This document shows, piece after piece, positions 1-64,000 of a stretch of 64,000 nucleotides of DNA (positions within the stretch are counted from its first letter, which is position 1; the number at the start of each line of letters is the position of its first letter). The notes beneath the pieces were generated by a model. That model saw nothing but the letters and a program-made list of their open reading frames with translations. It did not search any database and had not been told where the DNA came from. The position numbers were made by a program, and so were the translations under genes. The stretch comes from Bacteroidota bacterium (lineage in GTDB: Bacteria; Bacteroidota; Ignavibacteria; Kryptoniales; JAKASW01). Location: NCBI GenBank assembly GCA_021812985.1, contig JAKAMG010000007.1:1-64000 (forward strand). Direction: 5' to 3'.

Positions 1-315
1 ATTGGAGGGCAAACTGGGCCGAACCTTTATTCAGTCCGGTCGGCTGCATCGACAGGCAGGAGTGTGCCATACTACAGGCTCAGCTTTTCGGTATGTGTGG
101 ATATACCACTTGTCTCTCTGCATTCGATACCGCTTGAATGAAATCATGTGGGCCCAAGGGATCCACGGCCAGGAGCGTCGTCAGGCGGATCGAGCAAATC
201 GGCTCGGGTGTGAATTCACATCCGAATGTTGAAGGAGAGGGGTGGCATTGCTATTTTTTTTATTGCCAGGTGAAACCTGGTGGTCGTTCACGTAAACGAA
301 CAGAAGGGTCTCGAC

Positions 316-2301
316 ATGAAAAAGGTTTCGCGGTTTAGTCTGGTACTTATACTCCTCGCAAATTTGAATGGGGTCATGGCACAGTCTCGCAACGTGCCGT
401 TTCAGCTAAAAGATTTGAGGAGCATGGTCGGTGTTTCAGATCCTCAGATTGCACCCGACGGCTCCAGGATCGCATACGTCGTTTCGAGGGTCGACTGGGA
501 GAAGGATAAGCGAATTCCAGAAATAGAACTGCTCACGCTCGAAAACGGGGCGACGAGAACTCTGACTTACAAACGGGAGGGGATAGGAGGTTTGCGCTGG
601 TCGCCGGACGGAAAAAGGCTCGCTTTCATGGCGGAAGACCCTGACTCAAAGAAGTCGCAAGTGTTTGTCATGCGCATGGACGGTGGCGACCCGGTAAGGA
701 TAACAGATTCGAAGACCGGAGTGGAGGAGTTTTCCTGGAGCCCGGATGGGGCGACGATCGCCTTTGTCGCACAGGACACGATTCCCAATCCCGAGGCAAT
801 TAAGCACCATGAAGATGCGTTTGAGGTTACGGATAACAACTATACTGTCCGCAAGGAGCTTCAGCCCTGGCATGTATGGATGGTGTCTTCAGACGGGGGG
901 AACGCCAAGAGGCTGACCGAAGGAAAATGGAGTGTACGTACAGATCAGGAGACGATGTCACCTCTGGCTTGGTCGGCAGACGGCAAGTCCGTGACCTTCC
1001 AGCGTTTCCCGGATGTTTGGGAGGGGAATGGCTGGCACTGCGTGATTTCATCTGTTGACACCGGCTCGGCTAAGGTCTCCGTCACTGTCTCGGAACAGGG
1101 TTCCGGCACGCCAAGCTACGCCCCACAGACGGGTACTTTCGCTTTCATGCGACCGAGAAACGGGGACCAGAATAACGGTAATGCCGTTTATGTCAAAACG
1201 AACGGACAGATCAATGACGCTACCAAGGACCTTGCCAGAAACATAAACGGATACGTCTGGCTCCCAGACGGGAAATCGCTACTCCTTTCAGGTGAAAAGG
1301 GGACGCGTGCTGTCCTGTGGCGACAACCTGTCGATGGACCTGCCGCCATGTTAGATCTCGGCGACGTCGAGGCGGGAAGCGAGATCAGCGTTTCAAATAA
1401 CGGTGTCATTGCCTTCGTCGGCAGCACGCCAGAGCATCCGTCTGAACTGTATGTACTGAAGAGCCTTGAATCCCAACCGCTAAGGCTCACAGACCTTAAT
1501 TCGTTTGTAGATACTCTGTTACTTGGAAAGAGCAAGGGGGTTGACTGGAAGGGGCCGAATAATTTCGACGAAGACGGCGTCCTGACTTATCCTGTCGGCT
1601 ATGAATCTGGCAAGAAGTACCCATTGGTGCTTGTGATTCACGGCGGTCCTGAGGCAGCATCCACGCTACGATTCTCTCCGCTCGTACAGCTTCTTGCCGC
1701 ACAGGGATTCTTTGTCTTCCAGCCAAACTACCGCGGCAGTACGAATCTTGGCGACGCATATCAACATGCTATCTTTCGCGATACTGGCGAAGGGCCAGGG
1801 AAAGATGTAATGGCAGGCCTCAAGAAGATTCAGGAGTCCGGTATGATAGATGAAAGTCGAATTGGTATAACCGGCTGGTCGTATGGTGGTTACATGACAT
1901 CGTGGCTTAATGGAAGGTATCCGGATAAATGGAAGGCGGCCGTCGAAGGCGCGGCGCTCAACGACTGGGTCATGGATTACACTATTGCCTACTATCAAAC
2001 CGGGGATATTTATTTCTTCGGAGGCTCTCCCTGGGTGAAGAAGTATTGGGATATTTGGCGTGACCAGTCTCCAATTGTCTTCGCAGACAAGGTGAAAGCC
2101 CCGACTTTGATAATGGGAGACGCGGGGGATGGTAATGTCCCGATAGTCAACAGTTATGAAATGTACCATGCTCTTCGCGACAACGGTGTCCATACCCGTT
2201 TCTTCGTCTATCCGGCTGACACTCATTTTCCGGGGGATATAGTCAGGACCTCGGATGTCTACGGACGTTGGGTTGACTGGATGGTTAAGTACCTTAAGTA
2301 A
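316..2301 (+). CDS. S9 family peptidase (prolyl oligopeptidase / acylaminoacyl-peptidase-like), secreted
   Basis: Signal peptide MKKVSRFSLVLILLANLNGVMAQ; repeated WSPDG propeller motifs (TolB-like); C-terminal alpha/beta hydrolase with GWSYGGYM nucleophile elbow. The ORF track start at 280 is probably upstream of the true ATG at 316. Confidence 0.9.
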   Translation: MKKVSRFSLVLILLANLNGVMAQSRNVPFQLKDLRSMVGVSDPQIAPDGSRIAYVVSRVDWEKDKRIPEIELLTLENGATRTLTYKREGIGGLRWSPDGKRLAFMAEDPDSKKSQVFVMRMDGGDPVRITDSKTGVEEFSWSPDGATIAFVAQDTIPNPEAIKHHEDAFEVTDNNYTVRKELQPWHVWMVSSDGGNAKRLTEGKWSVRTDQETMSPLAWSADGKSVTFQRFPDVWEGNGWHCVISSVDTGSAKVSVTVSEQGSGTPSYAPQTGTFAFMRPRNGDQNNGNAVYVKTNGQINDATKDLARNINGYVWLPDGKSLLLSGEKGTRAVLWRQPVDGPAAMLDLGDVEAGSEISVSNNGVIAFVGSTPEHPSELYVLKSLESQPLRLTDLNSFVDTLLLGKSKGVDWKGPNNFDEDGVLTYPVGYESGKKYPLVLVIHGGPEAASTLRFSPLVQLLAAQGFFVFQPNYRGSTNLGDAYQHAIFRDTGEGPGKDVMAGLKKIQESGMIDESRIGITGWSYGGYMTSWLNGRYPDKWKAAVEGAALNDWVMDYTIAYYQTGDIYFFGGSPWVKKYWDIWRDQSPIVFADKVKAPTLIMGDAGDGNVPIVNSYEMYHALRDNGVHTRFFVYPADTHFPGDIVRTSDVYGRWVDWMVKYLK

Positions 2302-2385
2302 GACGATAATCTTGACAGGAAGAAAAGTGCGCGGGCTTTTAGATTAGGGTGGCTTCGTCATATAAGCCGGGAAAGAGAGATTGAG

Positions 2386-3165
2386 TTGGTCATTGAAATG
2401 AAAGACGTCTCCTTGAGAAGAGACGGCACGCGAATACTTCAGGATGTCAGCTGGAATGTTGGTGAGGGTGAAAACTGGGCCATCATCGGTTTGAACGGCT
2501 CGGGGAAGACATCTATTCTCAGCATGATAAGCGGCTATATCTTTCCGTCAAGCGGCCAACTGAAGGTCCTCGGATGTGCGTTCGGTGAATGCGATATTCG
2601 CCAATTGCGGAGATCCATTGGCTGGGTGAGCTCTTCGTTGCAGGAAAATCTCCACGCGGACGACAGCGCCGAGGATATCGTTCTGAGTGGAAGGTACGCG
2701 AGCATAGGCCTGTATGAAAAACCGGCGAAGTCTGATATCTCGAAGGCGAATGAGCTCATGGAACAATTCGGTTGTACCGGGTTCAGGCTTCGACCTTACT
2801 CAACACTCTCCCAAGGGGAGCGGCAGCGCGTTGTTCTAGCGCGTGCTCTAATGAACTCTCCGAAGCTTCTAATTCTCGATGAGCCCTGCACGGGACTCGA
2901 CCTTTTTGCAAGAGAACATTTCTTATCTGCGGTAACTTCGATATCTGAATCCCCTAACCCGCCAACAATTCTCTATGTGTCCCACCATATTGAGGAGATA
3001 CTTCCGGCGTTTGGCAGGACGCTCCTCCTCAAGAAGGGGAAGGTGCATTCAGCAGGGAAATCGCGGGCGATCCTAACAGAAGTCAACCTGACTGACTTCT
3101 TTGAGTTTCCCGTCAGCGTCGCATGGAGGGGGCAGAGACCATGTATCCACGTGGATGGATTGTAA
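2386..3165 (+). CDS. ABC transporter ATP-binding protein (orphan, ModF/YlmA-like)
   Basis: Walker A GLNGSGKTS, signature LSQGERQRV, Walker B LLILDEP; no permease gene adjacent. Start may be ATG 2398. Confidence 0.85.
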   Translation: MVIEMKDVSLRRDGTRILQDVSWNVGEGENWAIIGLNGSGKTSILSMISGYIFPSSGQLKVLGCAFGECDIRQLRRSIGWVSSSLQENLHADDSAEDIVLSGRYASIGLYEKPAKSDISKANELMEQFGCTGFRLRPYSTLSQGERQRVVLARALMNSPKLLILDEPCTGLDLFAREHFLSAVTSISESPNPPTILYVSHHIEEILPAFGRTLLLKKGKVHSAGKSRAILTEVNLTDFFEFPVSVAWRGQRPCIHVDGL

Positions 3166-3206
3166 GGCGGTTTATCCTTTGGCGGCCTGATTCAGGTCCG
3201 GATGGG

Positions 3207-4292
3207 TTACCTGGCGACCCTGGCCGTGTTGTACATGCCGGCCGCGAAGAAAACGATATTCGCCAGCCAGGCGGTCAGGAGAGGGTTCACGAGCCCGTCG
3301 TATCCCAGAACCTGGCTCAGCTTGATCACTAGCAGATAGATGAAAGAGACGAGTATACTGATCCCGAACTCAAGGGCGAGGCCGCTGCGTTTCTTTCGTG
3401 CCGAAAGGGGTACGCCGAAGAATACGACAATGATTGCGGCGAACGGGAAAGACACCTTCGAATAATAGTCCACCTCGTAACGTGCTACGTCGTTCCCGCT
3501 CTTTCTCTGAAGCTCAATGAATCGTTTCAGCTGATCGTAGTTCATATCCTTGGGATTCAGCTCTTTTTCCGCCAGGTCGTAAGGCTTGAACGTAATTTCT
3601 TTCAGCGGTAAAGATGTAACTGTCTTAAAAGTCTCAGACGGACCGTTGAAGGATCTTTCTATCACTCGGTTAAGCACCCATTCGTTCTTCGTGGTGTCGT
3701 AACTCATGCTGGCGGCGTCGTACCTCTTTACCAGATATGTCAAATTCGTGTCGGCAAATTCCTGCACCGAAACCTTCTGTGCCGTGTTGTTGTAGTCGTC
3801 ATAGTAACCAATTGAGACTATCCTGCTCCTGCTGTCCAGCATGAATATGTTGTACTTCCACCATCCCTCGTGGTGCTGCTGAAGATAAACCTTCTCGATC
3901 CTGAACTTCTCGTGATTAGCTTTCGGCACAACCCACTCGTTGAAGTAGACCATCACCACGCAGATGATGGACGAAACAGCGAGAAAGGGAAGGAGTATGC
4001 GGTAAATATCAACCCCGGAGCTCTTGATCGTGATTATTTCGTTATTGTTTGACATTCTCCCGGTTGTGAAGAGGCTCGCAAGAAGTACGGCCACGGGAGT
4101 TATCAGAGTTAAAATCTCCGGAGTGAAGACAAGATAGTATCGCGCGATAAGCAGGAGCCCTACGCCATGATCGAGAAAGTCATCGAGGTGTTCCATTAAA
4201 TCGACCAGCACAAAAATTGCTGCAAACGCGATCAGGGAAAATAGTATAACGCTCACGAACTGCCTGACGATATAGAGGTCGAGCTTCTTCAA
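3207..4292 (-). CDS. LptF/LptG family permease (YjgP/YjgQ)
   Basis: N-terminal MKKLDLYIVRQFVSVILFSLIAFAAIFVLVDLMEHLDDFLDHG and C-terminal membrane helices typical of LptF/G; paired with a second such gene. Confidence 0.85.
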   Translation of the reverse strand: MKKLDLYIVRQFVSVILFSLIAFAAIFVLVDLMEHLDDFLDHGVGLLLIARYYLVFTPEILTLITPVAVLLASLFTTGRMSNNNEIITIKSSGVDIYRILLPFLAVSSIICVVMVYFNEWVVPKANHEKFRIEKVYLQQHHEGWWKYNIFMLDSRSRIVSIGYYDDYNNTAQKVSVQEFADTNLTYLVKRYDAASMSYDTTKNEWVLNRVIERSFNGPSETFKTVTSLPLKEITFKPYDLAEKELNPKDMNYDQLKRFIELQRKSGNDVARYEVDYYSKVSFPFAAIIVVFFGVPLSARKKRSGLALEFGISILVSFIYLLVIKLSQVLGYDGLVNPLLTAWLANIVFFAAGMYNTARVAR

Positions 4293-4293
4293 A

Positions 4294-5685
4294 TCATCTT
4301 TCCCGTCTGGATATTTGTTCGCGAGTTTCGTCCGAAACCCATCTTCGCGGCATGAACTTCATGAAGGAGTCCCAGCTGATTATGACCGTCTCGCGCGAGA
4401 CCTTGTAAGTTAGGAGCAGCCCAGCGGAGCCGAGGACCATGTTCGCGAGCCACATTGCCATGAATGGGCTCAGGAGTTCACGGTCGGCAAGTTTCTCTCC
4501 CGCAATCAGGAACGCCCAGTACACGAGGAAGAAAAGGAGGCTGAGCCCCGCCGACACGCCGAAGTTGCCGCGGCGCGCCATCATGCCGAGCGGCGCCCCG
4601 AGGAGAACGAATATTATTGCGGCAAAGGGTATGGAATATTTTTTTTCGATCTCCACCTGATAGGAGTAAATCTGCCGTCTGATGTTGTCAACGCCTGACT
4701 GAAGACTCCTGACAATGGCGGAGATAGACGAGACCCTTGCTTCCGCTTGCCGTAAGAGAGCGGTCGAATCTGTCGGAGATACACCTCCTAGACGGCTCTG
4801 GGTGGGAGAAATTAGTCCGGTGAAACTGGCGCGGACATAAGTGTTCAACTGTCTCTGCAGGGCAGCCTTGTCGTTTTCCATTCCCGCCACGATGACCCTC
4901 ATTGAATCAGCGCTCAGCTCGCGGTCGCCGCGCTGAAACGCCTGCTCGGATGACTGCTCGAACGCAAAGCCCTGGGCCTTGAGAACTATCTGCTGGTGCT
5001 GGAACCGAACACGCTGATAAACCCCGACCTGGTTGTTGTCGTACTGGTCGACCTCGCCGTCGTACAAGAGCATTATGATGTTTCGCAGATCGGGTGAGAA
5101 TCCGACCTTTCCTCGCTCAGCCGTGATAGTCGTGAACTTCTGTGGGTCGGAGAAATCGAAAATGGTCACGCCGAAAAGTTCAGTCGAATTCGGAACCGTT
5201 TTTCTCACGAGGATGGCGTGTCCGTCTATCTCCTGCGAAAACTGTCCCGGCTCTATCGTGAACGTCGGTTTCTTGCGCCTGATGTCAATCATGATTGTTT
5301 TGGCACTGTGGTTCGCGTCAGGAAGCACGTCGTTGTCAAAGAGGACGAGAAGGTAGAATACTCCTATCGATGCCACGAGCACAGGCAGCATCATTCGGAC
5401 GAGACTGATGCCGGAGCCCTTTATTGCTGTCACCTCGTTGCTCGACGATAGGCCGCCAAATGCCATGAGCACTGCTACAAGCACGGACATAGGAACGGCG
5501 AGCACCACTATCCATGCCATATTGAAAATGATAAGCTGGCTGATGACGATTAGGCTCAGTCCCTTGCCGACGATCTGGTCCATTGACTGCATAAGAAACT
5601 GCAGCAGAAATATGAAGCTGATGACTACCATCGAAAAGACAAACGGCCCGACGTGCCGCCTCAGTATGTAAAGGGCGATCTTCAC
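4294..5685 (-). CDS. LptF/LptG family permease (YjgP/YjgQ)
   Basis: MKIALYILRRHVGPFVFSMVVISFIFLLQFLMQSMDQIVGKGLS, conserved PFAAIIFVLLGAPLGMMARRG; adjacent to its paralogue. Confidence 0.85.
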   Translation of the reverse strand: MKIALYILRRHVGPFVFSMVVISFIFLLQFLMQSMDQIVGKGLSLIVISQLIIFNMAWIVVLAVPMSVLVAVLMAFGGLSSSNEVTAIKGSGISLVRMMLPVLVASIGVFYLLVLFDNDVLPDANHSAKTIMIDIRRKKPTFTIEPGQFSQEIDGHAILVRKTVPNSTELFGVTIFDFSDPQKFTTITAERGKVGFSPDLRNIIMLLYDGEVDQYDNNQVGVYQRVRFQHQQIVLKAQGFAFEQSSEQAFQRGDRELSADSMRVIVAGMENDKAALQRQLNTYVRASFTGLISPTQSRLGGVSPTDSTALLRQAEARVSSISAIVRSLQSGVDNIRRQIYSYQVEIEKKYSIPFAAIIFVLLGAPLGMMARRGNFGVSAGLSLLFFLVYWAFLIAGEKLADRELLSPFMAMWLANMVLGSAGLLLTYKVSRETVIISWDSFMKFMPRRWVSDETREQISRRER

Positions 5686-5957
5686 GAGATGAATATAGCA
5701 ATAAGCCTCCGTTGCCTCAATGAAGGGGAAGAGGCCGTTCTTCCACCGCCTGCGCTTTTCTGGTGGATGCGTCCGTTCAAGTCCTAGCGTTTGACGGTTT
5801 TGCTCCCCGTATTATATTTACACCTGACATGCGGACTTTTATTTCCCCTATCCCGACGAATTCCGATCTGCTGAATGCAGTCTCTCGGGCTATCGCGGTG
5901 CTGATGGCAAGCCGGGAAAATTAAGCCGCTTCAGTCCACAAAATTTCTGGAGGCAAG

Positions 5958-7583
5958 GTGCAACCGGTAATCTCGATGAACTTCATAGATTACATGATCC
6001 TCGGCGCGTACGTGCTCGTGACGATCGTTGTCGGATACGCTCTCAAAAAATACATGAAGACAAGCGAAGACTTCTTTCTGTCCGGAAGGTCGCTCCCGAG
6101 CTGGATAACTAGTCTTGCATTTCTCTCCGCCAATTTAGGGGCGCTCGAAGTGATTGGGATGGTGGCAAACTCCGCGAAGTACGGAATCCTTACCGTCCAT
6201 TTCTACTGGATTGGTGCGATCCCGGCCATGATTTTCCTAGGACTCTTCATGATGCCTTTCTATTACAGCACGAAAGTGCGGAGCGTTCCCGAGTATCTCA
6301 AGCACAGGTACAATGAGGCGACGCGCGGACTCAACGCGCTCTCCTTCGCTATCATGACGCTCCTCATGAGCGGCATTAGCATGTATGCCATGGCGCTTCT
6401 CTTCGAGCTTACGCTCGGCTGGTCGCTCACATCGAGCATCCTGCTTTCGGCGCTAGTTGTGCTGATATACGTTTTCTTCGGGGGTCTCTCTTCTTCCATC
6501 TACAACGAAGTCATACAGTTCTTCCTTATTTGGCTCGGCCTTCTCCCCGTAGTCTACATCGGTCTCCATGCCGTTGGAGGGTTTGCCGGGCTTGTTTCCA
6601 GGATTCCGCCTTCCTTCATGCATGCCTGGCAGCATATGGGGAGCGCTTCCGATAACCCGATGGGGGTCGACTGGCTTGGGGTTGTCCTCGGGCTCGGTTT
6701 CGTCCTCTCGTTTGGATACTGGACCACTGACTTCCTGGTTGTGCAGCGCGCGATGGCTTCGGAGAATCTCTCGGCCGCGAGGCGAACTCCGCTGATCGCC
6801 TCATTCCCAAAGATGCTCGTCCCGATCATCGTGGTTGTTCCCGGGCTGCTCGCGGTGGCGCTCCTCCCGCAGTTCAAAGTGGTGCCCGGCGGTCCGTCGC
6901 CTGACTACAACTCGGCGCTGATACTCATGTTCGCTCGTTATTTGCCGAACGGCATCCTGGGGCTTGCGATCACCGGGCTTCTCGCAAGCTTCATGTCTGG
7001 GATGGCGGGGAACGTAACGGCCTTCAACACAGTCTGGACGTACGATATTTACGGAAGCTATATAAAGCCCAACATGCCGGACGAGCATTATCTCAGGATG
7101 GGGAAATACGCCACTGTCTTCGGAGTGGTCTTCAGTATAGGTACTGCTTACATAGTTCAGTCATTCCCGAATCTGATGGACTACATGCAGCTGATTTTTA
7201 CATTTTTTAACGCCCCGCTTTTCGCGACATTTCTTCTCGGTATGTTCTGGAAAAGGACTACTCCGTGGGGCGGGTTCTGGGGATTGTTACTCGGCATCAT
7301 GGCGGCAGCCACGCATTACTTGATGTACCAGCTTCACATAGTTCACTACTCGAGCGAGATGGCCGCGAACTTTTATCAGGCGTGGTGGGCCTGGTGCACG
7401 GACTTCGTCATGACGATTGTCATCAGTCTCTTCACGAAGCCGAAGCCGGAGTCGGAACTCGTAGGTCTCGTTTACGGCCTGACTCCGAAGGCGCATTCTG
7501 ACGAGCGCTTCTTCAGGCGCCCCGCCTTCTGGGGAATTCTCGCGCTGGTCGTCATGGTCGTACTCAACCTGCTCTTCTGGTAA
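5958..7583 (+). CDS. Sodium:solute symporter (SSS family)
   Basis: SEDFFLSGRSLPSW motif, multiple hydrophobic helices, GLAITGLLASFMSGMAGNVTAFNTVWTYDIY. Confidence 0.9.
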   Translation: MQPVISMNFIDYMILGAYVLVTIVVGYALKKYMKTSEDFFLSGRSLPSWITSLAFLSANLGALEVIGMVANSAKYGILTVHFYWIGAIPAMIFLGLFMMPFYYSTKVRSVPEYLKHRYNEATRGLNALSFAIMTLLMSGISMYAMALLFELTLGWSLTSSILLSALVVLIYVFFGGLSSSIYNEVIQFFLIWLGLLPVVYIGLHAVGGFAGLVSRIPPSFMHAWQHMGSASDNPMGVDWLGVVLGLGFVLSFGYWTTDFLVVQRAMASENLSAARRTPLIASFPKMLVPIIVVVPGLLAVALLPQFKVVPGGPSPDYNSALILMFARYLPNGILGLAITGLLASFMSGMAGNVTAFNTVWTYDIYGSYIKPNMPDEHYLRMGKYATVFGVVFSIGTAYIVQSFPNLMDYMQLIFTFFNAPLFATFLLGMFWKRTTPWGGFWGLLLGIMAAATHYLMYQLHIVHYSSEMAANFYQAWWAWCTDFVMTIVISLFTKPKPESELVGLVYGLTPKAHSDERFFRRPAFWGILALVVMVVLNLLFW

Positions 7584-7605
7584 GAAAAGAATCGGAGACA
7601 ATACA

Positions 7606-7839
7606 ATGGAATCATCAGAGCCGCGCCGACATTTCTTCGACTTGAAGATCCCGCTGGGAAGCCTGTTAGGTTTTTACGGCTTACTCCTTCTGGTGTACGG
7701 GCTCGTAGGTCCGCGCGATATATATCAGAAATCGGCAAACCTGGATGTAAACGCGATCTGGGGCGTCATTATGATACTCATATCGGCTGCGTTTCTACTG
7801 AGCGCCTTTTTCGAAAGGCGCAACCGAAGCAATTCATAG
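7606..7839 (+). CDS. Small two-TM membrane protein, unknown function
   Basis: 77-aa ORF with two hydrophobic segments immediately downstream of the symporter. Confidence 0.55.
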   Translation: MESSEPRRHFFDLKIPLGSLLGFYGLLLLVYGLVGPRDIYQKSANLDVNAIWGVIMILISAAFLLSAFFERRNRSNS

Positions 7840-8165
7840 TTGAGGTTTACCGGTCAGCGGCTGAACAGGTGTGCGTTCGGCGGCCAGGCATGTTCGCCGG
7901 CGACTTTATCCGAGTTCCAATGGCACGTATGGTGTGCCGGCAAACTTGAGAGGAGAACTTTTGATTTGCGGCGTTCTATTATGGATTTGGTATTCAACCC
8001 CTCAAGGAGCTATTTTCTCTCTGTAGAGGCGGCACTTGGTCCACAATGGAATTGCGATGAATCCTATCCGAAAAAGAGACTTGAATCAACAGGTGAGAGA
8101 AGAATGCCAGTTGCGGTGAAGCAAGATTCTTCCGAAGAAAAACCAACTGCGTTTGTGGAGGCTTG

Positions 8166-9974
8166 ATGGCTGCGGCCGTAGAATTTAATACGCTTACCGA
8201 GATGTTCTCGCGGCTCTGTGCGAAGTACAAGGGAAGCGGGAGGTACGTCTACCGTCACAAGGTCGACGGCAAGTACGTGGGTATGACCTACGACGAGCTA
8301 TTCTCGAAGGTCGAGCTCTTCGCCCATGGACTGCATGCGCTCGGACTGAAACAGGGAGACAAAGTTGCGATCCTTTCCGAAAACAGGCCGGAGTGGCCTA
8401 TCGCTGATATTGCATGTCTCACGCTCGGTCTTGTCGACGTTCCCATATTCCCAACCCTGACGGCTAAACAGATAGAGTATATACTCATAAACGGCGACGT
8501 CTCAACCGTGGTGTTATCCAACTCATACCAGCTCAACAAAATCACGCGCATAAAAGATGCTGTCAAGAAACTGGATCACGTGATCGTTATGAATCGCCTC
8601 GAAGGGGCGAAGGATAAATACGTCCTCGATTTCCAGGAAGTGTATGAGACGGGGAAGAGGCCTAGCGAAAAGGATCCGTCGCGCTTCAAGTCCTGGCTTG
8701 GACAGGCGAAGCCATCTGACGTCGCGACGATAATTTATACAAGCGGAACCACCGGCGAGCCTAAAGGCGTGGTTCTCACGCACGCGAACTTTGTCTCGAA
8801 CATCAAGGGGGCATTCGACCATATCTCCATCACCGAAGAGGACTCGCTCCTTTCATTCCTGCCCATTTCTCACAGCTTTGAGAGGATGGCCGGATACTAC
8901 ACCGCACTTTCCGCCGGTGCTGTTGTGTCTTACGCTGAAAGCATCGAGACTGTCGCACAGAACCTGCTCGAGGTGAGGCCCACAATCGTGACCACAGTGC
9001 CAAGGCTGTTTGAACGAATGCACACGCTGATTATAAAGAACGTCGAAGGGGGACCGCCGGCCAAAAAAAGAATTTTCTATTGGGCGCTGAACGTCGGGAA
9101 GAAGTATGTCGCCGCGAGAAAACGCGGTATGGTTGGACCTGTTCTCCGTTCGGAACACGCACTCGCAGACAAGCTGGTCTTCTCAAAGCTGAGAGAGCGC
9201 ATGGGAGGAAGGATAAATTTCTTCGTCAGCGGTGGTGCAGCCCTCTCCAGAGAGCTCGGCGAGTTCTTCGAGGCCGTTGGGATTCTGATAATTGAAGGTT
9301 ACGGCATGACCGAGTCTTCGCCGGTCATATCCGCGAACAGGATGGACGATTACAAGTTCGGGAGTGTAGGCAAGCCGCTTAACAATGTGCAGGTGAAGAT
9401 TGCAGAAGATGGCGAAATACTGACACGCGGTCCGCACGTTATGTCGGGCTATTACAAGAACAAAGAGGCCACCAGAGAGGCCATCGACAGCGATGGCTGG
9501 CTCCATACCGGCGACATTGGACATTTTGATACTGACGGGTTCATCGTAATTACAGACAGGAAGAAGCATCTATTCGTGAACTCAGGCGGGAAGAATATAG
9601 CCCCGCAGCCTATCGAGAACCTCATACAGCAGAGTCGCTACGTCGACCAGGTGATCCTGATTGGGGATAAGAGGCGCTTCAACACTGCGCTAATAGTTCC
9701 TGATTTCGAAGCGCTCAGTCAGCTCGCGGGTGAGCTCGGCGTCGGTAGCGGCACGGAGACTGAGCTGGTAAACAATGACCGGATCTACGAAGCAATCCGG
9801 AAAGATATCAACGAACTGCAGAAGGACCTCGCGAAATATGAACAGGTGCGGAGATTCAAACTTCTCCCGAACCAGTTCACGATAGAGTCGGGTGACCTTA
9901 CACCGACACTGAAAATCAAGAGAAAGGTTGTGGAGCAGAAGTACGCCGACCTTATAGAATCAATGTACAACTGA
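8166..9974 (+). CDS. Long-chain acyl-CoA synthetase (AMP-forming)
   Basis: TIIYTSGTTGEPKGVVLTH AMP-binding motif, GYGMTESSPV, GWLHTGDIG, DRKKHLFVNSGGKNIAPQPIE. Confidence 0.93.
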   Translation: MAAAVEFNTLTEMFSRLCAKYKGSGRYVYRHKVDGKYVGMTYDELFSKVELFAHGLHALGLKQGDKVAILSENRPEWPIADIACLTLGLVDVPIFPTLTAKQIEYILINGDVSTVVLSNSYQLNKITRIKDAVKKLDHVIVMNRLEGAKDKYVLDFQEVYETGKRPSEKDPSRFKSWLGQAKPSDVATIIYTSGTTGEPKGVVLTHANFVSNIKGAFDHISITEEDSLLSFLPISHSFERMAGYYTALSAGAVVSYAESIETVAQNLLEVRPTIVTTVPRLFERMHTLIIKNVEGGPPAKKRIFYWALNVGKKYVAARKRGMVGPVLRSEHALADKLVFSKLRERMGGRINFFVSGGAALSRELGEFFEAVGILIIEGYGMTESSPVISANRMDDYKFGSVGKPLNNVQVKIAEDGEILTRGPHVMSGYYKNKEATREAIDSDGWLHTGDIGHFDTDGFIVITDRKKHLFVNSGGKNIAPQPIENLIQQSRYVDQVILIGDKRRFNTALIVPDFEALSQLAGELGVGSGTETELVNNDRIYEAIRKDINELQKDLAKYEQVRRFKLLPNQFTIESGDLTPTLKIKRKVVEQKYADLIESMYN

Positions 9975-9984
9975 CGGAATCGAG

Positions 9985-11178
9985 ATGGACACTAAAAGCA
10001 GGGAAAGTCAATACATTCTTCACACGTACAAGCGACTCCCAATTGAGATAGACCACGCTGACGGAGTGTATATCTACGCCAAGGATGGAAAGAGGTACCT
10101 GGATTATCTCGGCGGCATAGCCGTAAATGCACTAGGTTACAACAACTCGCGGGTCAAGGCCGCCATCATGGAACAGGTGAACAGGTACATGCATGTTTCC
10201 AATTTGTTCTACATGGACGTGCAGTCCGAGCTGGCTGAAACGCTCTGCAAACTTTCCGGATACTCCAAGCTCTTCCTGTCTAACTCAGGAACCGAGGCCA
10301 TCGAGGGTGCGATAAAGCTCGCCCGTAAGTGGGGAAGCTCAAGAGGCAAATCGGGTCTCCTCGCGCTCAGCAACTCCTTTCATGGCCGGACGATGGGGGC
10401 TCTCTCTCTGACGGACAAACCGAAATATCGGAATGGTTTTGAGCCGTTTCTCCCTGAAGTCGGACACGTGGAGTTCAATAACGTCGAGGATCTTCGGTCG
10501 AAGGTGGACTCTCATACCGCCGCGGTATTCGTGGAATTCTTGCAGGGTGAAGGAGGAGTTAACCTGGTCACGGAGGAATTCGCGCAGGAGATCTTCCGGC
10601 TGAAAAGGAAGCATGATTTCCTCGTCGTGGCGGACGAGATACAGAGCGGCATCTACCGGACCGGGAAGCTCTTCGCCTTTGAGCATTACGGCGTCCGCCC
10701 GGACATAGTGACCATGGCAAAACCGATTGGAGGCGGTCTGCCGCTCGGCGGCATACTTGCTGATGCCGGAGTTGAGGATGTCCTCGGTTACGGCGCTCAC
10801 GGAACGACATTCGGCGGCAATCCCGTCGCATGCGCCGCAGGTTTGGCGACTCTCCGCGAGCTGGTCCAGAAGAAGTCAGGCGAGCACGTGACAGAGTTAG
10901 GCGCGTATCTCAGAGAGAAGCTGCAGGGGCTCGCAGGCAAGTATCCCGGCTTCATAAAAGACGTGCGCGGATTGGGACTGATGGTCGGCGTGGAATGCGC
11001 GACGGAATGCGCGGAAATCGTGACAAAGCTTCTGGACAAGGGTATTCTCGCCAATTGCACCAACGGCAACGTCATTCGTCTCCTGCCCCCGCTTATCATT
11101 GAAGAGGAACACGTCGACGCGTTCGTTGCGAAGTTTGAAGAGACAATAAGGGATTACGCGAAGCCATCGGCTGTTTGA
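9985..11178 (+). CDS. Class III PLP aminotransferase, acetylornithine/4-aminobutyrate type
   Basis: YLDYLGGIAVNALGY, NSGTEAIEGAIKLAR, VVADEIQSGIYRTGKLFAFEHYGVRPDIVTMAKPIGGGLPLG (PLP lysine). Confidence 0.9.
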   Translation: MDTKSRESQYILHTYKRLPIEIDHADGVYIYAKDGKRYLDYLGGIAVNALGYNNSRVKAAIMEQVNRYMHVSNLFYMDVQSELAETLCKLSGYSKLFLSNSGTEAIEGAIKLARKWGSSRGKSGLLALSNSFHGRTMGALSLTDKPKYRNGFEPFLPEVGHVEFNNVEDLRSKVDSHTAAVFVEFLQGEGGVNLVTEEFAQEIFRLKRKHDFLVVADEIQSGIYRTGKLFAFEHYGVRPDIVTMAKPIGGGLPLGGILADAGVEDVLGYGAHGTTFGGNPVACAAGLATLRELVQKKSGEHVTELGAYLREKLQGLAGKYPGFIKDVRGLGLMVGVECATECAEIVTKLLDKGILANCTNGNVIRLLPPLIIEEEHVDAFVAKFEETIRDYAKPSAV

Positions 11179-11352
11179 GGGAGCCTTTCGAAGAAGCGTC
11201 AATGCGACGTCAGCCGGGTTTGTCTCCGCATCGCCCGCGTAGCTCGTTGACGCTTTACGAGGAGATCCATACCAGCGCCGGTTGATGGAAGATGAAACGC
11301 CCGGGCCCGGGACGTCCGGCAACTATACAGGTAACGACATAGGAGTCTGCGA

Positions 11353-11727
11353 ATGGGAACTCAACAACTCCTTTTGATTGTCCTCGTCGCGATCATTGTC
11401 GCCGTGGCGATTTCCGTCGCGATGATCTACTTTAAGTCACAACAGCAGGAGACCGATATCAACGAAGCGATAAATGAGATGAACCACATTGCGGCAACGG
11501 CGCAGGGATGGTACAGAAAACCTTTGACTATGGCGGGCGGCGGCGGGTCGTTCTCCGGATTCACGTTGAGTTCAATCGGCGAACCCGATTCTAACGATAT
11601 TGCGAGATACCAGATCGTGTCTGCCGGAAGTGATTCCTTCCAGATGCAGGCGATCGGCCTTCAGAATTTCACAATCACGGTGGACATTTATCCTGATTCC
11701 ATCGGACCATACATGGTGACAAGATGA
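11353..11727 (+). CDS. Pilin-like or membrane-anchored small protein, unknown function
   Basis: Single N-terminal hydrophobic helix (LLLIVLVAIIVAVAISVAMIYF) followed by a short Gly-rich soluble domain; overlaps the next gene by ATGA. Confidence 0.5.
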   Translation: MGTQQLLLIVLVAIIVAVAISVAMIYFKSQQQETDINEAINEMNHIAATAQGWYRKPLTMAGGGGSFSGFTLSSIGEPDSNDIARYQIVSAGSDSFQMQAIGLQNFTITVDIYPDSIGPYMVTR

Positions 11728-13115
11728 CCCACACTATTATCGAGCCATTCAAGATCAAATCTGTAGAACCGATCAACTTCACGACGCGCGAATATCGCGA
11801 GAAGGCAATCCGCGACGCGTATTACAATCTGTTTCTTCTGAAAGCGGACGATGTATTGATAGACCTCCTCACCGATTCTGGAACGGCGGCCATGAGTTCG
11901 AGGCAGTGGGCGGCTATAATGGACGGCGATGAGTCGTATGCCGGCTCGAGAAGCTTCTTCAAATTTGAGAAAGTCGTTAAGGATCTTACCGGTCTGGAAT
12001 ATGTGATACCCACGCATCAGGGAAGAGCGGCCGAGAAGATACTCTTCACTACTGTTGGCGGACCGGGGAAGGTCATCCCGAGCAATACTCATTTTGACAC
12101 GACGCGTGCTAACGTGGAGTTTTCAGGGGCTGAGGCAGTGGATCTTCCCGTGGCGAGCGCGTTGGAAACCGACAAACGCGCAGACTTCAAAGGGGACATC
12201 GATCTTAACAAGCTGGAAGCCCTGATTAAGAAAACCGGCGTCGAAAGAATACCTCTCTGCATCATGACCGTCACGAACAATTCCGTGGGCGGACAGCCCG
12301 TAAGCATGAAGAACTTACGCGAGACGAAGTCGCTCCTCACGAAGTACGGCATCCCGCTATTTATCGATGCCTGCCGCTTTGCGGAGAATGCCTACTTTAT
12401 AAAAACCCGGGAACCGGGCTACGCGAGCAAATCGGTCACTGAAATTGCCAAAGAAATGTTCAGCTACGCTGACGGTTGCACCATGAGCGCGAAAAAGGAC
12501 GCTCTCGTAAACATCGGCGGCTTCCTTGCCGTGAACGACTCGACCTTGGCCGACAAGGCGAGAAGCCTGCTCATAATGACAGAAGGGTTTCCAACCTACG
12601 GCGGGCTTGCCGGTCGGGACCTCGACGCCATGGCACAGGGACTTAACGAAGTCCTCGACGAGGACTATCTGAAGTACAGAATAAGGTCCGTCGAGTATTT
12701 CGGAGATAAGTTGGAAAAAGAGGGGGTGCCTGTTCTTGTGCCAACCGGCGGACACGCTGTCTTCCTCGATGCGAGGAGGTTTCTGCCCAACGTTCCGGCG
12801 AACCAATATCCGGGACAGGCCATCGCGGTGGAGATGTACATCGAGGGAGGAATAAGAAGTGTCGAGATCGGATCCGTCATGTTTGGGAAGGAGGTTGACG
12901 GGAAGTTCATCGGCGCAAACCTCGAGTTGGTTCGCCTGGCCATTCCGAGGAGAGTGTATACGCAGAGTCATATCGACTACGCCGCGGAGGCAATAGTGGA
13001 AGTGTTCAAACGGAGAGACAAGATCCCGGGATACAGAATTTCGTACGAGGCTCCTTACCTAAGGCATTTCACAGCGCACTTTGAGCCCGTCCTTAAAGGG
13101 ACGGTCAATGAATGA
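11724..13115 (+). CDS. tnaA: Tryptophanase / tyrosine phenol-lyase family beta-eliminating lyase
   Basis: DVLIDLLTDSGTAAMSSRQWAAIMDGDESYAGSRSFF, IPTHQGRAAE, CRFAENAYFIKTREPGY, MSAKKDALVNIGG, EGFPTYGGLAGRD: family signature. Confidence 0.88.
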   Translation: MTHTIIEPFKIKSVEPINFTTREYREKAIRDAYYNLFLLKADDVLIDLLTDSGTAAMSSRQWAAIMDGDESYAGSRSFFKFEKVVKDLTGLEYVIPTHQGRAAEKILFTTVGGPGKVIPSNTHFDTTRANVEFSGAEAVDLPVASALETDKRADFKGDIDLNKLEALIKKTGVERIPLCIMTVTNNSVGGQPVSMKNLRETKSLLTKYGIPLFIDACRFAENAYFIKTREPGYASKSVTEIAKEMFSYADGCTMSAKKDALVNIGGFLAVNDSTLADKARSLLIMTEGFPTYGGLAGRDLDAMAQGLNEVLDEDYLKYRIRSVEYFGDKLEKEGVPVLVPTGGHAVFLDARRFLPNVPANQYPGQAIAVEMYIEGGIRSVEIGSVMFGKEVDGKFIGANLELVRLAIPRRVYTQSHIDYAAEAIVEVFKRRDKIPGYRISYEAPYLRHFTAHFEPVLKGTVNE

Positions 13116-13118
13116 CCG

Positions 13119-13853
13119 GTGCTCTATAATGGCGGAGGCGCGGTGAACCCGACAAAGTGCCAGGTGTGCGGCTCTGATAATCTCGATTTGGCCGTTCGCT
13201 GCGCCTCGTGCGGAAGCATATTGCAGGACAGTGTCAAGTCTCTCGATCTCTTTTCCACAGTGTACAACTTGTGGAGCTTTCCGGAGTCTACACTCAGGAA
13301 GGTTATTCTTGCCACTCACAGGAATTACTCGGTTCTTCTCGGCATCCTCGAAGGAATTGGGTTAAGCTTCGTCATGTTTTATGTTGTGAAGGCCGCCGAT
13401 ATTTACTCAGTTAGTTTCCCCAGGCTCATCGTCGCGGGAATTAGTCTAGGCATCGCCGTTTATTTCCCATCAATTCTGATCTTCTCCCTCCTGGCATACT
13501 TGATTTTCAGAGTCAGGAGGACGGGCGCCTCGCTAAGAGGTTTCGTTGCGGGGATGCTCTACACTCTGCACCCGGTCGCGATAGGAGCTGTCTTCATGCT
13601 TCCGTTGGAGGTGGCGGTATTTGGAAGCTATCTCTTCTCGAATAATCCGGCCCCGCAGGTCATAAACCCGGTCTCTTTTTATTTCCTTGCGTTTCTCGAT
13701 GTGGTATTTGGCGGCGCCGTTCTTCTTAGCATCTGGCGGTTGTCAAAGGTTCTTTCACGCAGCTGGAAATTCATGGCAGGGACATCCGGGATTCTTGCCG
13801 TAATCTTCGCAGTAGCATCCGAGGTCGCGAAACACATTCTGATTCAAAAGTGA
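13119..13853 (+). CDS. Zinc-ribbon membrane protein, Yip1-like
   Basis: N-terminal CQVCGSDNLDLAVRCASCGS zinc ribbon followed by about five TM helices. Start likely non-ATG, or ATG around 13128. Confidence 0.6.
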   Translation: MLYNGGGAVNPTKCQVCGSDNLDLAVRCASCGSILQDSVKSLDLFSTVYNLWSFPESTLRKVILATHRNYSVLLGILEGIGLSFVMFYVVKAADIYSVSFPRLIVAGISLGIAVYFPSILIFSLLAYLIFRVRRTGASLRGFVAGMLYTLHPVAIGAVFMLPLEVAVFGSYLFSNNPAPQVINPVSFYFLAFLDVVFGGAVLLSIWRLSKVLSRSWKFMAGTSGILAVIFAVASEVAKHILIQK

Positions 13854-13892
13854 CTTAATATTTCTGTTGAATAATAGGAGCTGGAAGGTGGA

Positions 13893-14615
13893 ATGGAATA
13901 CTTAAACTCGATAGCGAACATAAAGAACGGACTCATAGTGTCATGTCAGTTTGATGAAGACGACCCGTTCAATAAACCTGAATATGTGGCTCTCTTTGCG
14001 CTATCGGCCCAGATGGGCGGTGCGGCCGGAGTCAGAATAGAAGGACTGGAAAACATCAAAGCCTCGAAGGCGAAGGTCCAGCGCCCGATAATCGGTCTCG
14101 TGCAGTCGGCATACGAGGATGGTTCAGTTCTGATTACTCCAGACGTCAAGGATGTGGGTGAAATTGTCAGCGCCGGAGCGGATATAGTCGCGGTAGACGC
14201 TACTGAGAGAGTGAGACCTAACGGCCTCAATGGGTTTGAATTTCTCAAGAAAGTAAGGGTGGAACACCCCGGCACACTTCTCCTCGCCGATGTGTCAACT
14301 TTTGAAGAGGGAGTTCAGGCAGCGGAACTCGGGGCGGACCTTGTATCCACAACGCTCTCCGGTCACACGCCTGCCACGGCGAAAAGAGGGAGGCAGGGAG
14401 TGGACTTCGACCTGATAGAGAGGCTTTCCGAATCCCTCGTCGTTCCAGTGATCGCGGAAGGGAGGATACTACTTCCTGCCGAAGCAGCGCACGCACTCGA
14501 TCTTGGCGCGTATTCGGTCGTCGTCGGCGCGGCAATCACAAGACCGATAGTTATAACGCAAATGTTCCTCCACGAGATACAGACGAGAATGAAGAAGAAT
14601 GACCCGGAAGCTTAA
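13893..14615 (+). CDS. nanE: N-acetylmannosamine-6-phosphate 2-epimerase
   Basis: GLIVSCQFDEDDPFNKPEYVALFALSAQMGGAAGVRIEG, VDATERVRP, STTLSGHTP: NanE family motifs. Confidence 0.85.
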   Translation: MEYLNSIANIKNGLIVSCQFDEDDPFNKPEYVALFALSAQMGGAAGVRIEGLENIKASKAKVQRPIIGLVQSAYEDGSVLITPDVKDVGEIVSAGADIVAVDATERVRPNGLNGFEFLKKVRVEHPGTLLLADVSTFEEGVQAAELGADLVSTTLSGHTPATAKRGRQGVDFDLIERLSESLVVPVIAEGRILLPAEAAHALDLGAYSVVVGAAITRPIVITQMFLHEIQTRMKKNDPEA

Positions 14616-15612
14616 GATCATCCAATTCGGTCTTGGCGAGATCGGGCTGAATATTGCAAAAACCATTACGCGGTACGACGACATGTTCGAGCTCGTCGGG
14701 TGCGTGGACCTGGCTCCGGACAAGGTGAACCGGGATGTCGGCGAGCTCCTTGAGCCTAAGGGTATTTTCAATTTGAAGGTTGCCGAATCTCTGGGGAGGC
14801 TGAAGAGAAAGAAGGCGGACATGGTGGTCCACTCGGCGGTTTCCTACCTTCCTGACGCAGCCCTCCAGGTTGAACAGATTATGGAGCTCGGCTATAACGT
14901 TGTTACAACCGCCGAGGAACTATTCTTTCTCCGGCGGCGGGACCCGAAGCTCTTCCGGAGGCTTGATGGCCTGGCGAAAAGGAAACGCGTGAGACTTCTC
15001 GCGACGGGGATTAATCCGGGATACGTGATGGATAGCCTCGTGCTCATGCTCACGGCTCCATGTGTCGCCGTCTCCTCAATTCGGGCCGAAAGGATGGTCA
15101 ATCTCAGCCACAGGCGACTCGCACTCCAAAGAAAACTTGGAGTCGGATTGACGGCGCAGGAAGTCATGGAGAGGGCGGAGACCGGGAAGTTTGGGCAGAC
15201 GGGCCTGACTGACTCGGCGGAATTCCTGGCACATTATCTCGACATAAAGTACGACAACATTCGTTCCGTGATGCAGCCCGTTGTCGCTGACCATGATTAC
15301 CACGGCGACGAGGTTTTTGTCGCGGCGGGTCATGTGGTGGGAGTCCGGCAAGAGGCTGTCGTGGAAAGTTCCGGACGGGAGATAGTTTCTCTAAGGCTCA
15401 CCATGCGGATAGATGCATCCATCGAATATGATGCCGTCTTCATTGACGGGGAGCCCCCGGTGAATGTGGTAGTCAATAACGGCATAATGGGAGACGTTGC
15501 TTCGGTTGGCATGGTGCTCAACCAGGCTAGAGGACTCCTCGAGCTCCCTCCGGGATACCATGACATGGCGGACGTCAGACTTCCTCATTTCACAATGGAC
15601 CATATCTCGTGA
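14599..15612 (+). CDS. Dihydrodipicolinate reductase-fold NAD(P)-dependent dehydrogenase (2,4-diaminopentanoate dehydrogenase-like)
   Basis: N-terminal Rossmann FGLGEIGLNIAKTI, TGINPGYVMDSL, and LTAQEVMERAETGKFGQTGLTDSAEF. Confidence 0.7.
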   Translation: MTRKLKIIQFGLGEIGLNIAKTITRYDDMFELVGCVDLAPDKVNRDVGELLEPKGIFNLKVAESLGRLKRKKADMVVHSAVSYLPDAALQVEQIMELGYNVVTTAEELFFLRRRDPKLFRRLDGLAKRKRVRLLATGINPGYVMDSLVLMLTAPCVAVSSIRAERMVNLSHRRLALQRKLGVGLTAQEVMERAETGKFGQTGLTDSAEFLAHYLDIKYDNIRSVMQPVVADHDYHGDEVFVAAGHVVGVRQEAVVESSGREIVSLRLTMRIDASIEYDAVFIDGEPPVNVVVNNGIMGDVASVGMVLNQARGLLELPPGYHDMADVRLPHFTMDHIS

Positions 15613-16874
15613 GAATATCCCGACACGCCTACTATTTCATCTTCATGTCGCTCTTCAGCGTGGTCGTTTCATTTTGGCTTCACGCGTTTCCCAGCGACAC
15701 GGCGGGGCTGGTGGCCATTCTATGTTTCAGCGCGGTCATTGTCTCAGCACTTATCATAAGTTGGGCAGCCGAAGCAGCCGAATTCAGCATTAGCCAGGGG
15801 CTGGCTGTCGCAATCGTTGCCCTCCTCCAGGTTGTCCCTGAGTTCATGGTGGAAGCAGTCATAGCATGGCACAAAGACATCGACCTGATGATGGCGAACT
15901 TCACGGGATCGAACAGGCTGCTGATGGGTGTTGGCTGGCCTCTCATATTTATCACCGCAGACGTCTACTCGAGAATAAAGGATGGGAAGAAAATAGATTA
16001 CATCTCACTCCGAACCGAGAACATAGTCGAAATACTCGCGCTCTTTATCTCGTCGCTTTACTTCATCGTAGTCCTTTTGAAGCGTGACCTTCAGGTCTAC
16101 GACGGCATATTCCTTGGAGTTGTTTTCCTGTCGTATATGTATATATTGCACGTGCTCCCCGAGGAGGATGAAGAAAAGAAAGAGGATCTGCTGGCGATGC
16201 CAAGGGCGCTCGTCTCCGTCACGAACGAAAGGAAAAGGGGGATTCTCCTATTCGTGTTGTTTCTCATTGGTGGGGCAACAATGTGGGCCGTGGCCGATCC
16301 CTTCCTGAACAGCATGAAGGAAGTTGCCGGGGCTTTCGGGATAGGCACATTTGTCTTCGTCCAGTGGGTAGCCCCCTTTCTGTCTGAGTTCCCTGAAAAA
16401 GTGACAGCCTTTTACTGGGCGAGGACCATCCGCCTCGCCCCGATGGCTCTGCTGAATATGGTGAGCAGCAAGGTAAATCAATGGACCCTCCTTGTCTCGA
16501 TGATTCCTATCGTGTACTCGCTATCGATGGGAAGGGTGTCGACCATACCCCTGGATGTGCACCACCTCGAAGAGATTCTTCTTTCTATGATGATGACGTT
16601 CTACGGTTGTGCCACGTTGGCGAAACTCAGATTCACACGGGGGAATGCGATTACACTTTTCATCCTTTGGCTCGCGCAATTTCTTTATCCAGTTCATTTC
16701 AACTTTCTTCCTGACTTACCGATTGTCGGCAACAATTCCAGGCTCATCGTGTCAGTCATATTTGGTGTACTGACAATTTATGAGGTCGCACGCCATAGAA
16801 GGGAAATCAGGCCGTATGAGGGAATTAGAGAGACTGTGCGGCTTGCAAAAATGAAACTTGAGGCGGCAAAGTAG
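15609..16874 (+). CDS. Divergent Ca2+/cation antiporter (CaCA-like) membrane protein
   Basis: Two inverted alpha-repeat-like segments (SQGLAVAIVALLQVVPEFMVEAVIAW...MANFTGSN and FVFVQWVAPFLSEFPEKVTAFYWA); about 10 TM helices. Confidence 0.6.
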   Translation: MRISRHAYYFIFMSLFSVVVSFWLHAFPSDTAGLVAILCFSAVIVSALIISWAAEAAEFSISQGLAVAIVALLQVVPEFMVEAVIAWHKDIDLMMANFTGSNRLLMGVGWPLIFITADVYSRIKDGKKIDYISLRTENIVEILALFISSLYFIVVLLKRDLQVYDGIFLGVVFLSYMYILHVLPEEDEEKKEDLLAMPRALVSVTNERKRGILLFVLFLIGGATMWAVADPFLNSMKEVAGAFGIGTFVFVQWVAPFLSEFPEKVTAFYWARTIRLAPMALLNMVSSKVNQWTLLVSMIPIVYSLSMGRVSTIPLDVHHLEEILLSMMMTFYGCATLAKLRFTRGNAITLFILWLAQFLYPVHFNFLPDLPIVGNNSRLIVSVIFGVLTIYEVARHRREIRPYEGIRETVRLAKMKLEAAK

Positions 16875-16878
16875 TTAT

Positions 16879-17778
16879 ATGCGTCCTTCAGGTGAGAGGC
16901 TTGTAAAGTTCATTGTCAATCCCGTTTCGGGAAATGGCAGGGCGAGAAGGATACTTCCTCATCTGGTCACCCTAGCGAAGAAGCTCGGCGTGGACTTTGA
17001 TCTGCAGCTCACCAAAGCTCCGGAGCACGCAACAGAACTCGCTAGCGACCATCCCGCTGACTTTGACGTCGTGGTCGCCGTCGGAGGGGATGGCACAGTA
17101 AACGAGGTCGCGGCTGGAATCGCAGAGACTCAGACTGCGATGGGAATCATACCCACAGGAACGGGGAATGACTTCGTGAGGGCGATAGGGCGACTAAGGG
17201 ATCTTCAGGCTTATGTGCACCGTATAATCTCCGGAAAAGTGAAAGCCGTAGATGTCGGAATACTTACGCTGGAAAAGAAGGACCTTCTTTTTGTTAACGG
17301 GATCGGTGTGGGGTTCGACGCGGAAGTGGCCCGGGAAAGCATGAACGTCCACCGGCTCAAGGGGATATCGAGATACCTCTACGCTATCGTAAAAACTCTC
17401 TATAAGTACAAATCTACTCAGATGCGGGTTGAGGTCGACAACGATGTCATTGATGAGAGAACGTTTCTTGCCGCTATCGGAAATGGTATTTCTGCGGGAG
17501 GAGGGTTTCTCCTCACGCCGGATGCAGTGATAGATGACGGCCTACTCGACTTGTGCCTCGTCTCTGATGTCTCGGTAGGAAGAGTGCTTCAGGTCCTCCC
17601 AAGTGTGCTTTCGGGAAAACATGCGAAACATCCGGAGGTCATCATGCGAAAGGCGAAAACGATACGCATAGAGTCTGAGGATTCCGTGTCGATTCACCGA
17701 GACGGAGAAGTCCCCGAAAAGAAGGTCAATTCACTCGCGATGCGAGTTGAGCCCGGCAAACTTAAGATCGTGGTCTAA
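16879..17778 (+). CDS. Diacylglycerol kinase family lipid kinase (YegS/BmrU-like)
   Basis: KFIVNPVSGNGRARR, VVAVGGDGTVNEVAAGI, GIIPTGTGNDFVRAIG. Confidence 0.92.
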   Translation: MRPSGERLVKFIVNPVSGNGRARRILPHLVTLAKKLGVDFDLQLTKAPEHATELASDHPADFDVVVAVGGDGTVNEVAAGIAETQTAMGIIPTGTGNDFVRAIGRLRDLQAYVHRIISGKVKAVDVGILTLEKKDLLFVNGIGVGFDAEVARESMNVHRLKGISRYLYAIVKTLYKYKSTQMRVEVDNDVIDERTFLAAIGNGISAGGGFLLTPDAVIDDGLLDLCLVSDVSVGRVLQVLPSVLSGKHAKHPEVIMRKAKTIRIESEDSVSIHRDGEVPEKKVNSLAMRVEPGKLKIVV

Positions 17779-17868
17779 AGGTCCCCGAGTCAGGTCTTAC
17801 CTAATACTAAATCACAATTTCGACCGGAATGGAACGAGAATACCAGCTACTGGTGTTAAAGAGACTGT

Positions 17869-18309
17869 ATGGCATCGACTAGAAGACAGTTTCTGAACCG
17901 CGTCCTTGCGGCAGGCGTCGCGGCGATATCGGCATATATTATTTATCCGGTACTGAGGTTCCTGACCCCTCCACAATTCGCGCTGGGTGAACAGGAGACG
18001 GTCGTCGCCGCGACTACCGATGAACTTAAGCCGAACAGCGCAAAATTTTTCAAGTTCCAGGACAAACCGGCCGTCCTCGTCCGGCTCCCGGACGGCAGCT
18101 ACAAAGCCCTTTCAGCCAAGTGTACTCATTTGGGGTGCACCGTATCGTTCGAATCGAGGAAGGATGACTTCCTCTGTGAATGCCACGGGAGCGAGTTTGA
18201 CCTGAATGGCAAAGTGCTAAGGGGGCCGGCGGCCCGACCGCTTCCTGTCTATCTGGTCTCAATCAGGGGAGACAAGATTTACGTCTCAGCAGGGAAACAG
18301 GCGGCATGA
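17869..18309 (+). CDS. Rieske [2Fe-2S] protein of a cytochrome bc/b6f-type complex
   Basis: CTHLGC...CECHGSEFD cluster motifs; N-terminal Tat-like RRQFL signal/TM. Confidence 0.92.
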   Translation: MASTRRQFLNRVLAAGVAAISAYIIYPVLRFLTPPQFALGEQETVVAATTDELKPNSAKFFKFQDKPAVLVRLPDGSYKALSAKCTHLGCTVSFESRKDDFLCECHGSEFDLNGKVLRGPAARPLPVYLVSIRGDKIYVSAGKQAA

Positions 18310-19361
18310 AAGACTTCTTCGGACCTTTCACCGCGTTCATCGAAGAGCGTTTCGATCTGACCCCCCTGCGGCGCTGGGCTAGACACAAAAAGGTTCCACA
18401 GCACAAGCATTCCTTCTGGTATTATTTTGGAGGCCTGGCCCTGTTCATTATTTCCCTGCAGTTCGTAACAGGGATACTGATGGCGTTTTATTATTCCCCC
18501 ACGCCGGATACCGCTCACGAGTCGGTGCGTTATATAATGGAGAAGGTCCATTATGGCTGGCTTATAAGATCGATGCACTTCTGGGGGGCTAACTTTCTGG
18601 TCGCGGTAGTCCTGGTACACATGTTTTCAACGTACTTCATGAAGGCATACCGGAAACCGCGTGAACTTATGTGGTTAATTGGCGTGCTCCTCGCGGGCCT
18701 TGTCCTCGCTTTCGCCTTCACGGGGTATCTCCTGCCGTGGACCACGCTGTCGTATTTCGCGACCAAGGTAGGTGTGAATATGCCGATGGTCATGCCCGGA
18801 ATTGGAGGCTTCCTCTCCCGTCTGCTTGCAGGAGGGGAAGACGTAGGAGCGGCTACGTTGACGCGCATGTTCACGCTTCATGTTGTGCTCCTGCCAATTC
18901 TGACGCTTGTTCTCGTGACAGCGCACGTGTTCCTTAGTCAGGTGTTCGGTTCGAGCGTACCCCTTTCGCAAAAGGGGTACAGCGAAGAAACTCGATTCTT
19001 TCCGACCTTCGTTTTGAGGGACTCCGCGGTTTGGGCCGGAATGCTTGCGATCCTGATAGCCTTCGTTACGATCTTTCCCGCGAATCTTTCCTCGAAGGTC
19101 AATCCAGTGATGCCTGCCCCTGCGGGTATAAAGCCGGAATGGTATTTCTTGTTTCTGTTTCAAACGCTCAGAACTTTTCCGGAGATTCCTGCCATCGCGG
19201 CCGTCACCATCGGTCTGATCATCTGGATGCTTGTTCCGTTTTTGGACAAAAGATCGGCTAAGGGAGAGAGGAGCACTTTCTTCACTCTCTTCGGGGTCGC
19301 GATCCTGGTTTACATGATCGCCATGACGATGATGGCATACATAACCACGGAAGTGCACTGA
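18306..19361 (+). CDS. Cytochrome b (b6 and subunit-IV-like regions in one chain)
   Basis: Paired haem-ligand His (SMHFWGANFLVAVVLVHMF; LHVVLLPILTLVLVTAHVF) and Qo-site PEWY (GIKPEWYFLFLF); overlaps the Rieske gene by ATGA. Confidence 0.92.
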   Translation: MKDFFGPFTAFIEERFDLTPLRRWARHKKVPQHKHSFWYYFGGLALFIISLQFVTGILMAFYYSPTPDTAHESVRYIMEKVHYGWLIRSMHFWGANFLVAVVLVHMFSTYFMKAYRKPRELMWLIGVLLAGLVLAFAFTGYLLPWTTLSYFATKVGVNMPMVMPGIGGFLSRLLAGGEDVGAATLTRMFTLHVVLLPILTLVLVTAHVFLSQVFGSSVPLSQKGYSEETRFFPTFVLRDSAVWAGMLAILIAFVTIFPANLSSKVNPVMPAPAGIKPEWYFLFLFQTLRTFPEIPAIAAVTIGLIIWMLVPFLDKRSAKGERSTFFTLFGVAILVYMIAMTMMAYITTEVH

Positions 19362-19558
19362 TGATAATCGCGGCTCTTGGAGCGGCAGATTCCCTAGCGT
19401 CCCAAATACCCTCGTTCAGCGACCGTCTCAACTTCTCGCTTCCTCTGATCGCGGTTCTTCTCGTGGTCTCGTTCTTTCTCCTCCTCAAGTCCTACACTGT
19501 CGAACGGGGCGGCAAAGAGGATGTGCCCGGGAGGGGAGGCAAGGACCAGCCGGGGTAG
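19361..19558 (+). CDS. Small single-TM protein downstream of cytochrome b
   Basis: 65-aa ORF overlapping the cytochrome b stop (TGATG), one hydrophobic helix. Confidence 0.4.
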   Translation: MIIAALGAADSLASQIPSFSDRLNFSLPLIAVLLVVSFFLLLKSYTVERGGKEDVPGRGGKDQPG

Positions 19559-19650
19559 GGTTGTCACCGCGCGTCCGGGTGCCACGGTGATTAGTTTGAC
19601 GGGGCAAACCTTGAAAATTCCTCCTGGCAAGCCTATATTTATTCGAACAA

Positions 19651-20046
19651 ATGAAAGAACAATGCATTCGCCTGAACAACGCTACGTTCTACGCGTACCA
19701 TGGCGTCCTCACGAATGAGCAGGTTTCAGGCGGAAAATTTGAAGTCGATGTCGAGATGTTCGGCGACTTCTCTGTGGCTTCCCAAAGTGATCATCTGAAG
19801 GATACCGTCGACTACGAGAAGATTTACCAGGCGATAAAGGAAATGGTTCTCGGTAGGCGGTTTTATCTGATAGAGTCGCTGGGCGCGCGTATTGCCGACA
19901 GCCTGATCGAAAAGTTTTCACTCCTCGACAGAGTCGTCGTAAGAGTCCGCAAGCATACGCCGCAGGTTGGAGGCGTCGTTGAGTTCGTCGAATTTGAGAC
20001 CGAAAAGTCCCGCTCTGACGGGAAGGCTCCCGGTGGAAGAAGCTGA
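19651..20046 (+). CDS. folB: Dihydroneopterin aldolase
   Basis: IRLNNATFYAYHGVLTNEQVSGGKFEVDVEM, LKDTVDYEKIYQAI; followed by folK. Confidence 0.9.
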   Translation: MKEQCIRLNNATFYAYHGVLTNEQVSGGKFEVDVEMFGDFSVASQSDHLKDTVDYEKIYQAIKEMVLGRRFYLIESLGARIADSLIEKFSLLDRVVVRVRKHTPQVGGVVEFVEFETEKSRSDGKAPGGRS

Positions 20047-20545
20047 GTGTTATCTGTCGCTTGGGTCAAATCTTGGCGACAGACTCGGGTACATCCGAAA
20101 AGCTGCAGACTCCATCTCGAAAATATCCGGCGTGACGGTCGCCCGCCTATCAAGTGTTTACGAAACCGATCCATTTGGAGTTACTAACCAGCCGAGATTT
20201 CTCAATACGGCGGTCGGTCTCACTACGTCGCTTCCTCCGTCTGAGCTGCTTGGTGCCCTGAAGGCAACGGAGACTAGTCTTGGACGCGTCCGCAGGGAAA
20301 GGTGGAGAGAGCGGGAAATAGACATCGACATAGTCTTTTATGATCAGATGCTACTGGAATCCGACGAGCTCACGATACCTCATCCTGGCGCCCATCTGAG
20401 ACGCTTCGTCCTCCTCCCGATCGCGGAGATCGCGCCGGAATTCATTCATCCCGTGTTTAACAAGTCAGTCAGACAGCTCCTTGATGCATGCGGTGACAAG
20501 TCCGAGATCCGGCTTTATCGACAGGCCGAGGTGACTGCGAGTTGA
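20033..20545 (+). CDS. folK: 2-amino-4-hydroxy-6-hydroxymethyldihydropteridine pyrophosphokinase
   Basis: CYLSLGSNLGDRLGYIRKA, SSVYETDPFGVTNQPRFLNTAV, RWREREIDIDIVFY, IPHPGAHLRRFVLLPIAEIAP; likely GTG start at 20033 overlapping folB. Confidence 0.9.
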   Translation: MEEAECYLSLGSNLGDRLGYIRKAADSISKISGVTVARLSSVYETDPFGVTNQPRFLNTAVGLTTSLPPSELLGALKATETSLGRVRRERWREREIDIDIVFYDQMLLESDELTIPHPGAHLRRFVLLPIAEIAPEFIHPVFNKSVRQLLDACGDKSEIRLYRQAEVTAS

Positions 20546-21204
20546 CTATGCCTGTTGAGGTGATGACCAACGATATCGGACACATCGCGGTCGAAGGAGT
20601 AATCGGCGCCGGCAAGACGAGCCTGACGCTTAAACTGGCGAAGCTACTGAAAGGAAGGGCCATCCTCGAGAAATTCGAGGAGAATCCGTTCCTTCCCAAG
20701 TTCTATGAGGACGTCGAGCACTACGCCTTCCAGACGCAGATGTTTTTTCTCTTGAGCAGATACAAGCAGCAGCAGGAGCTGGCACAGATCGATCTCTTCG
20801 AGCAGGTAATAGTGAGTGATTATTTGTTCGAGAAGGATAAAATATTCGCATACCTGAACCTTCAGGACGATGAGTTGAGGCTGTATGAGACGCTTGTCGG
20901 TTTTTTGGAGAGGAACATACCGAAGCCTGATCTTGTAGTCTATCTCCAGTGTAACCTGGAACACCTCATGGGCAACATCAAGAAGAGGGGACGGAAGTTC
21001 GAAAAGACGATAACGCCTGAGTACATACAGAGCCTGAACGAGGCCTACAACTATTTTTTCTTCCGATACAAGTCCTCCCCGCTCCTCATCGTCAACGCGG
21101 ATCAAATCGATTTCGTTAACAATGAGAAGGACTTCGAGCGGCTCGCCGCTGAAATTCTCAAGCCGCGCAAGGTCGCGGAGTATTATAACCCAATATTGAA
21201 ATAA
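20542..21204 (+). CDS. Deoxynucleoside kinase (dGK/dAK family)
   Basis: IAVEGVIGAGKTSLTLKLA P-loop, EKFEENPFLPKFYED, SDYLFEKDKIFA; in the folB-folK-dNK context. Confidence 0.88.
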   Translation: MTMPVEVMTNDIGHIAVEGVIGAGKTSLTLKLAKLLKGRAILEKFEENPFLPKFYEDVEHYAFQTQMFFLLSRYKQQQELAQIDLFEQVIVSDYLFEKDKIFAYLNLQDDELRLYETLVGFLERNIPKPDLVVYLQCNLEHLMGNIKKRGRKFEKTITPEYIQSLNEAYNYFFFRYKSSPLLIVNADQIDFVNNEKDFERLAAEILKPRKVAEYYNPILK

Positions 21205-21395
21205 TGTTCGAAGCATTAATCTGGATATTCTTCTTCTACGCCCTTTATCGCTTCCTCCGTTCCGCCATCCAGGGAGCGGTGCAAAGAGGGATTCGTGACT
21301 ACGAAGTGAAGAAGGAGAGGGAACGTCACAAGGAAAACGAAATCAAGATTGACCGCAAGAAAATAGAAGATGCCAAATATGAAGATCTCAAGTAG
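21204..21395 (+). CDS. Small membrane protein (DUF4834-like)
   Basis: N-terminal TM MFEALIWIFFFYALYRFL and charged basic/acidic tail; coupled to the upstream kinase. Confidence 0.5.
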   Translation: MFEALIWIFFFYALYRFLRSAIQGAVQRGIRDYEVKKERERHKENEIKIDRKKIEDAKYEDLK

Positions 21396-21407
21396 GCGGC
21401 ATCTGAT

Positions 21408-22544
21408 ATGAGTGACCCCAGGCCAGGCGAGCCAATTGCCAAAAGACTAGAGAAGGGATTTAAGCACGCGGCGCAAAGGACTCTCTCGTTGCTCGCTTCG
21501 AGAAGAGGCCCCGTCGGGAGTTATGCCACGGACCCTGCGTCGATCAAAAGCGTCATGGTCATCAGACAGCATAACCAGTTTGGCGATGTGCTGTGTACGA
21601 TTCCTCTCCTCAAGGCGCTCAGGACAAGGTTCAATCTCGAAAGGCTTTCCGTCGTTGTTTCTCCCCAGAACAAGTCTGCATTGGCAGGCTGTGAATACGT
21701 TACTGAGCTCATCAATTACGATAAACTTTCGTTTTACAAAAAGCCCTCCCTCTTCATCAGGTTCGTGAGACAGATGAGAAGAGGATACGATGTGCTTCTC
21801 GTTCCGTCAAACGTGTCGCTGTCGCTGACCAACGATGTGATGGCTTATTTCGTCAAAGCAAAAGTGAAAATTGGGCCAGCCTCCCTTGAATCAAGTTCCA
21901 ACCGCACCAGCTCGGTGTACGATATACCTGTCGGGTTGAGGTGGGAAGGAAGAATTGTCCACCAGTACTACAGAAATATGAAGGTGGCGGAGCCGCTGGG
22001 GATCACGATGTCTAACGAGACTGCCCTGATGGAGTATTTGCCGGATGAGTCTGCGCTCCTGGAAGTGGCGGACCTTCTCCGAAGAAGCGGGAAAGGCGGG
22101 GCGAGGAAGGTGGCCCTGCACGCAGGTGCCGGCAAGGTGCCTAACAGATGGAAAGCGTCCAATTTCGCCCAACTTGGCGTCGCGCTCCATGATGAATTGA
22201 AGGCTCAGCTCTTCGTCACGGAGGGTCCCATGGACCACGAAACCATCGATGAGCTTGCGGCAAAGCTGAAAGCGCCTTTTGTCAGAGTCAGGAATAGGGC
22301 GATTTCCTTTGTGGCCGCATTACTGAAGATGATGGATTTAGTCATCACGAACGATACAGGGATCATGCACCTGGCGGCGGCAGTGGGAACGCCAACGCTG
22401 TCACTCTTTGGACCGACCGATCCACTGCAGTGGGCGCCGCTCGGAGAACAACACAGGTTCATTTTTGGCAAGGGGGGAGATATTAATACCATAGGGGTCG
22501 ACAAAACACTGACCCTCGCGAAAAAACTTCTGCAAACCACCTAA
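21408..22544 (+). CDS. Glycosyltransferase family 9 (ADP-heptose:LPS heptosyltransferase-like)
   Basis: MVIRQHNQFGDVLCTIPLLKALRTRF, VITNDTGIMHLAAAVGTPTLSLFGPTDPLQWAP. Confidence 0.9.
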   Translation: MSDPRPGEPIAKRLEKGFKHAAQRTLSLLASRRGPVGSYATDPASIKSVMVIRQHNQFGDVLCTIPLLKALRTRFNLERLSVVVSPQNKSALAGCEYVTELINYDKLSFYKKPSLFIRFVRQMRRGYDVLLVPSNVSLSLTNDVMAYFVKAKVKIGPASLESSSNRTSSVYDIPVGLRWEGRIVHQYYRNMKVAEPLGITMSNETALMEYLPDESALLEVADLLRRSGKGGARKVALHAGAGKVPNRWKASNFAQLGVALHDELKAQLFVTEGPMDHETIDELAAKLKAPFVRVRNRAISFVAALLKMMDLVITNDTGIMHLAAAVGTPTLSLFGPTDPLQWAPLGEQHRFIFGKGGDINTIGVDKTLTLAKKLLQTT

Positions 22545-22551
22545 TAGTACA

Positions 22552-24351
22552 ATGGAAATATTTAATAACATTAAAGACTGGCTCCTTGAGCGGTTCCAAA
22601 AATTCGAATTCTCACAGGAACCGATGCACCTTCTCCTCGCGATAGTGACCGGCATACTCGCCGGTTTCGGCGGAATACTCTTTTACAAGATGATTCAGCT
22701 GGTGGAACAGATCATGTTCCACAGTCCAGCGGGATTTTTCGGACTCACCAACCTGATTAATCTTCATGGATGGCAGAGATACCTCATCATCCCAATAATC
22801 CCTGCAGTCGGTGGGATGATCGTGGGATGGATTACCATGAAGCTTGCTCCGGACGCATCGGGTGAAGGCGTTCCGATGGTGATAGAGAACGTCGCCAAGA
22901 AAGGGGGAATACTAAGCCCGTTTTTGGCCGTGACAAAGCTTGTGACTAGCGCGATATCCATCGGAAGCGGCGGCGCGGGAGGACGAGAGGGACCAGTCAT
23001 CGCCATTGGGGGTGCCATAGGTTCGAGCGTGGGACAAGTGTTCAGGCTGAATGAAGAGCAGATGAAATCGCTTGTCGGATGTGGCGCTGCCGCCGGTTTG
23101 GCGGCTGTCTTCAACGCCCCCATCGGAGGAGCACTCTTTGCGATGGAGGTCGTGATCGGAAGCCTGAACATGCAGACCTTCTCTCCGATCATAATCAGCT
23201 CGGTCTTCGGGACATTTGTCTCAAGGACTATCCTCGGGAACAAGCCGGTCTTTGTCATACCGACTTTCTCGCTCCGGAGCGGATGGGAACTGATTTTCTA
23301 CATTATTCTCGGCATCTTCGCCGGCTTCATTGGCATCTATTTTGTGAAGCTGTTCTACGCCACCGAAGAGTTCTTTGAGAACAAGAAATTCCCAGTCCAC
23401 AACAGAATTCTCAAGCCTGCTATCGGCGGACTTATCGTCGGAATCATCGGCATATATTTTCCCGAAGTGTTTGGATACACTTATCAGGGGGTAGACGCCT
23501 CACTGTACAGCCGCGACTCGTTCATGATACTGGCGGCGCTTCTCCTCTTGAAGCCCATTGCTACATCAGTTACCCTTGGCAGCGGAGGTTCAGGCGGAAC
23601 GCTCGCCCCTTCGCTCTTCATCGGTGCGATGGCAGGCGGCGCGTTCGGCAATATCGTCAATTTACTGGTGCCGGGTATCGCTGCCCCCCCCGGAGCGTAT
23701 GCGCTCGTCGGAATGGCCGCTGTCACGGGCTCAGTAGTCCAGGCCCCTCTCGCCGCGGCTATACTCGTATTCGAGATGACGGATAAATATGAAACTATCT
23801 TGCCCATACTCCTGGCGGTCGTCGCAGCTACCGTGATTTCCAAGAAGTATATGAATGGCTCGATATACACCATACGCCTTAAGCTGAAAGGGCAGTTTCT
23901 CGATGTGTACGGTCACGATGTGAATATACTCCGCTCGCTCAGCGTGAAAGACGTCATGAAGCCGCAGCTCGTTGCGGCATCGGAGTCAACGCGGCTCGCG
24001 GACCTCGTGGACATGATCCCCGAAAGTAATACGACAGTCTTCCCGGTCATTCGGCACGACGGCACTCTCTCAGGGACGATCTCATACGGAGATATACGCC
24101 AGGCTCTCACCGACGAATCTGTGAAGGACCTATTGGGCATACTTGTCGTGAAGGACATACTCAATCCGACTAAGATGACTGTAATGGAGGATCAGGATTT
24201 GTCCTCAGCGATGAAACTCATGTTAGATGCGGGAGTCCCTTCGATCCCTGTGATTCGGGAAGGCAACCAGCTCGCAGGTATGCTCTACCTGACTGACGCG
24301 AATCAGGCATACGAGAAGAAACTGTTGTTGAGCGAGATAGCCACAAACTGA
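22552..24351 (+). CDS. ClC family chloride channel/transporter with C-terminal CBS pair
   Basis: SGEGVP, GGAGGREGPVIAIGGAIGS, GSGGSGGTLAPSLFIGAMAGGAFG; two CBS-like segments at the C-terminus. Confidence 0.92.
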   Translation: MEIFNNIKDWLLERFQKFEFSQEPMHLLLAIVTGILAGFGGILFYKMIQLVEQIMFHSPAGFFGLTNLINLHGWQRYLIIPIIPAVGGMIVGWITMKLAPDASGEGVPMVIENVAKKGGILSPFLAVTKLVTSAISIGSGGAGGREGPVIAIGGAIGSSVGQVFRLNEEQMKSLVGCGAAAGLAAVFNAPIGGALFAMEVVIGSLNMQTFSPIIISSVFGTFVSRTILGNKPVFVIPTFSLRSGWELIFYIILGIFAGFIGIYFVKLFYATEEFFENKKFPVHNRILKPAIGGLIVGIIGIYFPEVFGYTYQGVDASLYSRDSFMILAALLLLKPIATSVTLGSGGSGGTLAPSLFIGAMAGGAFGNIVNLLVPGIAAPPGAYALVGMAAVTGSVVQAPLAAAILVFEMTDKYETILPILLAVVAATVISKKYMNGSIYTIRLKLKGQFLDVYGHDVNILRSLSVKDVMKPQLVAASESTRLADLVDMIPESNTTVFPVIRHDGTLSGTISYGDIRQALTDESVKDLLGILVVKDILNPTKMTVMEDQDLSSAMKLMLDAGVPSIPVIREGNQLAGMLYLTDANQAYEKKLLLSEIATN

Positions 24352-25154
24352 TGCTCTCGAACGCTGATGTGAAACGCTTGTCCGAATTGAAGGACAAAGA
24401 AGGCCGGAAGGAGCAGCGCCTCTTTCTGATTGAAGGGAAGAGGGCTGTGGTGGAGTCGTTGACTGGCGGCGCGGACATCAGGATGCTGATCGTCAGCTCG
24501 GGTGCCAGCCAGAGAAAGCTTTCCGATGTCTACTCGCTCGCCGAAGAGAAGGGGATAGCGATTGAGGATACCCCCGCGAACAAGTTCACCAAACTTGCGT
24601 CTACGGAAACGAGTCAGGGAGTAATCGCCCTGGCCGGTCTGACGGAGCTTTCATTGGACGAGTTCCTTTCTAAGGTGCGTCCCAAACGGGCATCCATCGT
24701 GCTCCTTCTCGACAAGATCTCTGATCCGGGCAACCTTGGCACGATACTTCGGTCGGCGGCGTGGTTCGGCGTCGACGGCGTGATAGTCTCCGCCGGCTCC
24801 GTTGACGCATACAATCCCAAGGTTGTACGCTCAGCCATGGGGGCGATCTGTCAGGTGGATGTGGTCCAGGATGTCTCGCTGGCTGGCGCGATTTCAGGTT
24901 TAAGCGAGATCGGGTTCGGCGTCTTTGCCTCAACTCAGGAAGCCGGGTTGAATTATGCTGACTACTCATACCCTAAGCGCGTGGCAGGCGTTTTCGGATC
25001 AGAAGCCACGGGTATAACCCCCGATGTCATGGGACTCTGTCCGACCAGTGTGGCCGTCCCGCGGGTGGGAAGAATGGAGTCACTGAATGTGGGGGTGGCT
25101 GCGTCGATCATCCTGTCTGAGATCGCACGGCAGAAGTTTGATTCAGGGGCCTGA
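24351..25154 (+). CDS. TrmH/SpoU family RNA 2'-O-methyltransferase
   Basis: LLLDKISDPGNLGTILRSAAWFGVDGVI, FGSEATGITPDVM, VPRVGRMESLNVGVAASIILSE. Confidence 0.92.
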   Translation: MLSNADVKRLSELKDKEGRKEQRLFLIEGKRAVVESLTGGADIRMLIVSSGASQRKLSDVYSLAEEKGIAIEDTPANKFTKLASTETSQGVIALAGLTELSLDEFLSKVRPKRASIVLLLDKISDPGNLGTILRSAAWFGVDGVIVSAGSVDAYNPKVVRSAMGAICQVDVVQDVSLAGAISGLSEIGFGVFASTQEAGLNYADYSYPKRVAGVFGSEATGITPDVMGLCPTSVAVPRVGRMESLNVGVAASIILSEIARQKFDSGA

Positions 25155-25426
25155 CCCGGTTCCTATCCCCCTCCCCGCGCGAATCACTTTCATCCTAATC
25201 TCACAGTTATTCTGACCTAATTCGCGTTCGATGTGGCTGCGCATAATTAGCCAGGTGGATAATAATGGCCGCCATCGCTTGGTTTCCATCCTGAGAAGAG
25301 GATATCAGGGGATAAAATCAGCGGCATGGGGATTGAACAGCATAAGAGTGACGTTGGACTTAATTGGTCCATGGATTTGAAATCCGCGGTAGTCTATGTG
25401 TTGGCCAATAAATTGAAGGAGCGCCA

Positions 25427-28400
25427 TTGAACCCCGAAGAGAATGTTTCCGTTCAGCACAACACGGCAGAAGAGCATAATGATCTCGGCGTGAGTTACTA
25501 TAATGCAGGCCGCTTTGAAAAGGCGCTTGAAGAACTTCTGATCGGGGCCTCGCTCAGCCGGAATTGGCGGATCCACAAAAATTTGGCGATTGCCCTGATG
25601 GGGCTTGGACATTACAGGGATGCTCAGGCCGTAATCGAGAATATCCTTCGACACCAGCCCGACGACGCAGAATCGCAGCAATTGCTTGACGACGCGGTTA
25701 AGAGAAGTGTTGAAGCACCCGGGTTACGCGCGGGGGTCGCAACAGCGACCGCCGTCATGCCCGAGGAAACATGCAACGTTTGCGGCGAGCGCAACAATTT
25801 TCGGGACACTACTCCGGAGAATGTCAGGGAAAGTCTCTGGTGCAACAGATGCAATTCGTTAAACGGCGACCGAATGATGATATACGCGCTGTCCAAATGC
25901 CTCGGATATGATGGACCTCTCGCGGGATGGGGGCCTAACAAAGCAATTAAGATTCTTGAGACGGATGGACACCGTGGACACCCGACATATCTCGAGCAGA
26001 AATTCGATTACCACAATACCTATTTCAAAACGGACGGTGTACCAAAGAATTTTGAGAAGATGGAATTTGCTGATTTGGAGAATCTCCCTTTCACGGATGA
26101 GCAATTCGACTGCGTTATTACATGCGATGTCTTTGAACACGTAAGGCTGCTCGACAAAGCTTTAATGGAAGTGTACAGGGTTCTCAAGAAGGGGGGCTAT
26201 TTCATTCTGCAGGTTCCCTTCAGCTACGGGCTCGAGAAAACCGTCACGCGCGTTCAGCCCGACGGGGACAACGACGCCTTCCTCCTGCCGGCCCAGTACC
26301 ACGGTGACAACTCGCTGGTTTACAGGGACTACGGACGAGACTTCCTCACTCATCTGTCCCTGCTTGGATTTACGGCTTTGTATATTGAGGGGGAATTTCC
26401 ACAATACAATGTGACTAATCAGAACATTATTGTCTGCACCAAGGCCGAGACCCTAGACACAGAAAATATGTTCAGCGAAAGGGAAAGGCAGACTCTCTTC
26501 ATCGAAAAGCATGATAATTTGACTGGCCGGGTTCGAAGCATGATCGAGAACCTGTGCAAGAGCGGGAGGGATGAATTCTCCGAGACTTCCCTGGACTACG
26601 ACAAATCCAAGCGTCATTACTATTTCGACCTTGGGCATGTCGACAGGATTGCTGAGACCCTCAGGCGCGCCTCACCGTATCTCGGTTCGCTCGACAGCGT
26701 TCTCGACATCGGGAGCATAGGCGACATTCCGTTGATTCTGAAGAAGTTATTCGGCGTAAAGAATATCTTCGCGAATTCACTTGACGGCGGCTATGTTGCA
26801 TACGGGGAAGGAAGAATCAAAGAGAGAGGCGAGTCAGACATCGAAGCGGAAGTGGATATCGCAAAGTGCGATATCGAAAAAGACGTCTTCCCGTTCGAGG
26901 ACGGCAGCCTCGATGCGGTCACAGGGTTTGAGGTCCTCGAGCATCTGCGTACTGACCCGATGTTCATGATGCGTGAGGTCAACCGCGTTCTGAAAGACGG
27001 AGGGGTCTTTATACTCACGACCCCGAACATCAATGCGTATCAGAACATGGTGAAGAGCATTCGCATGGATTCTCCATGCCTGTTCTCCACTTATCTAGCA
27101 GGAGGCAAGGGAATAGGTCACTGTAAAGAATACTCTATCAGCGAACTCGACAAGCTCTTCGTAAACAGCGGCTTTTCCGTACAGGAGATATCGACATTCA
27201 GTCCGTACTGGGTCGATCCTGAGATGTTCAAAGGATTTGAAGAACTGAAATCAATGCTGATAAAGAACGGATGGGATGAAAAGCTATCCGGTCAGGTTTC
27301 GTTTGTAGTCGGCATTAAGATTGGACGGCCCAAATACAGAACATATGAGCCGTTATACACTGCTACGGAAGAAGAACCCAGTGCGCGCAAATCTGTCGAT
27401 ACGAGCGAGAAGCCTGAAGATCTTGCGGAAGAGCCTGTGAGCGACGGGAGACACGATGAAGCGATCAAAGCTGTCGAAATCGCCATCGGGCGGGAGCCGG
27501 ATAACACCGGTCTCTGGTATAAATACGCCCAGCTCCTTCAGGATGCCGACCGGTTTGACGAGTCGATTGTTCAACTGACGAAGGTCACCTTTCTCGATCC
27601 AAATCATTCCGACGCGCACAACGATCTCGGTGTATTGTATTTCAGGAAAGGGCAGTACGATAAAGCTGTCGACCACCTTTTGAAAGCCCTGCCGTCAGAC
27701 ATTGGGCTTAAGGCTCACCGGAATCTTTGCAGCATTTACCTCCGTCTTGGATTGCGCGACGAAGCATTGGGCATATGCGGGGCCATCCTGAAACGCAGCC
27801 CGGGTGATGAAGAGGCATTGAAGACGATTTCACAAACCAAGACTCTCCCGACTCCGAATCCGGTCGACAACCAAAGTCCTCAGCAGGAGCCGGCCGTCTC
27901 GGAAGAGTACGAGCGCATTCCCTGTCCGTTCTGCGGATCGTATTCCTGCGAAGAAAGATATCGGGAGTACGGCGACATTGTAAAATGCTCGGTGTGCAGT
28001 ATCGTGTACGAGAGGACCCGGCTTACCGAAAAGGCCATGTATGATTTTTATCAGAAGTGGCCGGATATAAACAAGGACATGCGTTTGCCTCAAACCAGGC
28101 AGGAGGTCGCCGAAAGCGGTCTCCGAATGGACTATCTTCTCGATGAATTGATCGAGTTCATAAAGCCGTCAGGAACGTTTCTTGACGTCGGCTGCGGTTG
28201 GGGAGCGTTCCTGGACAACGCACGCTCAAGGGGATTTCGCCCCTTGGGGTTGGAGCTAACACAGAAGTGCGTCGATTTCGCAAACAATGAACTTCATATA
28301 CCGGTGATGAACTCCCAGCTGGTCGAAGCAGCCATTGATCCGAATTCTCTTGCGGCTGTCAGCATGAGTCATGTGCTTGAACACATTCCCAACCCGCGCG

Positions 28401-30697
28401 AGGCACTTTCGAAGATACACCGCATTCTCAAACCGGGCGGCATGTTCTTCGGGGCAGTTCCCAACATTGAGAGCCTTCGTTCGGAGAAGCTCCGCGAGAA
28501 ATGGCCGTGGCTCGCTCCCAATGTACATCTAGTTTATTACTCGCCGGGGACTCTGAAGACACAGCTCGAGCGCGCAGGCTTCGTGGTTCAACGACTCTAT
28601 ACAAAGAACCGCGATGGTGCCTTCAAAGAAGGAAGCCTGAGTTCCATGATCCGTGAGACCTGGGGACTCAATTCGGACGAGGAGGTCGCCGAGAAAGCGC
28701 GGGAACTGGAAGCGACAGGGTATGGTGATGAAATCCGCTTCTTTGCGAGCAAGCCGGCGGAGGATCCGGCTTCTCTCGGATCGAGAGCAAGGTCCGCGTT
28801 GGATAGTGCCGAACCTGAAAGGGAAAAGATACTCGAAGCGGAAGCTCTGATCATGGAAGGCAAACTGGAAGCCGCGGAGGGCATCCTGCTGGACCGCATC
28901 AGAATATACCCTTCCAACCTAGATGCCCTCAACGATCTTGCCGTCACTAAGATTCTTCAGGGAAAGAATGAAGAAGCGATTGTGCACCTAAGAAAGGTAA
29001 TCTCCATTGATCCGGAGAATCGGACTGCGAAGGAAAACATCCGGTTGATTCTGGAGAAGCTGGGTCAGGCCCTGGAAAGTGTCAGATCAGGAGGATCTCC
29101 TGTGCCGACAAACGGCAGCAAGAGGACAATTGCTCAAGCGGAAGAGTTGATGCTGGCGAAGCGCTACGACGAAGCCGAGGAACTCCTGGCGGGAATACTT
29201 ATCGGATCACCGTCTAATTTGGATGCATTGAACGATCTGGCCGTTTTACATTCGCTAAAAGGGGATCTTGAAGACTCCATCGCCCTGTTTAGCAAGGTTG
29301 TGCAGATAGATCCGGCGAACACAGTTGCAAGAAAGAACCTCGGACGTTTATTCCTTCAGGCGGGCAGAGTTGAGGAAGCTCTCAAGTCGTACGCGGCCGT
29401 ACTGGAGCAAGCTCCGAGAGACATCGAGACAATTTCAATAGTCGCAGAGATCTGCCGCTATAATGGAAGAGATTCTGACGCTATTTTTTTCTACAGAAGG
29501 TTGCTCGAACTCGATCCCAACAACGAACGGGCAATTGCACAGGTCAGAGGCGCGGTTGAAGACGAAACGATTCAGCAACTGACGAGACAGGTGCCGGTCC
29601 GAGTAACGAAAAAGGGTAATTCATCTTCTGTTGCATTTTCCGCGGAAGACTCCAGGCGATTGAATGCCGACGGCGTTCTTTGCCTGAACCCGTTCTATTT
29701 CTTTGAAGTCGATATTACCGGGGAAGTAGTCGTTTGCTGCACGGCATGGCTGAAACGCAGACTCGGTAACATTAAGTACCAAACAATTGCCGAGATATGG
29801 AACGGCGAGCCGATGAAGGATTTGCGGCGACGGATGTACCGAGGTGAATGGGAAGGCTGGTGCAGCGCGGACTGTCCCCGAATAGTAGAATACCGGCTTA
29901 ATAAGAAACTCATCCCATTCGATGGACTCGAAAGTAACGGTATGCTGACGCCACGATTAGTCAGCGAAATTAGATCTCAGAAGGATTCGCTTGAATCTAC
30001 TCCTACTCTTTTTAAACTGAGCGATTCAAAAACCTGCAACCTTTCCTGTATAATGTGCAGTGTGAAGCAGGACATCCGTCTCAAGGACGATCCAATCATG
30101 CTTGAAAAGCGGTCGAGGGATATGTACCAGTATCTTGATTCTGCGAAGACAGTGTTAATGAGTGGCAACGGCGATCCTTTGGCAAGAGCTGACACAAGAA
30201 CGTTGCTGATGAACTACGACGGGCACAACCCGGAATTGAAATTCAGTCTTGTTACAAATGCATTGCTTCTTCCGCGATACTGGGACAGAATCAAACACCA
30301 ACGCTTTGATTTCATAGACATCTCGGTAGACGCGTCAAGAAAAGAGACTTACGAGAAAATCCGTGTTGGCGGGAAATGGGAGGAATTACTCGGAAGCCTT
30401 TCTCTCGTAAAGGCAAATCAGGGTAAGTTCGAATCCGTGATCCTTAGCATGGTGGTGATGCGAAGCAATTACCGTGAGATCCCTTCGTTTATTGATTTCG
30501 CCGAGTCATACGGTTTTTACGCAATGTTCAGCAGAATTCACGGCATGTTTGGCGATGAGAACATCTTTGAATTGAATGATGCGGCAGCATTGGATGAGCT
30601 TCGCCAGATCGTATCGGAGGAGAGTTCGAAGCAAAGATCGGTTCAGGTACTCTGGCAAGATCTCATGGAATTCAGCAATCAAACGGTGATTGTTTGA
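25427..30697 (+). CDS. Giant TPR / three methyltransferase domains / twitch-SPASM-like / radical SAM fusion protein (1756 aa)
   Basis: TTG start preceded by AAGGAG. N-terminal TPR; CxxC..CxxC ribbon + MTase (FDCVITCDVFEHVRLLDKALMEVYRVLKKGGYF); second MTase (LDIGSIGD...LDAVTGFEVLEHL); TPRs; CPFCGS..CSVC ribbon + third MTase (FLDVGCGWGAFLDNA); TPRs; VVVCCTAWLKRRLGNIKYQTIAEIWNGEPMKDLRRRMYRGEWEGWCSADC SPASM-like; CNLSCIMC radical SAM CX3CX2C. Confidence 0.85.
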   Translation: MNPEENVSVQHNTAEEHNDLGVSYYNAGRFEKALEELLIGASLSRNWRIHKNLAIALMGLGHYRDAQAVIENILRHQPDDAESQQLLDDAVKRSVEAPGLRAGVATATAVMPEETCNVCGERNNFRDTTPENVRESLWCNRCNSLNGDRMMIYALSKCLGYDGPLAGWGPNKAIKILETDGHRGHPTYLEQKFDYHNTYFKTDGVPKNFEKMEFADLENLPFTDEQFDCVITCDVFEHVRLLDKALMEVYRVLKKGGYFILQVPFSYGLEKTVTRVQPDGDNDAFLLPAQYHGDNSLVYRDYGRDFLTHLSLLGFTALYIEGEFPQYNVTNQNIIVCTKAETLDTENMFSERERQTLFIEKHDNLTGRVRSMIENLCKSGRDEFSETSLDYDKSKRHYYFDLGHVDRIAETLRRASPYLGSLDSVLDIGSIGDIPLILKKLFGVKNIFANSLDGGYVAYGEGRIKERGESDIEAEVDIAKCDIEKDVFPFEDGSLDAVTGFEVLEHLRTDPMFMMREVNRVLKDGGVFILTTPNINAYQNMVKSIRMDSPCLFSTYLAGGKGIGHCKEYSISELDKLFVNSGFSVQEISTFSPYWVDPEMFKGFEELKSMLIKNGWDEKLSGQVSFVVGIKIGRPKYRTYEPLYTATEEEPSARKSVDTSEKPEDLAEEPVSDGRHDEAIKAVEIAIGREPDNTGLWYKYAQLLQDADRFDESIVQLTKVTFLDPNHSDAHNDLGVLYFRKGQYDKAVDHLLKALPSDIGLKAHRNLCSIYLRLGLRDEALGICGAILKRSPGDEEALKTISQTKTLPTPNPVDNQSPQQEPAVSEEYERIPCPFCGSYSCEERYREYGDIVKCSVCSIVYERTRLTEKAMYDFYQKWPDINKDMRLPQTRQEVAESGLRMDYLLDELIEFIKPSGTFLDVGCGWGAFLDNARSRGFRPLGLELTQKCVDFANNELHIPVMNSQLVEAAIDPNSLAAVSMSHVLEHIPNPREALSKIHRILKPGGMFFGAVPNIESLRSEKLREKWPWLAPNVHLVYYSPGTLKTQLERAGFVVQRLYTKNRDGAFKEGSLSSMIRETWGLNSDEEVAEKARELEATGYGDEIRFFASKPAEDPASLGSRARSALDSAEPEREKILEAEALIMEGKLEAAEGILLDRIRIYPSNLDALNDLAVTKILQGKNEEAIVHLRKVISIDPENRTAKENIRLILEKLGQALESVRSGGSPVPTNGSKRTIAQAEELMLAKRYDEAEELLAGILIGSPSNLDALNDLAVLHSLKGDLEDSIALFSKVVQIDPANTVARKNLGRLFLQAGRVEEALKSYAAVLEQAPRDIETISIVAEICRYNGRDSDAIFFYRRLLELDPNNERAIAQVRGAVEDETIQQLTRQVPVRVTKKGNSSSVAFSAEDSRRLNADGVLCLNPFYFFEVDITGEVVVCCTAWLKRRLGNIKYQTIAEIWNGEPMKDLRRRMYRGEWEGWCSADCPRIVEYRLNKKLIPFDGLESNGMLTPRLVSEIRSQKDSLESTPTLFKLSDSKTCNLSCIMCSVKQDIRLKDDPIMLEKRSRDMYQYLDSAKTVLMSGNGDPLARADTRTLLMNYDGHNPELKFSLVTNALLLPRYWDRIKHQRFDFIDISVDASRKETYEKIRVGGKWEELLGSLSLVKANQGKFESVILSMVVMRSNYREIPSFIDFAESYGFYAMFSRIHGMFGDENIFELNDAAALDELRQIVSEESSKQRSVQVLWQDLMEFSNQTVIV

Positions 30698-30723
30698 ACG
30701 GGGAATATTAGAGGAGGATTTGA

Positions 30724-33700
30724 ATGGAAGATGCAAGGCTTATCATAGCCAAATCATTGATTGATCAGCAGCGGTTTTTGCCGGCCAAGGAGCTGCTGCT
30801 TGAAGTCCTGAAGAGCAATCCGCATTCAACGATAGCTCTGAACAATCTCGCGTTCATCGATATCATGGACAGGCGCTATGGCTCTGGGCTGGACAGATTT
30901 GAAGATATCTTCACGATCGATCCATGGAACGAGACGGCGATTTACAACCTCAATGCTCTGCACGAACAATTGGAAACAGAAAACGCGAAATCAATCGCAA
31001 CCGCGAGAACAGATTACGATTCCGACTCGTTCCAGCAAACTCTGACAAGGACTCACCAACTGAGTAATAGCAAGAGAACGCTCGATTCACTTCCCGGAAA
31101 AGAATTCATCCGTTCTGGAAAGACATTGGCCGAAAATCTGAAGTCGCCTCATCTAGTTCTTATCCAAGCCCCCGGTTGGGGAGTATTGACTCCTCCTTTG
31201 GCCACGGCGATGCTTGCCGCATTTATTAGGAAGCATGGGTACAAGGTCCTGCCGCTTGATTTGAACATAAACTTCTACCTCACACGCGGGGAGAAATACA
31301 AGAACGTATGGGAAATTGAGCAGTCACTCTGGTTCTGGACCACCAAGTCCAAGGTCGATGAGTTTATTGCCGACCACGAACCGCAAATCCAACTGTATAT
31401 CGACTTAATCTTGGAATCGGGCACTAAGCTGGTGGGATTTACAATTTACCAGTCGTCTTTGCAGGTGAGCCTTTATATTGCCGAACGTCTCAAGAGCGTT
31501 GACCCTGGGATTAAGATAGTATTCGGCGGCCCGCAAGTGAGTAGGTTCATGGAAGGACAATCGGTTGTTCAGCAGGGTTGCGTTGATGCGGTCGCTCAAG
31601 GCGAAGGTGAGCTGACATTGCTTGATATTGTACAGAAAGTATCTTCAGGCGAGGATATTTCAAAATGTCCGGGAACGCTGGTTTTCATCGAGGACCAGGT
31701 TATAGATAATGGCGACAGGGAATTAATCGATGATCTGAATTCTCTACCATTCCCCGATTTTTCTGACTATAATTTTCAGTCGTACCGAGAACCCTCCAGG
31801 CTTCCAATCATGTCAAGCCGGGGATGTCCGAATCGCTGTATATTCTGCAACGAACGTCCGTTTTGGAAACGATATCGGCACGTCAAAGCGGAGCGCATCT
31901 TTGCGGAGATAACGGCTCAGTTGAAAATGTATCCTTTCCTGAGTTGGATCGATTTTCAGGACAGCCTCGTCAATGGAAAGCTTTCGGAGTTGGAGAAGCT
32001 CGCGGATCTTATAATTGAAAGCGGCTTGAAATTAGAATGGTCCGCGCAAGCAGTAATCCGAAAAGGAATGACGTACGAGTTCTTCAAGAAGATGAAGGCT
32101 TCGGGGTGCATTTGTTTGGCTTTCGGATTGGAGACACCTTCAAGCAGCCTGATGTTGAAGATTGGAAAAGGACTGTCAAAGGGAGCAGATCCGAATCAGA
32201 TTGTGAGGGACGGGTATCGTGCTGGCTTGACGTGTGCGTACAACTTCATGTTCGGCCTTCCCGGCGAGACCGATGAAGATGTGTTTGAAACGCTCGAATT
32301 CGTGAGAAGAAACCGTGATTGCCGCATAACCGTGAACCCAAGTCCGTGGTTCTGCAGCTTCGGCGCCGGCACGCTGGGTTTTGAAGATCCAGCGAAATAT
32401 GGAATCGATTTTTCCAAAGGCCGAACGTATTGGGAAGCCGACGGCGGAAAGAACAATTTTCTGCAGCGGTTGAAGGAGTTCGAAAATTTCTGCCGATTGG
32501 TAAAGGAACTAGGGATACATACAACATATCCGGCTGCTGAACTCCTGGACAGGTCTAGACAAATCGGTGACTATTATTTCAATAGCAAGCAGTATGAAAA
32601 AGCCGTTCCCTATTATGAGGAGTGGCTATCCAAAAATCCGACAGACAACGATGTAATGGCAAAATTATCCGAGTCTCGAGAACGCGTTGTCTCCGATGAA
32701 GCAAAGGGGGCGAAGCGAAACCAACCCCGACAGAGGATGGAGGCAGAGCTTATAGGCGAGATAGATCGGATGCTTGAAGTGGGCGACTACGATCGGGCTC
32801 TGGAAGCGGTGCAAGACAGCATCCTTGTTTACCCATCCAGTGCAAAGTTGATGTACCGTTGGGCGGAAGTCCATATCGGCAAGCAGGAATGGGACACGGC
32901 GGTCATGCGGCTTAACAACACGCTTGCGTTGGATCCCGCCCTCCAGGATGCCTATAACGACCTCGGAGTGCTATATGCGTCAACGGGGAAGAAGGAACTT
33001 GGATTAAAATGCTTCATCGAAGCGGTCAAGCGGGACGAGAACGATCGTGTCGCCATGAGGAATCTCGCCGCCACACTCATTTCGATCGGCCTTCTCGCGG
33101 AAGGGATCAGAGGCTACTTCACTCTGTTGAACAGATTCCCGGATGATCTGGGGACCCTCGTTGAATTGGGAAGAATTCAATCAACCTGGGGTAACGACAG
33201 ATTTGCCAGGGAATACTTCGAAGTTGCACTTCGGCTTAGCCCGGAGTTCACCAAGGCGCGAGAACTGCTCGTGTCGCTTGACAAACCCGGAAGAGCTATC
33301 AACACACCGGATAAGGCTCTGTCCGATCTGCTTGAAGAAGTGCGTTTCCCGAACAGGTCTCTGCTCAGGAAGGAGTTCGATGAAGACAAGATTGTCCTGG
33401 CCGCTTTGCCGGACTTCCTGATTGTCGACCCCACTTCGATCTGCAATGCGACCTGCATAACATGTTTTCATTCTTTCCTTGACGAAAAGTGGCAGGACCT
33501 GCCCAAGGACGCTTTCGAGAACGTGAAGCACTTGATCAGCACCGTGAACCAGATGAATCTGTTCGGAAGCGGTGAGGCTTTCGTTGCAAAGAACATCGAG
33601 TACTATATCTCCGAGGTGAAGAGGCTGAAGCGAAGAAACATGAGGGTGACTATTAGCAGCAACGGAAAGCTGCTGGGAAAGAAGCAGATCGACCTTGTCT

Positions 33701-34143
33701 CGGACCCGGGAATAATTTTGCAGATCTCGATCGATGCAGGTACCAGGGATTTATTCAACTATATACGGCGCGGGATAGATTTCGACAAATTCATGAAGAA
33801 CCTGCGTCTCTTCAAGGAAATGAAAGGGGACAAGGGGTATCCCGCGCTTCACTTCTCCTGCACGATATCGAAGCGCAACATCAATGAGATACCCAAGATT
33901 TTCGACATCGCGAAGGAAATCGGGGTCGATTATGTCGGATTGTACAACGAGTACGCGCTGGACGAGCAGGAGAAATCTTACCTTCTAGATGCCTCGGATG
34001 CACCAGCCTTCAACTCGATAAAGGCGCAGCTCGATTCTTACGGAATAAAATACAGCGATCATCTCACGTTCCTCGATGAGGCCACGCACGATGCGGTCTT
34101 CGAGTGGCACGGACAGGATGAGAAATTAAAGGAGCAAAACTGA
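30724..34143 (+). CDS. TPR / B12-binding-type radical SAM / TPR / second radical SAM fusion protein (1139 aa)
   Basis: N-terminal TPR; PPLATAMLAAFIRKHGYKVLPLDLN...GTKLVGFTIYQSSLQ...IVFGGPQVS (B12-binding fold), SSRGCPNRCIFCNE (CX3CX2C), FGLPGETDED; TPR array with YNDLGVLYASTGKKELGLKCF; second SICNATCITCFHSF (CX3CX2C). Confidence 0.87.
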   Translation: MEDARLIIAKSLIDQQRFLPAKELLLEVLKSNPHSTIALNNLAFIDIMDRRYGSGLDRFEDIFTIDPWNETAIYNLNALHEQLETENAKSIATARTDYDSDSFQQTLTRTHQLSNSKRTLDSLPGKEFIRSGKTLAENLKSPHLVLIQAPGWGVLTPPLATAMLAAFIRKHGYKVLPLDLNINFYLTRGEKYKNVWEIEQSLWFWTTKSKVDEFIADHEPQIQLYIDLILESGTKLVGFTIYQSSLQVSLYIAERLKSVDPGIKIVFGGPQVSRFMEGQSVVQQGCVDAVAQGEGELTLLDIVQKVSSGEDISKCPGTLVFIEDQVIDNGDRELIDDLNSLPFPDFSDYNFQSYREPSRLPIMSSRGCPNRCIFCNERPFWKRYRHVKAERIFAEITAQLKMYPFLSWIDFQDSLVNGKLSELEKLADLIIESGLKLEWSAQAVIRKGMTYEFFKKMKASGCICLAFGLETPSSSLMLKIGKGLSKGADPNQIVRDGYRAGLTCAYNFMFGLPGETDEDVFETLEFVRRNRDCRITVNPSPWFCSFGAGTLGFEDPAKYGIDFSKGRTYWEADGGKNNFLQRLKEFENFCRLVKELGIHTTYPAAELLDRSRQIGDYYFNSKQYEKAVPYYEEWLSKNPTDNDVMAKLSESRERVVSDEAKGAKRNQPRQRMEAELIGEIDRMLEVGDYDRALEAVQDSILVYPSSAKLMYRWAEVHIGKQEWDTAVMRLNNTLALDPALQDAYNDLGVLYASTGKKELGLKCFIEAVKRDENDRVAMRNLAATLISIGLLAEGIRGYFTLLNRFPDDLGTLVELGRIQSTWGNDRFAREYFEVALRLSPEFTKARELLVSLDKPGRAINTPDKALSDLLEEVRFPNRSLLRKEFDEDKIVLAALPDFLIVDPTSICNATCITCFHSFLDEKWQDLPKDAFENVKHLISTVNQMNLFGSGEAFVAKNIEYYISEVKRLKRRNMRVTISSNGKLLGKKQIDLVSDPGIILQISIDAGTRDLFNYIRRGIDFDKFMKNLRLFKEMKGDKGYPALHFSCTISKRNINEIPKIFDIAKEIGVDYVGLYNEYALDEQEKSYLLDASDAPAFNSIKAQLDSYGIKYSDHLTFLDEATHDAVFEWHGQDEKLKEQN

Positions 34144-34144
34144 C

Positions 34145-34375
34145 ATGGAGAAGAAATGCCCTGCACCCTGGAAAGTGTTTTTCGTCGAAGCAAACGGCAA
34201 TGCCCGCCCATGTTGTCTTATCAGCAAACCGATGGGAAACATCAACGAGCAGTCCTTTGAAGAAATCTGGAACGGAGAACTGTACCAGGAACTACGAAGG
34301 ACATTCGTGGAGCAGAAAAACTTCTGGCCGGAGTGCGTCGGTTGCTCGCACCATATGAGGACAGATATTATTTGA
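34145..34375 (+). CDS. Free-standing SPASM-like domain protein (76 aa)
   Basis: CPAPWKVFFVEANGNARPCCLISKPMGNINEQSFEEIWNGELYQELRRTFVEQKNFWPECVGC; ATG one base after the upstream stop with AAAGGAG about 10 nt upstream; in-frame TAA at 34127 excludes read-through in this frame. Confidence 0.82.
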   Translation: MEKKCPAPWKVFFVEANGNARPCCLISKPMGNINEQSFEEIWNGELYQELRRTFVEQKNFWPECVGCSHHMRTDII

Positions 34376-34467
34376 CCTTATTGGAAGTCTCTTGTTAGTG
34401 TACTGCGGGATACTCACGGTAATCGGCGAAAAGATTCCTATAAAAGACCAAAGGACAGAGATTCGAG

Positions 34468-37400
34468 ATGGAAAACCTGGAAAACAACTCCCGGCTTGAG
34501 AACGAAAACGGAATCAGAGAATACCAATCGGGAAATTTCGACAAGGCAGTCGCTCATTTCGAAATGGCGGCGCAATTGGACAACAGGAACATAGACGCAC
34601 GGAGGAACCTTGCAGATCTCTATCTTCAGCTTTCACGATACAGCGAGGCCGTCGGAGCCCTTGTCTCTCTCGTGAAAGATTACCCGAACGATACTGAGAC
34701 TCTTATTACTCTTGGAAACCTTTATCAGGAGGCGGGCAAATACGATGACGCCGTCGCCTTCTTCAAACGCGCATTGCAGGTGGATCCTGAAAATGGTGCG
34801 GCAGCTGGGGCACTGCGTCTTGCCAGCCGGCAGTTGACTCCGGGCACCTCACCGGAAGAATCTGAAACCGGACACCTGACGGAGGAGGGACGCCTTCCTA
34901 AAGTGTCGATCATTATTCCCGTTTATAACCAGGTAGCTTATACGAAGCAGTGCATAGAATCCGTGAAAAAGAATACAGGCATCAGAGATTATGAAATAAT
35001 CATCGCTGATGATGCCTCTACGGATGAGACCGCGGCATACCTTGAAACGGTAAGGGATATCGTACGCGTCATACGTAATCAAGATAACCTGGGCTTCATC
35101 TTGAACTGTAACAATGCCGCATCGCAGGCGAACGGGGAGTACCTTGTCTTCCTGAACAACGACACAATCCCGCAGCCTGGATGGCTCGAGGCGCTGCTTG
35201 AATTGGCCGAAGCCGATAGCCGCGTCGGAGTTGTGGGTGCGAAGATGATATGGCCCGACGGCAGACTCCTTGAGGCCGCGAGCGTTGTATTCTCCGACGG
35301 AACTGCATGGAACTTCGGACGCGGAGATACTCCAGACCGGCCGAAGTATAACCATGTCAGGCCGGTGGACTACGTGTCTGGAGGTGGCATGCTAGTCAGG
35401 AAGTCGGTCTGGAACGAGCTCGGAGGGTTCGATACTCGCTACTGTCCGGCGTACTACGACGATATCGATCTATGTTTCGCGGCGCGCAAGGCGGGCTATC
35501 AAGTCCTGTATACTCCGTTTTCCCGAATCATTCACTTCGAGGGAATGACCGGAGGCCGCGACGTGACCCAAGGCGTTAAGCGATACCAGGTGGTTAATCA
35601 ACAGAAATTTCGTGCAAAATGGGCGGCGGATCTTGCCCTCCAGTACGACAACACTCCGAGGAACGTCAATCGGGCATCCTGGCTAGGTGAAGGAAAAAGA
35701 ATCCTTTGGATCGATCACTCATTTCCTCTCCCGAATTTCAATTCTGGTTGTCTTCGAATGAATCATCTCATGAAGACGATGGTGGGGCTTGGACACAAAG
35801 TGACCTATGCTGCGCTGGTGAACCATGATCCCGGCAACTACAAAGTGGAAATGCAAAAAATGGGTGTCGAAACCGCTTGGCTGGGGTACGAAGGCTGGGA
35901 GTTTGCCGACATCACCAAGAAGGGAGCGGTGATAGAGAGTATCCTCAATGCCCTCGAAATCACTTCAAAAGGTTACGACATTATATATTTTTCCTTCTAT
36001 TGGGTTGCCATTCATTTCATTGATAAGATTGCGAAGCGACTGCCTAACGCAATCATTTACGTCGACTCTCACGATATTCACTTCCTGAGAACGCAGCGTG
36101 AGGCCGAGTTGTACGGCGATGAAGCGCATATTCTTCGGGCTCGCCAGACGAAGATAGACGAACTCGGCGTCTACTCGAAAGCCGATGCGGTTCTGACCGT
36201 CACGGAGCAGGACAAAGACGCCCTTACGGGGGAGCTCCCGGGTAAGCCGGTCTTCCTGATGCCCAATGTGCATGATGTTGTTCCTCGGGAAAGAGACTTC
36301 CGCGATCGGAAAGATCTGCTGTTCGTTGGCGGATTCAACCATACGCCAAACGTTGACGCCATGATCTATTTTTGCAAAGAGATCTTCCCGAAGGTTAGAG
36401 AACGCCTCCCGGAGTTGCGACTTTGGATCGTCGGCAGCAATCCACCAAATGAAGTGAAGAGTCTTGAAAGCGAATCCGTCACCGTGACCGGGTGGGTCGA
36501 CAAGACCAAGCCTTACCTGGACTCCTGCCGCGTATCGATAGCGCCGATTCGATATGGCGCCGGTATGAAAGGTAAAATCGGAGAGGCGATGTCGCACGGG
36601 TTGCCAGTGATCACCACGCAGGTTGGCGGCGAGGGAATGGGGATAATCAACGGTGAGCAGGCCCTGGTGGCCGACTCTGTCGATGAATGGGTGGAGGCGA
36701 TCGAGAGACTGTACACAAATCAGGAGTTGTGGAATCGTCTTTCGGAAAACGGTCAGCGCCTTATGGCGGAAAGATACAGCAGCGAGACAATGCGGAGGCG
36801 GGCGGAGAAGCTTCTGTCTTTCACCTCTAAGGAGGCATTGCACGCCGTATCAATGCCTGCAAAGACCTCGGACAATAGAGCGGGTGATACCGCAATTGGG
36901 AAAGCCAGCGGAACCGAAAAGAAGAAAAACATCCTGGTTATCGATCCTTTCCTGCCGCTGTTTGACAGGGCTGCGGGATCACTCCATCTCTTCAACATCC
37001 TTAAAGTCCTGAGAGAGCTCGATTTTAACGTCACATTCCTTGCCATCAACGGGGTGTTTCAGGAACGCTACGTGCCTTACCTGGAGGAAATGGGGATCGA
37101 AACATATGCGGGCGATCATGACGGGATGTCTTTTCAGGGATACGAGTCTTCCTACAGGAGAATAGACTATGCTAAATTCTTTCGGGAGAAGAATTTCGAC
37201 TTTGCCATCATCGATTTCTGGAACGTAGCCGCATACTACATCCCGTTGATTAGAAAATTCTCCCCGTTCACAACGATAATCGTGGACACTGAAGATGTAC
37301 ACTTTGTGCGTGAGTTGAGAGAAGCCCGTGTAAAAGACGATCAAGAATTGATGAAACGCGCGATGGAGAACAAGAAGAATGAACTTCTGGTGTATAGCGC

Positions 37401-39414
37401 GGCAGACGTTCTGTGGGTGGTAACGCAGGACGACAAACAAGCTATCCTGAATGAACTCAACACGGTCAAAGTGGAAATTCGCCCGGTCATTCATGAGCTG
37501 CCGAAGGTGAACCATTCATTCGATGAGCGAAACGGTATTCTCTTCGTCGGAAATTTCAGCCACCGACCCAACCTGGACGCCATTCAGTTCTTCGTGCGCG
37601 AAGTGATGCCGATCGTTCGGAAGACTATTCCGGACATACGCCTTCACGTGGTGGGAAACGATCCAAGGAATTCAGTCGCGCCGCTCGCTTCGGAAAATGT
37701 TATCGTCGAGGGATACGTGGAAGATTTATCGGAGTGTTACAATAATAGCAGGGTATCGGTAGCTCCCCTGAGATACGGCGCAGGTCTGAAAGGGAAGGTG
37801 GTCGAATCGCTTTCGTATGGCGTTCCGGTCGTGACTACCTCAGTCGGTGTTGAAGGAACTGGGCTGCGTGACGGATCAGAAGTCCTTATTGCGGACAACC
37901 CGGCCGATATCGCCGAGAAGATAATTCTTGCTTGCACTGATAAAGAATTGTGGACCAAATTGTCCGTCCAGGGGAGGATGGTCATGGAAAAAAAGTGGTC
38001 CTTCGAGGCGGGGAGAGAGAACCTGGAAGTCCTTCTGTCCCAGGACCGGCTTACACCGAGAAGTTGGGCCAACAAGCTTATCTCGATAGTCATCCTGACG
38101 TATAACCAGCTGGAATATACGAAGCTCACGATAGACAGCATCCGGAGAAACACGAAGCTACCCTACGAATTGATTGTAGTTGATAACGCTTCCTCTGACG
38201 GCACAGTTGAATACTTGAAGTCACAAAAAGACATTCATGCGATTTTCAACGAGGAGAATCTCGGCTTTCCCGCGGGATGCAATGAGGGTATAGAAGCCTC
38301 AACCGGCGATTACATATTACTTCTAAACAACGATGTGATCGTACCGAAAGAATGGCTGGAGGGTCTGGTTGAGTGTGCGCAGAGTTCTCCGAGAATCGGC
38401 ATCGTTGGGCCGATGAGTAATCGCATAAGCGGGTATCAGCTCGAACAGAAAGTCGGGTACAGGAAAGTCAGTCAGGTACAAGACTTTGCAGCGAAGTACA
38501 GGCGTAAAAACCGCAAACGCTGGATCGAAGTACCGCGGGTGGCCGGTTTCTGCATGTTGATCAAGCGCGATCTCATCGACAGGATCGGCGGCCTCGATAC
38601 CGCGTTCGGGATGGGGAACTGCGAAGACGATGACTTCTGTGTAAGAGCAAGGCTCGCGGGATACGGGACGGTCGTCGCCGGCGACGTCTTCATTCATCAC
38701 TTCGGTAGCGTAAGCTTCGGCAAGGATGGACTGGAGAAATACAAGGAATTCATCAGGGTGAACGAGCTTGTCTTCAAAGAAAAATGGGGAGTAACCCCGC
38801 TCGAGTGGTGGCGGGAAGGGAAACAAATAACGAAAAGCTCAGGCCTGTTTGTTCCTCTAAAACCTGTCGAAACCGAAAAGACCCTTGTTGCGCCCCAGCC
38901 TCCTACAAATGTTGATGTCGCCGAGTCAGTTCAACAGAACGCCACCGGTAAGACGATACTCGAAGACGGCGAGACAGATTCTCGATCGGACAGCGATGAG
39001 AACATCTCCGGCGACCTGACATCCGCGTACCATCATGCGCGCCAGCTCGCGATGGACGGCGACTTAGAGGAAGCAATTCAGTCTTTCGAAACATTACTTG
39101 AAGACAATCCAGCCCATTCCGGAGCACTGAACGATTTGGGGGCGCTATACTTCCAGAAAGGTCTAAAGGATAAAGCCTTGCGACTCTTTAAGGAATCGGT
39201 GGAATCATCTCCGCTAAATTTTGATGCATTGCGGAACCTGGCGGATCTTTACGTGGATTCAGGTAGGATCGACGAGGCGCTAATTGTCCTCAAGGATATC
39301 TTGACTAAGAAGCCCAATGATCAGGAGTCATTACAGAAGATCGGCGCGCTTTGCAACGCCTTAGGAAGGACCGAGGACGCAGCATTCTTCTTGGCTCGGA
39401 TCAATGAAGCTTAG
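34468..39414 (+). CDS. Giant TPR / GT2 / GT4 / GT4 / GT2 / TPR multidomain glycosyltransferase (1648 aa)
   Basis: GT2: [21 protein letters not shown]...[16 protein letters not shown]; two GT4 modules with [28 protein letters not shown] and [28 protein letters not shown]; second GT2: [21 protein letters not shown]...[17 protein letters not shown]; TPRs at both ends. Confidence 0.9.
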   Translation: [1648 protein letters not shown]

Positions 39415-39523
39415 GTGGGCTCGCGGGGCAGAGGCACGGAAAAGGATGAGCCGGGGCCATCGGTTGGTAGCCGGAGAGTTTTCCGGACGCTGCTAACATG
39501 TGCCGCCTTGGTGGACGGGCGAT

Positions 39524-40663
39524 TTGAGTAAGATTATTATCGACGGGCCTCTGGCCACTCTCAGCTCTGCTGCGATTATAAATCGTGCGCTGTTTCAGGG
39601 CCTTTCGAAGTTCGGGCATGATGTCTTCGCGAGTCCCGCTCACGGGAACAGCGTCATCCGCGGCGATGACGGCGATGGGGAATTGAAAATTGCGGCTCAA
39701 AAGGTTCGAGATGACATTGAGCCTGATATTACGATCAGAAACGTCTGGCCACCGCGTTTTGTCCGACCGCGTACTGGCAAATTGATTATGATTCAGCCTT
39801 GGGAATTCGGAAGTATTCCCCTGTCATGGATTACCGATTTCAACATGGGAGCCGATCAGGTATGGGTACCAAGCAATTTCGTGAGAGATGTATTCATCCG
39901 TGACGGACTCCCTACGGACAAAGTGCAGAGGGTTCCGAATGGTTTTGATCCGGAAGTTTTCAGGCCCGACGGCGCTCGATATCCCTTGAAGACGAAGAAG
40001 AGTTTCAAGTTCCTTTTTGTTGGAGGCGCCATCCCAAGGAAGGGGATAGATATTCTGCTGACTGCATACTCGTCTGTTTTTGGGTCCGTAGATGATGTCT
40101 GTCTTGTTATCAAGGACTTCGGTGCGGATTCCTTTTATAAGGAAATGACGTTCAGAAATAAGATCCTGGCATTCGCCGAAAGGCCTGGGGTGGCGGAAAT
40201 TGAATACATCGACTCCACCTTGACACAATTGGATCTTGCCGCCTTATATCGTTCCTGCGACGTCCTGGTACACCCTTATCGTGGCGAGGGCTTCGGGCTC
40301 CCGATTCTTGAATCTATGGCCAGCGGTACGCCGCCGATGGTGACAAGCGGAGGACCGGCGCCCGAATTTTGCAGAAGCGAATACAGTGTCCTCCTAAAGT
40401 GCGACGAGAAATTGCTAGACGACAAGCAAGTCTTCGGAATGCAGACTGTAAGCTATCCTTCGATATTCAAAGTGAGTTTGGATGATCTAGCGGAGAAAAT
40501 TCTCTGGGCAAGTAAAAACCGAAATGTACTAAGAGAGCTTGGAAGAAACGGCGCATCGTATGCCAGAGAGCGTTGGACGTGGAATGCGGCGGTGAGAGAG
40601 GCTGATAGAAGATTAAATGAATTGGCGGAGAACCGACAACCGGCCTCACCATTGAGCTTATGA
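39524..40663 (+). CDS. GT4 family glycosyltransferase
   Basis: KKSFKFLFVGGAIPRKGIDILLTAY, YRSCDVLVHPYRGEGFGLPILESMASGTPPMVTSGGPAPEF. Start ambiguous: TTG 39524, or ATG 39500 per the ORF track. Confidence 0.88.
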   Translation: MSKIIIDGPLATLSSAAIINRALFQGLSKFGHDVFASPAHGNSVIRGDDGDGELKIAAQKVRDDIEPDITIRNVWPPRFVRPRTGKLIMIQPWEFGSIPLSWITDFNMGADQVWVPSNFVRDVFIRDGLPTDKVQRVPNGFDPEVFRPDGARYPLKTKKSFKFLFVGGAIPRKGIDILLTAYSSVFGSVDDVCLVIKDFGADSFYKEMTFRNKILAFAERPGVAEIEYIDSTLTQLDLAALYRSCDVLVHPYRGEGFGLPILESMASGTPPMVTSGGPAPEFCRSEYSVLLKCDEKLLDDKQVFGMQTVSYPSIFKVSLDDLAEKILWASKNRNVLRELGRNGASYARERWTWNAAVREADRRLNELAENRQPASPLSL

Positions 40664-41643
40664 CCGGCACTCTGGATGAATTTATCAGGAAAACGGACGG
40701 TAGGTACTACTTTCTAAACGACGAGCTGCTGAAGGTAGCATTGTCCATTTTGCAGGTCGACTCTGAGCCCCGCAGAGTCGAGCTAATCAGGAGATTTATG
40801 TCTCCCTTTGCGGGTATCGGGGATTTTCGTGTACACTTCGACGGGGCGGGCGACGCACTCCTTTTATTGTCGACCTTCTATGATAAATCCCCTCATTCTT
40901 CAATTGTCAGTGTGACGAAGTCTCCGGATTCTGCGAAGAGTCTATTCGAAGCTTTCCCGGGACTGGAAAGGATTTATATCCTTCCATATCCGCAGAATTA
41001 TATCATCCATGTTTTATTGAGAAGGCTGTTTAAAGGGATGGCGAATTGTCGCGGAATGGGCGTGACGCCCGTTGATCCTGATTATTTTAGGGAATGGGAA
41101 AACGGTCTTGACATTTCTGCAAAATACGGCGTGATCCGTCACCCACGATGGGTCGATATGTTCATGGGCCAGGACTCTGAATCCGCCAATCAGGTGGTCA
41201 TCCAACCAGTAGGCGGGATCTCCCCCCTTGACAGCTCTTCGAGGAAGATGATCCGCAATGACGAGCTGAAGGAAATTATTGGGCTTCTGAATGGACACGG
41301 GATTAGACCTGCGATAATCGGAGTGCCTGAAGAAAGACCTCTGTACTCCATCGAAAGCCTCGAATATGCTGACCACAGGGGTATGGTATTCGCCAAGCAA
41401 ATGATACTAATAAGGAATGCTAGGCTCTTCATAGGAGCCGACTCGTGGGGAAAGACTTTTGCGGCGTTATGCGAGATTCCATCGATTGTGTTCCATTCCT
41501 TGAGGGGGGAGCAAAGAAATGGTCTGCCGGAAGTTGGGGACAACGTTTTCCTCAAACCGTGGCCATCCATCAGCGTTGTCAATGAGGTGGATGAATTGAG
41601 GCGTCAGCTGATTATCCGCAGGATTCTTCAACCTGTTCTGTAG
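40660..41643 (+). CDS. GT9-like (heptosyltransferase-fold) glycosyltransferase, divergent
   Basis: QVVIQPVGGISPLDSS, RNARLFIGADSWGKTFAALCEIPSIVFHSLRG resembling the GT9 C-terminal half; overlaps the upstream GT4 by ATGA. Confidence 0.6.
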   Translation: MTGTLDEFIRKTDGRYYFLNDELLKVALSILQVDSEPRRVELIRRFMSPFAGIGDFRVHFDGAGDALLLLSTFYDKSPHSSIVSVTKSPDSAKSLFEAFPGLERIYILPYPQNYIIHVLLRRLFKGMANCRGMGVTPVDPDYFREWENGLDISAKYGVIRHPRWVDMFMGQDSESANQVVIQPVGGISPLDSSSRKMIRNDELKEIIGLLNGHGIRPAIIGVPEERPLYSIESLEYADHRGMVFAKQMILIRNARLFIGADSWGKTFAALCEIPSIVFHSLRGEQRNGLPEVGDNVFLKPWPSISVVNEVDELRRQLIIRRILQPVL

Positions 41644-41781
41644 CCCATTCTCTCTCTATTTGAAACAGGGGTATCCAAGTTGTTCTTTTGTGAATCATCA
41701 CTTCCCCCAGCTATTCCAGCCGGTCCTCATCATTGTCTCTCTCTCTACAATCGCTTAAATTATATCCAAAAAGAGAGAAAA

Positions 41782-42901
41782 ATGTTCGAACCCCAGAAAC
41801 AGAAGGCCTCCGAGTTGAAAACCAGGATTGACAACCTACGGAGGTTTCTTTGACGTCGATGGCAAACGCGACGAGATAGAAAAACTTCACAAGGATACGC
41901 TGGAGCAGAGTTTCTGGGATGACAACCGCGCTGCTCAGCAGGTCATGGGTCACCTCACGGATCTCAAAACCTGGGTCGACGAATGGGATGAGGCGAGCAA
42001 GAACGTCACCGATGCCGCCGCGTTTCTTGAACTCGCCGAGGAAGACGGGGACGAATCCCATATTACCGATATCGAGTCCGAGTTGGCTCGCGCTGATAAG
42101 CTCGTCTCGGATCTCGAGTTCAAGAAGATGCTGGGAAATGAGGACGACGACAAAAACGCCATTTTAACTATTCATTCCGGAGCAGGCGGTACAGAGGCCC
42201 AGGACTGGGCTCAGATGCTCATGAGGATGTATGTCAGGTGGGGTGAGCGGAGCGGCTTTAAGATGGACATCGCCGATATACTCGACGGTGAAGGAGCCGG
42301 CATAAAGAGCGTCACGATAGAGGTGATCGGGAAGTATGCGTTCGGATACCTTAAGGCCGAAAACGGCGTTCACAGGCTCGTAAGGATATCACCGTTCGAT
42401 TCGAATGCGCGGAGACATACCAGCTTTGCCTCTGTATTCGTCTATCCCGAAGTCGAGGCGGACGTCGAAATTGAAATCGACCCCAAGGATATAATATTTG
42501 AAACGTACAGGTCAGGCGGTCACGGTGGCCAGAACGTAAACAAGGTCGAGACTGCAGTTCGGCTCATCCATCAGCCAACCGGAATCGTGGTGGCGTGTCA
42601 GCAGGAAAGGTCGCAGTTTCAGAACCGGGAACGCGCCATGAAGATGCTCCGGTCCAGGCTTTACCAGGTCCGCAAGGAGGAGGAAGAAGCCAGGAAGAAT
42701 GCCATCGAGGGGACCAAGAAGAAAATTGAGTGGGGGAGTCAGATAAGGTCGTATGTATTCCATCCGTACAACCTTGTTAAGGACCACAGGACGGGAGTGG
42801 AGACAAGCGACGTGCATTCGGTCATGGATGGCGACATAGACGAGTTCATTCGGGGCTTCCTCATGGAGTTCGGCCTGGCTAACGGAGAAGGGGCAAAATA
42901 A
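41782..42901 (+). CDS. prfB: Peptide chain release factor 2 with programmed +1 frameshift
   Basis: Frame 1: ATG TTC GAA CCC ... CGG AGG TTT CTT TGA ([23 protein letters not shown]); +1 shift at CTT-TGA-C gives ...[19 protein letters not shown]. Main body has [12 protein letters not shown] and [19 protein letters not shown] (GGQ). Confidence 0.94.
41839..41854 (+). promoter_or_regulatory. prfB programmed +1 ribosomal frameshift site
   Basis: CGGAGGTTTCTTTGAC: internal SD-like GGAGG immediately upstream of slippery CTT TGA C, as in E. coli prfB. Confidence 0.92.
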
Positions 42902-42904
42902 ATA

Positions 42905-44143
42905 GTGGGCTACACTTCGTTTGTCGCGAGGCGGCTCGCGCAGTCCCGCTCGCACAACCGTTTTGTCTCATACCTCGCGGTCTTTGCCACGATCGGCCTC
43001 GCCATCGGCACCATGGCACTCCTGATTACGGTATCTATCCTCAACGGATTCGAAAAGAAGATTTCAGAAAACGTCTCCAATTTCACGGCCAATATAGAAA
43101 TTCAGGGGTTCGAGCGGGTACCACTCCCCGATTACATGACCACCCTCCGCACCATAACGCAACAACGGAATGTTAAATCAGTTTCACCGTTTGTCTCCCA
43201 TGAGGCAATGATGAGGGTCCATCGGAGTTCAGGCATCGAGGCTCCCTCAACCGACGGAATTCTCCTCAAGGGCGTATTGCCCGAGTATGATAACAGCAGT
43301 CTCCGGAACGAGATCAAGGAGGGTAAGTACGACCTCTCTTCGACCGGAGGCATGTCTCCTCTTCTGATAGGTTCAAAGCTCGCGAGGAGACTTCAGATCA
43401 AAGTCGGTGACACCGTTTTCGTTTTCGGAGTGGATGGGATTCCTTCTCCGATCAATCCGCCCAAGGTACTCTCATTTGTGGTGAAAGGGATTTACGAAAC
43501 GGGGATGTCCGACTATGACGACATCTACGGCTACACGAATCTGACTTCTGCCTCATACCTTTTCAACATGCCCGCGAACAGCGTTTCAGGATTTGACGTG
43601 ATGGTACGGGACCTCAGGACCGTCGGCGAGACTTCGCAGCAGCTTGAGACCACTCTCGGTTATCCATATTACCCGCGGACGATGTACCAGATGTACCGCA
43701 ATCTCTTCGCTTGGATCGAGCTCCAGAAGAAGCCTATACCCATTGTGATTGCGCTCATCATCATCGTGGCAGCATTCAATATTGTCGGGACGCTTCTCAT
43801 GATCGTCCTGGAAAAGATGAACGCGGTGGGTGTTCTTAAGACTCTCGGTGCAACACGTGGGGCGATCACGAGGATATTCCTGACTCAGGGAGCGTTTATA
43901 GGTGCTGCGGGCACTCTGCTTGGGAGCGGACTGGCGTACATCATCCTTGAACTGCAGAGCAGGTACGGCCTGATCCATATTCCCGGCGACGTCTACTTCA
44001 TGAACACTGTACCCGTCGCAATGAAGGCAGGCGATTTCATTTTAATTGGGGGAATAGCCTTTGTACTATCGCTCCTCGCCTCCTATATACCTGCGCGCAC
44101 GGCATCGGGGTTCGACCCGCTTGAATCGGTGCGGTTCTACTGA
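42905..44143 (+). CDS. LolC/LolE family ABC transporter permease
   Basis: FVARRLAQSRSHNRFVSYLAVFATIGLAIGTMALLITVSILNGFEKKI; FtsX-like C-terminus; adjacent to a paralogue and a LolD-like ATPase. Confidence 0.9.
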   Translation: MGYTSFVARRLAQSRSHNRFVSYLAVFATIGLAIGTMALLITVSILNGFEKKISENVSNFTANIEIQGFERVPLPDYMTTLRTITQQRNVKSVSPFVSHEAMMRVHRSSGIEAPSTDGILLKGVLPEYDNSSLRNEIKEGKYDLSSTGGMSPLLIGSKLARRLQIKVGDTVFVFGVDGIPSPINPPKVLSFVVKGIYETGMSDYDDIYGYTNLTSASYLFNMPANSVSGFDVMVRDLRTVGETSQQLETTLGYPYYPRTMYQMYRNLFAWIELQKKPIPIVIALIIIVAAFNIVGTLLMIVLEKMNAVGVLKTLGATRGAITRIFLTQGAFIGAAGTLLGSGLAYIILELQSRYGLIHIPGDVYFMNTVPVAMKAGDFILIGGIAFVLSLLASYIPARTASGFDPLESVRFY

Positions 44144-45381
44144 TGTCGTACTCGAGTTTCATAGCACTTAGATATCTCAAGTCGAAGCGAAAGACTGCTT
44201 CGGTTTCGATCATCTCGCTCATATCTCTCCTTGGCGTCATAGTCGGCACTGCGGCACTAATAATTGTGATATCCGTGTTCAACGGCTTCCAGGGAATTGT
44301 CACTGACATACTCATCAATTTTGACCCGCACATCAGGGTAACCGCTGAATCGGGTGAGTATCTTTCCCATCCGGAAAAGGTAATGGCCGAGGTATCGAGC
44401 CTTCGTGAAGTGCGCACGGCGACGATGTTCCTCAGCGGCAAGGCGATGATTGTCTCGGGAGGGGTCAATAGGGCCGTGAATGTGGTGGGCATAGTCCCCG
44501 AAGGGAACGAGAGGATTTCGAGTTTGTCTCAGTCTGTCGGACTCGGCAAGTTCCTCGACCCCGGCCGGAACGACCAGATAATCATAGGCTTGTCTCTGGC
44601 GGACGCGCTTGGCGCCGTTGTCGGAGACTCAATCGCCATCATCAGCCCCGCCGGCATCGAGCGCAGTCTGACACAGTTCTACCAGCCGAAAGTCCAGAAG
44701 TTCGCGGTCACTGGCATCTATCAGTCTCAGAACAAGGACTACGATGCATATTATGCGTATGTCAATCTCCCCGCGGCGCAGTATCTGTTCTCCCCTCCGG
44801 ATGTGCCGGTGTCGCCGTCCATGGTAAATGGGGTCGATGCTAAGCTCTACGACATCGGCAAGGCCAACGAAGTCAAGGCAAAGCTTGAAAAGATGCTTCC
44901 GGGAGACCGCGTTGAAACCTGGTACGATCTACATAAGGACCTCTACGAAATGATGACCATAGAACGGGTAGTGGCGTACATCGTCCTTTCACTCATAATC
45001 CTGATAGCGGCGTTCAACATACTGGGCTCACTAACGATGACGGTCATCGAGAAGAGGAGGGAGATCGGCGTCATGAAGGCGATGGGGGCGACGGAATCAG
45101 GTATCATGAAGATTTACATGTTGGAAGGGGCGGTAATCGGCCTCTTCGGAAGCCTGATAGGATTAGCGGTGGGATTCGGCGTCGGCGAAGCTCAGATCAA
45201 GTACCAACTCTTTAAGCTCGACACGAACGTGTACATTATCCCGGCGCTTCCCGTGTCCATGCATGTTTCTGATTTCATCATCGTCGGTATAATAGCGGTT
45301 GTCATATGTTCGCTTGCCGCTCTTTATCCGGCGAAGCGCGCGTCGCGAATCGACCCTGCCGACGCAGTAAGATGGGAGTGA
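44143..45381 (+). CDS. LolC/LolE family ABC transporter permease
   Basis: FIALRYLKSKRKTASVSIISLISLLGVIVGTAALIIVISVFNGFQGIV; VIEKRREIGVMKAMGATESGIMKIYMLEG. Confidence 0.9.
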   Translation: MSYSSFIALRYLKSKRKTASVSIISLISLLGVIVGTAALIIVISVFNGFQGIVTDILINFDPHIRVTAESGEYLSHPEKVMAEVSSLREVRTATMFLSGKAMIVSGGVNRAVNVVGIVPEGNERISSLSQSVGLGKFLDPGRNDQIIIGLSLADALGAVVGDSIAIISPAGIERSLTQFYQPKVQKFAVTGIYQSQNKDYDAYYAYVNLPAAQYLFSPPDVPVSPSMVNGVDAKLYDIGKANEVKAKLEKMLPGDRVETWYDLHKDLYEMMTIERVVAYIVLSLIILIAAFNILGSLTMTVIEKRREIGVMKAMGATESGIMKIYMLEGAVIGLFGSLIGLAVGFGVGEAQIKYQLFKLDTNVYIIPALPVSMHVSDFIIVGIIAVVICSLAALYPAKRASRIDPADAVRWE

Positions 45382-45387
45382 TTTGAA

Positions 45388-46065
45388 TTGTCCGGAAATC
45401 TGATTGAAGTCTCGGCTCTCGAGAAACACTACGCTATCGGTAGCTCACGCCTTGAGGTACTGAAAGGAATTGAGTTTGCTGTCGGTTCGGGCGAGATCGT
45501 CGCCGTAATTGGGGCCTCTGGGGCGGGGAAGAGCACGCTCCTCCACATCGTCGGCACCCTTGACAGGCCTTCAGCGGGAACTGTGCGGTTTGACGGAGAG
45601 GATGTCTTCTGCCTTAACGATGAAAAGATCGCGCGCTTCCGGAGTCTCCGTATCGGATTCGTCTTTCAATTCCATCACCTTCTCCCCGAATTCACTGCGC
45701 TTGAGAACGTGGCGATGCCCGCACTCATTGCGGGGAAGAGGATGTCCGATGTGAGAAAGAGGGCAATGGCATTGCTTGCCGAGGTCGGTCTTGACGGGAG
45801 GTCCGAACATCGTCCCTCCGAGCTCAGCGGTGGGGAGCAGCAGCGAGTGGCGGTCGCAAGGGCGCTAGTAAACGAGCCGAGGGTTGTTCTCGCGGATGAG
45901 CCGTCCGGGAATCTCGATTCCGTGAACGCAGAATCGCTCCACAGACTGATGCTTGAGCTTTGCGTGGAGAGAAAGACGACTTTCCTCATAGCCACGCACA
46001 ATGATCACCTGACAAGCCTCGCGCACCGGGTACTCAAGATACAGGACGGAGTTCTGGTCTCTTGA
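45388..46065 (+). CDS. lolD: LolD-like lipoprotein-release ABC ATP-binding protein
   Basis: GASGAGKSTLLHIVGTLDRPSAG, LSGGEQQRVAVARALVNEPRVVLADEPSGNLDS; TTG start. Confidence 0.9.
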   Translation: MSGNLIEVSALEKHYAIGSSRLEVLKGIEFAVGSGEIVAVIGASGAGKSTLLHIVGTLDRPSAGTVRFDGEDVFCLNDEKIARFRSLRIGFVFQFHHLLPEFTALENVAMPALIAGKRMSDVRKRAMALLAEVGLDGRSEHRPSELSGGEQQRVAVARALVNEPRVVLADEPSGNLDSVNAESLHRLMLELCVERKTTFLIATHNDHLTSLAHRVLKIQDGVLVS

Positions 46066-46148
46066 TCGGGCGGGCATTTGCCCCTGAACTGAATTTTACC
46101 GGGGTTTGTAAATTGAAATTCGTTTCTGGCAATGTTACTTTATCACGA

Positions 46149-46222
46149 GGGCACGTAGCTCAATTGGATAGAGCGTTGGCCTCCGGAGCCAGAGGTTGTG
46201 GGTTCGAGTCCCACCGTGCCCA
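46149..46222 (+). tRNA. tRNA-Arg (anticodon CCG)
   Basis: GGGCACG-TA-GCTC-AATTGGATA-GAGC-G-TTGGC-CTCCGGA-GCCAG-AGGTT-GTGGG-TTCGAGT-CCCAC-CGTGCCC-A folds as a cloverleaf; anticodon CCG; CCA not encoded. Confidence 0.95.
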
Positions 46223-46377
46223 CTTCATTCCTCATGCAATCCCGCCTGTGACATGGTATGCTCATGATGCCCCAGTGGCTCATGGTTGCAGCACTGTGCG
46301 TCTTTCACATGAATGCTTCCGTTTCGTATATTTTTCCAGATAATGTTAACCTCAACTTTTTTACACCGTAAGCCCCG

Positions 46378-48957
46378 ATGAATTTTCGAAGGCTTTTCAT
46401 ATTTCCACTCCTGATTCTCCTCGTGGGCGACGCTTTTGCTCAACAGGACGGAATGGTCGTCGCCGGACGGTTCTTTCCTTTTTTGGAGCGAAGCAGGCCG
46501 AGGATCGCAGTTGTCCTCTCAGGAGGCGGCGCGCGCGGCATCTCCCAGATAGGTGTCCTCGAGGCTTTTGCGGCAGCCCATATCCCGGTCGACATGGTTG
46601 TCGGCGCAAGTATGGGGAGCATTATCGGCGGACTCTATGCGTCAGGGTACAACGCGCAGGAACTCGACTCCATTGCGCTTTCACAGAACTGGAACCAGCT
46701 TCTTGCCTTATCAGATGCGGTAAGCAGAAGCGACCTCTTCCTCCAGCAGAAACTGGATGAGGAACAAAGCTTCCTCGTTGTAAGATTGAACGGATTCGAA
46801 CCCATTCTGCCGTCGGCGCTTGCAAGCGGTCAGAGGCTTACCACGCTCCTCACAAAGCTCGTTTTGAACGCCCCTTACAGGGTCGTTAATTCATTCGACG
46901 ACCTGAAGATACCCTTCCGTTCCGTTGCAACAGATATGGTCTCTGGAAGGCGAGTCATAATTTCGCGGGGCGACCTGGCTCAGGCGATGAGGGCGAGCTC
47001 GACCGTTCCCGTTGTATTCACCCCGATCAAATCCGATTCGCTCCAACTCGTCGACGGCGGACTTGTCTCAAACATTCCCGTTGACGTGGCAAGGAGCATG
47101 GGAGCTGACATTGTGGTGGCTGTCAACACTACAAGTCCGCTTCGGGCGGAAGCGAATATTGAATCGCCATGGGATGCTCTTGACCAGGTGACGAGCATAA
47201 TGATGAAGGAATCGACCAGGCTGCAGCTTGAGAAGGCGGATGTGATTATCACTCCGAAGCTTGATGGACATCTTGCGTCGGATTTCAGTCACCTCGACTC
47301 CCTTATCTACGAGGGAAAGGTTGCAGCCGAGTCTAAAATTAGAGTTATCGACTCAATATATAGCGTCAGGATGCGGACATGGTACGAGAGGCGCGGCTCG
47401 CAATATTCTGCAGCAACCAGGTTGACTGCGCACCTTCAGACCGACGACTCAATGCGGTCACGTCCACCTTACGACTCTAATTCGCTCCTCCTGATTTCCA
47501 ACGTTCGTTTTTACGGCGCCTACCGGATCCCTGATTCGGTACTCGTAAGGCCCTTCGGTGAGCTCCTTGGTCATTACGTTACCCCCTCGCAGATAAACCG
47601 TGCGTGCGAGAAGCTCGTATGGATATACAGAGACAGAGACCTTGGGATGGCGAGGCTGAGAAATGTTGTCTACGACTCGGTTAACTCAGTCCTGGATATC
47701 ACCATCGACGAAGGCGAGATCGGAAGTATCAGTCTGAACGGAAATTCGGTGGCAAGGCCGTTTCTTATCCGCAGGGAGTTCCCACTCGAACCGCACGACG
47801 TCTTCACAACCAAGCGGGCTATCGAGGGTTTGAACAACATTTACAGCACGAACCTTTTCAGCCAGGTCCTTCTCTGGACACGCTACGATCCCTCCACGGC
47901 GCTGACGATCGATGTCGCCGAAAAGAGTTCACGCCTGCTGCGGTTCGGCATGCGGGCGGACAACGAGCGGAACGCGCAGATGTTTGCTTCCATTTCAGAC
48001 GACGATCTCCTCGGAACTGGAACCAGGGCGGGGATATCTTTTGCGGGAGGCTCGCGAAACAGGCTGGGTGAGCTCTTCCTCGGAACGACTAGGATTCTTA
48101 ACACGGATCTCACTTACGACTTCAGGGCATTCACGGGTTTCACTGATATCTACACATACGTTGACAAATCTGACCAGACGAGCCCGCCTCAGTACGATCT
48201 TGTATCGAGCGGGGATTACAGAATCATTAGGTCCGGATACGAATTTTCTATCGGGAGTCAGTTGAGGCGCTTCGGAACCGTGAGTGCCACGCTCGATTAC
48301 GGCTGGGATAGAATCAAACCGCTTCGCAATTACGTCGGTGATTTCTCCGAACGGCTCGTCGACCTACGGGTAGGATCGTTTGTTGACACGCGTGACAGGT
48401 CTTCTTTTCCGAGATCCGGAATACTTAGCAACATTTTCTTCGAGTCTTCGCTAAAGGGACTCAATAGTCAGATGTCTTTCTCGAAAATTTACTTTGACTA
48501 TGAGACATACCAGACCGCCTTCTCTGATTTCACCCTTAAGCAGCATTACATATTCGGTTTCGGTGACAACTCGCTTCCGCTGACGAGGCAATTCAGTCTC
48601 GGCGGGGAGGATATGTTCTATGGGTTGCGAGAGGACGCCCTCCGCGGCAGACAGATACTTCTCGCTAGCGCTGAACTCAGGGTGAAGCTCCCGATAAAGA
48701 TTTTCTTTGACACCTATTTGTCCGGGCGATTCGACATCGGAGACGTGTGGCAGGAAAGGGAAAACGTGATACTCAAAACACTCAAGCAGGGGGTTGGGAT
48801 GGCGCTCGGCCTCGATACGCCCATTGGCCCCCTCGTAGTCAGCGTGGGAAAGGCGTTCTATCCCGGAAGGGGGGCGAAGCTTCAGACACTTTCAACGCCC
48901 TGGGCCTTCTCGTTCCACGTAGGCGTCGAGATCCCCACGGTACTATACTCGAGGTGA
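46378..48957 (+). CDS. Patatin-like phospholipase fused to POTRA / BamA-type outer-membrane barrel (type Vd-like)
   Basis: Signal peptide; IAVVLSGGGARGISQIGVLEA, VVGASMGSIIGG, LVDGGLVSNIPVDVARSMGADIVVAV; POTRA-like and C-terminal Omp85 barrel (FSLGGEDMFYGLREDALRGRQILLASAELRVKLP). Confidence 0.92.
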   Translation: MNFRRLFIFPLLILLVGDAFAQQDGMVVAGRFFPFLERSRPRIAVVLSGGGARGISQIGVLEAFAAAHIPVDMVVGASMGSIIGGLYASGYNAQELDSIALSQNWNQLLALSDAVSRSDLFLQQKLDEEQSFLVVRLNGFEPILPSALASGQRLTTLLTKLVLNAPYRVVNSFDDLKIPFRSVATDMVSGRRVIISRGDLAQAMRASSTVPVVFTPIKSDSLQLVDGGLVSNIPVDVARSMGADIVVAVNTTSPLRAEANIESPWDALDQVTSIMMKESTRLQLEKADVIITPKLDGHLASDFSHLDSLIYEGKVAAESKIRVIDSIYSVRMRTWYERRGSQYSAATRLTAHLQTDDSMRSRPPYDSNSLLLISNVRFYGAYRIPDSVLVRPFGELLGHYVTPSQINRACEKLVWIYRDRDLGMARLRNVVYDSVNSVLDITIDEGEIGSISLNGNSVARPFLIRREFPLEPHDVFTTKRAIEGLNNIYSTNLFSQVLLWTRYDPSTALTIDVAEKSSRLLRFGMRADNERNAQMFASISDDDLLGTGTRAGISFAGGSRNRLGELFLGTTRILNTDLTYDFRAFTGFTDIYTYVDKSDQTSPPQYDLVSSGDYRIIRSGYEFSIGSQLRRFGTVSATLDYGWDRIKPLRNYVGDFSERLVDLRVGSFVDTRDRSSFPRSGILSNIFFESSLKGLNSQMSFSKIYFDYETYQTAFSDFTLKQHYIFGFGDNSLPLTRQFSLGGEDMFYGLREDALRGRQILLASAELRVKLPIKIFFDTYLSGRFDIGDVWQERENVILKTLKQGVGMALGLDTPIGPLVVSVGKAFYPGRGAKLQTLSTPWAFSFHVGVEIPTVLYSR

Positions 48958-49022
48958 TCTAGTCCGCGACCATCCCGCGTGATTGTATGAGGTTCTGTTG
49001 GTTCGTAATTTAGGACAGGAAT

Positions 49023-50324
49023 ATGAAAAACATGGAGACACAAATGAAGATTAAGACATTAGAAGCATTGGAAATTCTGGATTCAAGGGGGAACCCGACT
49101 GTTGAAGTAGATCTCCTGCTGGAGGATGGTACGCAGGCAAGGGCTATGGTTCCCAGCGGAGCGTCAACTGGGGAGAAGGAAGCCACCGAATTGCGGGACG
49201 GAGACAAGAAGCGTTACGGCGGGAAGGGCGTCAGGAAAGCTGTGGAAAACGTGATGAAGAAGATCGCACCCGAAGTGACGAAGAGGTCGTTCAGTTCACA
49301 GAAGGAGCTCGATTATTTCCTGAACGAGCTTGATGGTACGCCCACAAAGTCCGCTCTCGGAGCGAATGCGATACTCGGCGTATCCATGGCTTACGTACGC
49401 GCCTGTGCAGCGAGTGCGGGTGTTCCGCTTTATCAATATCTTGGCGGCGTCAACGCAAATCTTCTCCCGGTTCCTTGCATGAACATTATCAACGGCGGAA
49501 AGCATGCCGATAACACGGTGGACTTCCAGGAATTCATGATTGCCCCGTTCAACGCCCCCTCTTTCGCCGAATCCATACGCATGGGCGCTGAAGTGTTCCA
49601 CAGCCTCAAGAGCGTTCTCAACTCAAGGAAGTTAGGCACCGGCGTCGGAGACGAGGGTGGATTCGCGCCTGACCTCAAGAGCAATGAGGAAGCGGTAGAA
49701 GTGATTCTGGAGGCAATCACAAAAGCGGGCTACAAGCCCGGAGTGGATGTCAGCCTCTGTCTCGATCTGGCCGCCAGCGAAATGTGGGATAACGGCAAAT
49801 ACCTCTTCTTCAAGAGTTCAAAGGAGCATAAGTCCAGCGACGATATGATTAAACTCCTCGAGAGCTGGGTAAAGCAGTATCCGATTCTGTCGATCGAAGA
49901 CGGCCTCGCCGAAAACGATTGGGAAGGATGGGCAAACCTCACAAAAGCGCTCGGGAACAAGATCGAACTCGTGGGCGATGATATCTTCTGCACGAACAAA
50001 TCGATACTCGCACAGGCCATTGAAAAGAAGATCGGCAATTCAATTCTCATTAAGCTTAACCAGATCGGAACTGTAACTGAGACACTCGAGACAATCGAGC
50101 TGGCATATCGCAGCGGCTATGGCGCCTTCGTGTCACACAGGAGCGGTGAGACTGTCGACACCATCATTGCGGATCTGACGGTGGCGGTGAATGCTGGCCA
50201 CCTGAAAACCGGAAGCGCTTCACGCGGCGAAAGGGTCGAGAAATTCAACCAATTGATGAGGATCGAAAGGAGGCTCGGTTCCGCGGCACAGTTCGCCGGC
50301 AAAAAGGCGTTCAAGAACGCATAG
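49023..50324 (+). CDS. eno: Enolase
   Basis: [108 protein letters not shown]. Confidence 0.97.
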
Positions 50325-50357
50325 AAAATCGTCTCTGAAAGCTTGATCAAAAAGCAG

Positions 50358-50393
50358 CTGCCGAAGCCCTTTGGGTTTCGGCAGTTTCATTTC
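50358..50393 (+). terminator. Rho-independent-like terminator after eno
   Basis: CTGCCGAAGCCC TTT GGGTTTCGGCAG hairpin followed by TTTCATTTC; lies between convergent genes. Confidence 0.75.
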
Positions 50394-50452
50394 TGTGACA
50401 CGGTCGGAGCGTCAGTTGGCTCGGCTTTCACATGCGCCTTATAGGGGTAGCT

Positions 50453-51382
50453 TTACGCCTTTCTTCCTGGCATGAGTTGGGACTCGAGCCATCTTGCGCT
50501 TGCGAGGACTGCTATGCTCAGTAGCGCGCCTGCTATCACGTCGACCCCGTAATGATATCTCATATAAATCGTGGCGAAAATAAGCCCGATACCCATCGGG
50601 ATAATTATCATCGCGGATTTCATCCTGAAACGGATCGCGGTGGCGATGGTGATTAGCGTCATCTCAGTGTGACCGCTGGGAAAACAGTCTCGCTGGGCGA
50701 GCATAGCAGCCTGAGCCACGCTCGTTATGGATTCACCAGAATTGATTATCCCGCGCAGAATTGGGGTGAGGAAAAGACCCGGGAGGTCCTTGTTAAGCGC
50801 CGCGAAATTGTAGAGCGTGAACCTCGGTCCGATTGCCGGAACTATCAGGTAGCCGACGTAAGAGGTATAGAAGCCGTACATCAGGACAAACAGAAAGAAA
50901 GCGAATCCTTCTTCGTTGTGCTGTCTCAGCAAATCGATTCCCAGTATGAACCAGAGAACGTAGAAGCTGCCATAGCAAATCTGAAGAAACTCCGTGAGCC
51001 CAGGAGTCGCGATGCGGTCGAGCAGTGCGGTCGGATCGGTACCGAATATTATCCTGTCGAGTTTAATAAGGACGTAATCCAGATCGTGCGGATTGATCGG
51101 ATGAACCATCAGATACATCTGCTTGAAGGTCAGAAATATCAGAGGCATCGTGTACCATCGTGCGAGAAATTTTGTGACGGGATGCGACTTGTGCGACTCA
51201 GCGTTGAGGAGAAGGACTATGCCGATAGACACAGCCAAGTTTGTGAGAATAATCGTGACGTAGGCTGTCACACGCTGGTGGAACACTAGCGCCACAATTG
51301 AAATCAGGAACATCCCTATGATATTGAGTCTGTCGAGCGGCCTTAGTCTACTTGTGTCGAGCATCTCTTTCCAGGGTTTCAA
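50453..51382 (-). CDS. PAP2 superfamily phosphatase / inositol phosphorylceramide synthase-like membrane protein
   Basis: FPSGHTEMTLITIATAIRFR and MRYHYGVDVIAGALLSI PAP2 motifs; multiple TM helices. Start may be the ATG at 51364. Confidence 0.85.
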   Translation of the reverse strand: MKPWKEMLDTSRLRPLDRLNIIGMFLISIVALVFHQRVTAYVTIILTNLAVSIGIVLLLNAESHKSHPVTKFLARWYTMPLIFLTFKQMYLMVHPINPHDLDYVLIKLDRIIFGTDPTALLDRIATPGLTEFLQICYGSFYVLWFILGIDLLRQHNEEGFAFFLFVLMYGFYTSYVGYLIVPAIGPRFTLYNFAALNKDLPGLFLTPILRGIINSGESITSVAQAAMLAQRDCFPSGHTEMTLITIATAIRFRMKSAMIIIPMGIGLIFATIYMRYHYGVDVIAGALLSIAVLASARWLESQLMPGRKA

Positions 51383-52190
51383 ACAGGTTATAAATTTCCG
51401 TTGGAGTGAAGGTCTCTACTCGTGCGGTGGTGAATTTCGTTTCGATAGTGGACACTGATTCTTTACCATACCTGCGGGCTACAAGGTAACGAAACATTTT
51501 TCGTCTGGATGAAAAAGCCTCCTTAACGAATCGCACGAACTTTTCTTCGTCTTCAGAGGGCGACCACTCTCTGAATGCTATCCGGATCACCCTTGAATCG
51601 ACTGAAGGTCTCGGACGAAAGCAACCTGGCGTGACAACGAAGAGGCGTTGTATATCGGCTGCCAGCTGAAGGCGAATGGATATTGCTCCGTACGCCTTCG
51701 TCCCAGGTTTGGCTGCAAGTCGTTCTGCTACCTCGTCCTGAACCATCAAAACTGACAAGTTGATTCGCTGTCTCAAATCGACCAACCGTGAAACAATCTT
51801 GCTCGTCAGGTTGTAGGGTATGTTTCCTACGACTTTGTAACGGTCGGGAGTGACTGGGAAGGCGTAATCCAGAAAGTCCGCGTTGATGATTCGTACGTTC
51901 GAGAACGGGGCGAACTCCACGCTGAGTCGCTTGGCCAGCTCGCGGTCCTTTTCCACGGCGGTCACCTGCGCGCGTGATTCGGCGAGAAGGCGAGTGAGCG
52001 CGCCCTGCCCAGGTCCTATCTCGATTATCGAGTCTTCAGGCGTCGGAGAGAGCGCTACGACAATTTTTCTTGAGATGTTGTCATCGACGAGGAAGTTCTG
52101 ACCCAGGGACTTCTTGGCCCGGTGAAAGGGCGCCGCATTTGAACCAGTATTCTGCGCGTTCTTCAAAAATGTGCTTTTTCCGGAGATCAC
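51348..52190 (-). CDS. rsmA: 16S rRNA (adenine1518/1519-N6)-dimethyltransferase
   Basis: KSLGQNFLVDDNISRKIV, IIEIGPGQGALTRLLAE, YKVVGNIPYNLTSKIVSRLVDLR. Confidence 0.95.
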   Translation of the reverse strand: MISGKSTFLKNAQNTGSNAAPFHRAKKSLGQNFLVDDNISRKIVVALSPTPEDSIIEIGPGQGALTRLLAESRAQVTAVEKDRELAKRLSVEFAPFSNVRIINADFLDYAFPVTPDRYKVVGNIPYNLTSKIVSRLVDLRQRINLSVLMVQDEVAERLAAKPGTKAYGAISIRLQLAADIQRLFVVTPGCFRPRPSVDSRVIRIAFREWSPSEDEEKFVRFVKEAFSSRRKMFRYLVARRYGKESVSTIETKFTTARVETFTPTEIYNLFETLERDARHK

Positions 52191-54598
52191 TTGGAGGCCA
52201 TGAACATCCTTGAGAGCGAAATGCCGTTGGCGGCAATCGCACCGTTGAAGGAGACTATCGTGAAGCGTGCGTCGTTCGTGGTGCCGCCGGCAACAACCCC
52301 GAGTGTCAGCGTGTTGTCCGGACCAAGGTTCAAATCTGGGTACGATCTGTTGAGGTAAGGCTCCATCTGTTTGCTCATGGGCGGGTAGAATTTCATGGCG
52401 AGTTTATAGTCAAGAGTGCCGTCGAATCCGTGCCAGCCATCTAACCGGAAGTCGAATTGGGGACCGTACGCTACCATCCTGTTGAAGTAAACCCTACCGT
52501 CGTTAATATCTATTGTGAATGCGGCGTTCTTGAATCGGGCGGAGTCTCGGCCCTTCGCGCCGAGGAACGAATATAACTTGGTCAGAACCGAGTAATTCCT
52601 GAGGGATGCGTTAGAAATATTTATCCTGCCGCGCCCGCCAAGGCTTGCCAGATCAATCTTTCCTGAATCAGTCAGCACGCCATTCAACGTGAGCGTTCCC
52701 GAGCCCGTCCCGCCTGAGATTTCCTCCCGTCCGAGATACTTCTTGACCAACCTCCCGAAATTAGCCGTGTTGACCCGTGTCTTTATGCTGAAGGCGGTCT
52801 TGCTCGGTTGGCTGTAATCTGTCCAGCCCGAAACCGCAAAATCACCGACTGAGGAGGAATAGTTGAGCTGTTTGAGCTTCACAAAATAGTCAAGGAGCTG
52901 AAAGCTGGCGCTTACTCTCGTCAGGGAATCGGCCGGCATGATGAATCGCCCGGCCCTGAAGTTAACGCTGACGTTCGCCGTGGGAAGCCATGAGAGTAGT
53001 GCCCTTCCTATGTTGAGGTTCATGTGCGGAAGAAGTCCAATCGTGCTGAACGTACGCGAAACCACGTTTAGGTTGAGCGAAGGCATCGATGATCTTGAAC
53101 CAAGGAAGGCCGCCTGGTAGTCAGCGAAGGTTCCGGTCAGAACCATGTCGCTCGCGCCAAGTCTTAATAGAAGTTTGTTGAAAACTGCAAGGTTGTTCCT
53201 GAGCGTGATACTCCCGTCGCATTCGCCGGTGTAAAGCGTATCAATCCCTATTGGTATCCTTACGAGGGCATCAGCGAATGTAATTAAGCCCGTCGCGCTT
53301 ACCAGCTTTGAGCGGGAGTCGTAATTGAACCTGTACTTTGTATGTATCGAGCCTGAAAACTTGTCTACTTCCGGAAGGCCGAGGTTGTTTGCCAATCTGC
53401 CGAGATCGATGTCGGCAGAAATTGATGCCGTCGCCCGCTTTGGCGGGCTCATGCTTATATTTGCCGATGCAGAGTTCTGGCCCAGCATGGCCTTCGGGAG
53501 GGAAAGGGTGAAAGCGGAGGAATCGTTCCGGGCAAAATATGCGCACGCAAGATATTTCACGGATATTGAATCGCCGGAACGCAGTCCTGCGCGCAAATTG
53601 CTCAGCCAGAAGTTGAATTTCGCGTCGCTACTTGAAGCATGCTGGCTGAGTCTAAATTCTAAACCTACTTTTCCTTCCACTGTGTTTTTCACAACGACAT
53701 CGCGCAGAAATTCGGGCAGGAGATCGTACAGGCTCGCGGCGGAAGAATCTGTGTTGACCGTGTAAATCGAAATTGAAGGTGAGGGATAGAATGACAGCGC
53801 CACCGACGCACGGAGTTGAAGCCCGAACACGGATGCCTTTTCAGATTGGATCTGCACAACATCATGATGCTTGTCGTAGTCAAGCTTTGCAGAGATGTCG
53901 ATCCCATTTCCGTTGAAAATATCCGAATTGCCCCTCCAGAACTCGAACCGGTTGACTCTTAACTGGGAATCCAACAGGAGCTTGTTTTCCTCGACGACGG
54001 TCTTGATCCTTGACGTGAAATCCACGTTCACGAATCGCGTCGCGATCCCTTCTTGATCATCGTACCACACAATCGTTCCGTTGGATATCTCAAAGTTGGA
54101 AAGGAGGAGGCTGGACAGCGACCCGCTGACATCTCTCCGGTCCCGGTAAAAAGTATCGTTGAGGAGTCTGTAGAAGTTCGACCTGCCGCGTGAACTGCGT
54201 TCGATATAGAAGGTCGGAGAATAGAAGATGACGTTGTTGATTACCAGCCGGTTCTTTAGAAGGGGAAGGATCTTGGCGTCTATCACAACCGATTTGGCGT
54301 TGAGAATATAGGGGCTTGTGAATTTTCCCGAGGAGGGATTCGAAACCCGTAACCCGGTAATTTTAATGCCGATGGTCGGGAAGAAGGATAGCTCCACTCC
54401 TTCGGCCGATACGTCGCGATTCAAAAGTTCGCCAAGCTTTGGTATAACGAGCGCCGTGAGCCGGTCGCTCGAGAATATCACCTTGGAAAAGATGATGGCA
54501 AGCATGATCACAACGCCGAGTGTAAGTGACAGGTATTTGATTATGCTTCGGCTCTTTCTCACAAATGAAAATATAGGTTTTATGAGGCCTATTATCAA
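52187..54598 (-). CDS. AsmA-family / AsmA-like C-terminal domain protein
   Basis: N-terminal TM then VIPKLGELLNRDVSAEGVELSFFPTIGIKITGLRVSNPS; long beta-rich body; C-terminal GSGTLTLNGVLTDSG and Gly/Asn patterns typical of AsmA. Confidence 0.8.
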   Translation of the reverse strand: MIIGLIKPIFSFVRKSRSIIKYLSLTLGVVIMLAIIFSKVIFSSDRLTALVIPKLGELLNRDVSAEGVELSFFPTIGIKITGLRVSNPSSGKFTSPYILNAKSVVIDAKILPLLKNRLVINNVIFYSPTFYIERSSRGRSNFYRLLNDTFYRDRRDVSGSLSSLLLSNFEISNGTIVWYDDQEGIATRFVNVDFTSRIKTVVEENKLLLDSQLRVNRFEFWRGNSDIFNGNGIDISAKLDYDKHHDVVQIQSEKASVFGLQLRASVALSFYPSPSISIYTVNTDSSAASLYDLLPEFLRDVVVKNTVEGKVGLEFRLSQHASSSDAKFNFWLSNLRAGLRSGDSISVKYLACAYFARNDSSAFTLSLPKAMLGQNSASANISMSPPKRATASISADIDLGRLANNLGLPEVDKFSGSIHTKYRFNYDSRSKLVSATGLITFADALVRIPIGIDTLYTGECDGSITLRNNLAVFNKLLLRLGASDMVLTGTFADYQAAFLGSRSSMPSLNLNVVSRTFSTIGLLPHMNLNIGRALLSWLPTANVSVNFRAGRFIMPADSLTRVSASFQLLDYFVKLKQLNYSSSVGDFAVSGWTDYSQPSKTAFSIKTRVNTANFGRLVKKYLGREEISGGTGSGTLTLNGVLTDSGKIDLASLGGRGRINISNASLRNYSVLTKLYSFLGAKGRDSARFKNAAFTIDINDGRVYFNRMVAYGPQFDFRLDGWHGFDGTLDYKLAMKFYPPMSKQMEPYLNRSYPDLNLGPDNTLTLGVVAGGTTNDARFTIVSFNGAIAANGISLSRMFMASK

Positions 54599-54672
54599 TT
54601 TGTGTCACGTTCCAACGGAGAAGCATCAACCGTGCCATTGGAATAATTTCATTCCAAAGCTATTTTAGATTT

Positions 54673-55314
54673 GTGCTGATAACATTTGAAGGGATTGACG
54701 GGTCGGGGAAGACGACCCAGGCAGAGCTGCTTTCAAGACGACTCGCTCAGGAGGGGATAACGAGTGAAGTTGTGCGTGAACCGGGCGGTACTAAGCTCGG
54801 TGAAGGAGTGCGCGAACTCCTCCTGCACAGGACTGATTTGCATATCAATCCGGTTGCTGAGTTTCTGCTCTTCAGCGCCAGTCGCGCTCAACTGGTTACG
54901 GAAAAAGTCTTGCCGGCCTTGAAGGATGGAAAGACCGTAATACTCGACAGGTACTTTTATTCTTCTATAGCTTACCAGGGATTTGGCAGGGGCATACCGA
55001 CACGCGATATAGAGACGATCAGCCGGTTCGCGACGGGCGGCCTACTGCCGGAGGTAGTTTTCCTCGTGGAGCTCGACCTTGAGACAGCACTCGAAAGGAG
55101 AAGACTCGCCGGTCGGACCAACGATAGGATGGAGGGAGCTGAACTCGAATTCTTTCGTGGAGTGATAAAAGGCTTTTCGGAATGCGCCCAAAATGAACCT
55201 AAACGCTTCGTGATCGTCGATGGGACAGAACCCCCAGAGAAGATTTCCGATCTGATTTTCGAAGAAACTATTGGCAGAATAAAAAAAGTGGCGGAGGAAA
55301 GAAATGCGCCGTAG
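54673..55314 (+). CDS. tmk: Thymidylate kinase
   Basis: LITFEGIDGSGKTTQAELLSRRL, VREPGGTKLGEGVRELLL, VILDRYFYSSIAYQGFGRG; GTG start. Confidence 0.95.
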   Translation: MLITFEGIDGSGKTTQAELLSRRLAQEGITSEVVREPGGTKLGEGVRELLLHRTDLHINPVAEFLLFSASRAQLVTEKVLPALKDGKTVILDRYFYSSIAYQGFGRGIPTRDIETISRFATGGLLPEVVFLVELDLETALERRRLAGRTNDRMEGAELEFFRGVIKGFSECAQNEPKRFVIVDGTEPPEKISDLIFEETIGRIKKVAEERNAP

Positions 55315-56953
55315 GTTTTTTACTATAATTGCCGTTCTCGCAATCGGGGCCAGCCTCGGTTTTGTCGTAATCCAGAACAGCGACACCTTTTTCGAGGTAA
55401 AGCGCGGCATCGATTTGTTCGGTACGGTCTACAAGGATGTCGCCGAGAATTACGTGGATCCCGTATCTCCCCAAATGCTTATGCGAAAGGGGATCGACGC
55501 GATGCTCGCCTCTCTCGATCCGTACACAGTCTACATGGACAAGGATAACAGCGGGGAGATAGACCTCCTGACCAGCGGCAAGTACGGCGGAATAGGCGTT
55601 TCGATAGGCACCGCGAACGGGAAGGTGATAATAACCGGCGTAATAGACGGTTACAGCGCTCAGAGGCAAGGGCTTCGGATCGGCGACCAGATTCTGAAGA
55701 TAGACACGACCGACGTAAGCTCGCTAAAGCTGGATGGGGTAAGTAACTTGGTACGGGGGGAGCCCGGCACGCAGGTCAAACTTACAATCAAGCGGGAAGG
55801 GGACGAGAAGCCCTTCGAGGTCATGCTGGTACGATCGGAAATCAGGGTAAAGTCGGTCTCCTACTACGGAATTCTTGACTCAAACATCGGCTTCATTAAG
55901 CTAGACCAGTTCTCACGAGGTTCCGACCAGGAAGTAAGGAACGCGCTTACGGATCTGATGGCGCGAACCAAGCTTAGAGGGCTGATACTTGATTTGAGGA
56001 ACAACCCGGGCGGTCTCCTGGAGGCTGCCGTCAATATTGCAGAGCTCTTCGTCCCGAAGGGAAGCGTCATTGTCATGACGAAGGGGAGAGATCCATCGTC
56101 AGACAGGAAATATGTTTCAGATCAGGACCCGATCGCCCCGAACGTCCCACTGGCCGTACTTGTGAACGGCAATACCGCCAGCGCCAGCGAGATCGTTTCC
56201 GGCGCCCTGCAGGATCTCGATAGGGGGGTAGTTGTGGGCACGAACACATTCGGAAAGGGATTAGTACAAACAATTCTTCCGCTCGACTATAATGCGCAGC
56301 TGAAGATTACGACGGCGCGCTATTACACCCCAAGCGGCCGTTGCATACAGAAGATTAACTACGACCGGCGGCGGGACGGCGAGAGCGCTATAATTCCAGA
56401 TAGCCTGAGGAAGGAATTCAGAACGGCGGACGGAAGAGGCGTCTACGAGGCGGGCGGCATCACGCCGGATTCGATCGTGGTCGGTGAACATCATTCGAAT
56501 TTTGTCCTGCAGCTGATGAGAGGTGGCTACTTCTTTAACTATGCCACAGATTTCCGTTCGAAGCATGACTCTATCCCAGCCCACTTCACAGCAGGCAAGG
56601 AGGTGCTTGAAGACTTCAGGGACTACGCCAACAAGAACGGATTCACTTACATATCCCGGCTGAGTCAGCTTATGGATGACGCTGAACAGATAGCGTCGAG
56701 CTCGAACTACGCTCCTTCCGTCCAGAAGGATGTTCACGACCTTGCGGATAAGATTGCCACCGAGGAGCGCGGTCTGTTCGAGAAGCACTCAGAAGAAATT
56801 TCACAGCTATTGACCGCCGAGATAGAGGGACGTTTCGGTGGAGACTCGGCGCAGGTGAGAGCCGCACTCCGCTACGACAACCAGGCAAAAGTGGCTAGGG
56901 CGATGCTTGAAGACTCCCCGCTGTATCTGAGGGTGCTCGGTCTGGCTCATTGA
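55304..56953 (+). CDS. S41 family C-terminal processing peptidase (CtpA-like) with PDZ domain
   Basis: PDZ (GIGVSIGTANGKVIITGVIDGYSAQRQGLRIGDQIL), LDLRNNPGGLLEAAVNIAELFVPKG, VNGNTASASEIVSGALQDLDRGVVVGTNTFGKGLVQ. Confidence 0.94.
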   Translation: MRRRFFTIIAVLAIGASLGFVVIQNSDTFFEVKRGIDLFGTVYKDVAENYVDPVSPQMLMRKGIDAMLASLDPYTVYMDKDNSGEIDLLTSGKYGGIGVSIGTANGKVIITGVIDGYSAQRQGLRIGDQILKIDTTDVSSLKLDGVSNLVRGEPGTQVKLTIKREGDEKPFEVMLVRSEIRVKSVSYYGILDSNIGFIKLDQFSRGSDQEVRNALTDLMARTKLRGLILDLRNNPGGLLEAAVNIAELFVPKGSVIVMTKGRDPSSDRKYVSDQDPIAPNVPLAVLVNGNTASASEIVSGALQDLDRGVVVGTNTFGKGLVQTILPLDYNAQLKITTARYYTPSGRCIQKINYDRRRDGESAIIPDSLRKEFRTADGRGVYEAGGITPDSIVVGEHHSNFVLQLMRGGYFFNYATDFRSKHDSIPAHFTAGKEVLEDFRDYANKNGFTYISRLSQLMDDAEQIASSSNYAPSVQKDVHDLADKIATEERGLFEKHSEEISQLLTAEIEGRFGGDSAQVRAALRYDNQAKVARAMLEDSPLYLRVLGLAH

Positions 56954-57007
56954 TTATCCCTGCAGTATCGGTTAAATTTGATGCAATCAAATAAGGATTC
57001 GATTTAA

Positions 57008-58153
57008 ATGTCTAACGCACCAACTGACACACAGTCTTCATTTTCAAAAGGACTCGATGGTATTGTAGCAGGACAATCGTCGATTTGCTTTATCGATGGA
57101 CACAAGGGTGAACTTGTATATCGTGGCATAAACATAGATGAACTCGCGGTCAATGCCAGCTTTGAAGAGGTCGTTTATCTCCTATGGCACGGCTCGCTGC
57201 CTAAGAAGGAAGAGCTGATAAAGCTTCAAAAGGATCTCTCGGCTAACAGGAGTCTGCCCGAACAGGTGATTGCGTTCCTGAAATCGGTGCCGAAGAACTC
57301 CAATCCCATGGACGTTCTGCGCACGGCAGTCTCTCTGCTTGGCCTCTATGACGAAGAGGCTGGGGATAACTCGTTGGAGGCAAACTGGCGGAAAGCTCTC
57401 CGCCTCGTCGCGAAGTTCCCAACAATCGTCGCCAACTTTCAGACTCTCAGGACGAGCGGGGATTACATAAGGCCCGATCAGTCCTTGGGGCACTCTGCTA
57501 ACTTTCTATACATGATAAACGGCGTCGAGCCGGGCGAGATGGCTTCCAGAACATTTGACTGCGCGCTGGTTCTCCACGCCGATCACGAGTTCAACGCATC
57601 GACTTTTTCTGCGAGGGTCACGGCGGCCACGCTCTCGGACATTTATTCCGCGATGACTTCGGCGGTGGGGACTTTGAAGGGGTCTCTGCACGGCGGCGCA
57701 AACGAGAACGTGATGCAGATGCTCCTTGAGATAAAGACGCTTAACAACGTGGATGCTTATTTGCAGAAGCTATTCGCCGCGAAGAAGAAAGTTCCGGGTT
57801 TTGGCCACAGGGTGTACAGGGTCGAAGATCCGAGAGCCAAACACCTCAGGCAATTCTCGAAGAAGCTGGGGGAGACCATCGGAAACCTGAAATGGTTTGA
57901 GATGTCGGAGAAGATTGAAGAGTTCGTGAAGAGGGAAAAGTCGCTCGTTCCGAACGTCGATTTCTATTCCGCCTCTACCTACCATTACCTCGGGATACCG
58001 ACTGACCTATTTACGCCAATCTTTGCCGTGAGCAGAATCGCAGGCTGGACGGCGCATGTCATGGAACAGTATTCGGACAACAGGCTGATAAGGCCGGTTT
58101 CAGAGTACGTCGGCCCTTCGGAAATCCACTATGTATCGATAGAGAAAAGGTAA
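57008..58153 (+). CDS. gltA: Citrate synthase (short type, Gram-positive/archaeal-like)
   Basis: GLDGIVAGQSSICFIDGHKGELVYRGINIDELA, LHADHEFNASTFSARV, GSLHGGANENVMQMLLEI, VPGFGHRVYRVEDPRAKHL. Confidence 0.95.
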   Translation: MSNAPTDTQSSFSKGLDGIVAGQSSICFIDGHKGELVYRGINIDELAVNASFEEVVYLLWHGSLPKKEELIKLQKDLSANRSLPEQVIAFLKSVPKNSNPMDVLRTAVSLLGLYDEEAGDNSLEANWRKALRLVAKFPTIVANFQTLRTSGDYIRPDQSLGHSANFLYMINGVEPGEMASRTFDCALVLHADHEFNASTFSARVTAATLSDIYSAMTSAVGTLKGSLHGGANENVMQMLLEIKTLNNVDAYLQKLFAAKKKVPGFGHRVYRVEDPRAKHLRQFSKKLGETIGNLKWFEMSEKIEEFVKREKSLVPNVDFYSASTYHYLGIPTDLFTPIFAVSRIAGWTAHVMEQYSDNRLIRPVSEYVGPSEIHYVSIEKR

Positions 58154-58204
58154 CGTCAGGGTCCGATTTTCAGGTTGGCAACAAACTCCCAAATAACGTC
58201 TACG

Positions 58205-58246
58205 GCGGAAGGGGCCTTTTGAGCATCTTCCGCTTCAGTTTTTTCA
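58205..58246 (+). terminator. Candidate terminator or attenuator hairpin between gltA and the HIT gene
   Basis: GCGGAAG ... CTTCCGC 7-bp inverted repeat (15-nt loop) followed by TTCAGTTTTTTC, ending a few nt before the HIT start codon at 58253. Confidence 0.45.
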
Positions 58247-58252
58247 GATAAC

Positions 58253-58696
58253 ATGCACAAGGATATCTGTCCGTTCTGCAGAATAGTGGCCGGGGAGGCG
58301 AGCGCCGAAATATTGTATGAAAGCGACTCTACCATCTCGTTCCTAGATATCAATCCGATCAATTACGGTCACGCCTTAGTGGTGTCAAAGGGACACTTCA
58401 GGGATTTCAGCGATCTCCCTGATGATGTTCTCTTGGACGCGACGCGGTCTCTCAAGGTTGTGTCAAGGGCAATTCTTGAGTCGATCCGTCCCGCGGGTTT
58501 CAATATTTTTAACAACAACGGGGCAGCCGCGGGGCAATCAGTTTTCCATTTCCATATTCACATCGCTCCCCGTTTCGAGGGAGATGGCATGAAGATAAGA
58601 CCGCAGTTGAAAATTTATGAATCCCCTGAGCACATGTCAGAATACGCGAAGGTCATTCGCGAAAAGATAAAAGTGAACGATAAATCAGGAGAATGA
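58253..58696 (+). CDS. HIT family protein (histidine triad)
   Basis: [52 protein letters not shown] (HxHxH). Confidence 0.95.
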
Positions 58697-59955
58697 AAAT
58701 GAATCCTTACGAAAGGCTGACACCTCCCGCAAAAGGGGAAAAGATTAAAGCCGTGGACGGGAAGCTTGTTGTTCCCGATAACCCAATAATACCTTTCATA
58801 GAAGGTGATGGCACAGGGCCGGATATCTGGCATGCGAGCAAGCTCGTTTTCGACGCGGCAGTCCAAAAAGCTTATGGCGGGAAGAGGAGCATAGAGTGGT
58901 TCGAAGTCTACGCGGGCGAAAAGGCGAACAAGGTTTACGGGAGGGACGTGTGGCTCCCCGATGATACGCTCAAGGCGATCAATGAATACATCGTTGCGAT
59001 AAAGGGTCCGCTGACCACTCCGGTCGGAGGCGGGATAAGGTCGTTGAACGTCGCGTTAAGGCAGATGCTCGATCTATACGTTTGCCTCCGGCCTGTCAGG
59101 TATTTCAGCGGGGTACCTTCTCCAGTGAAACATCCTGAGCTGATCGACATGGTGATTTTCAGAGAGAACACGGAAGACATATATGCCGGCATCGAATGGC
59201 GCGCGGGAACTGCCGAGGCAAAGAAAATCGTCAGCTGGCTGATCAACGAAATGGGAGTCAAGAAGGTGAGATTCCCTGAATCGTCAAGCATAGGCATCAA
59301 GCCCGTCTCGGAAGAGGGGACGAAGCGACTCGTTCGTGCCGCGATAAAATACGCGCTGGAGAGAAAAAGGAAGAGCGTCACGATCGTCCACAAAGGGAAC
59401 ATCATGAAGTACACTGAAGGCGGCTTCAGAGACTGGGGTTACGAAGTGGCGAAGTCGGAATTTCGGGACAGTGTTGTTACCTGGGATGAGGTCCAGCAGG
59501 GAGCCAAGGCAGACGGCAAGCTCCTGATAAAGGATGCGATCGCCGATGCGTTCCTCCAGCAGATACTGACCAGGCCCGCCGAGTACGACGTCATCGCGAC
59601 TCTAAATCTGAACGGAGATTATATTTCCGATGCGCTTGCCGCTCAGGTCGGCGGAATTGGAATAGCCCCCGGCGCGAACATCAACTACGCTAACGGGTAC
59701 GCTGTATTCGAAGCGACGCATGGCACAGCTCCAAAGTACGCCAACCAGGACAAAGTCAATCCAGGTTCAGTCATACTGAGCGGTGTACTCATGTTTGAAT
59801 ACCTCGGTTGGAACGAGGTCGCGGACATGATCGTCGGAGGAATCGAGAAGGCTATCGGCTCGAAGGTCGTCACGTACGACTTCGCTCGGCTAATGGACGG
59901 CGCTAAGGAGGTCAAAACCTCCGAGTTCGGCTCGGCAATCGTGAAAAACATGTAA
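58693..59955 (+). CDS. icd: Isocitrate dehydrogenase (NADP-dependent, type I)
   Basis: [96 protein letters not shown]. Confidence 0.96.
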
Positions 59956-59994
59956 TTCGGCCGGTTGCGACGTAATACGGTAAGGAACCCACAG

Positions 59995-60022
59995 GGCGGC
60001 GGAAGCCGCCTTTTTTATTTTT
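59995..60022 (+). terminator. Rho-independent terminator after icd
   Basis: GGCGGC GGAA GCCGCC followed by TTTTTTATTTTT. Confidence 0.9.
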
Positions 60023-60047
60023 GCGCTTGACAAATCGGTTTTAGTAT

Positions 60048-60084
60048 TTTAACTTATTGCCATGAATTACTTAATTAAGTTAAA
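60048..60084. promoter_or_regulatory. Candidate Lrp-type operator (inverted repeat) upstream of the lrp-like gene
   Basis: TTTAACTT (60048-60055) ... AAGTTAAA (60077-60084) inverted repeat enclosing/abutting the 12-bp perfect palindrome ACTTAATTAAGT (60069-60080); TTGACA at 60027-60032 upstream. Confidence 0.5.
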
Positions 60085-60098
60085 CTTAGGACGGCGAC

Positions 60099-60572
60099 AT
60101 GTTAATTGCTGAAAAGAAGCTCGACCCCATCGATCACAGGCTTCTGGAGATACTGCAGAAAAACGCCAGGACTAAACTTAACGAGATGGCGCAGCAGCTT
60201 GGACTCACCATCCCGACTATATCGGAGCGAATTCAGAAACTCGAGGAAAGGGGATTTATAAAGGGGTACACCGCCATACTGGATGCGAAGCGTCTGGGCA
60301 AAGACATTACGGCCTTTATAACGGTGTCGATTGATTCAAGTAAGCACTATCAGATGTTCATGGAGAGGGCGAGGGAAACCGAGGAGATACTCGAATGTCA
60401 TTCCGTGACAGGGGAAGGGTCTCATCTCCTGAAGGTGCGCGCTGAAAATACCAATGCCCTGGAAAAACTCCTGTCGAGGATTCAGTCCTGGCCTGGAGTG
60501 CTCAGCACGAAGACTAGCGTCGTCCTTTCTACGATTAAAGAGTCTACAATTTTGAAAACGCAACATAATTAA
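60099..60572 (+). CDS. Lrp/AsnC family transcriptional regulator
   Basis: LDPIDHRLLEILQKNARTKLNEMAQQLGLTIPTISERIQKLEERGFIKGYTAILD HTH plus RAM domain. Confidence 0.94.
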   Translation: MLIAEKKLDPIDHRLLEILQKNARTKLNEMAQQLGLTIPTISERIQKLEERGFIKGYTAILDAKRLGKDITAFITVSIDSSKHYQMFMERARETEEILECHSVTGEGSHLLKVRAENTNALEKLLSRIQSWPGVLSTKTSVVLSTIKESTILKTQHN

Positions 60573-60587
60573 TTCGAGGAGAAACAA

Positions 60588-62024
60588 ATGGCAAAAGGTG
60601 CCAGGTCAGCTTCTGAGATTGACAAGCTCCTGAAGTTCATCAAGGACAGCGGAGTTGAAATCGTTGATTTGAGATTTACCGATATTCCGGGACAATGGCA
60701 GCACTTCTCAATTCTTCCGGGCCAGTTGACGGCAGATTCGTTTGATGAAGGTGTCGGCTTTGATGGCTCAAGCATTCGCGGATTCCAGGCGATTCAGGAA
60801 AGCGATATGGTACTGATCCCGGACGCGACGGAATATTTCATAGACCCGTTCACTGCCCACAAGACCATCAACATTATTTGTGACGTGAAGGACCCCATAA
60901 CCGGCGAACCTTACAGAAGAGACCCCCGTTACATCGCGCACAAGGCGGAAGCTTACGTGAAGTCCACGGGTCTGGCTGACGCAGCTTTCTTCGGACCTGA
61001 AGCGGAGTTCTTTATTTTTGACAACGTCCGTTTCAGTCAGACGATGAACAGTGGTTTTTACGAGGTCGATTCCGACGAAGGGATATGGAACAGCGCTAGC
61101 AACGATAAGAAGAACCTCGGTTACAGACCGCGCAGCAAAGAAGGCTACTTCCCGGTTGCCCCAGTCGACAGCCTCCAGGATATCCGTTCGGAGATGGTCC
61201 TCACGATGAAGCGTGTGGGCATAGACGTGGAAGTTCACCACCACGAGGTGGCGACGGCAGGACAGGCTGAAATCGACATGAGGTTTAACACGCTCACCAG
61301 GATGGCTGACAGTCTGATGACGTACAAGTACATCACTAAGAACGTAGCGGCGAAGCATGGGAAGTCTGTGACATTCATGCCGAAGCCTCTCTTTGGTGAT
61401 AACGGCTCCGGGATGCACGTCCACCAGAGTCTCTGGAAAGCCGGCAAGCCTCTCTTCTACGGAAACGGCTATGCCAACCTAAGCGAGATGGCGCTGTACT
61501 ACATCGGCGGGCTCCTGAAGCACGCGGCCGCGCTCTGCGCGATCACCAACCCGACGACGAACTCCTACCACCGTCTGGTGCCTGGCTTCGAAGCACCGGT
61601 GAACCTCGCATACAGCCAGCGCAACAGGTCGGCTTCCGTAAGAATCCCGATGTACTCCAAGAGTCCGAAGGCGAAGCGCATTGAGTTCCGCGTTCCTGAT
61701 CCTTCCACCAACCCGTACCTCGCGTTCCCGGCTCTCCTGATGGCAGGAATCGACGGTATCATCAACAAGATCGACCCGGGCGAGCCGCTAGATAAGGATA
61801 TCTACGATCTCTCTCCGGAGGAACTGAGGAACGTTCCGTCGACTCCCGGCTCACTTGAAGAAGCACTCAAGGCGCTCGAGCGCGACCATGAGTTCCTCCT
61901 CCGTGGCGATGTTTTCAGTGAGGACCTTATCAACACGTGGATAAAGTATAAGATGGCCAGCGAAGTGAAGCAGGTTGCCCTCAGGCCTCATCCTTACGAA
62001 TTCATGCTTTACTACGATATCTGA
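60588..62024 (+). CDS. glnA: Glutamine synthetase type I
   Basis: [74 protein letters not shown], and IYDLSPEE resembling the adenylylation-site region. Confidence 0.97.
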
Positions 62025-62054
62025 TCAGTTCTGGAAATATCAGCAGATTTAGAA

Positions 62055-62078
62055 GCCGCCTTCGGGCGGCTTTTTTTT
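62055..62078 (+). terminator. Rho-independent terminator after glnA
   Basis: GCCGCC TTCG GGCGGC TTTTTTTT. Confidence 0.94.
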
Positions 62079-62153
62079 CCTCTTCATTGAACGGATTGGC
62101 CCGTTTCATTAGATTCTACCGGTTTTTATCGCAAAAAAATCGGAGTGATTCCA

Positions 62154-64000
62154 ATGGCCGCTGCTTCAAACTCATTTGACACGAAAAGAGATCTCAAGAC
62201 CCAAAACTCTTCTTTCAAGATTTTTCATCTCCCATCACTGAAATACCAGAACTTCAGCGTTGAAAAACTTCCTTTCTCGATCAGAATACTCCTGGAGAAC
62301 ATTCTGAGGCATGAGGACGGCAGGATAGTCACCGCCTCTGACGTTGAAGCTCTCCTGAAGTGGGACGGGAAGCATCTCCCCGAAAAGGAGATAGCCTTCA
62401 TGCCTGCGAGAGTACTTCTCCAGGATTTTACCGGAGTTCCAGCGGTTGTGGACCTTGCGGCAATGAGAAGCGAAGTCAAGCGCCGGAATCTCAACACGGA
62501 AAAAATCAATCCGCTTATACCTTCTGAGCTTGTCATAGATCATTCGGTTCAGGTCGACAAGTTCGGTTCTGACGATGCCTTCTTGTTCAATGCGGACCTC
62601 GAGTTCAAGAGGAACGTTGAACGCTACACCCTCCTCAGATGGGGTCAGAAGGCTTTCCGAAACTTCAACGTCGTGCCCCCCGACACGGGAATCGTACACC
62701 AGGTTAACCTGGAGTATCTGGCTCGTGTTATAGAGACGCGTAATCAGAATGGCGAACTCAGAGCCTTTCCGGATTCGCTGGTTGGCACTGACTCGCACAC
62801 TACTATGGTGAATGGTCTTGGTGTGTTTGGTTGGGGCGTGGGCGGAATCGAGGCAGAGGCGGTGATGCTCGGCCAACCCTATTTCATGCTTACCCCGGAA
62901 GTAATTGGCGTCAAGCTGACGGGAAAACTCCCAGAAGGGGCGACGGCCACAGATCTCGTCCTTACCGTCACGCAGGTGCTTCGGAAGAAAGGCGTCGTCG
63001 GAAAGATCGTCGAGTACTACGGCGCTGGAATGGGTGAGCTCAGCCTTCCTGATCGTGCCACGCTTAGCAACATGTCACCGGAATACGGCGCTACAATGGG
63101 ATTCTTCCCGGTCGACGAGGAGACTCTGAAATACCTGAGGCTGACGGGTCGCTCAGACGAACAGGTGGGAGTGGTCGAAGCTTACTGCAAGGAGCAGGGA
63201 CTTTTCTGGACGAAGGGTACGCCGGATCCTGTATACAGCGACGTTGTGGAAATTGACATGTCGAAGATAGAGCCGAGCGTGGCTGGACCAAAGCGCCCGC
63301 AGGACAGGGTAGCTTTGAAAGACGTGAAAGCCTCATTCGCAAAGTCTCTCGTCGCGCCTACTGCCGAACGAGGTTTTGGAGTGAAGGGCGAAGACACGGA
63401 AAAGAAAGTCACCGTTCGAAAGGGCGGCGAGAGCTTCGAACTGCGGAACGGTTCAGTCGTCATCGCGGCAATAACAAGCTGTACTAACACTTCAAACCCG
63501 AGCGTACTCGTCGCGGCGGGACTTCTGGCGAAGAAGGCCGTCGAGAAGTACGGACTGAAGCCAAAGCCCTGGGTAAAGACAAGCCTTGCTCCCGGATCAC
63601 AGGTTGTGATGGACTACCTTGGCGACGCCGGACTGTTGAAGCCGCTTGAGGAGCTCCGCTTCAATCTTGTCGGCTATGGCTGCACGACCTGCATCGGTAA
63701 CAGTGGTCCGCTCGACGAGGAAATATCATCTGCAATAGAAAAGGGTAGTCTTGTCGCCGCCGCGGTGCTGAGCGGAAACAGGAACTTCGAGGGAAGGATA
63801 AACCCCAACGCGAAAGCTAGCTATCTCGCATCTCCGCCTCTCGTCGTGGCGTACGCATTGGCCGGACGCGTGGATTTCGACCCGATGACAGACCCCATAG
63901 GCAATGGAAGAGATGGAAAGCCGGTTTACCTCAGGGATATCTGGCCGGATCAGAAAGAAGTTGATGAGGTGTTGCGCAAGTCAATCCGTCCGGAGATGTA
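62154..64000 (+). CDS. acnA: Aconitate hydratase (AcnA/IRP type), truncated by the window end
   Basis: Open frame from ATG 62154 ([56 protein letters not shown]...), [77 protein letters not shown]. Not in the ORF track, probably because no stop falls in the window. Confidence 0.95.

Follow-up and report, generated by a model that had tools for sequence, protein, structure and literature searches.

Six co-directional genes spanning positions 25427-41643 of the window, the 64,000-nucleotide stretch of Bacteroidota DNA analysed here, pack methyltransferases, radical SAM enzymes and glycosyltransferases into three giant TPR proteins and raise the question of what such a block makes, and on which acceptor. 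The original prediction described an undescribed kind of locus in which TPRs scaffold the assembly and modification of a glycan; it correctly recorded no transporter, polymerase or substrate gene in the block, and it left the product open. The scaffolded glycan locus is supported by the comparisons below, and an appendage glycan was among the options then listed; the product is now very probably a flagellin glycan. The block is highly likely to be a flagellin O-glycosylation island, in which the TPRs would dock the enzymes on flagellin in the cytoplasm. The missing transporter, polymerase and substrate genes would then be explained by cytoplasmic glycosylation followed by export through the flagellar machinery. 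The probable substrate, the variability of the site and the mosaic make-up of gene 4 could not be read from the window by itself.

All six ORFs lie on the + strand, three of them encoding the expected giants (1756, 1139, and 1648 aa). Pfam and NCBIfam bear out the domain tally, with three methyltransferase, three radical-SAM, two SPASM-like, two GT2, and three GT4 domains and many TPRs; each radical-SAM centre carries the CX3CX2C motif (Table 1). Elsewhere in the window (9985-15609), genes for a class III aminotransferase, a beta-eliminating lyase, and a 2,4-diaminopentanoate dehydrogenase-like protein lie close together, possibly as an amino-acid (ornithine-type) fermentation cluster.

Table 1. 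Features of the six-gene block and its borders (window coordinates).
Feature	Position	Strand	Length	Description
RNA methyltransferase gene (left border)	24351..25154	+		Type judged from sequence; adjoins island in congeners
Gene 1	25427..30697	+	1756 aa	TPR - MTa - MTb - TPR - MTc - TPR - SPASM - radical SAM
MTa, gene 1	25754-26461	+		Methyltransf_11/23 stretch (Pfam)
MTb, gene 1	26534-27391	+		Methyltransf_11/23 stretch (Pfam)
MTc, gene 1	27947-28756	+		Methyltransf_11/23 stretch (Pfam)
SPASM, gene 1	29681-29878	+		Pfam 42.7 bits, cut-off 21.5
Radical SAM, gene 1	30026-30502	+		Pfam Radical_SAM; CX3CX2C at aa 1537
Gene 2	30724..34143	+	1139 aa	TPR - B12-binding + radical SAM - TPR - rSAM2
B12-binding domain, gene 2	31399-31626	+		PF02310 41.2 bits, cut-off 32.1
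First radical SAM, gene 2	31813-32304	+		PF04055 93.2 bits; CX3CX2C at aa 368
Second radical SAM (rSAM2), gene 2	33418-33984	+		Radical_SAM (Pfam); CX3CX2C at aa 907
Gene 3	34145..34375	+	76 aa	Stand-alone SPASM/twitch-like protein
Gene 4	34468..39414	+	1648 aa	TPR - GT2a - GT4a - GT4b - GT2b - TPR (Pfam, NCBIfam)
GT2a, gene 4	34882-35682	+		
GT4a, gene 4	35692-36882	+		
GT4b, gene 4	36910-38055	+		
GT2b, gene 4	38059-38877	+		
Terminal TPR, gene 4	38983-39411	+		
Gene 5 (GT4c)	39500..40663	+	387 aa	GT4 glycosyltransferase (Pfam)
Gene 6	40660..41643	+	327 aa	Putative glycosyltransferase, no family hit
prfB (right border)	41828..42901	+		Named from sequence

Gene 1 joins three methyltransferase stretches to a C-terminal radical-SAM unit. 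MTa and MTb have homologues in G133, a genome from another family (57 and 45% identity, respectively), and MTc has homologues in congeners (47%). The C-terminus shares its SPASM-then-radical-SAM order with NF033640 (twitch-domain radical SAM) and scores 81.2 bits against that model, under the curated cut-off of 170; the closest PDB match of the radical-SAM part, a weak one (3e-4), is cytosylglucuronate decarboxylase, whose substrate is a sugar nucleoside.

Gene 2 carries a B12-binding domain, missed by the original prediction, followed by a radical SAM domain with its CX3CX2C motif, the arrangement of a B12-binding radical SAM enzyme (B12-rSAM). This part matches CysS (2.7e-11) and is 54-56% identical to its counterpart in G133; rSAM2 is 57% identical. 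Gene 3, the second of the two expected SPASM-like modules, scores 25.9 bits against TIGR04085 (NCBIfam), just below the cut-off of 27. It starts after the gene 2 stop in a different reading frame and has a Shine-Dalgarno-like AAAGGAG of its own. Its G133 counterpart is also a separate gene of 76 aa, at the same place after rSAM2; the enolases of the two genomes are 63% identical. The division of rSAM2 and SPASM between two genes is real, since the stand-alone SPASM gene recurs in G133 at 83% identity; among 391 genomes of the class, these two are the only ones in which a short frame standing alone matches it over its full length.

The third giant, gene 4, is a mosaic, because in trees the window GT2a groups with G133 (98/100), apart from the congeners, and the window GT2b is nested in the congener clade (100/97). 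Identities follow the same division: GT2a-GT4a is 66% identical to G133, and GT4b-GT2b-TPR about 61% to congeners. The front half was probably acquired from outside the genus and joined to a native back half. The PDB hits listed for gene 4 do not include GmaR. GT4c, encoded by gene 5, has homologues in congener islands (39-53%), and several relatives have gene 6 joined to GT4c-like domains in one fused protein. The GT9-like domain originally assigned to gene 6 is not supported: the protein has no Pfam or NCBIfam match, a profile alignment to the GT9-type protein encoded at 21408-22544 gives no match (hhalign probability 0.4%), and the AlphaFold model (pLDDT 36) is too poor to use.

The RNA methyltransferase gene and prfB flank the same site in congeners, where they enclose different giants of about 1000-3400 aa. 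Most congener islands have a common core of GT2a-like, GT4b, and GT2b domains (about 50, 60, and 70% identity, respectively), and in several of them the terminal TPR, GT4c, and gene 6 are present as well; the methyltransferases and upstream glycosyltransferases vary. The island of G002 includes a 1118-aa ORF with a B12-rSAM homologue (27%). In G007 the flanks are almost directly joined, and a 117-aa GT2b fragment (corresponding to gene 4 aa 1265-1381, 58%) lies just before prfB; G008 has no GT2b, and its site falls at a contig end, so that emptiness is not seen directly. Judged from these comparisons, the block occupies a hypervariable site where species swap enzyme modules. Some of the genomes compared are fragmented or mixed assemblies; a mixture of strains is suggested for G006 by its two prfB-linked islands (L051, L052) and for G001 by its three enolase genes.

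In G133 the same enzymes are encoded by consecutive genes, MTa-MTb-TPR-rSAM2 (1192 aa), SPASM (76 aa), TPR-B12-rSAM-TPR (665 aa), and GT2a-GT4a-GT2b (1091 aa), and their contig has a flagellin fragment at its end. Between this island and the flagellin fragment lies a 951-aa ORF on the opposite strand with no Pfam hits (L125:10033-12888). Domain fusions and order differ between G133 and the window, and the set travels together; relatives thus do not show the scattered, non-co-conserved fusions that the original prediction had named as an observation that would refute it. The giants are also unlikely to be assembly fusions, because independent genomes show these module orders again and the block contains no long direct DNA repeats. 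Assembly fusion or frameshift was rejected on the architecture repeated in relatives and the split SPASM gene of G133, and TPR DNA repeats as recombination sites were rejected on finding no direct repeats of 40 bases or more in the block.

The case for flagellin comes from co-occurrence and from linkage. Among 149 genomes of the class, 24 have a strong GT2b match (above 200 bits), and all 24 are flagellin-positive, compared with 53 of 149 overall (Fisher 2.4e-13); these genomes represent 12 genera in 7 families, and at the genus level the figures are 12/12 versus 32/80 (4e-6), all of which serve as guides only, the genomes being related, not phylogenetically independent, and in many cases fragmented. 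Gene 6, used as a second, independent tracer, gives the same picture: all ten matching genomes are flagellin-positive, and in G112 gene 6 lies about 5 kb from flagellin. Physical linkage is stronger evidence for flagellin than the counts. Of the 16 GT2b giants encoded outside the genus, 12, from five families, have a flagellin gene no more than about 10 kb away, and in order-mates (L062-L065) they are directly beside fliC. The largest ORF of this type among those seen has 3744 aa and three or more GT2 domains (L128:1494-12728).

Within the genus the island is not near fliC; in the window genome the two are on separate contigs (C20 and C28). Of the 13 genomes in the genus, only G007 and G008 lack Flagellin_N matches; FlhA is missing in both and also in the less complete, flagellin-positive G006. 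The sequences indicate that loss of the flagellum is accompanied by decay of the island. The GT2b orthologue is absent from the islands of three flagellated congeners (G002, G011, and G012). Two candidate modes of control were rejected: sigma-28, for which no box is present in the window, whereas fliC has one, and sigma-54, for which sigma-54-like scores are at chance for the window genome.

A block that makes lipopolysaccharide, capsule or exopolysaccharide, with TPRs that merely hold the enzymes together, is the alternative that survives best, and it is improbable. O-antigen and capsule loci typically vary in content while keeping their place in the genome, and the GT2 and GT4 domains of the island resemble exopolysaccharide enzymes (EpsD, HpsN, and TIGR03087; NCBIfam); but the block has no flippase, polymerase, initiating phosphoglycosyltransferase or exporter, and such a product does not account for the strict flagellin co-occurrence, the fliC linkage in other families or the erosion of the island in a flagellin-less congener.

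Flagellar gene clusters elsewhere in the window genome supply candidate partners for the island. The conserved cluster that contains fliC also holds a GT2-TPR gene (334 aa); a second GT2-TPR gene (506 aa; L111:13393-14913) is near flgL. The 506-aa protein has the GmaR-type arrangement, an N-terminal GT2 related to GmaR followed by TPRs (Pfam GT2 + TPR), and its best PDB match is GmaR itself (22ao, 6.4e-34, aa 4-194). Several families of the class have related GT2-TPR proteins of roughly 500-527 aa encoded within the flagellin cluster or close to it (L068, L118, L121-L126, L063). The flagellin of the window genome has 32% Ser/Thr at residues 131-205 versus 12% in the first 130, which is only compatible with glycosylation. 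Between a histidine kinase gene and the fliC-adjacent GT2-TPR gene lies a gene for a 1410-aa protein (L110:11253-15485, on contig C28 of G000) whose sole domain is a terminal response-regulator; it is conserved (33-58%) in the flagellated congeners examined.

That the island modifies another protein, such as an S-layer protein, pilin or adhesin, and correlates with flagella only by shared lifestyle, is less probable still: TPRs could bind any acceptor, and the block holds no acceptor gene, but GT2b giants directly adjoin fliC in several families and the GmaR-like partner is in the flagellar cluster. A pathway to a secreted small molecule or glycopeptide (RiPP-like), with radical SAM/SPASM and B12-radical-SAM tailoring, is scarcely credible. 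In its favour, the B12-rSAM scores 119.8 bits against the RiPP C-methyltransferase model TIGR03975 (NCBIfam), below the cut-off of 281.85; but no precursor gene or exporter is seen, glycosyltransferases make up most of the block, and the enzyme set accompanies flagellin in G133.

Flagellin glycosylation by the island is likely to proceed as follows. Cytoplasmic flagellin would probably be primed by a GmaR-like GT2-TPR enzyme from the flagellar clusters, and the giants would dock on it through their TPR blocks, as FlmG and GmaR suggest. The GT2, GT4, and gene 6 domains would extend the sugar chain. Methylation and remodelling of sugar residues are predicted, from the domains, to fall to three kinds of enzyme: the SAM methyltransferases, the B12-radical-SAM enzyme, and two radical-SAM/SPASM units, of which one is divided between two genes. 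The modified flagellin would leave by the flagellar export apparatus, for which no flippase, polymerase or transporter is needed, and module exchange at the hotspot may give species different flagellar glycans.

Calling the locus undescribed claimed too much: Pseudomonas syringae and Clostridioides difficile are already known to have flagellin glycosylation islands that include large glycosyltransferases and methyltransferases. The available portion of the P. syringae report describes fgt1/fgt2 at fliC and a separate viosamine island with the vioM methyltransferase and the 1173-aa VioT (PMC3927599), and thus a similar pairing of fliC-near transferases with a separate, strain-variable island that includes a very large glycosyltransferase and a methyltransferase; radical SAM, B12 and SPASM enzymes are absent from that portion, as are TPR giants that combine several enzymes, whereas the giants of the window join methyltransferases and radical-SAM units to TPRs. 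Type B flagellin glycosylation in C. difficile likewise uses GT2-family enzymes, one of them fused to Methyltransf_11, with accessory enzymes alongside (PMC5207246); according to the excerpted account these are encoded beside fliC, with no TPR giants or radical SAM. Listeria GmaR, a GT2-TPR flagellin O-GlcNAc transferase, combines both domains in one protein, as does its flagellar-cluster match in the window genome, but has 637 aa and an antirepressor domain, in contrast to the island giants with their many enzymes (PMC9638930). Caulobacter FlmG (596 aa), which uses pseudaminic acid, is a modular protein with a single GT-B domain and a TPR domain, but without fused methyltransferases or radical SAM; docking of the island TPRs on flagellin is proposed because the FlmG TPR domain binds flagellin (PMC7591256).

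No described equivalent combining TPR, radical SAM, and flagellin glycosylation was found in open papers. With modest confidence, somewhat favouring it over its negation, we read the island as a case of flagellin glycosylation that draws on radical-SAM and B12-radical-SAM chemistry. In this reading one radical-SAM enzyme would be naturally split, with a separate 76-aa protein as its SPASM half, and the chemistry would travel as an interchangeable cassette within TPR mega-enzymes that recombine between bacterial families. The small SPASM gene, so similar across families, offers a compact and clean way to ask whether a radical-SAM enzyme can function when divided into two chains. If the reading is correct, an unexplained block of giant enzymes would become a testable flagellin-glycan pathway, radical-SAM and B12 chemistry would be added to flagellin decoration, and the congener islands, one copy of which decayed after flagellar loss, would provide a natural module-swap series in which the evolution of multi-enzyme proteins through recombination could be followed.
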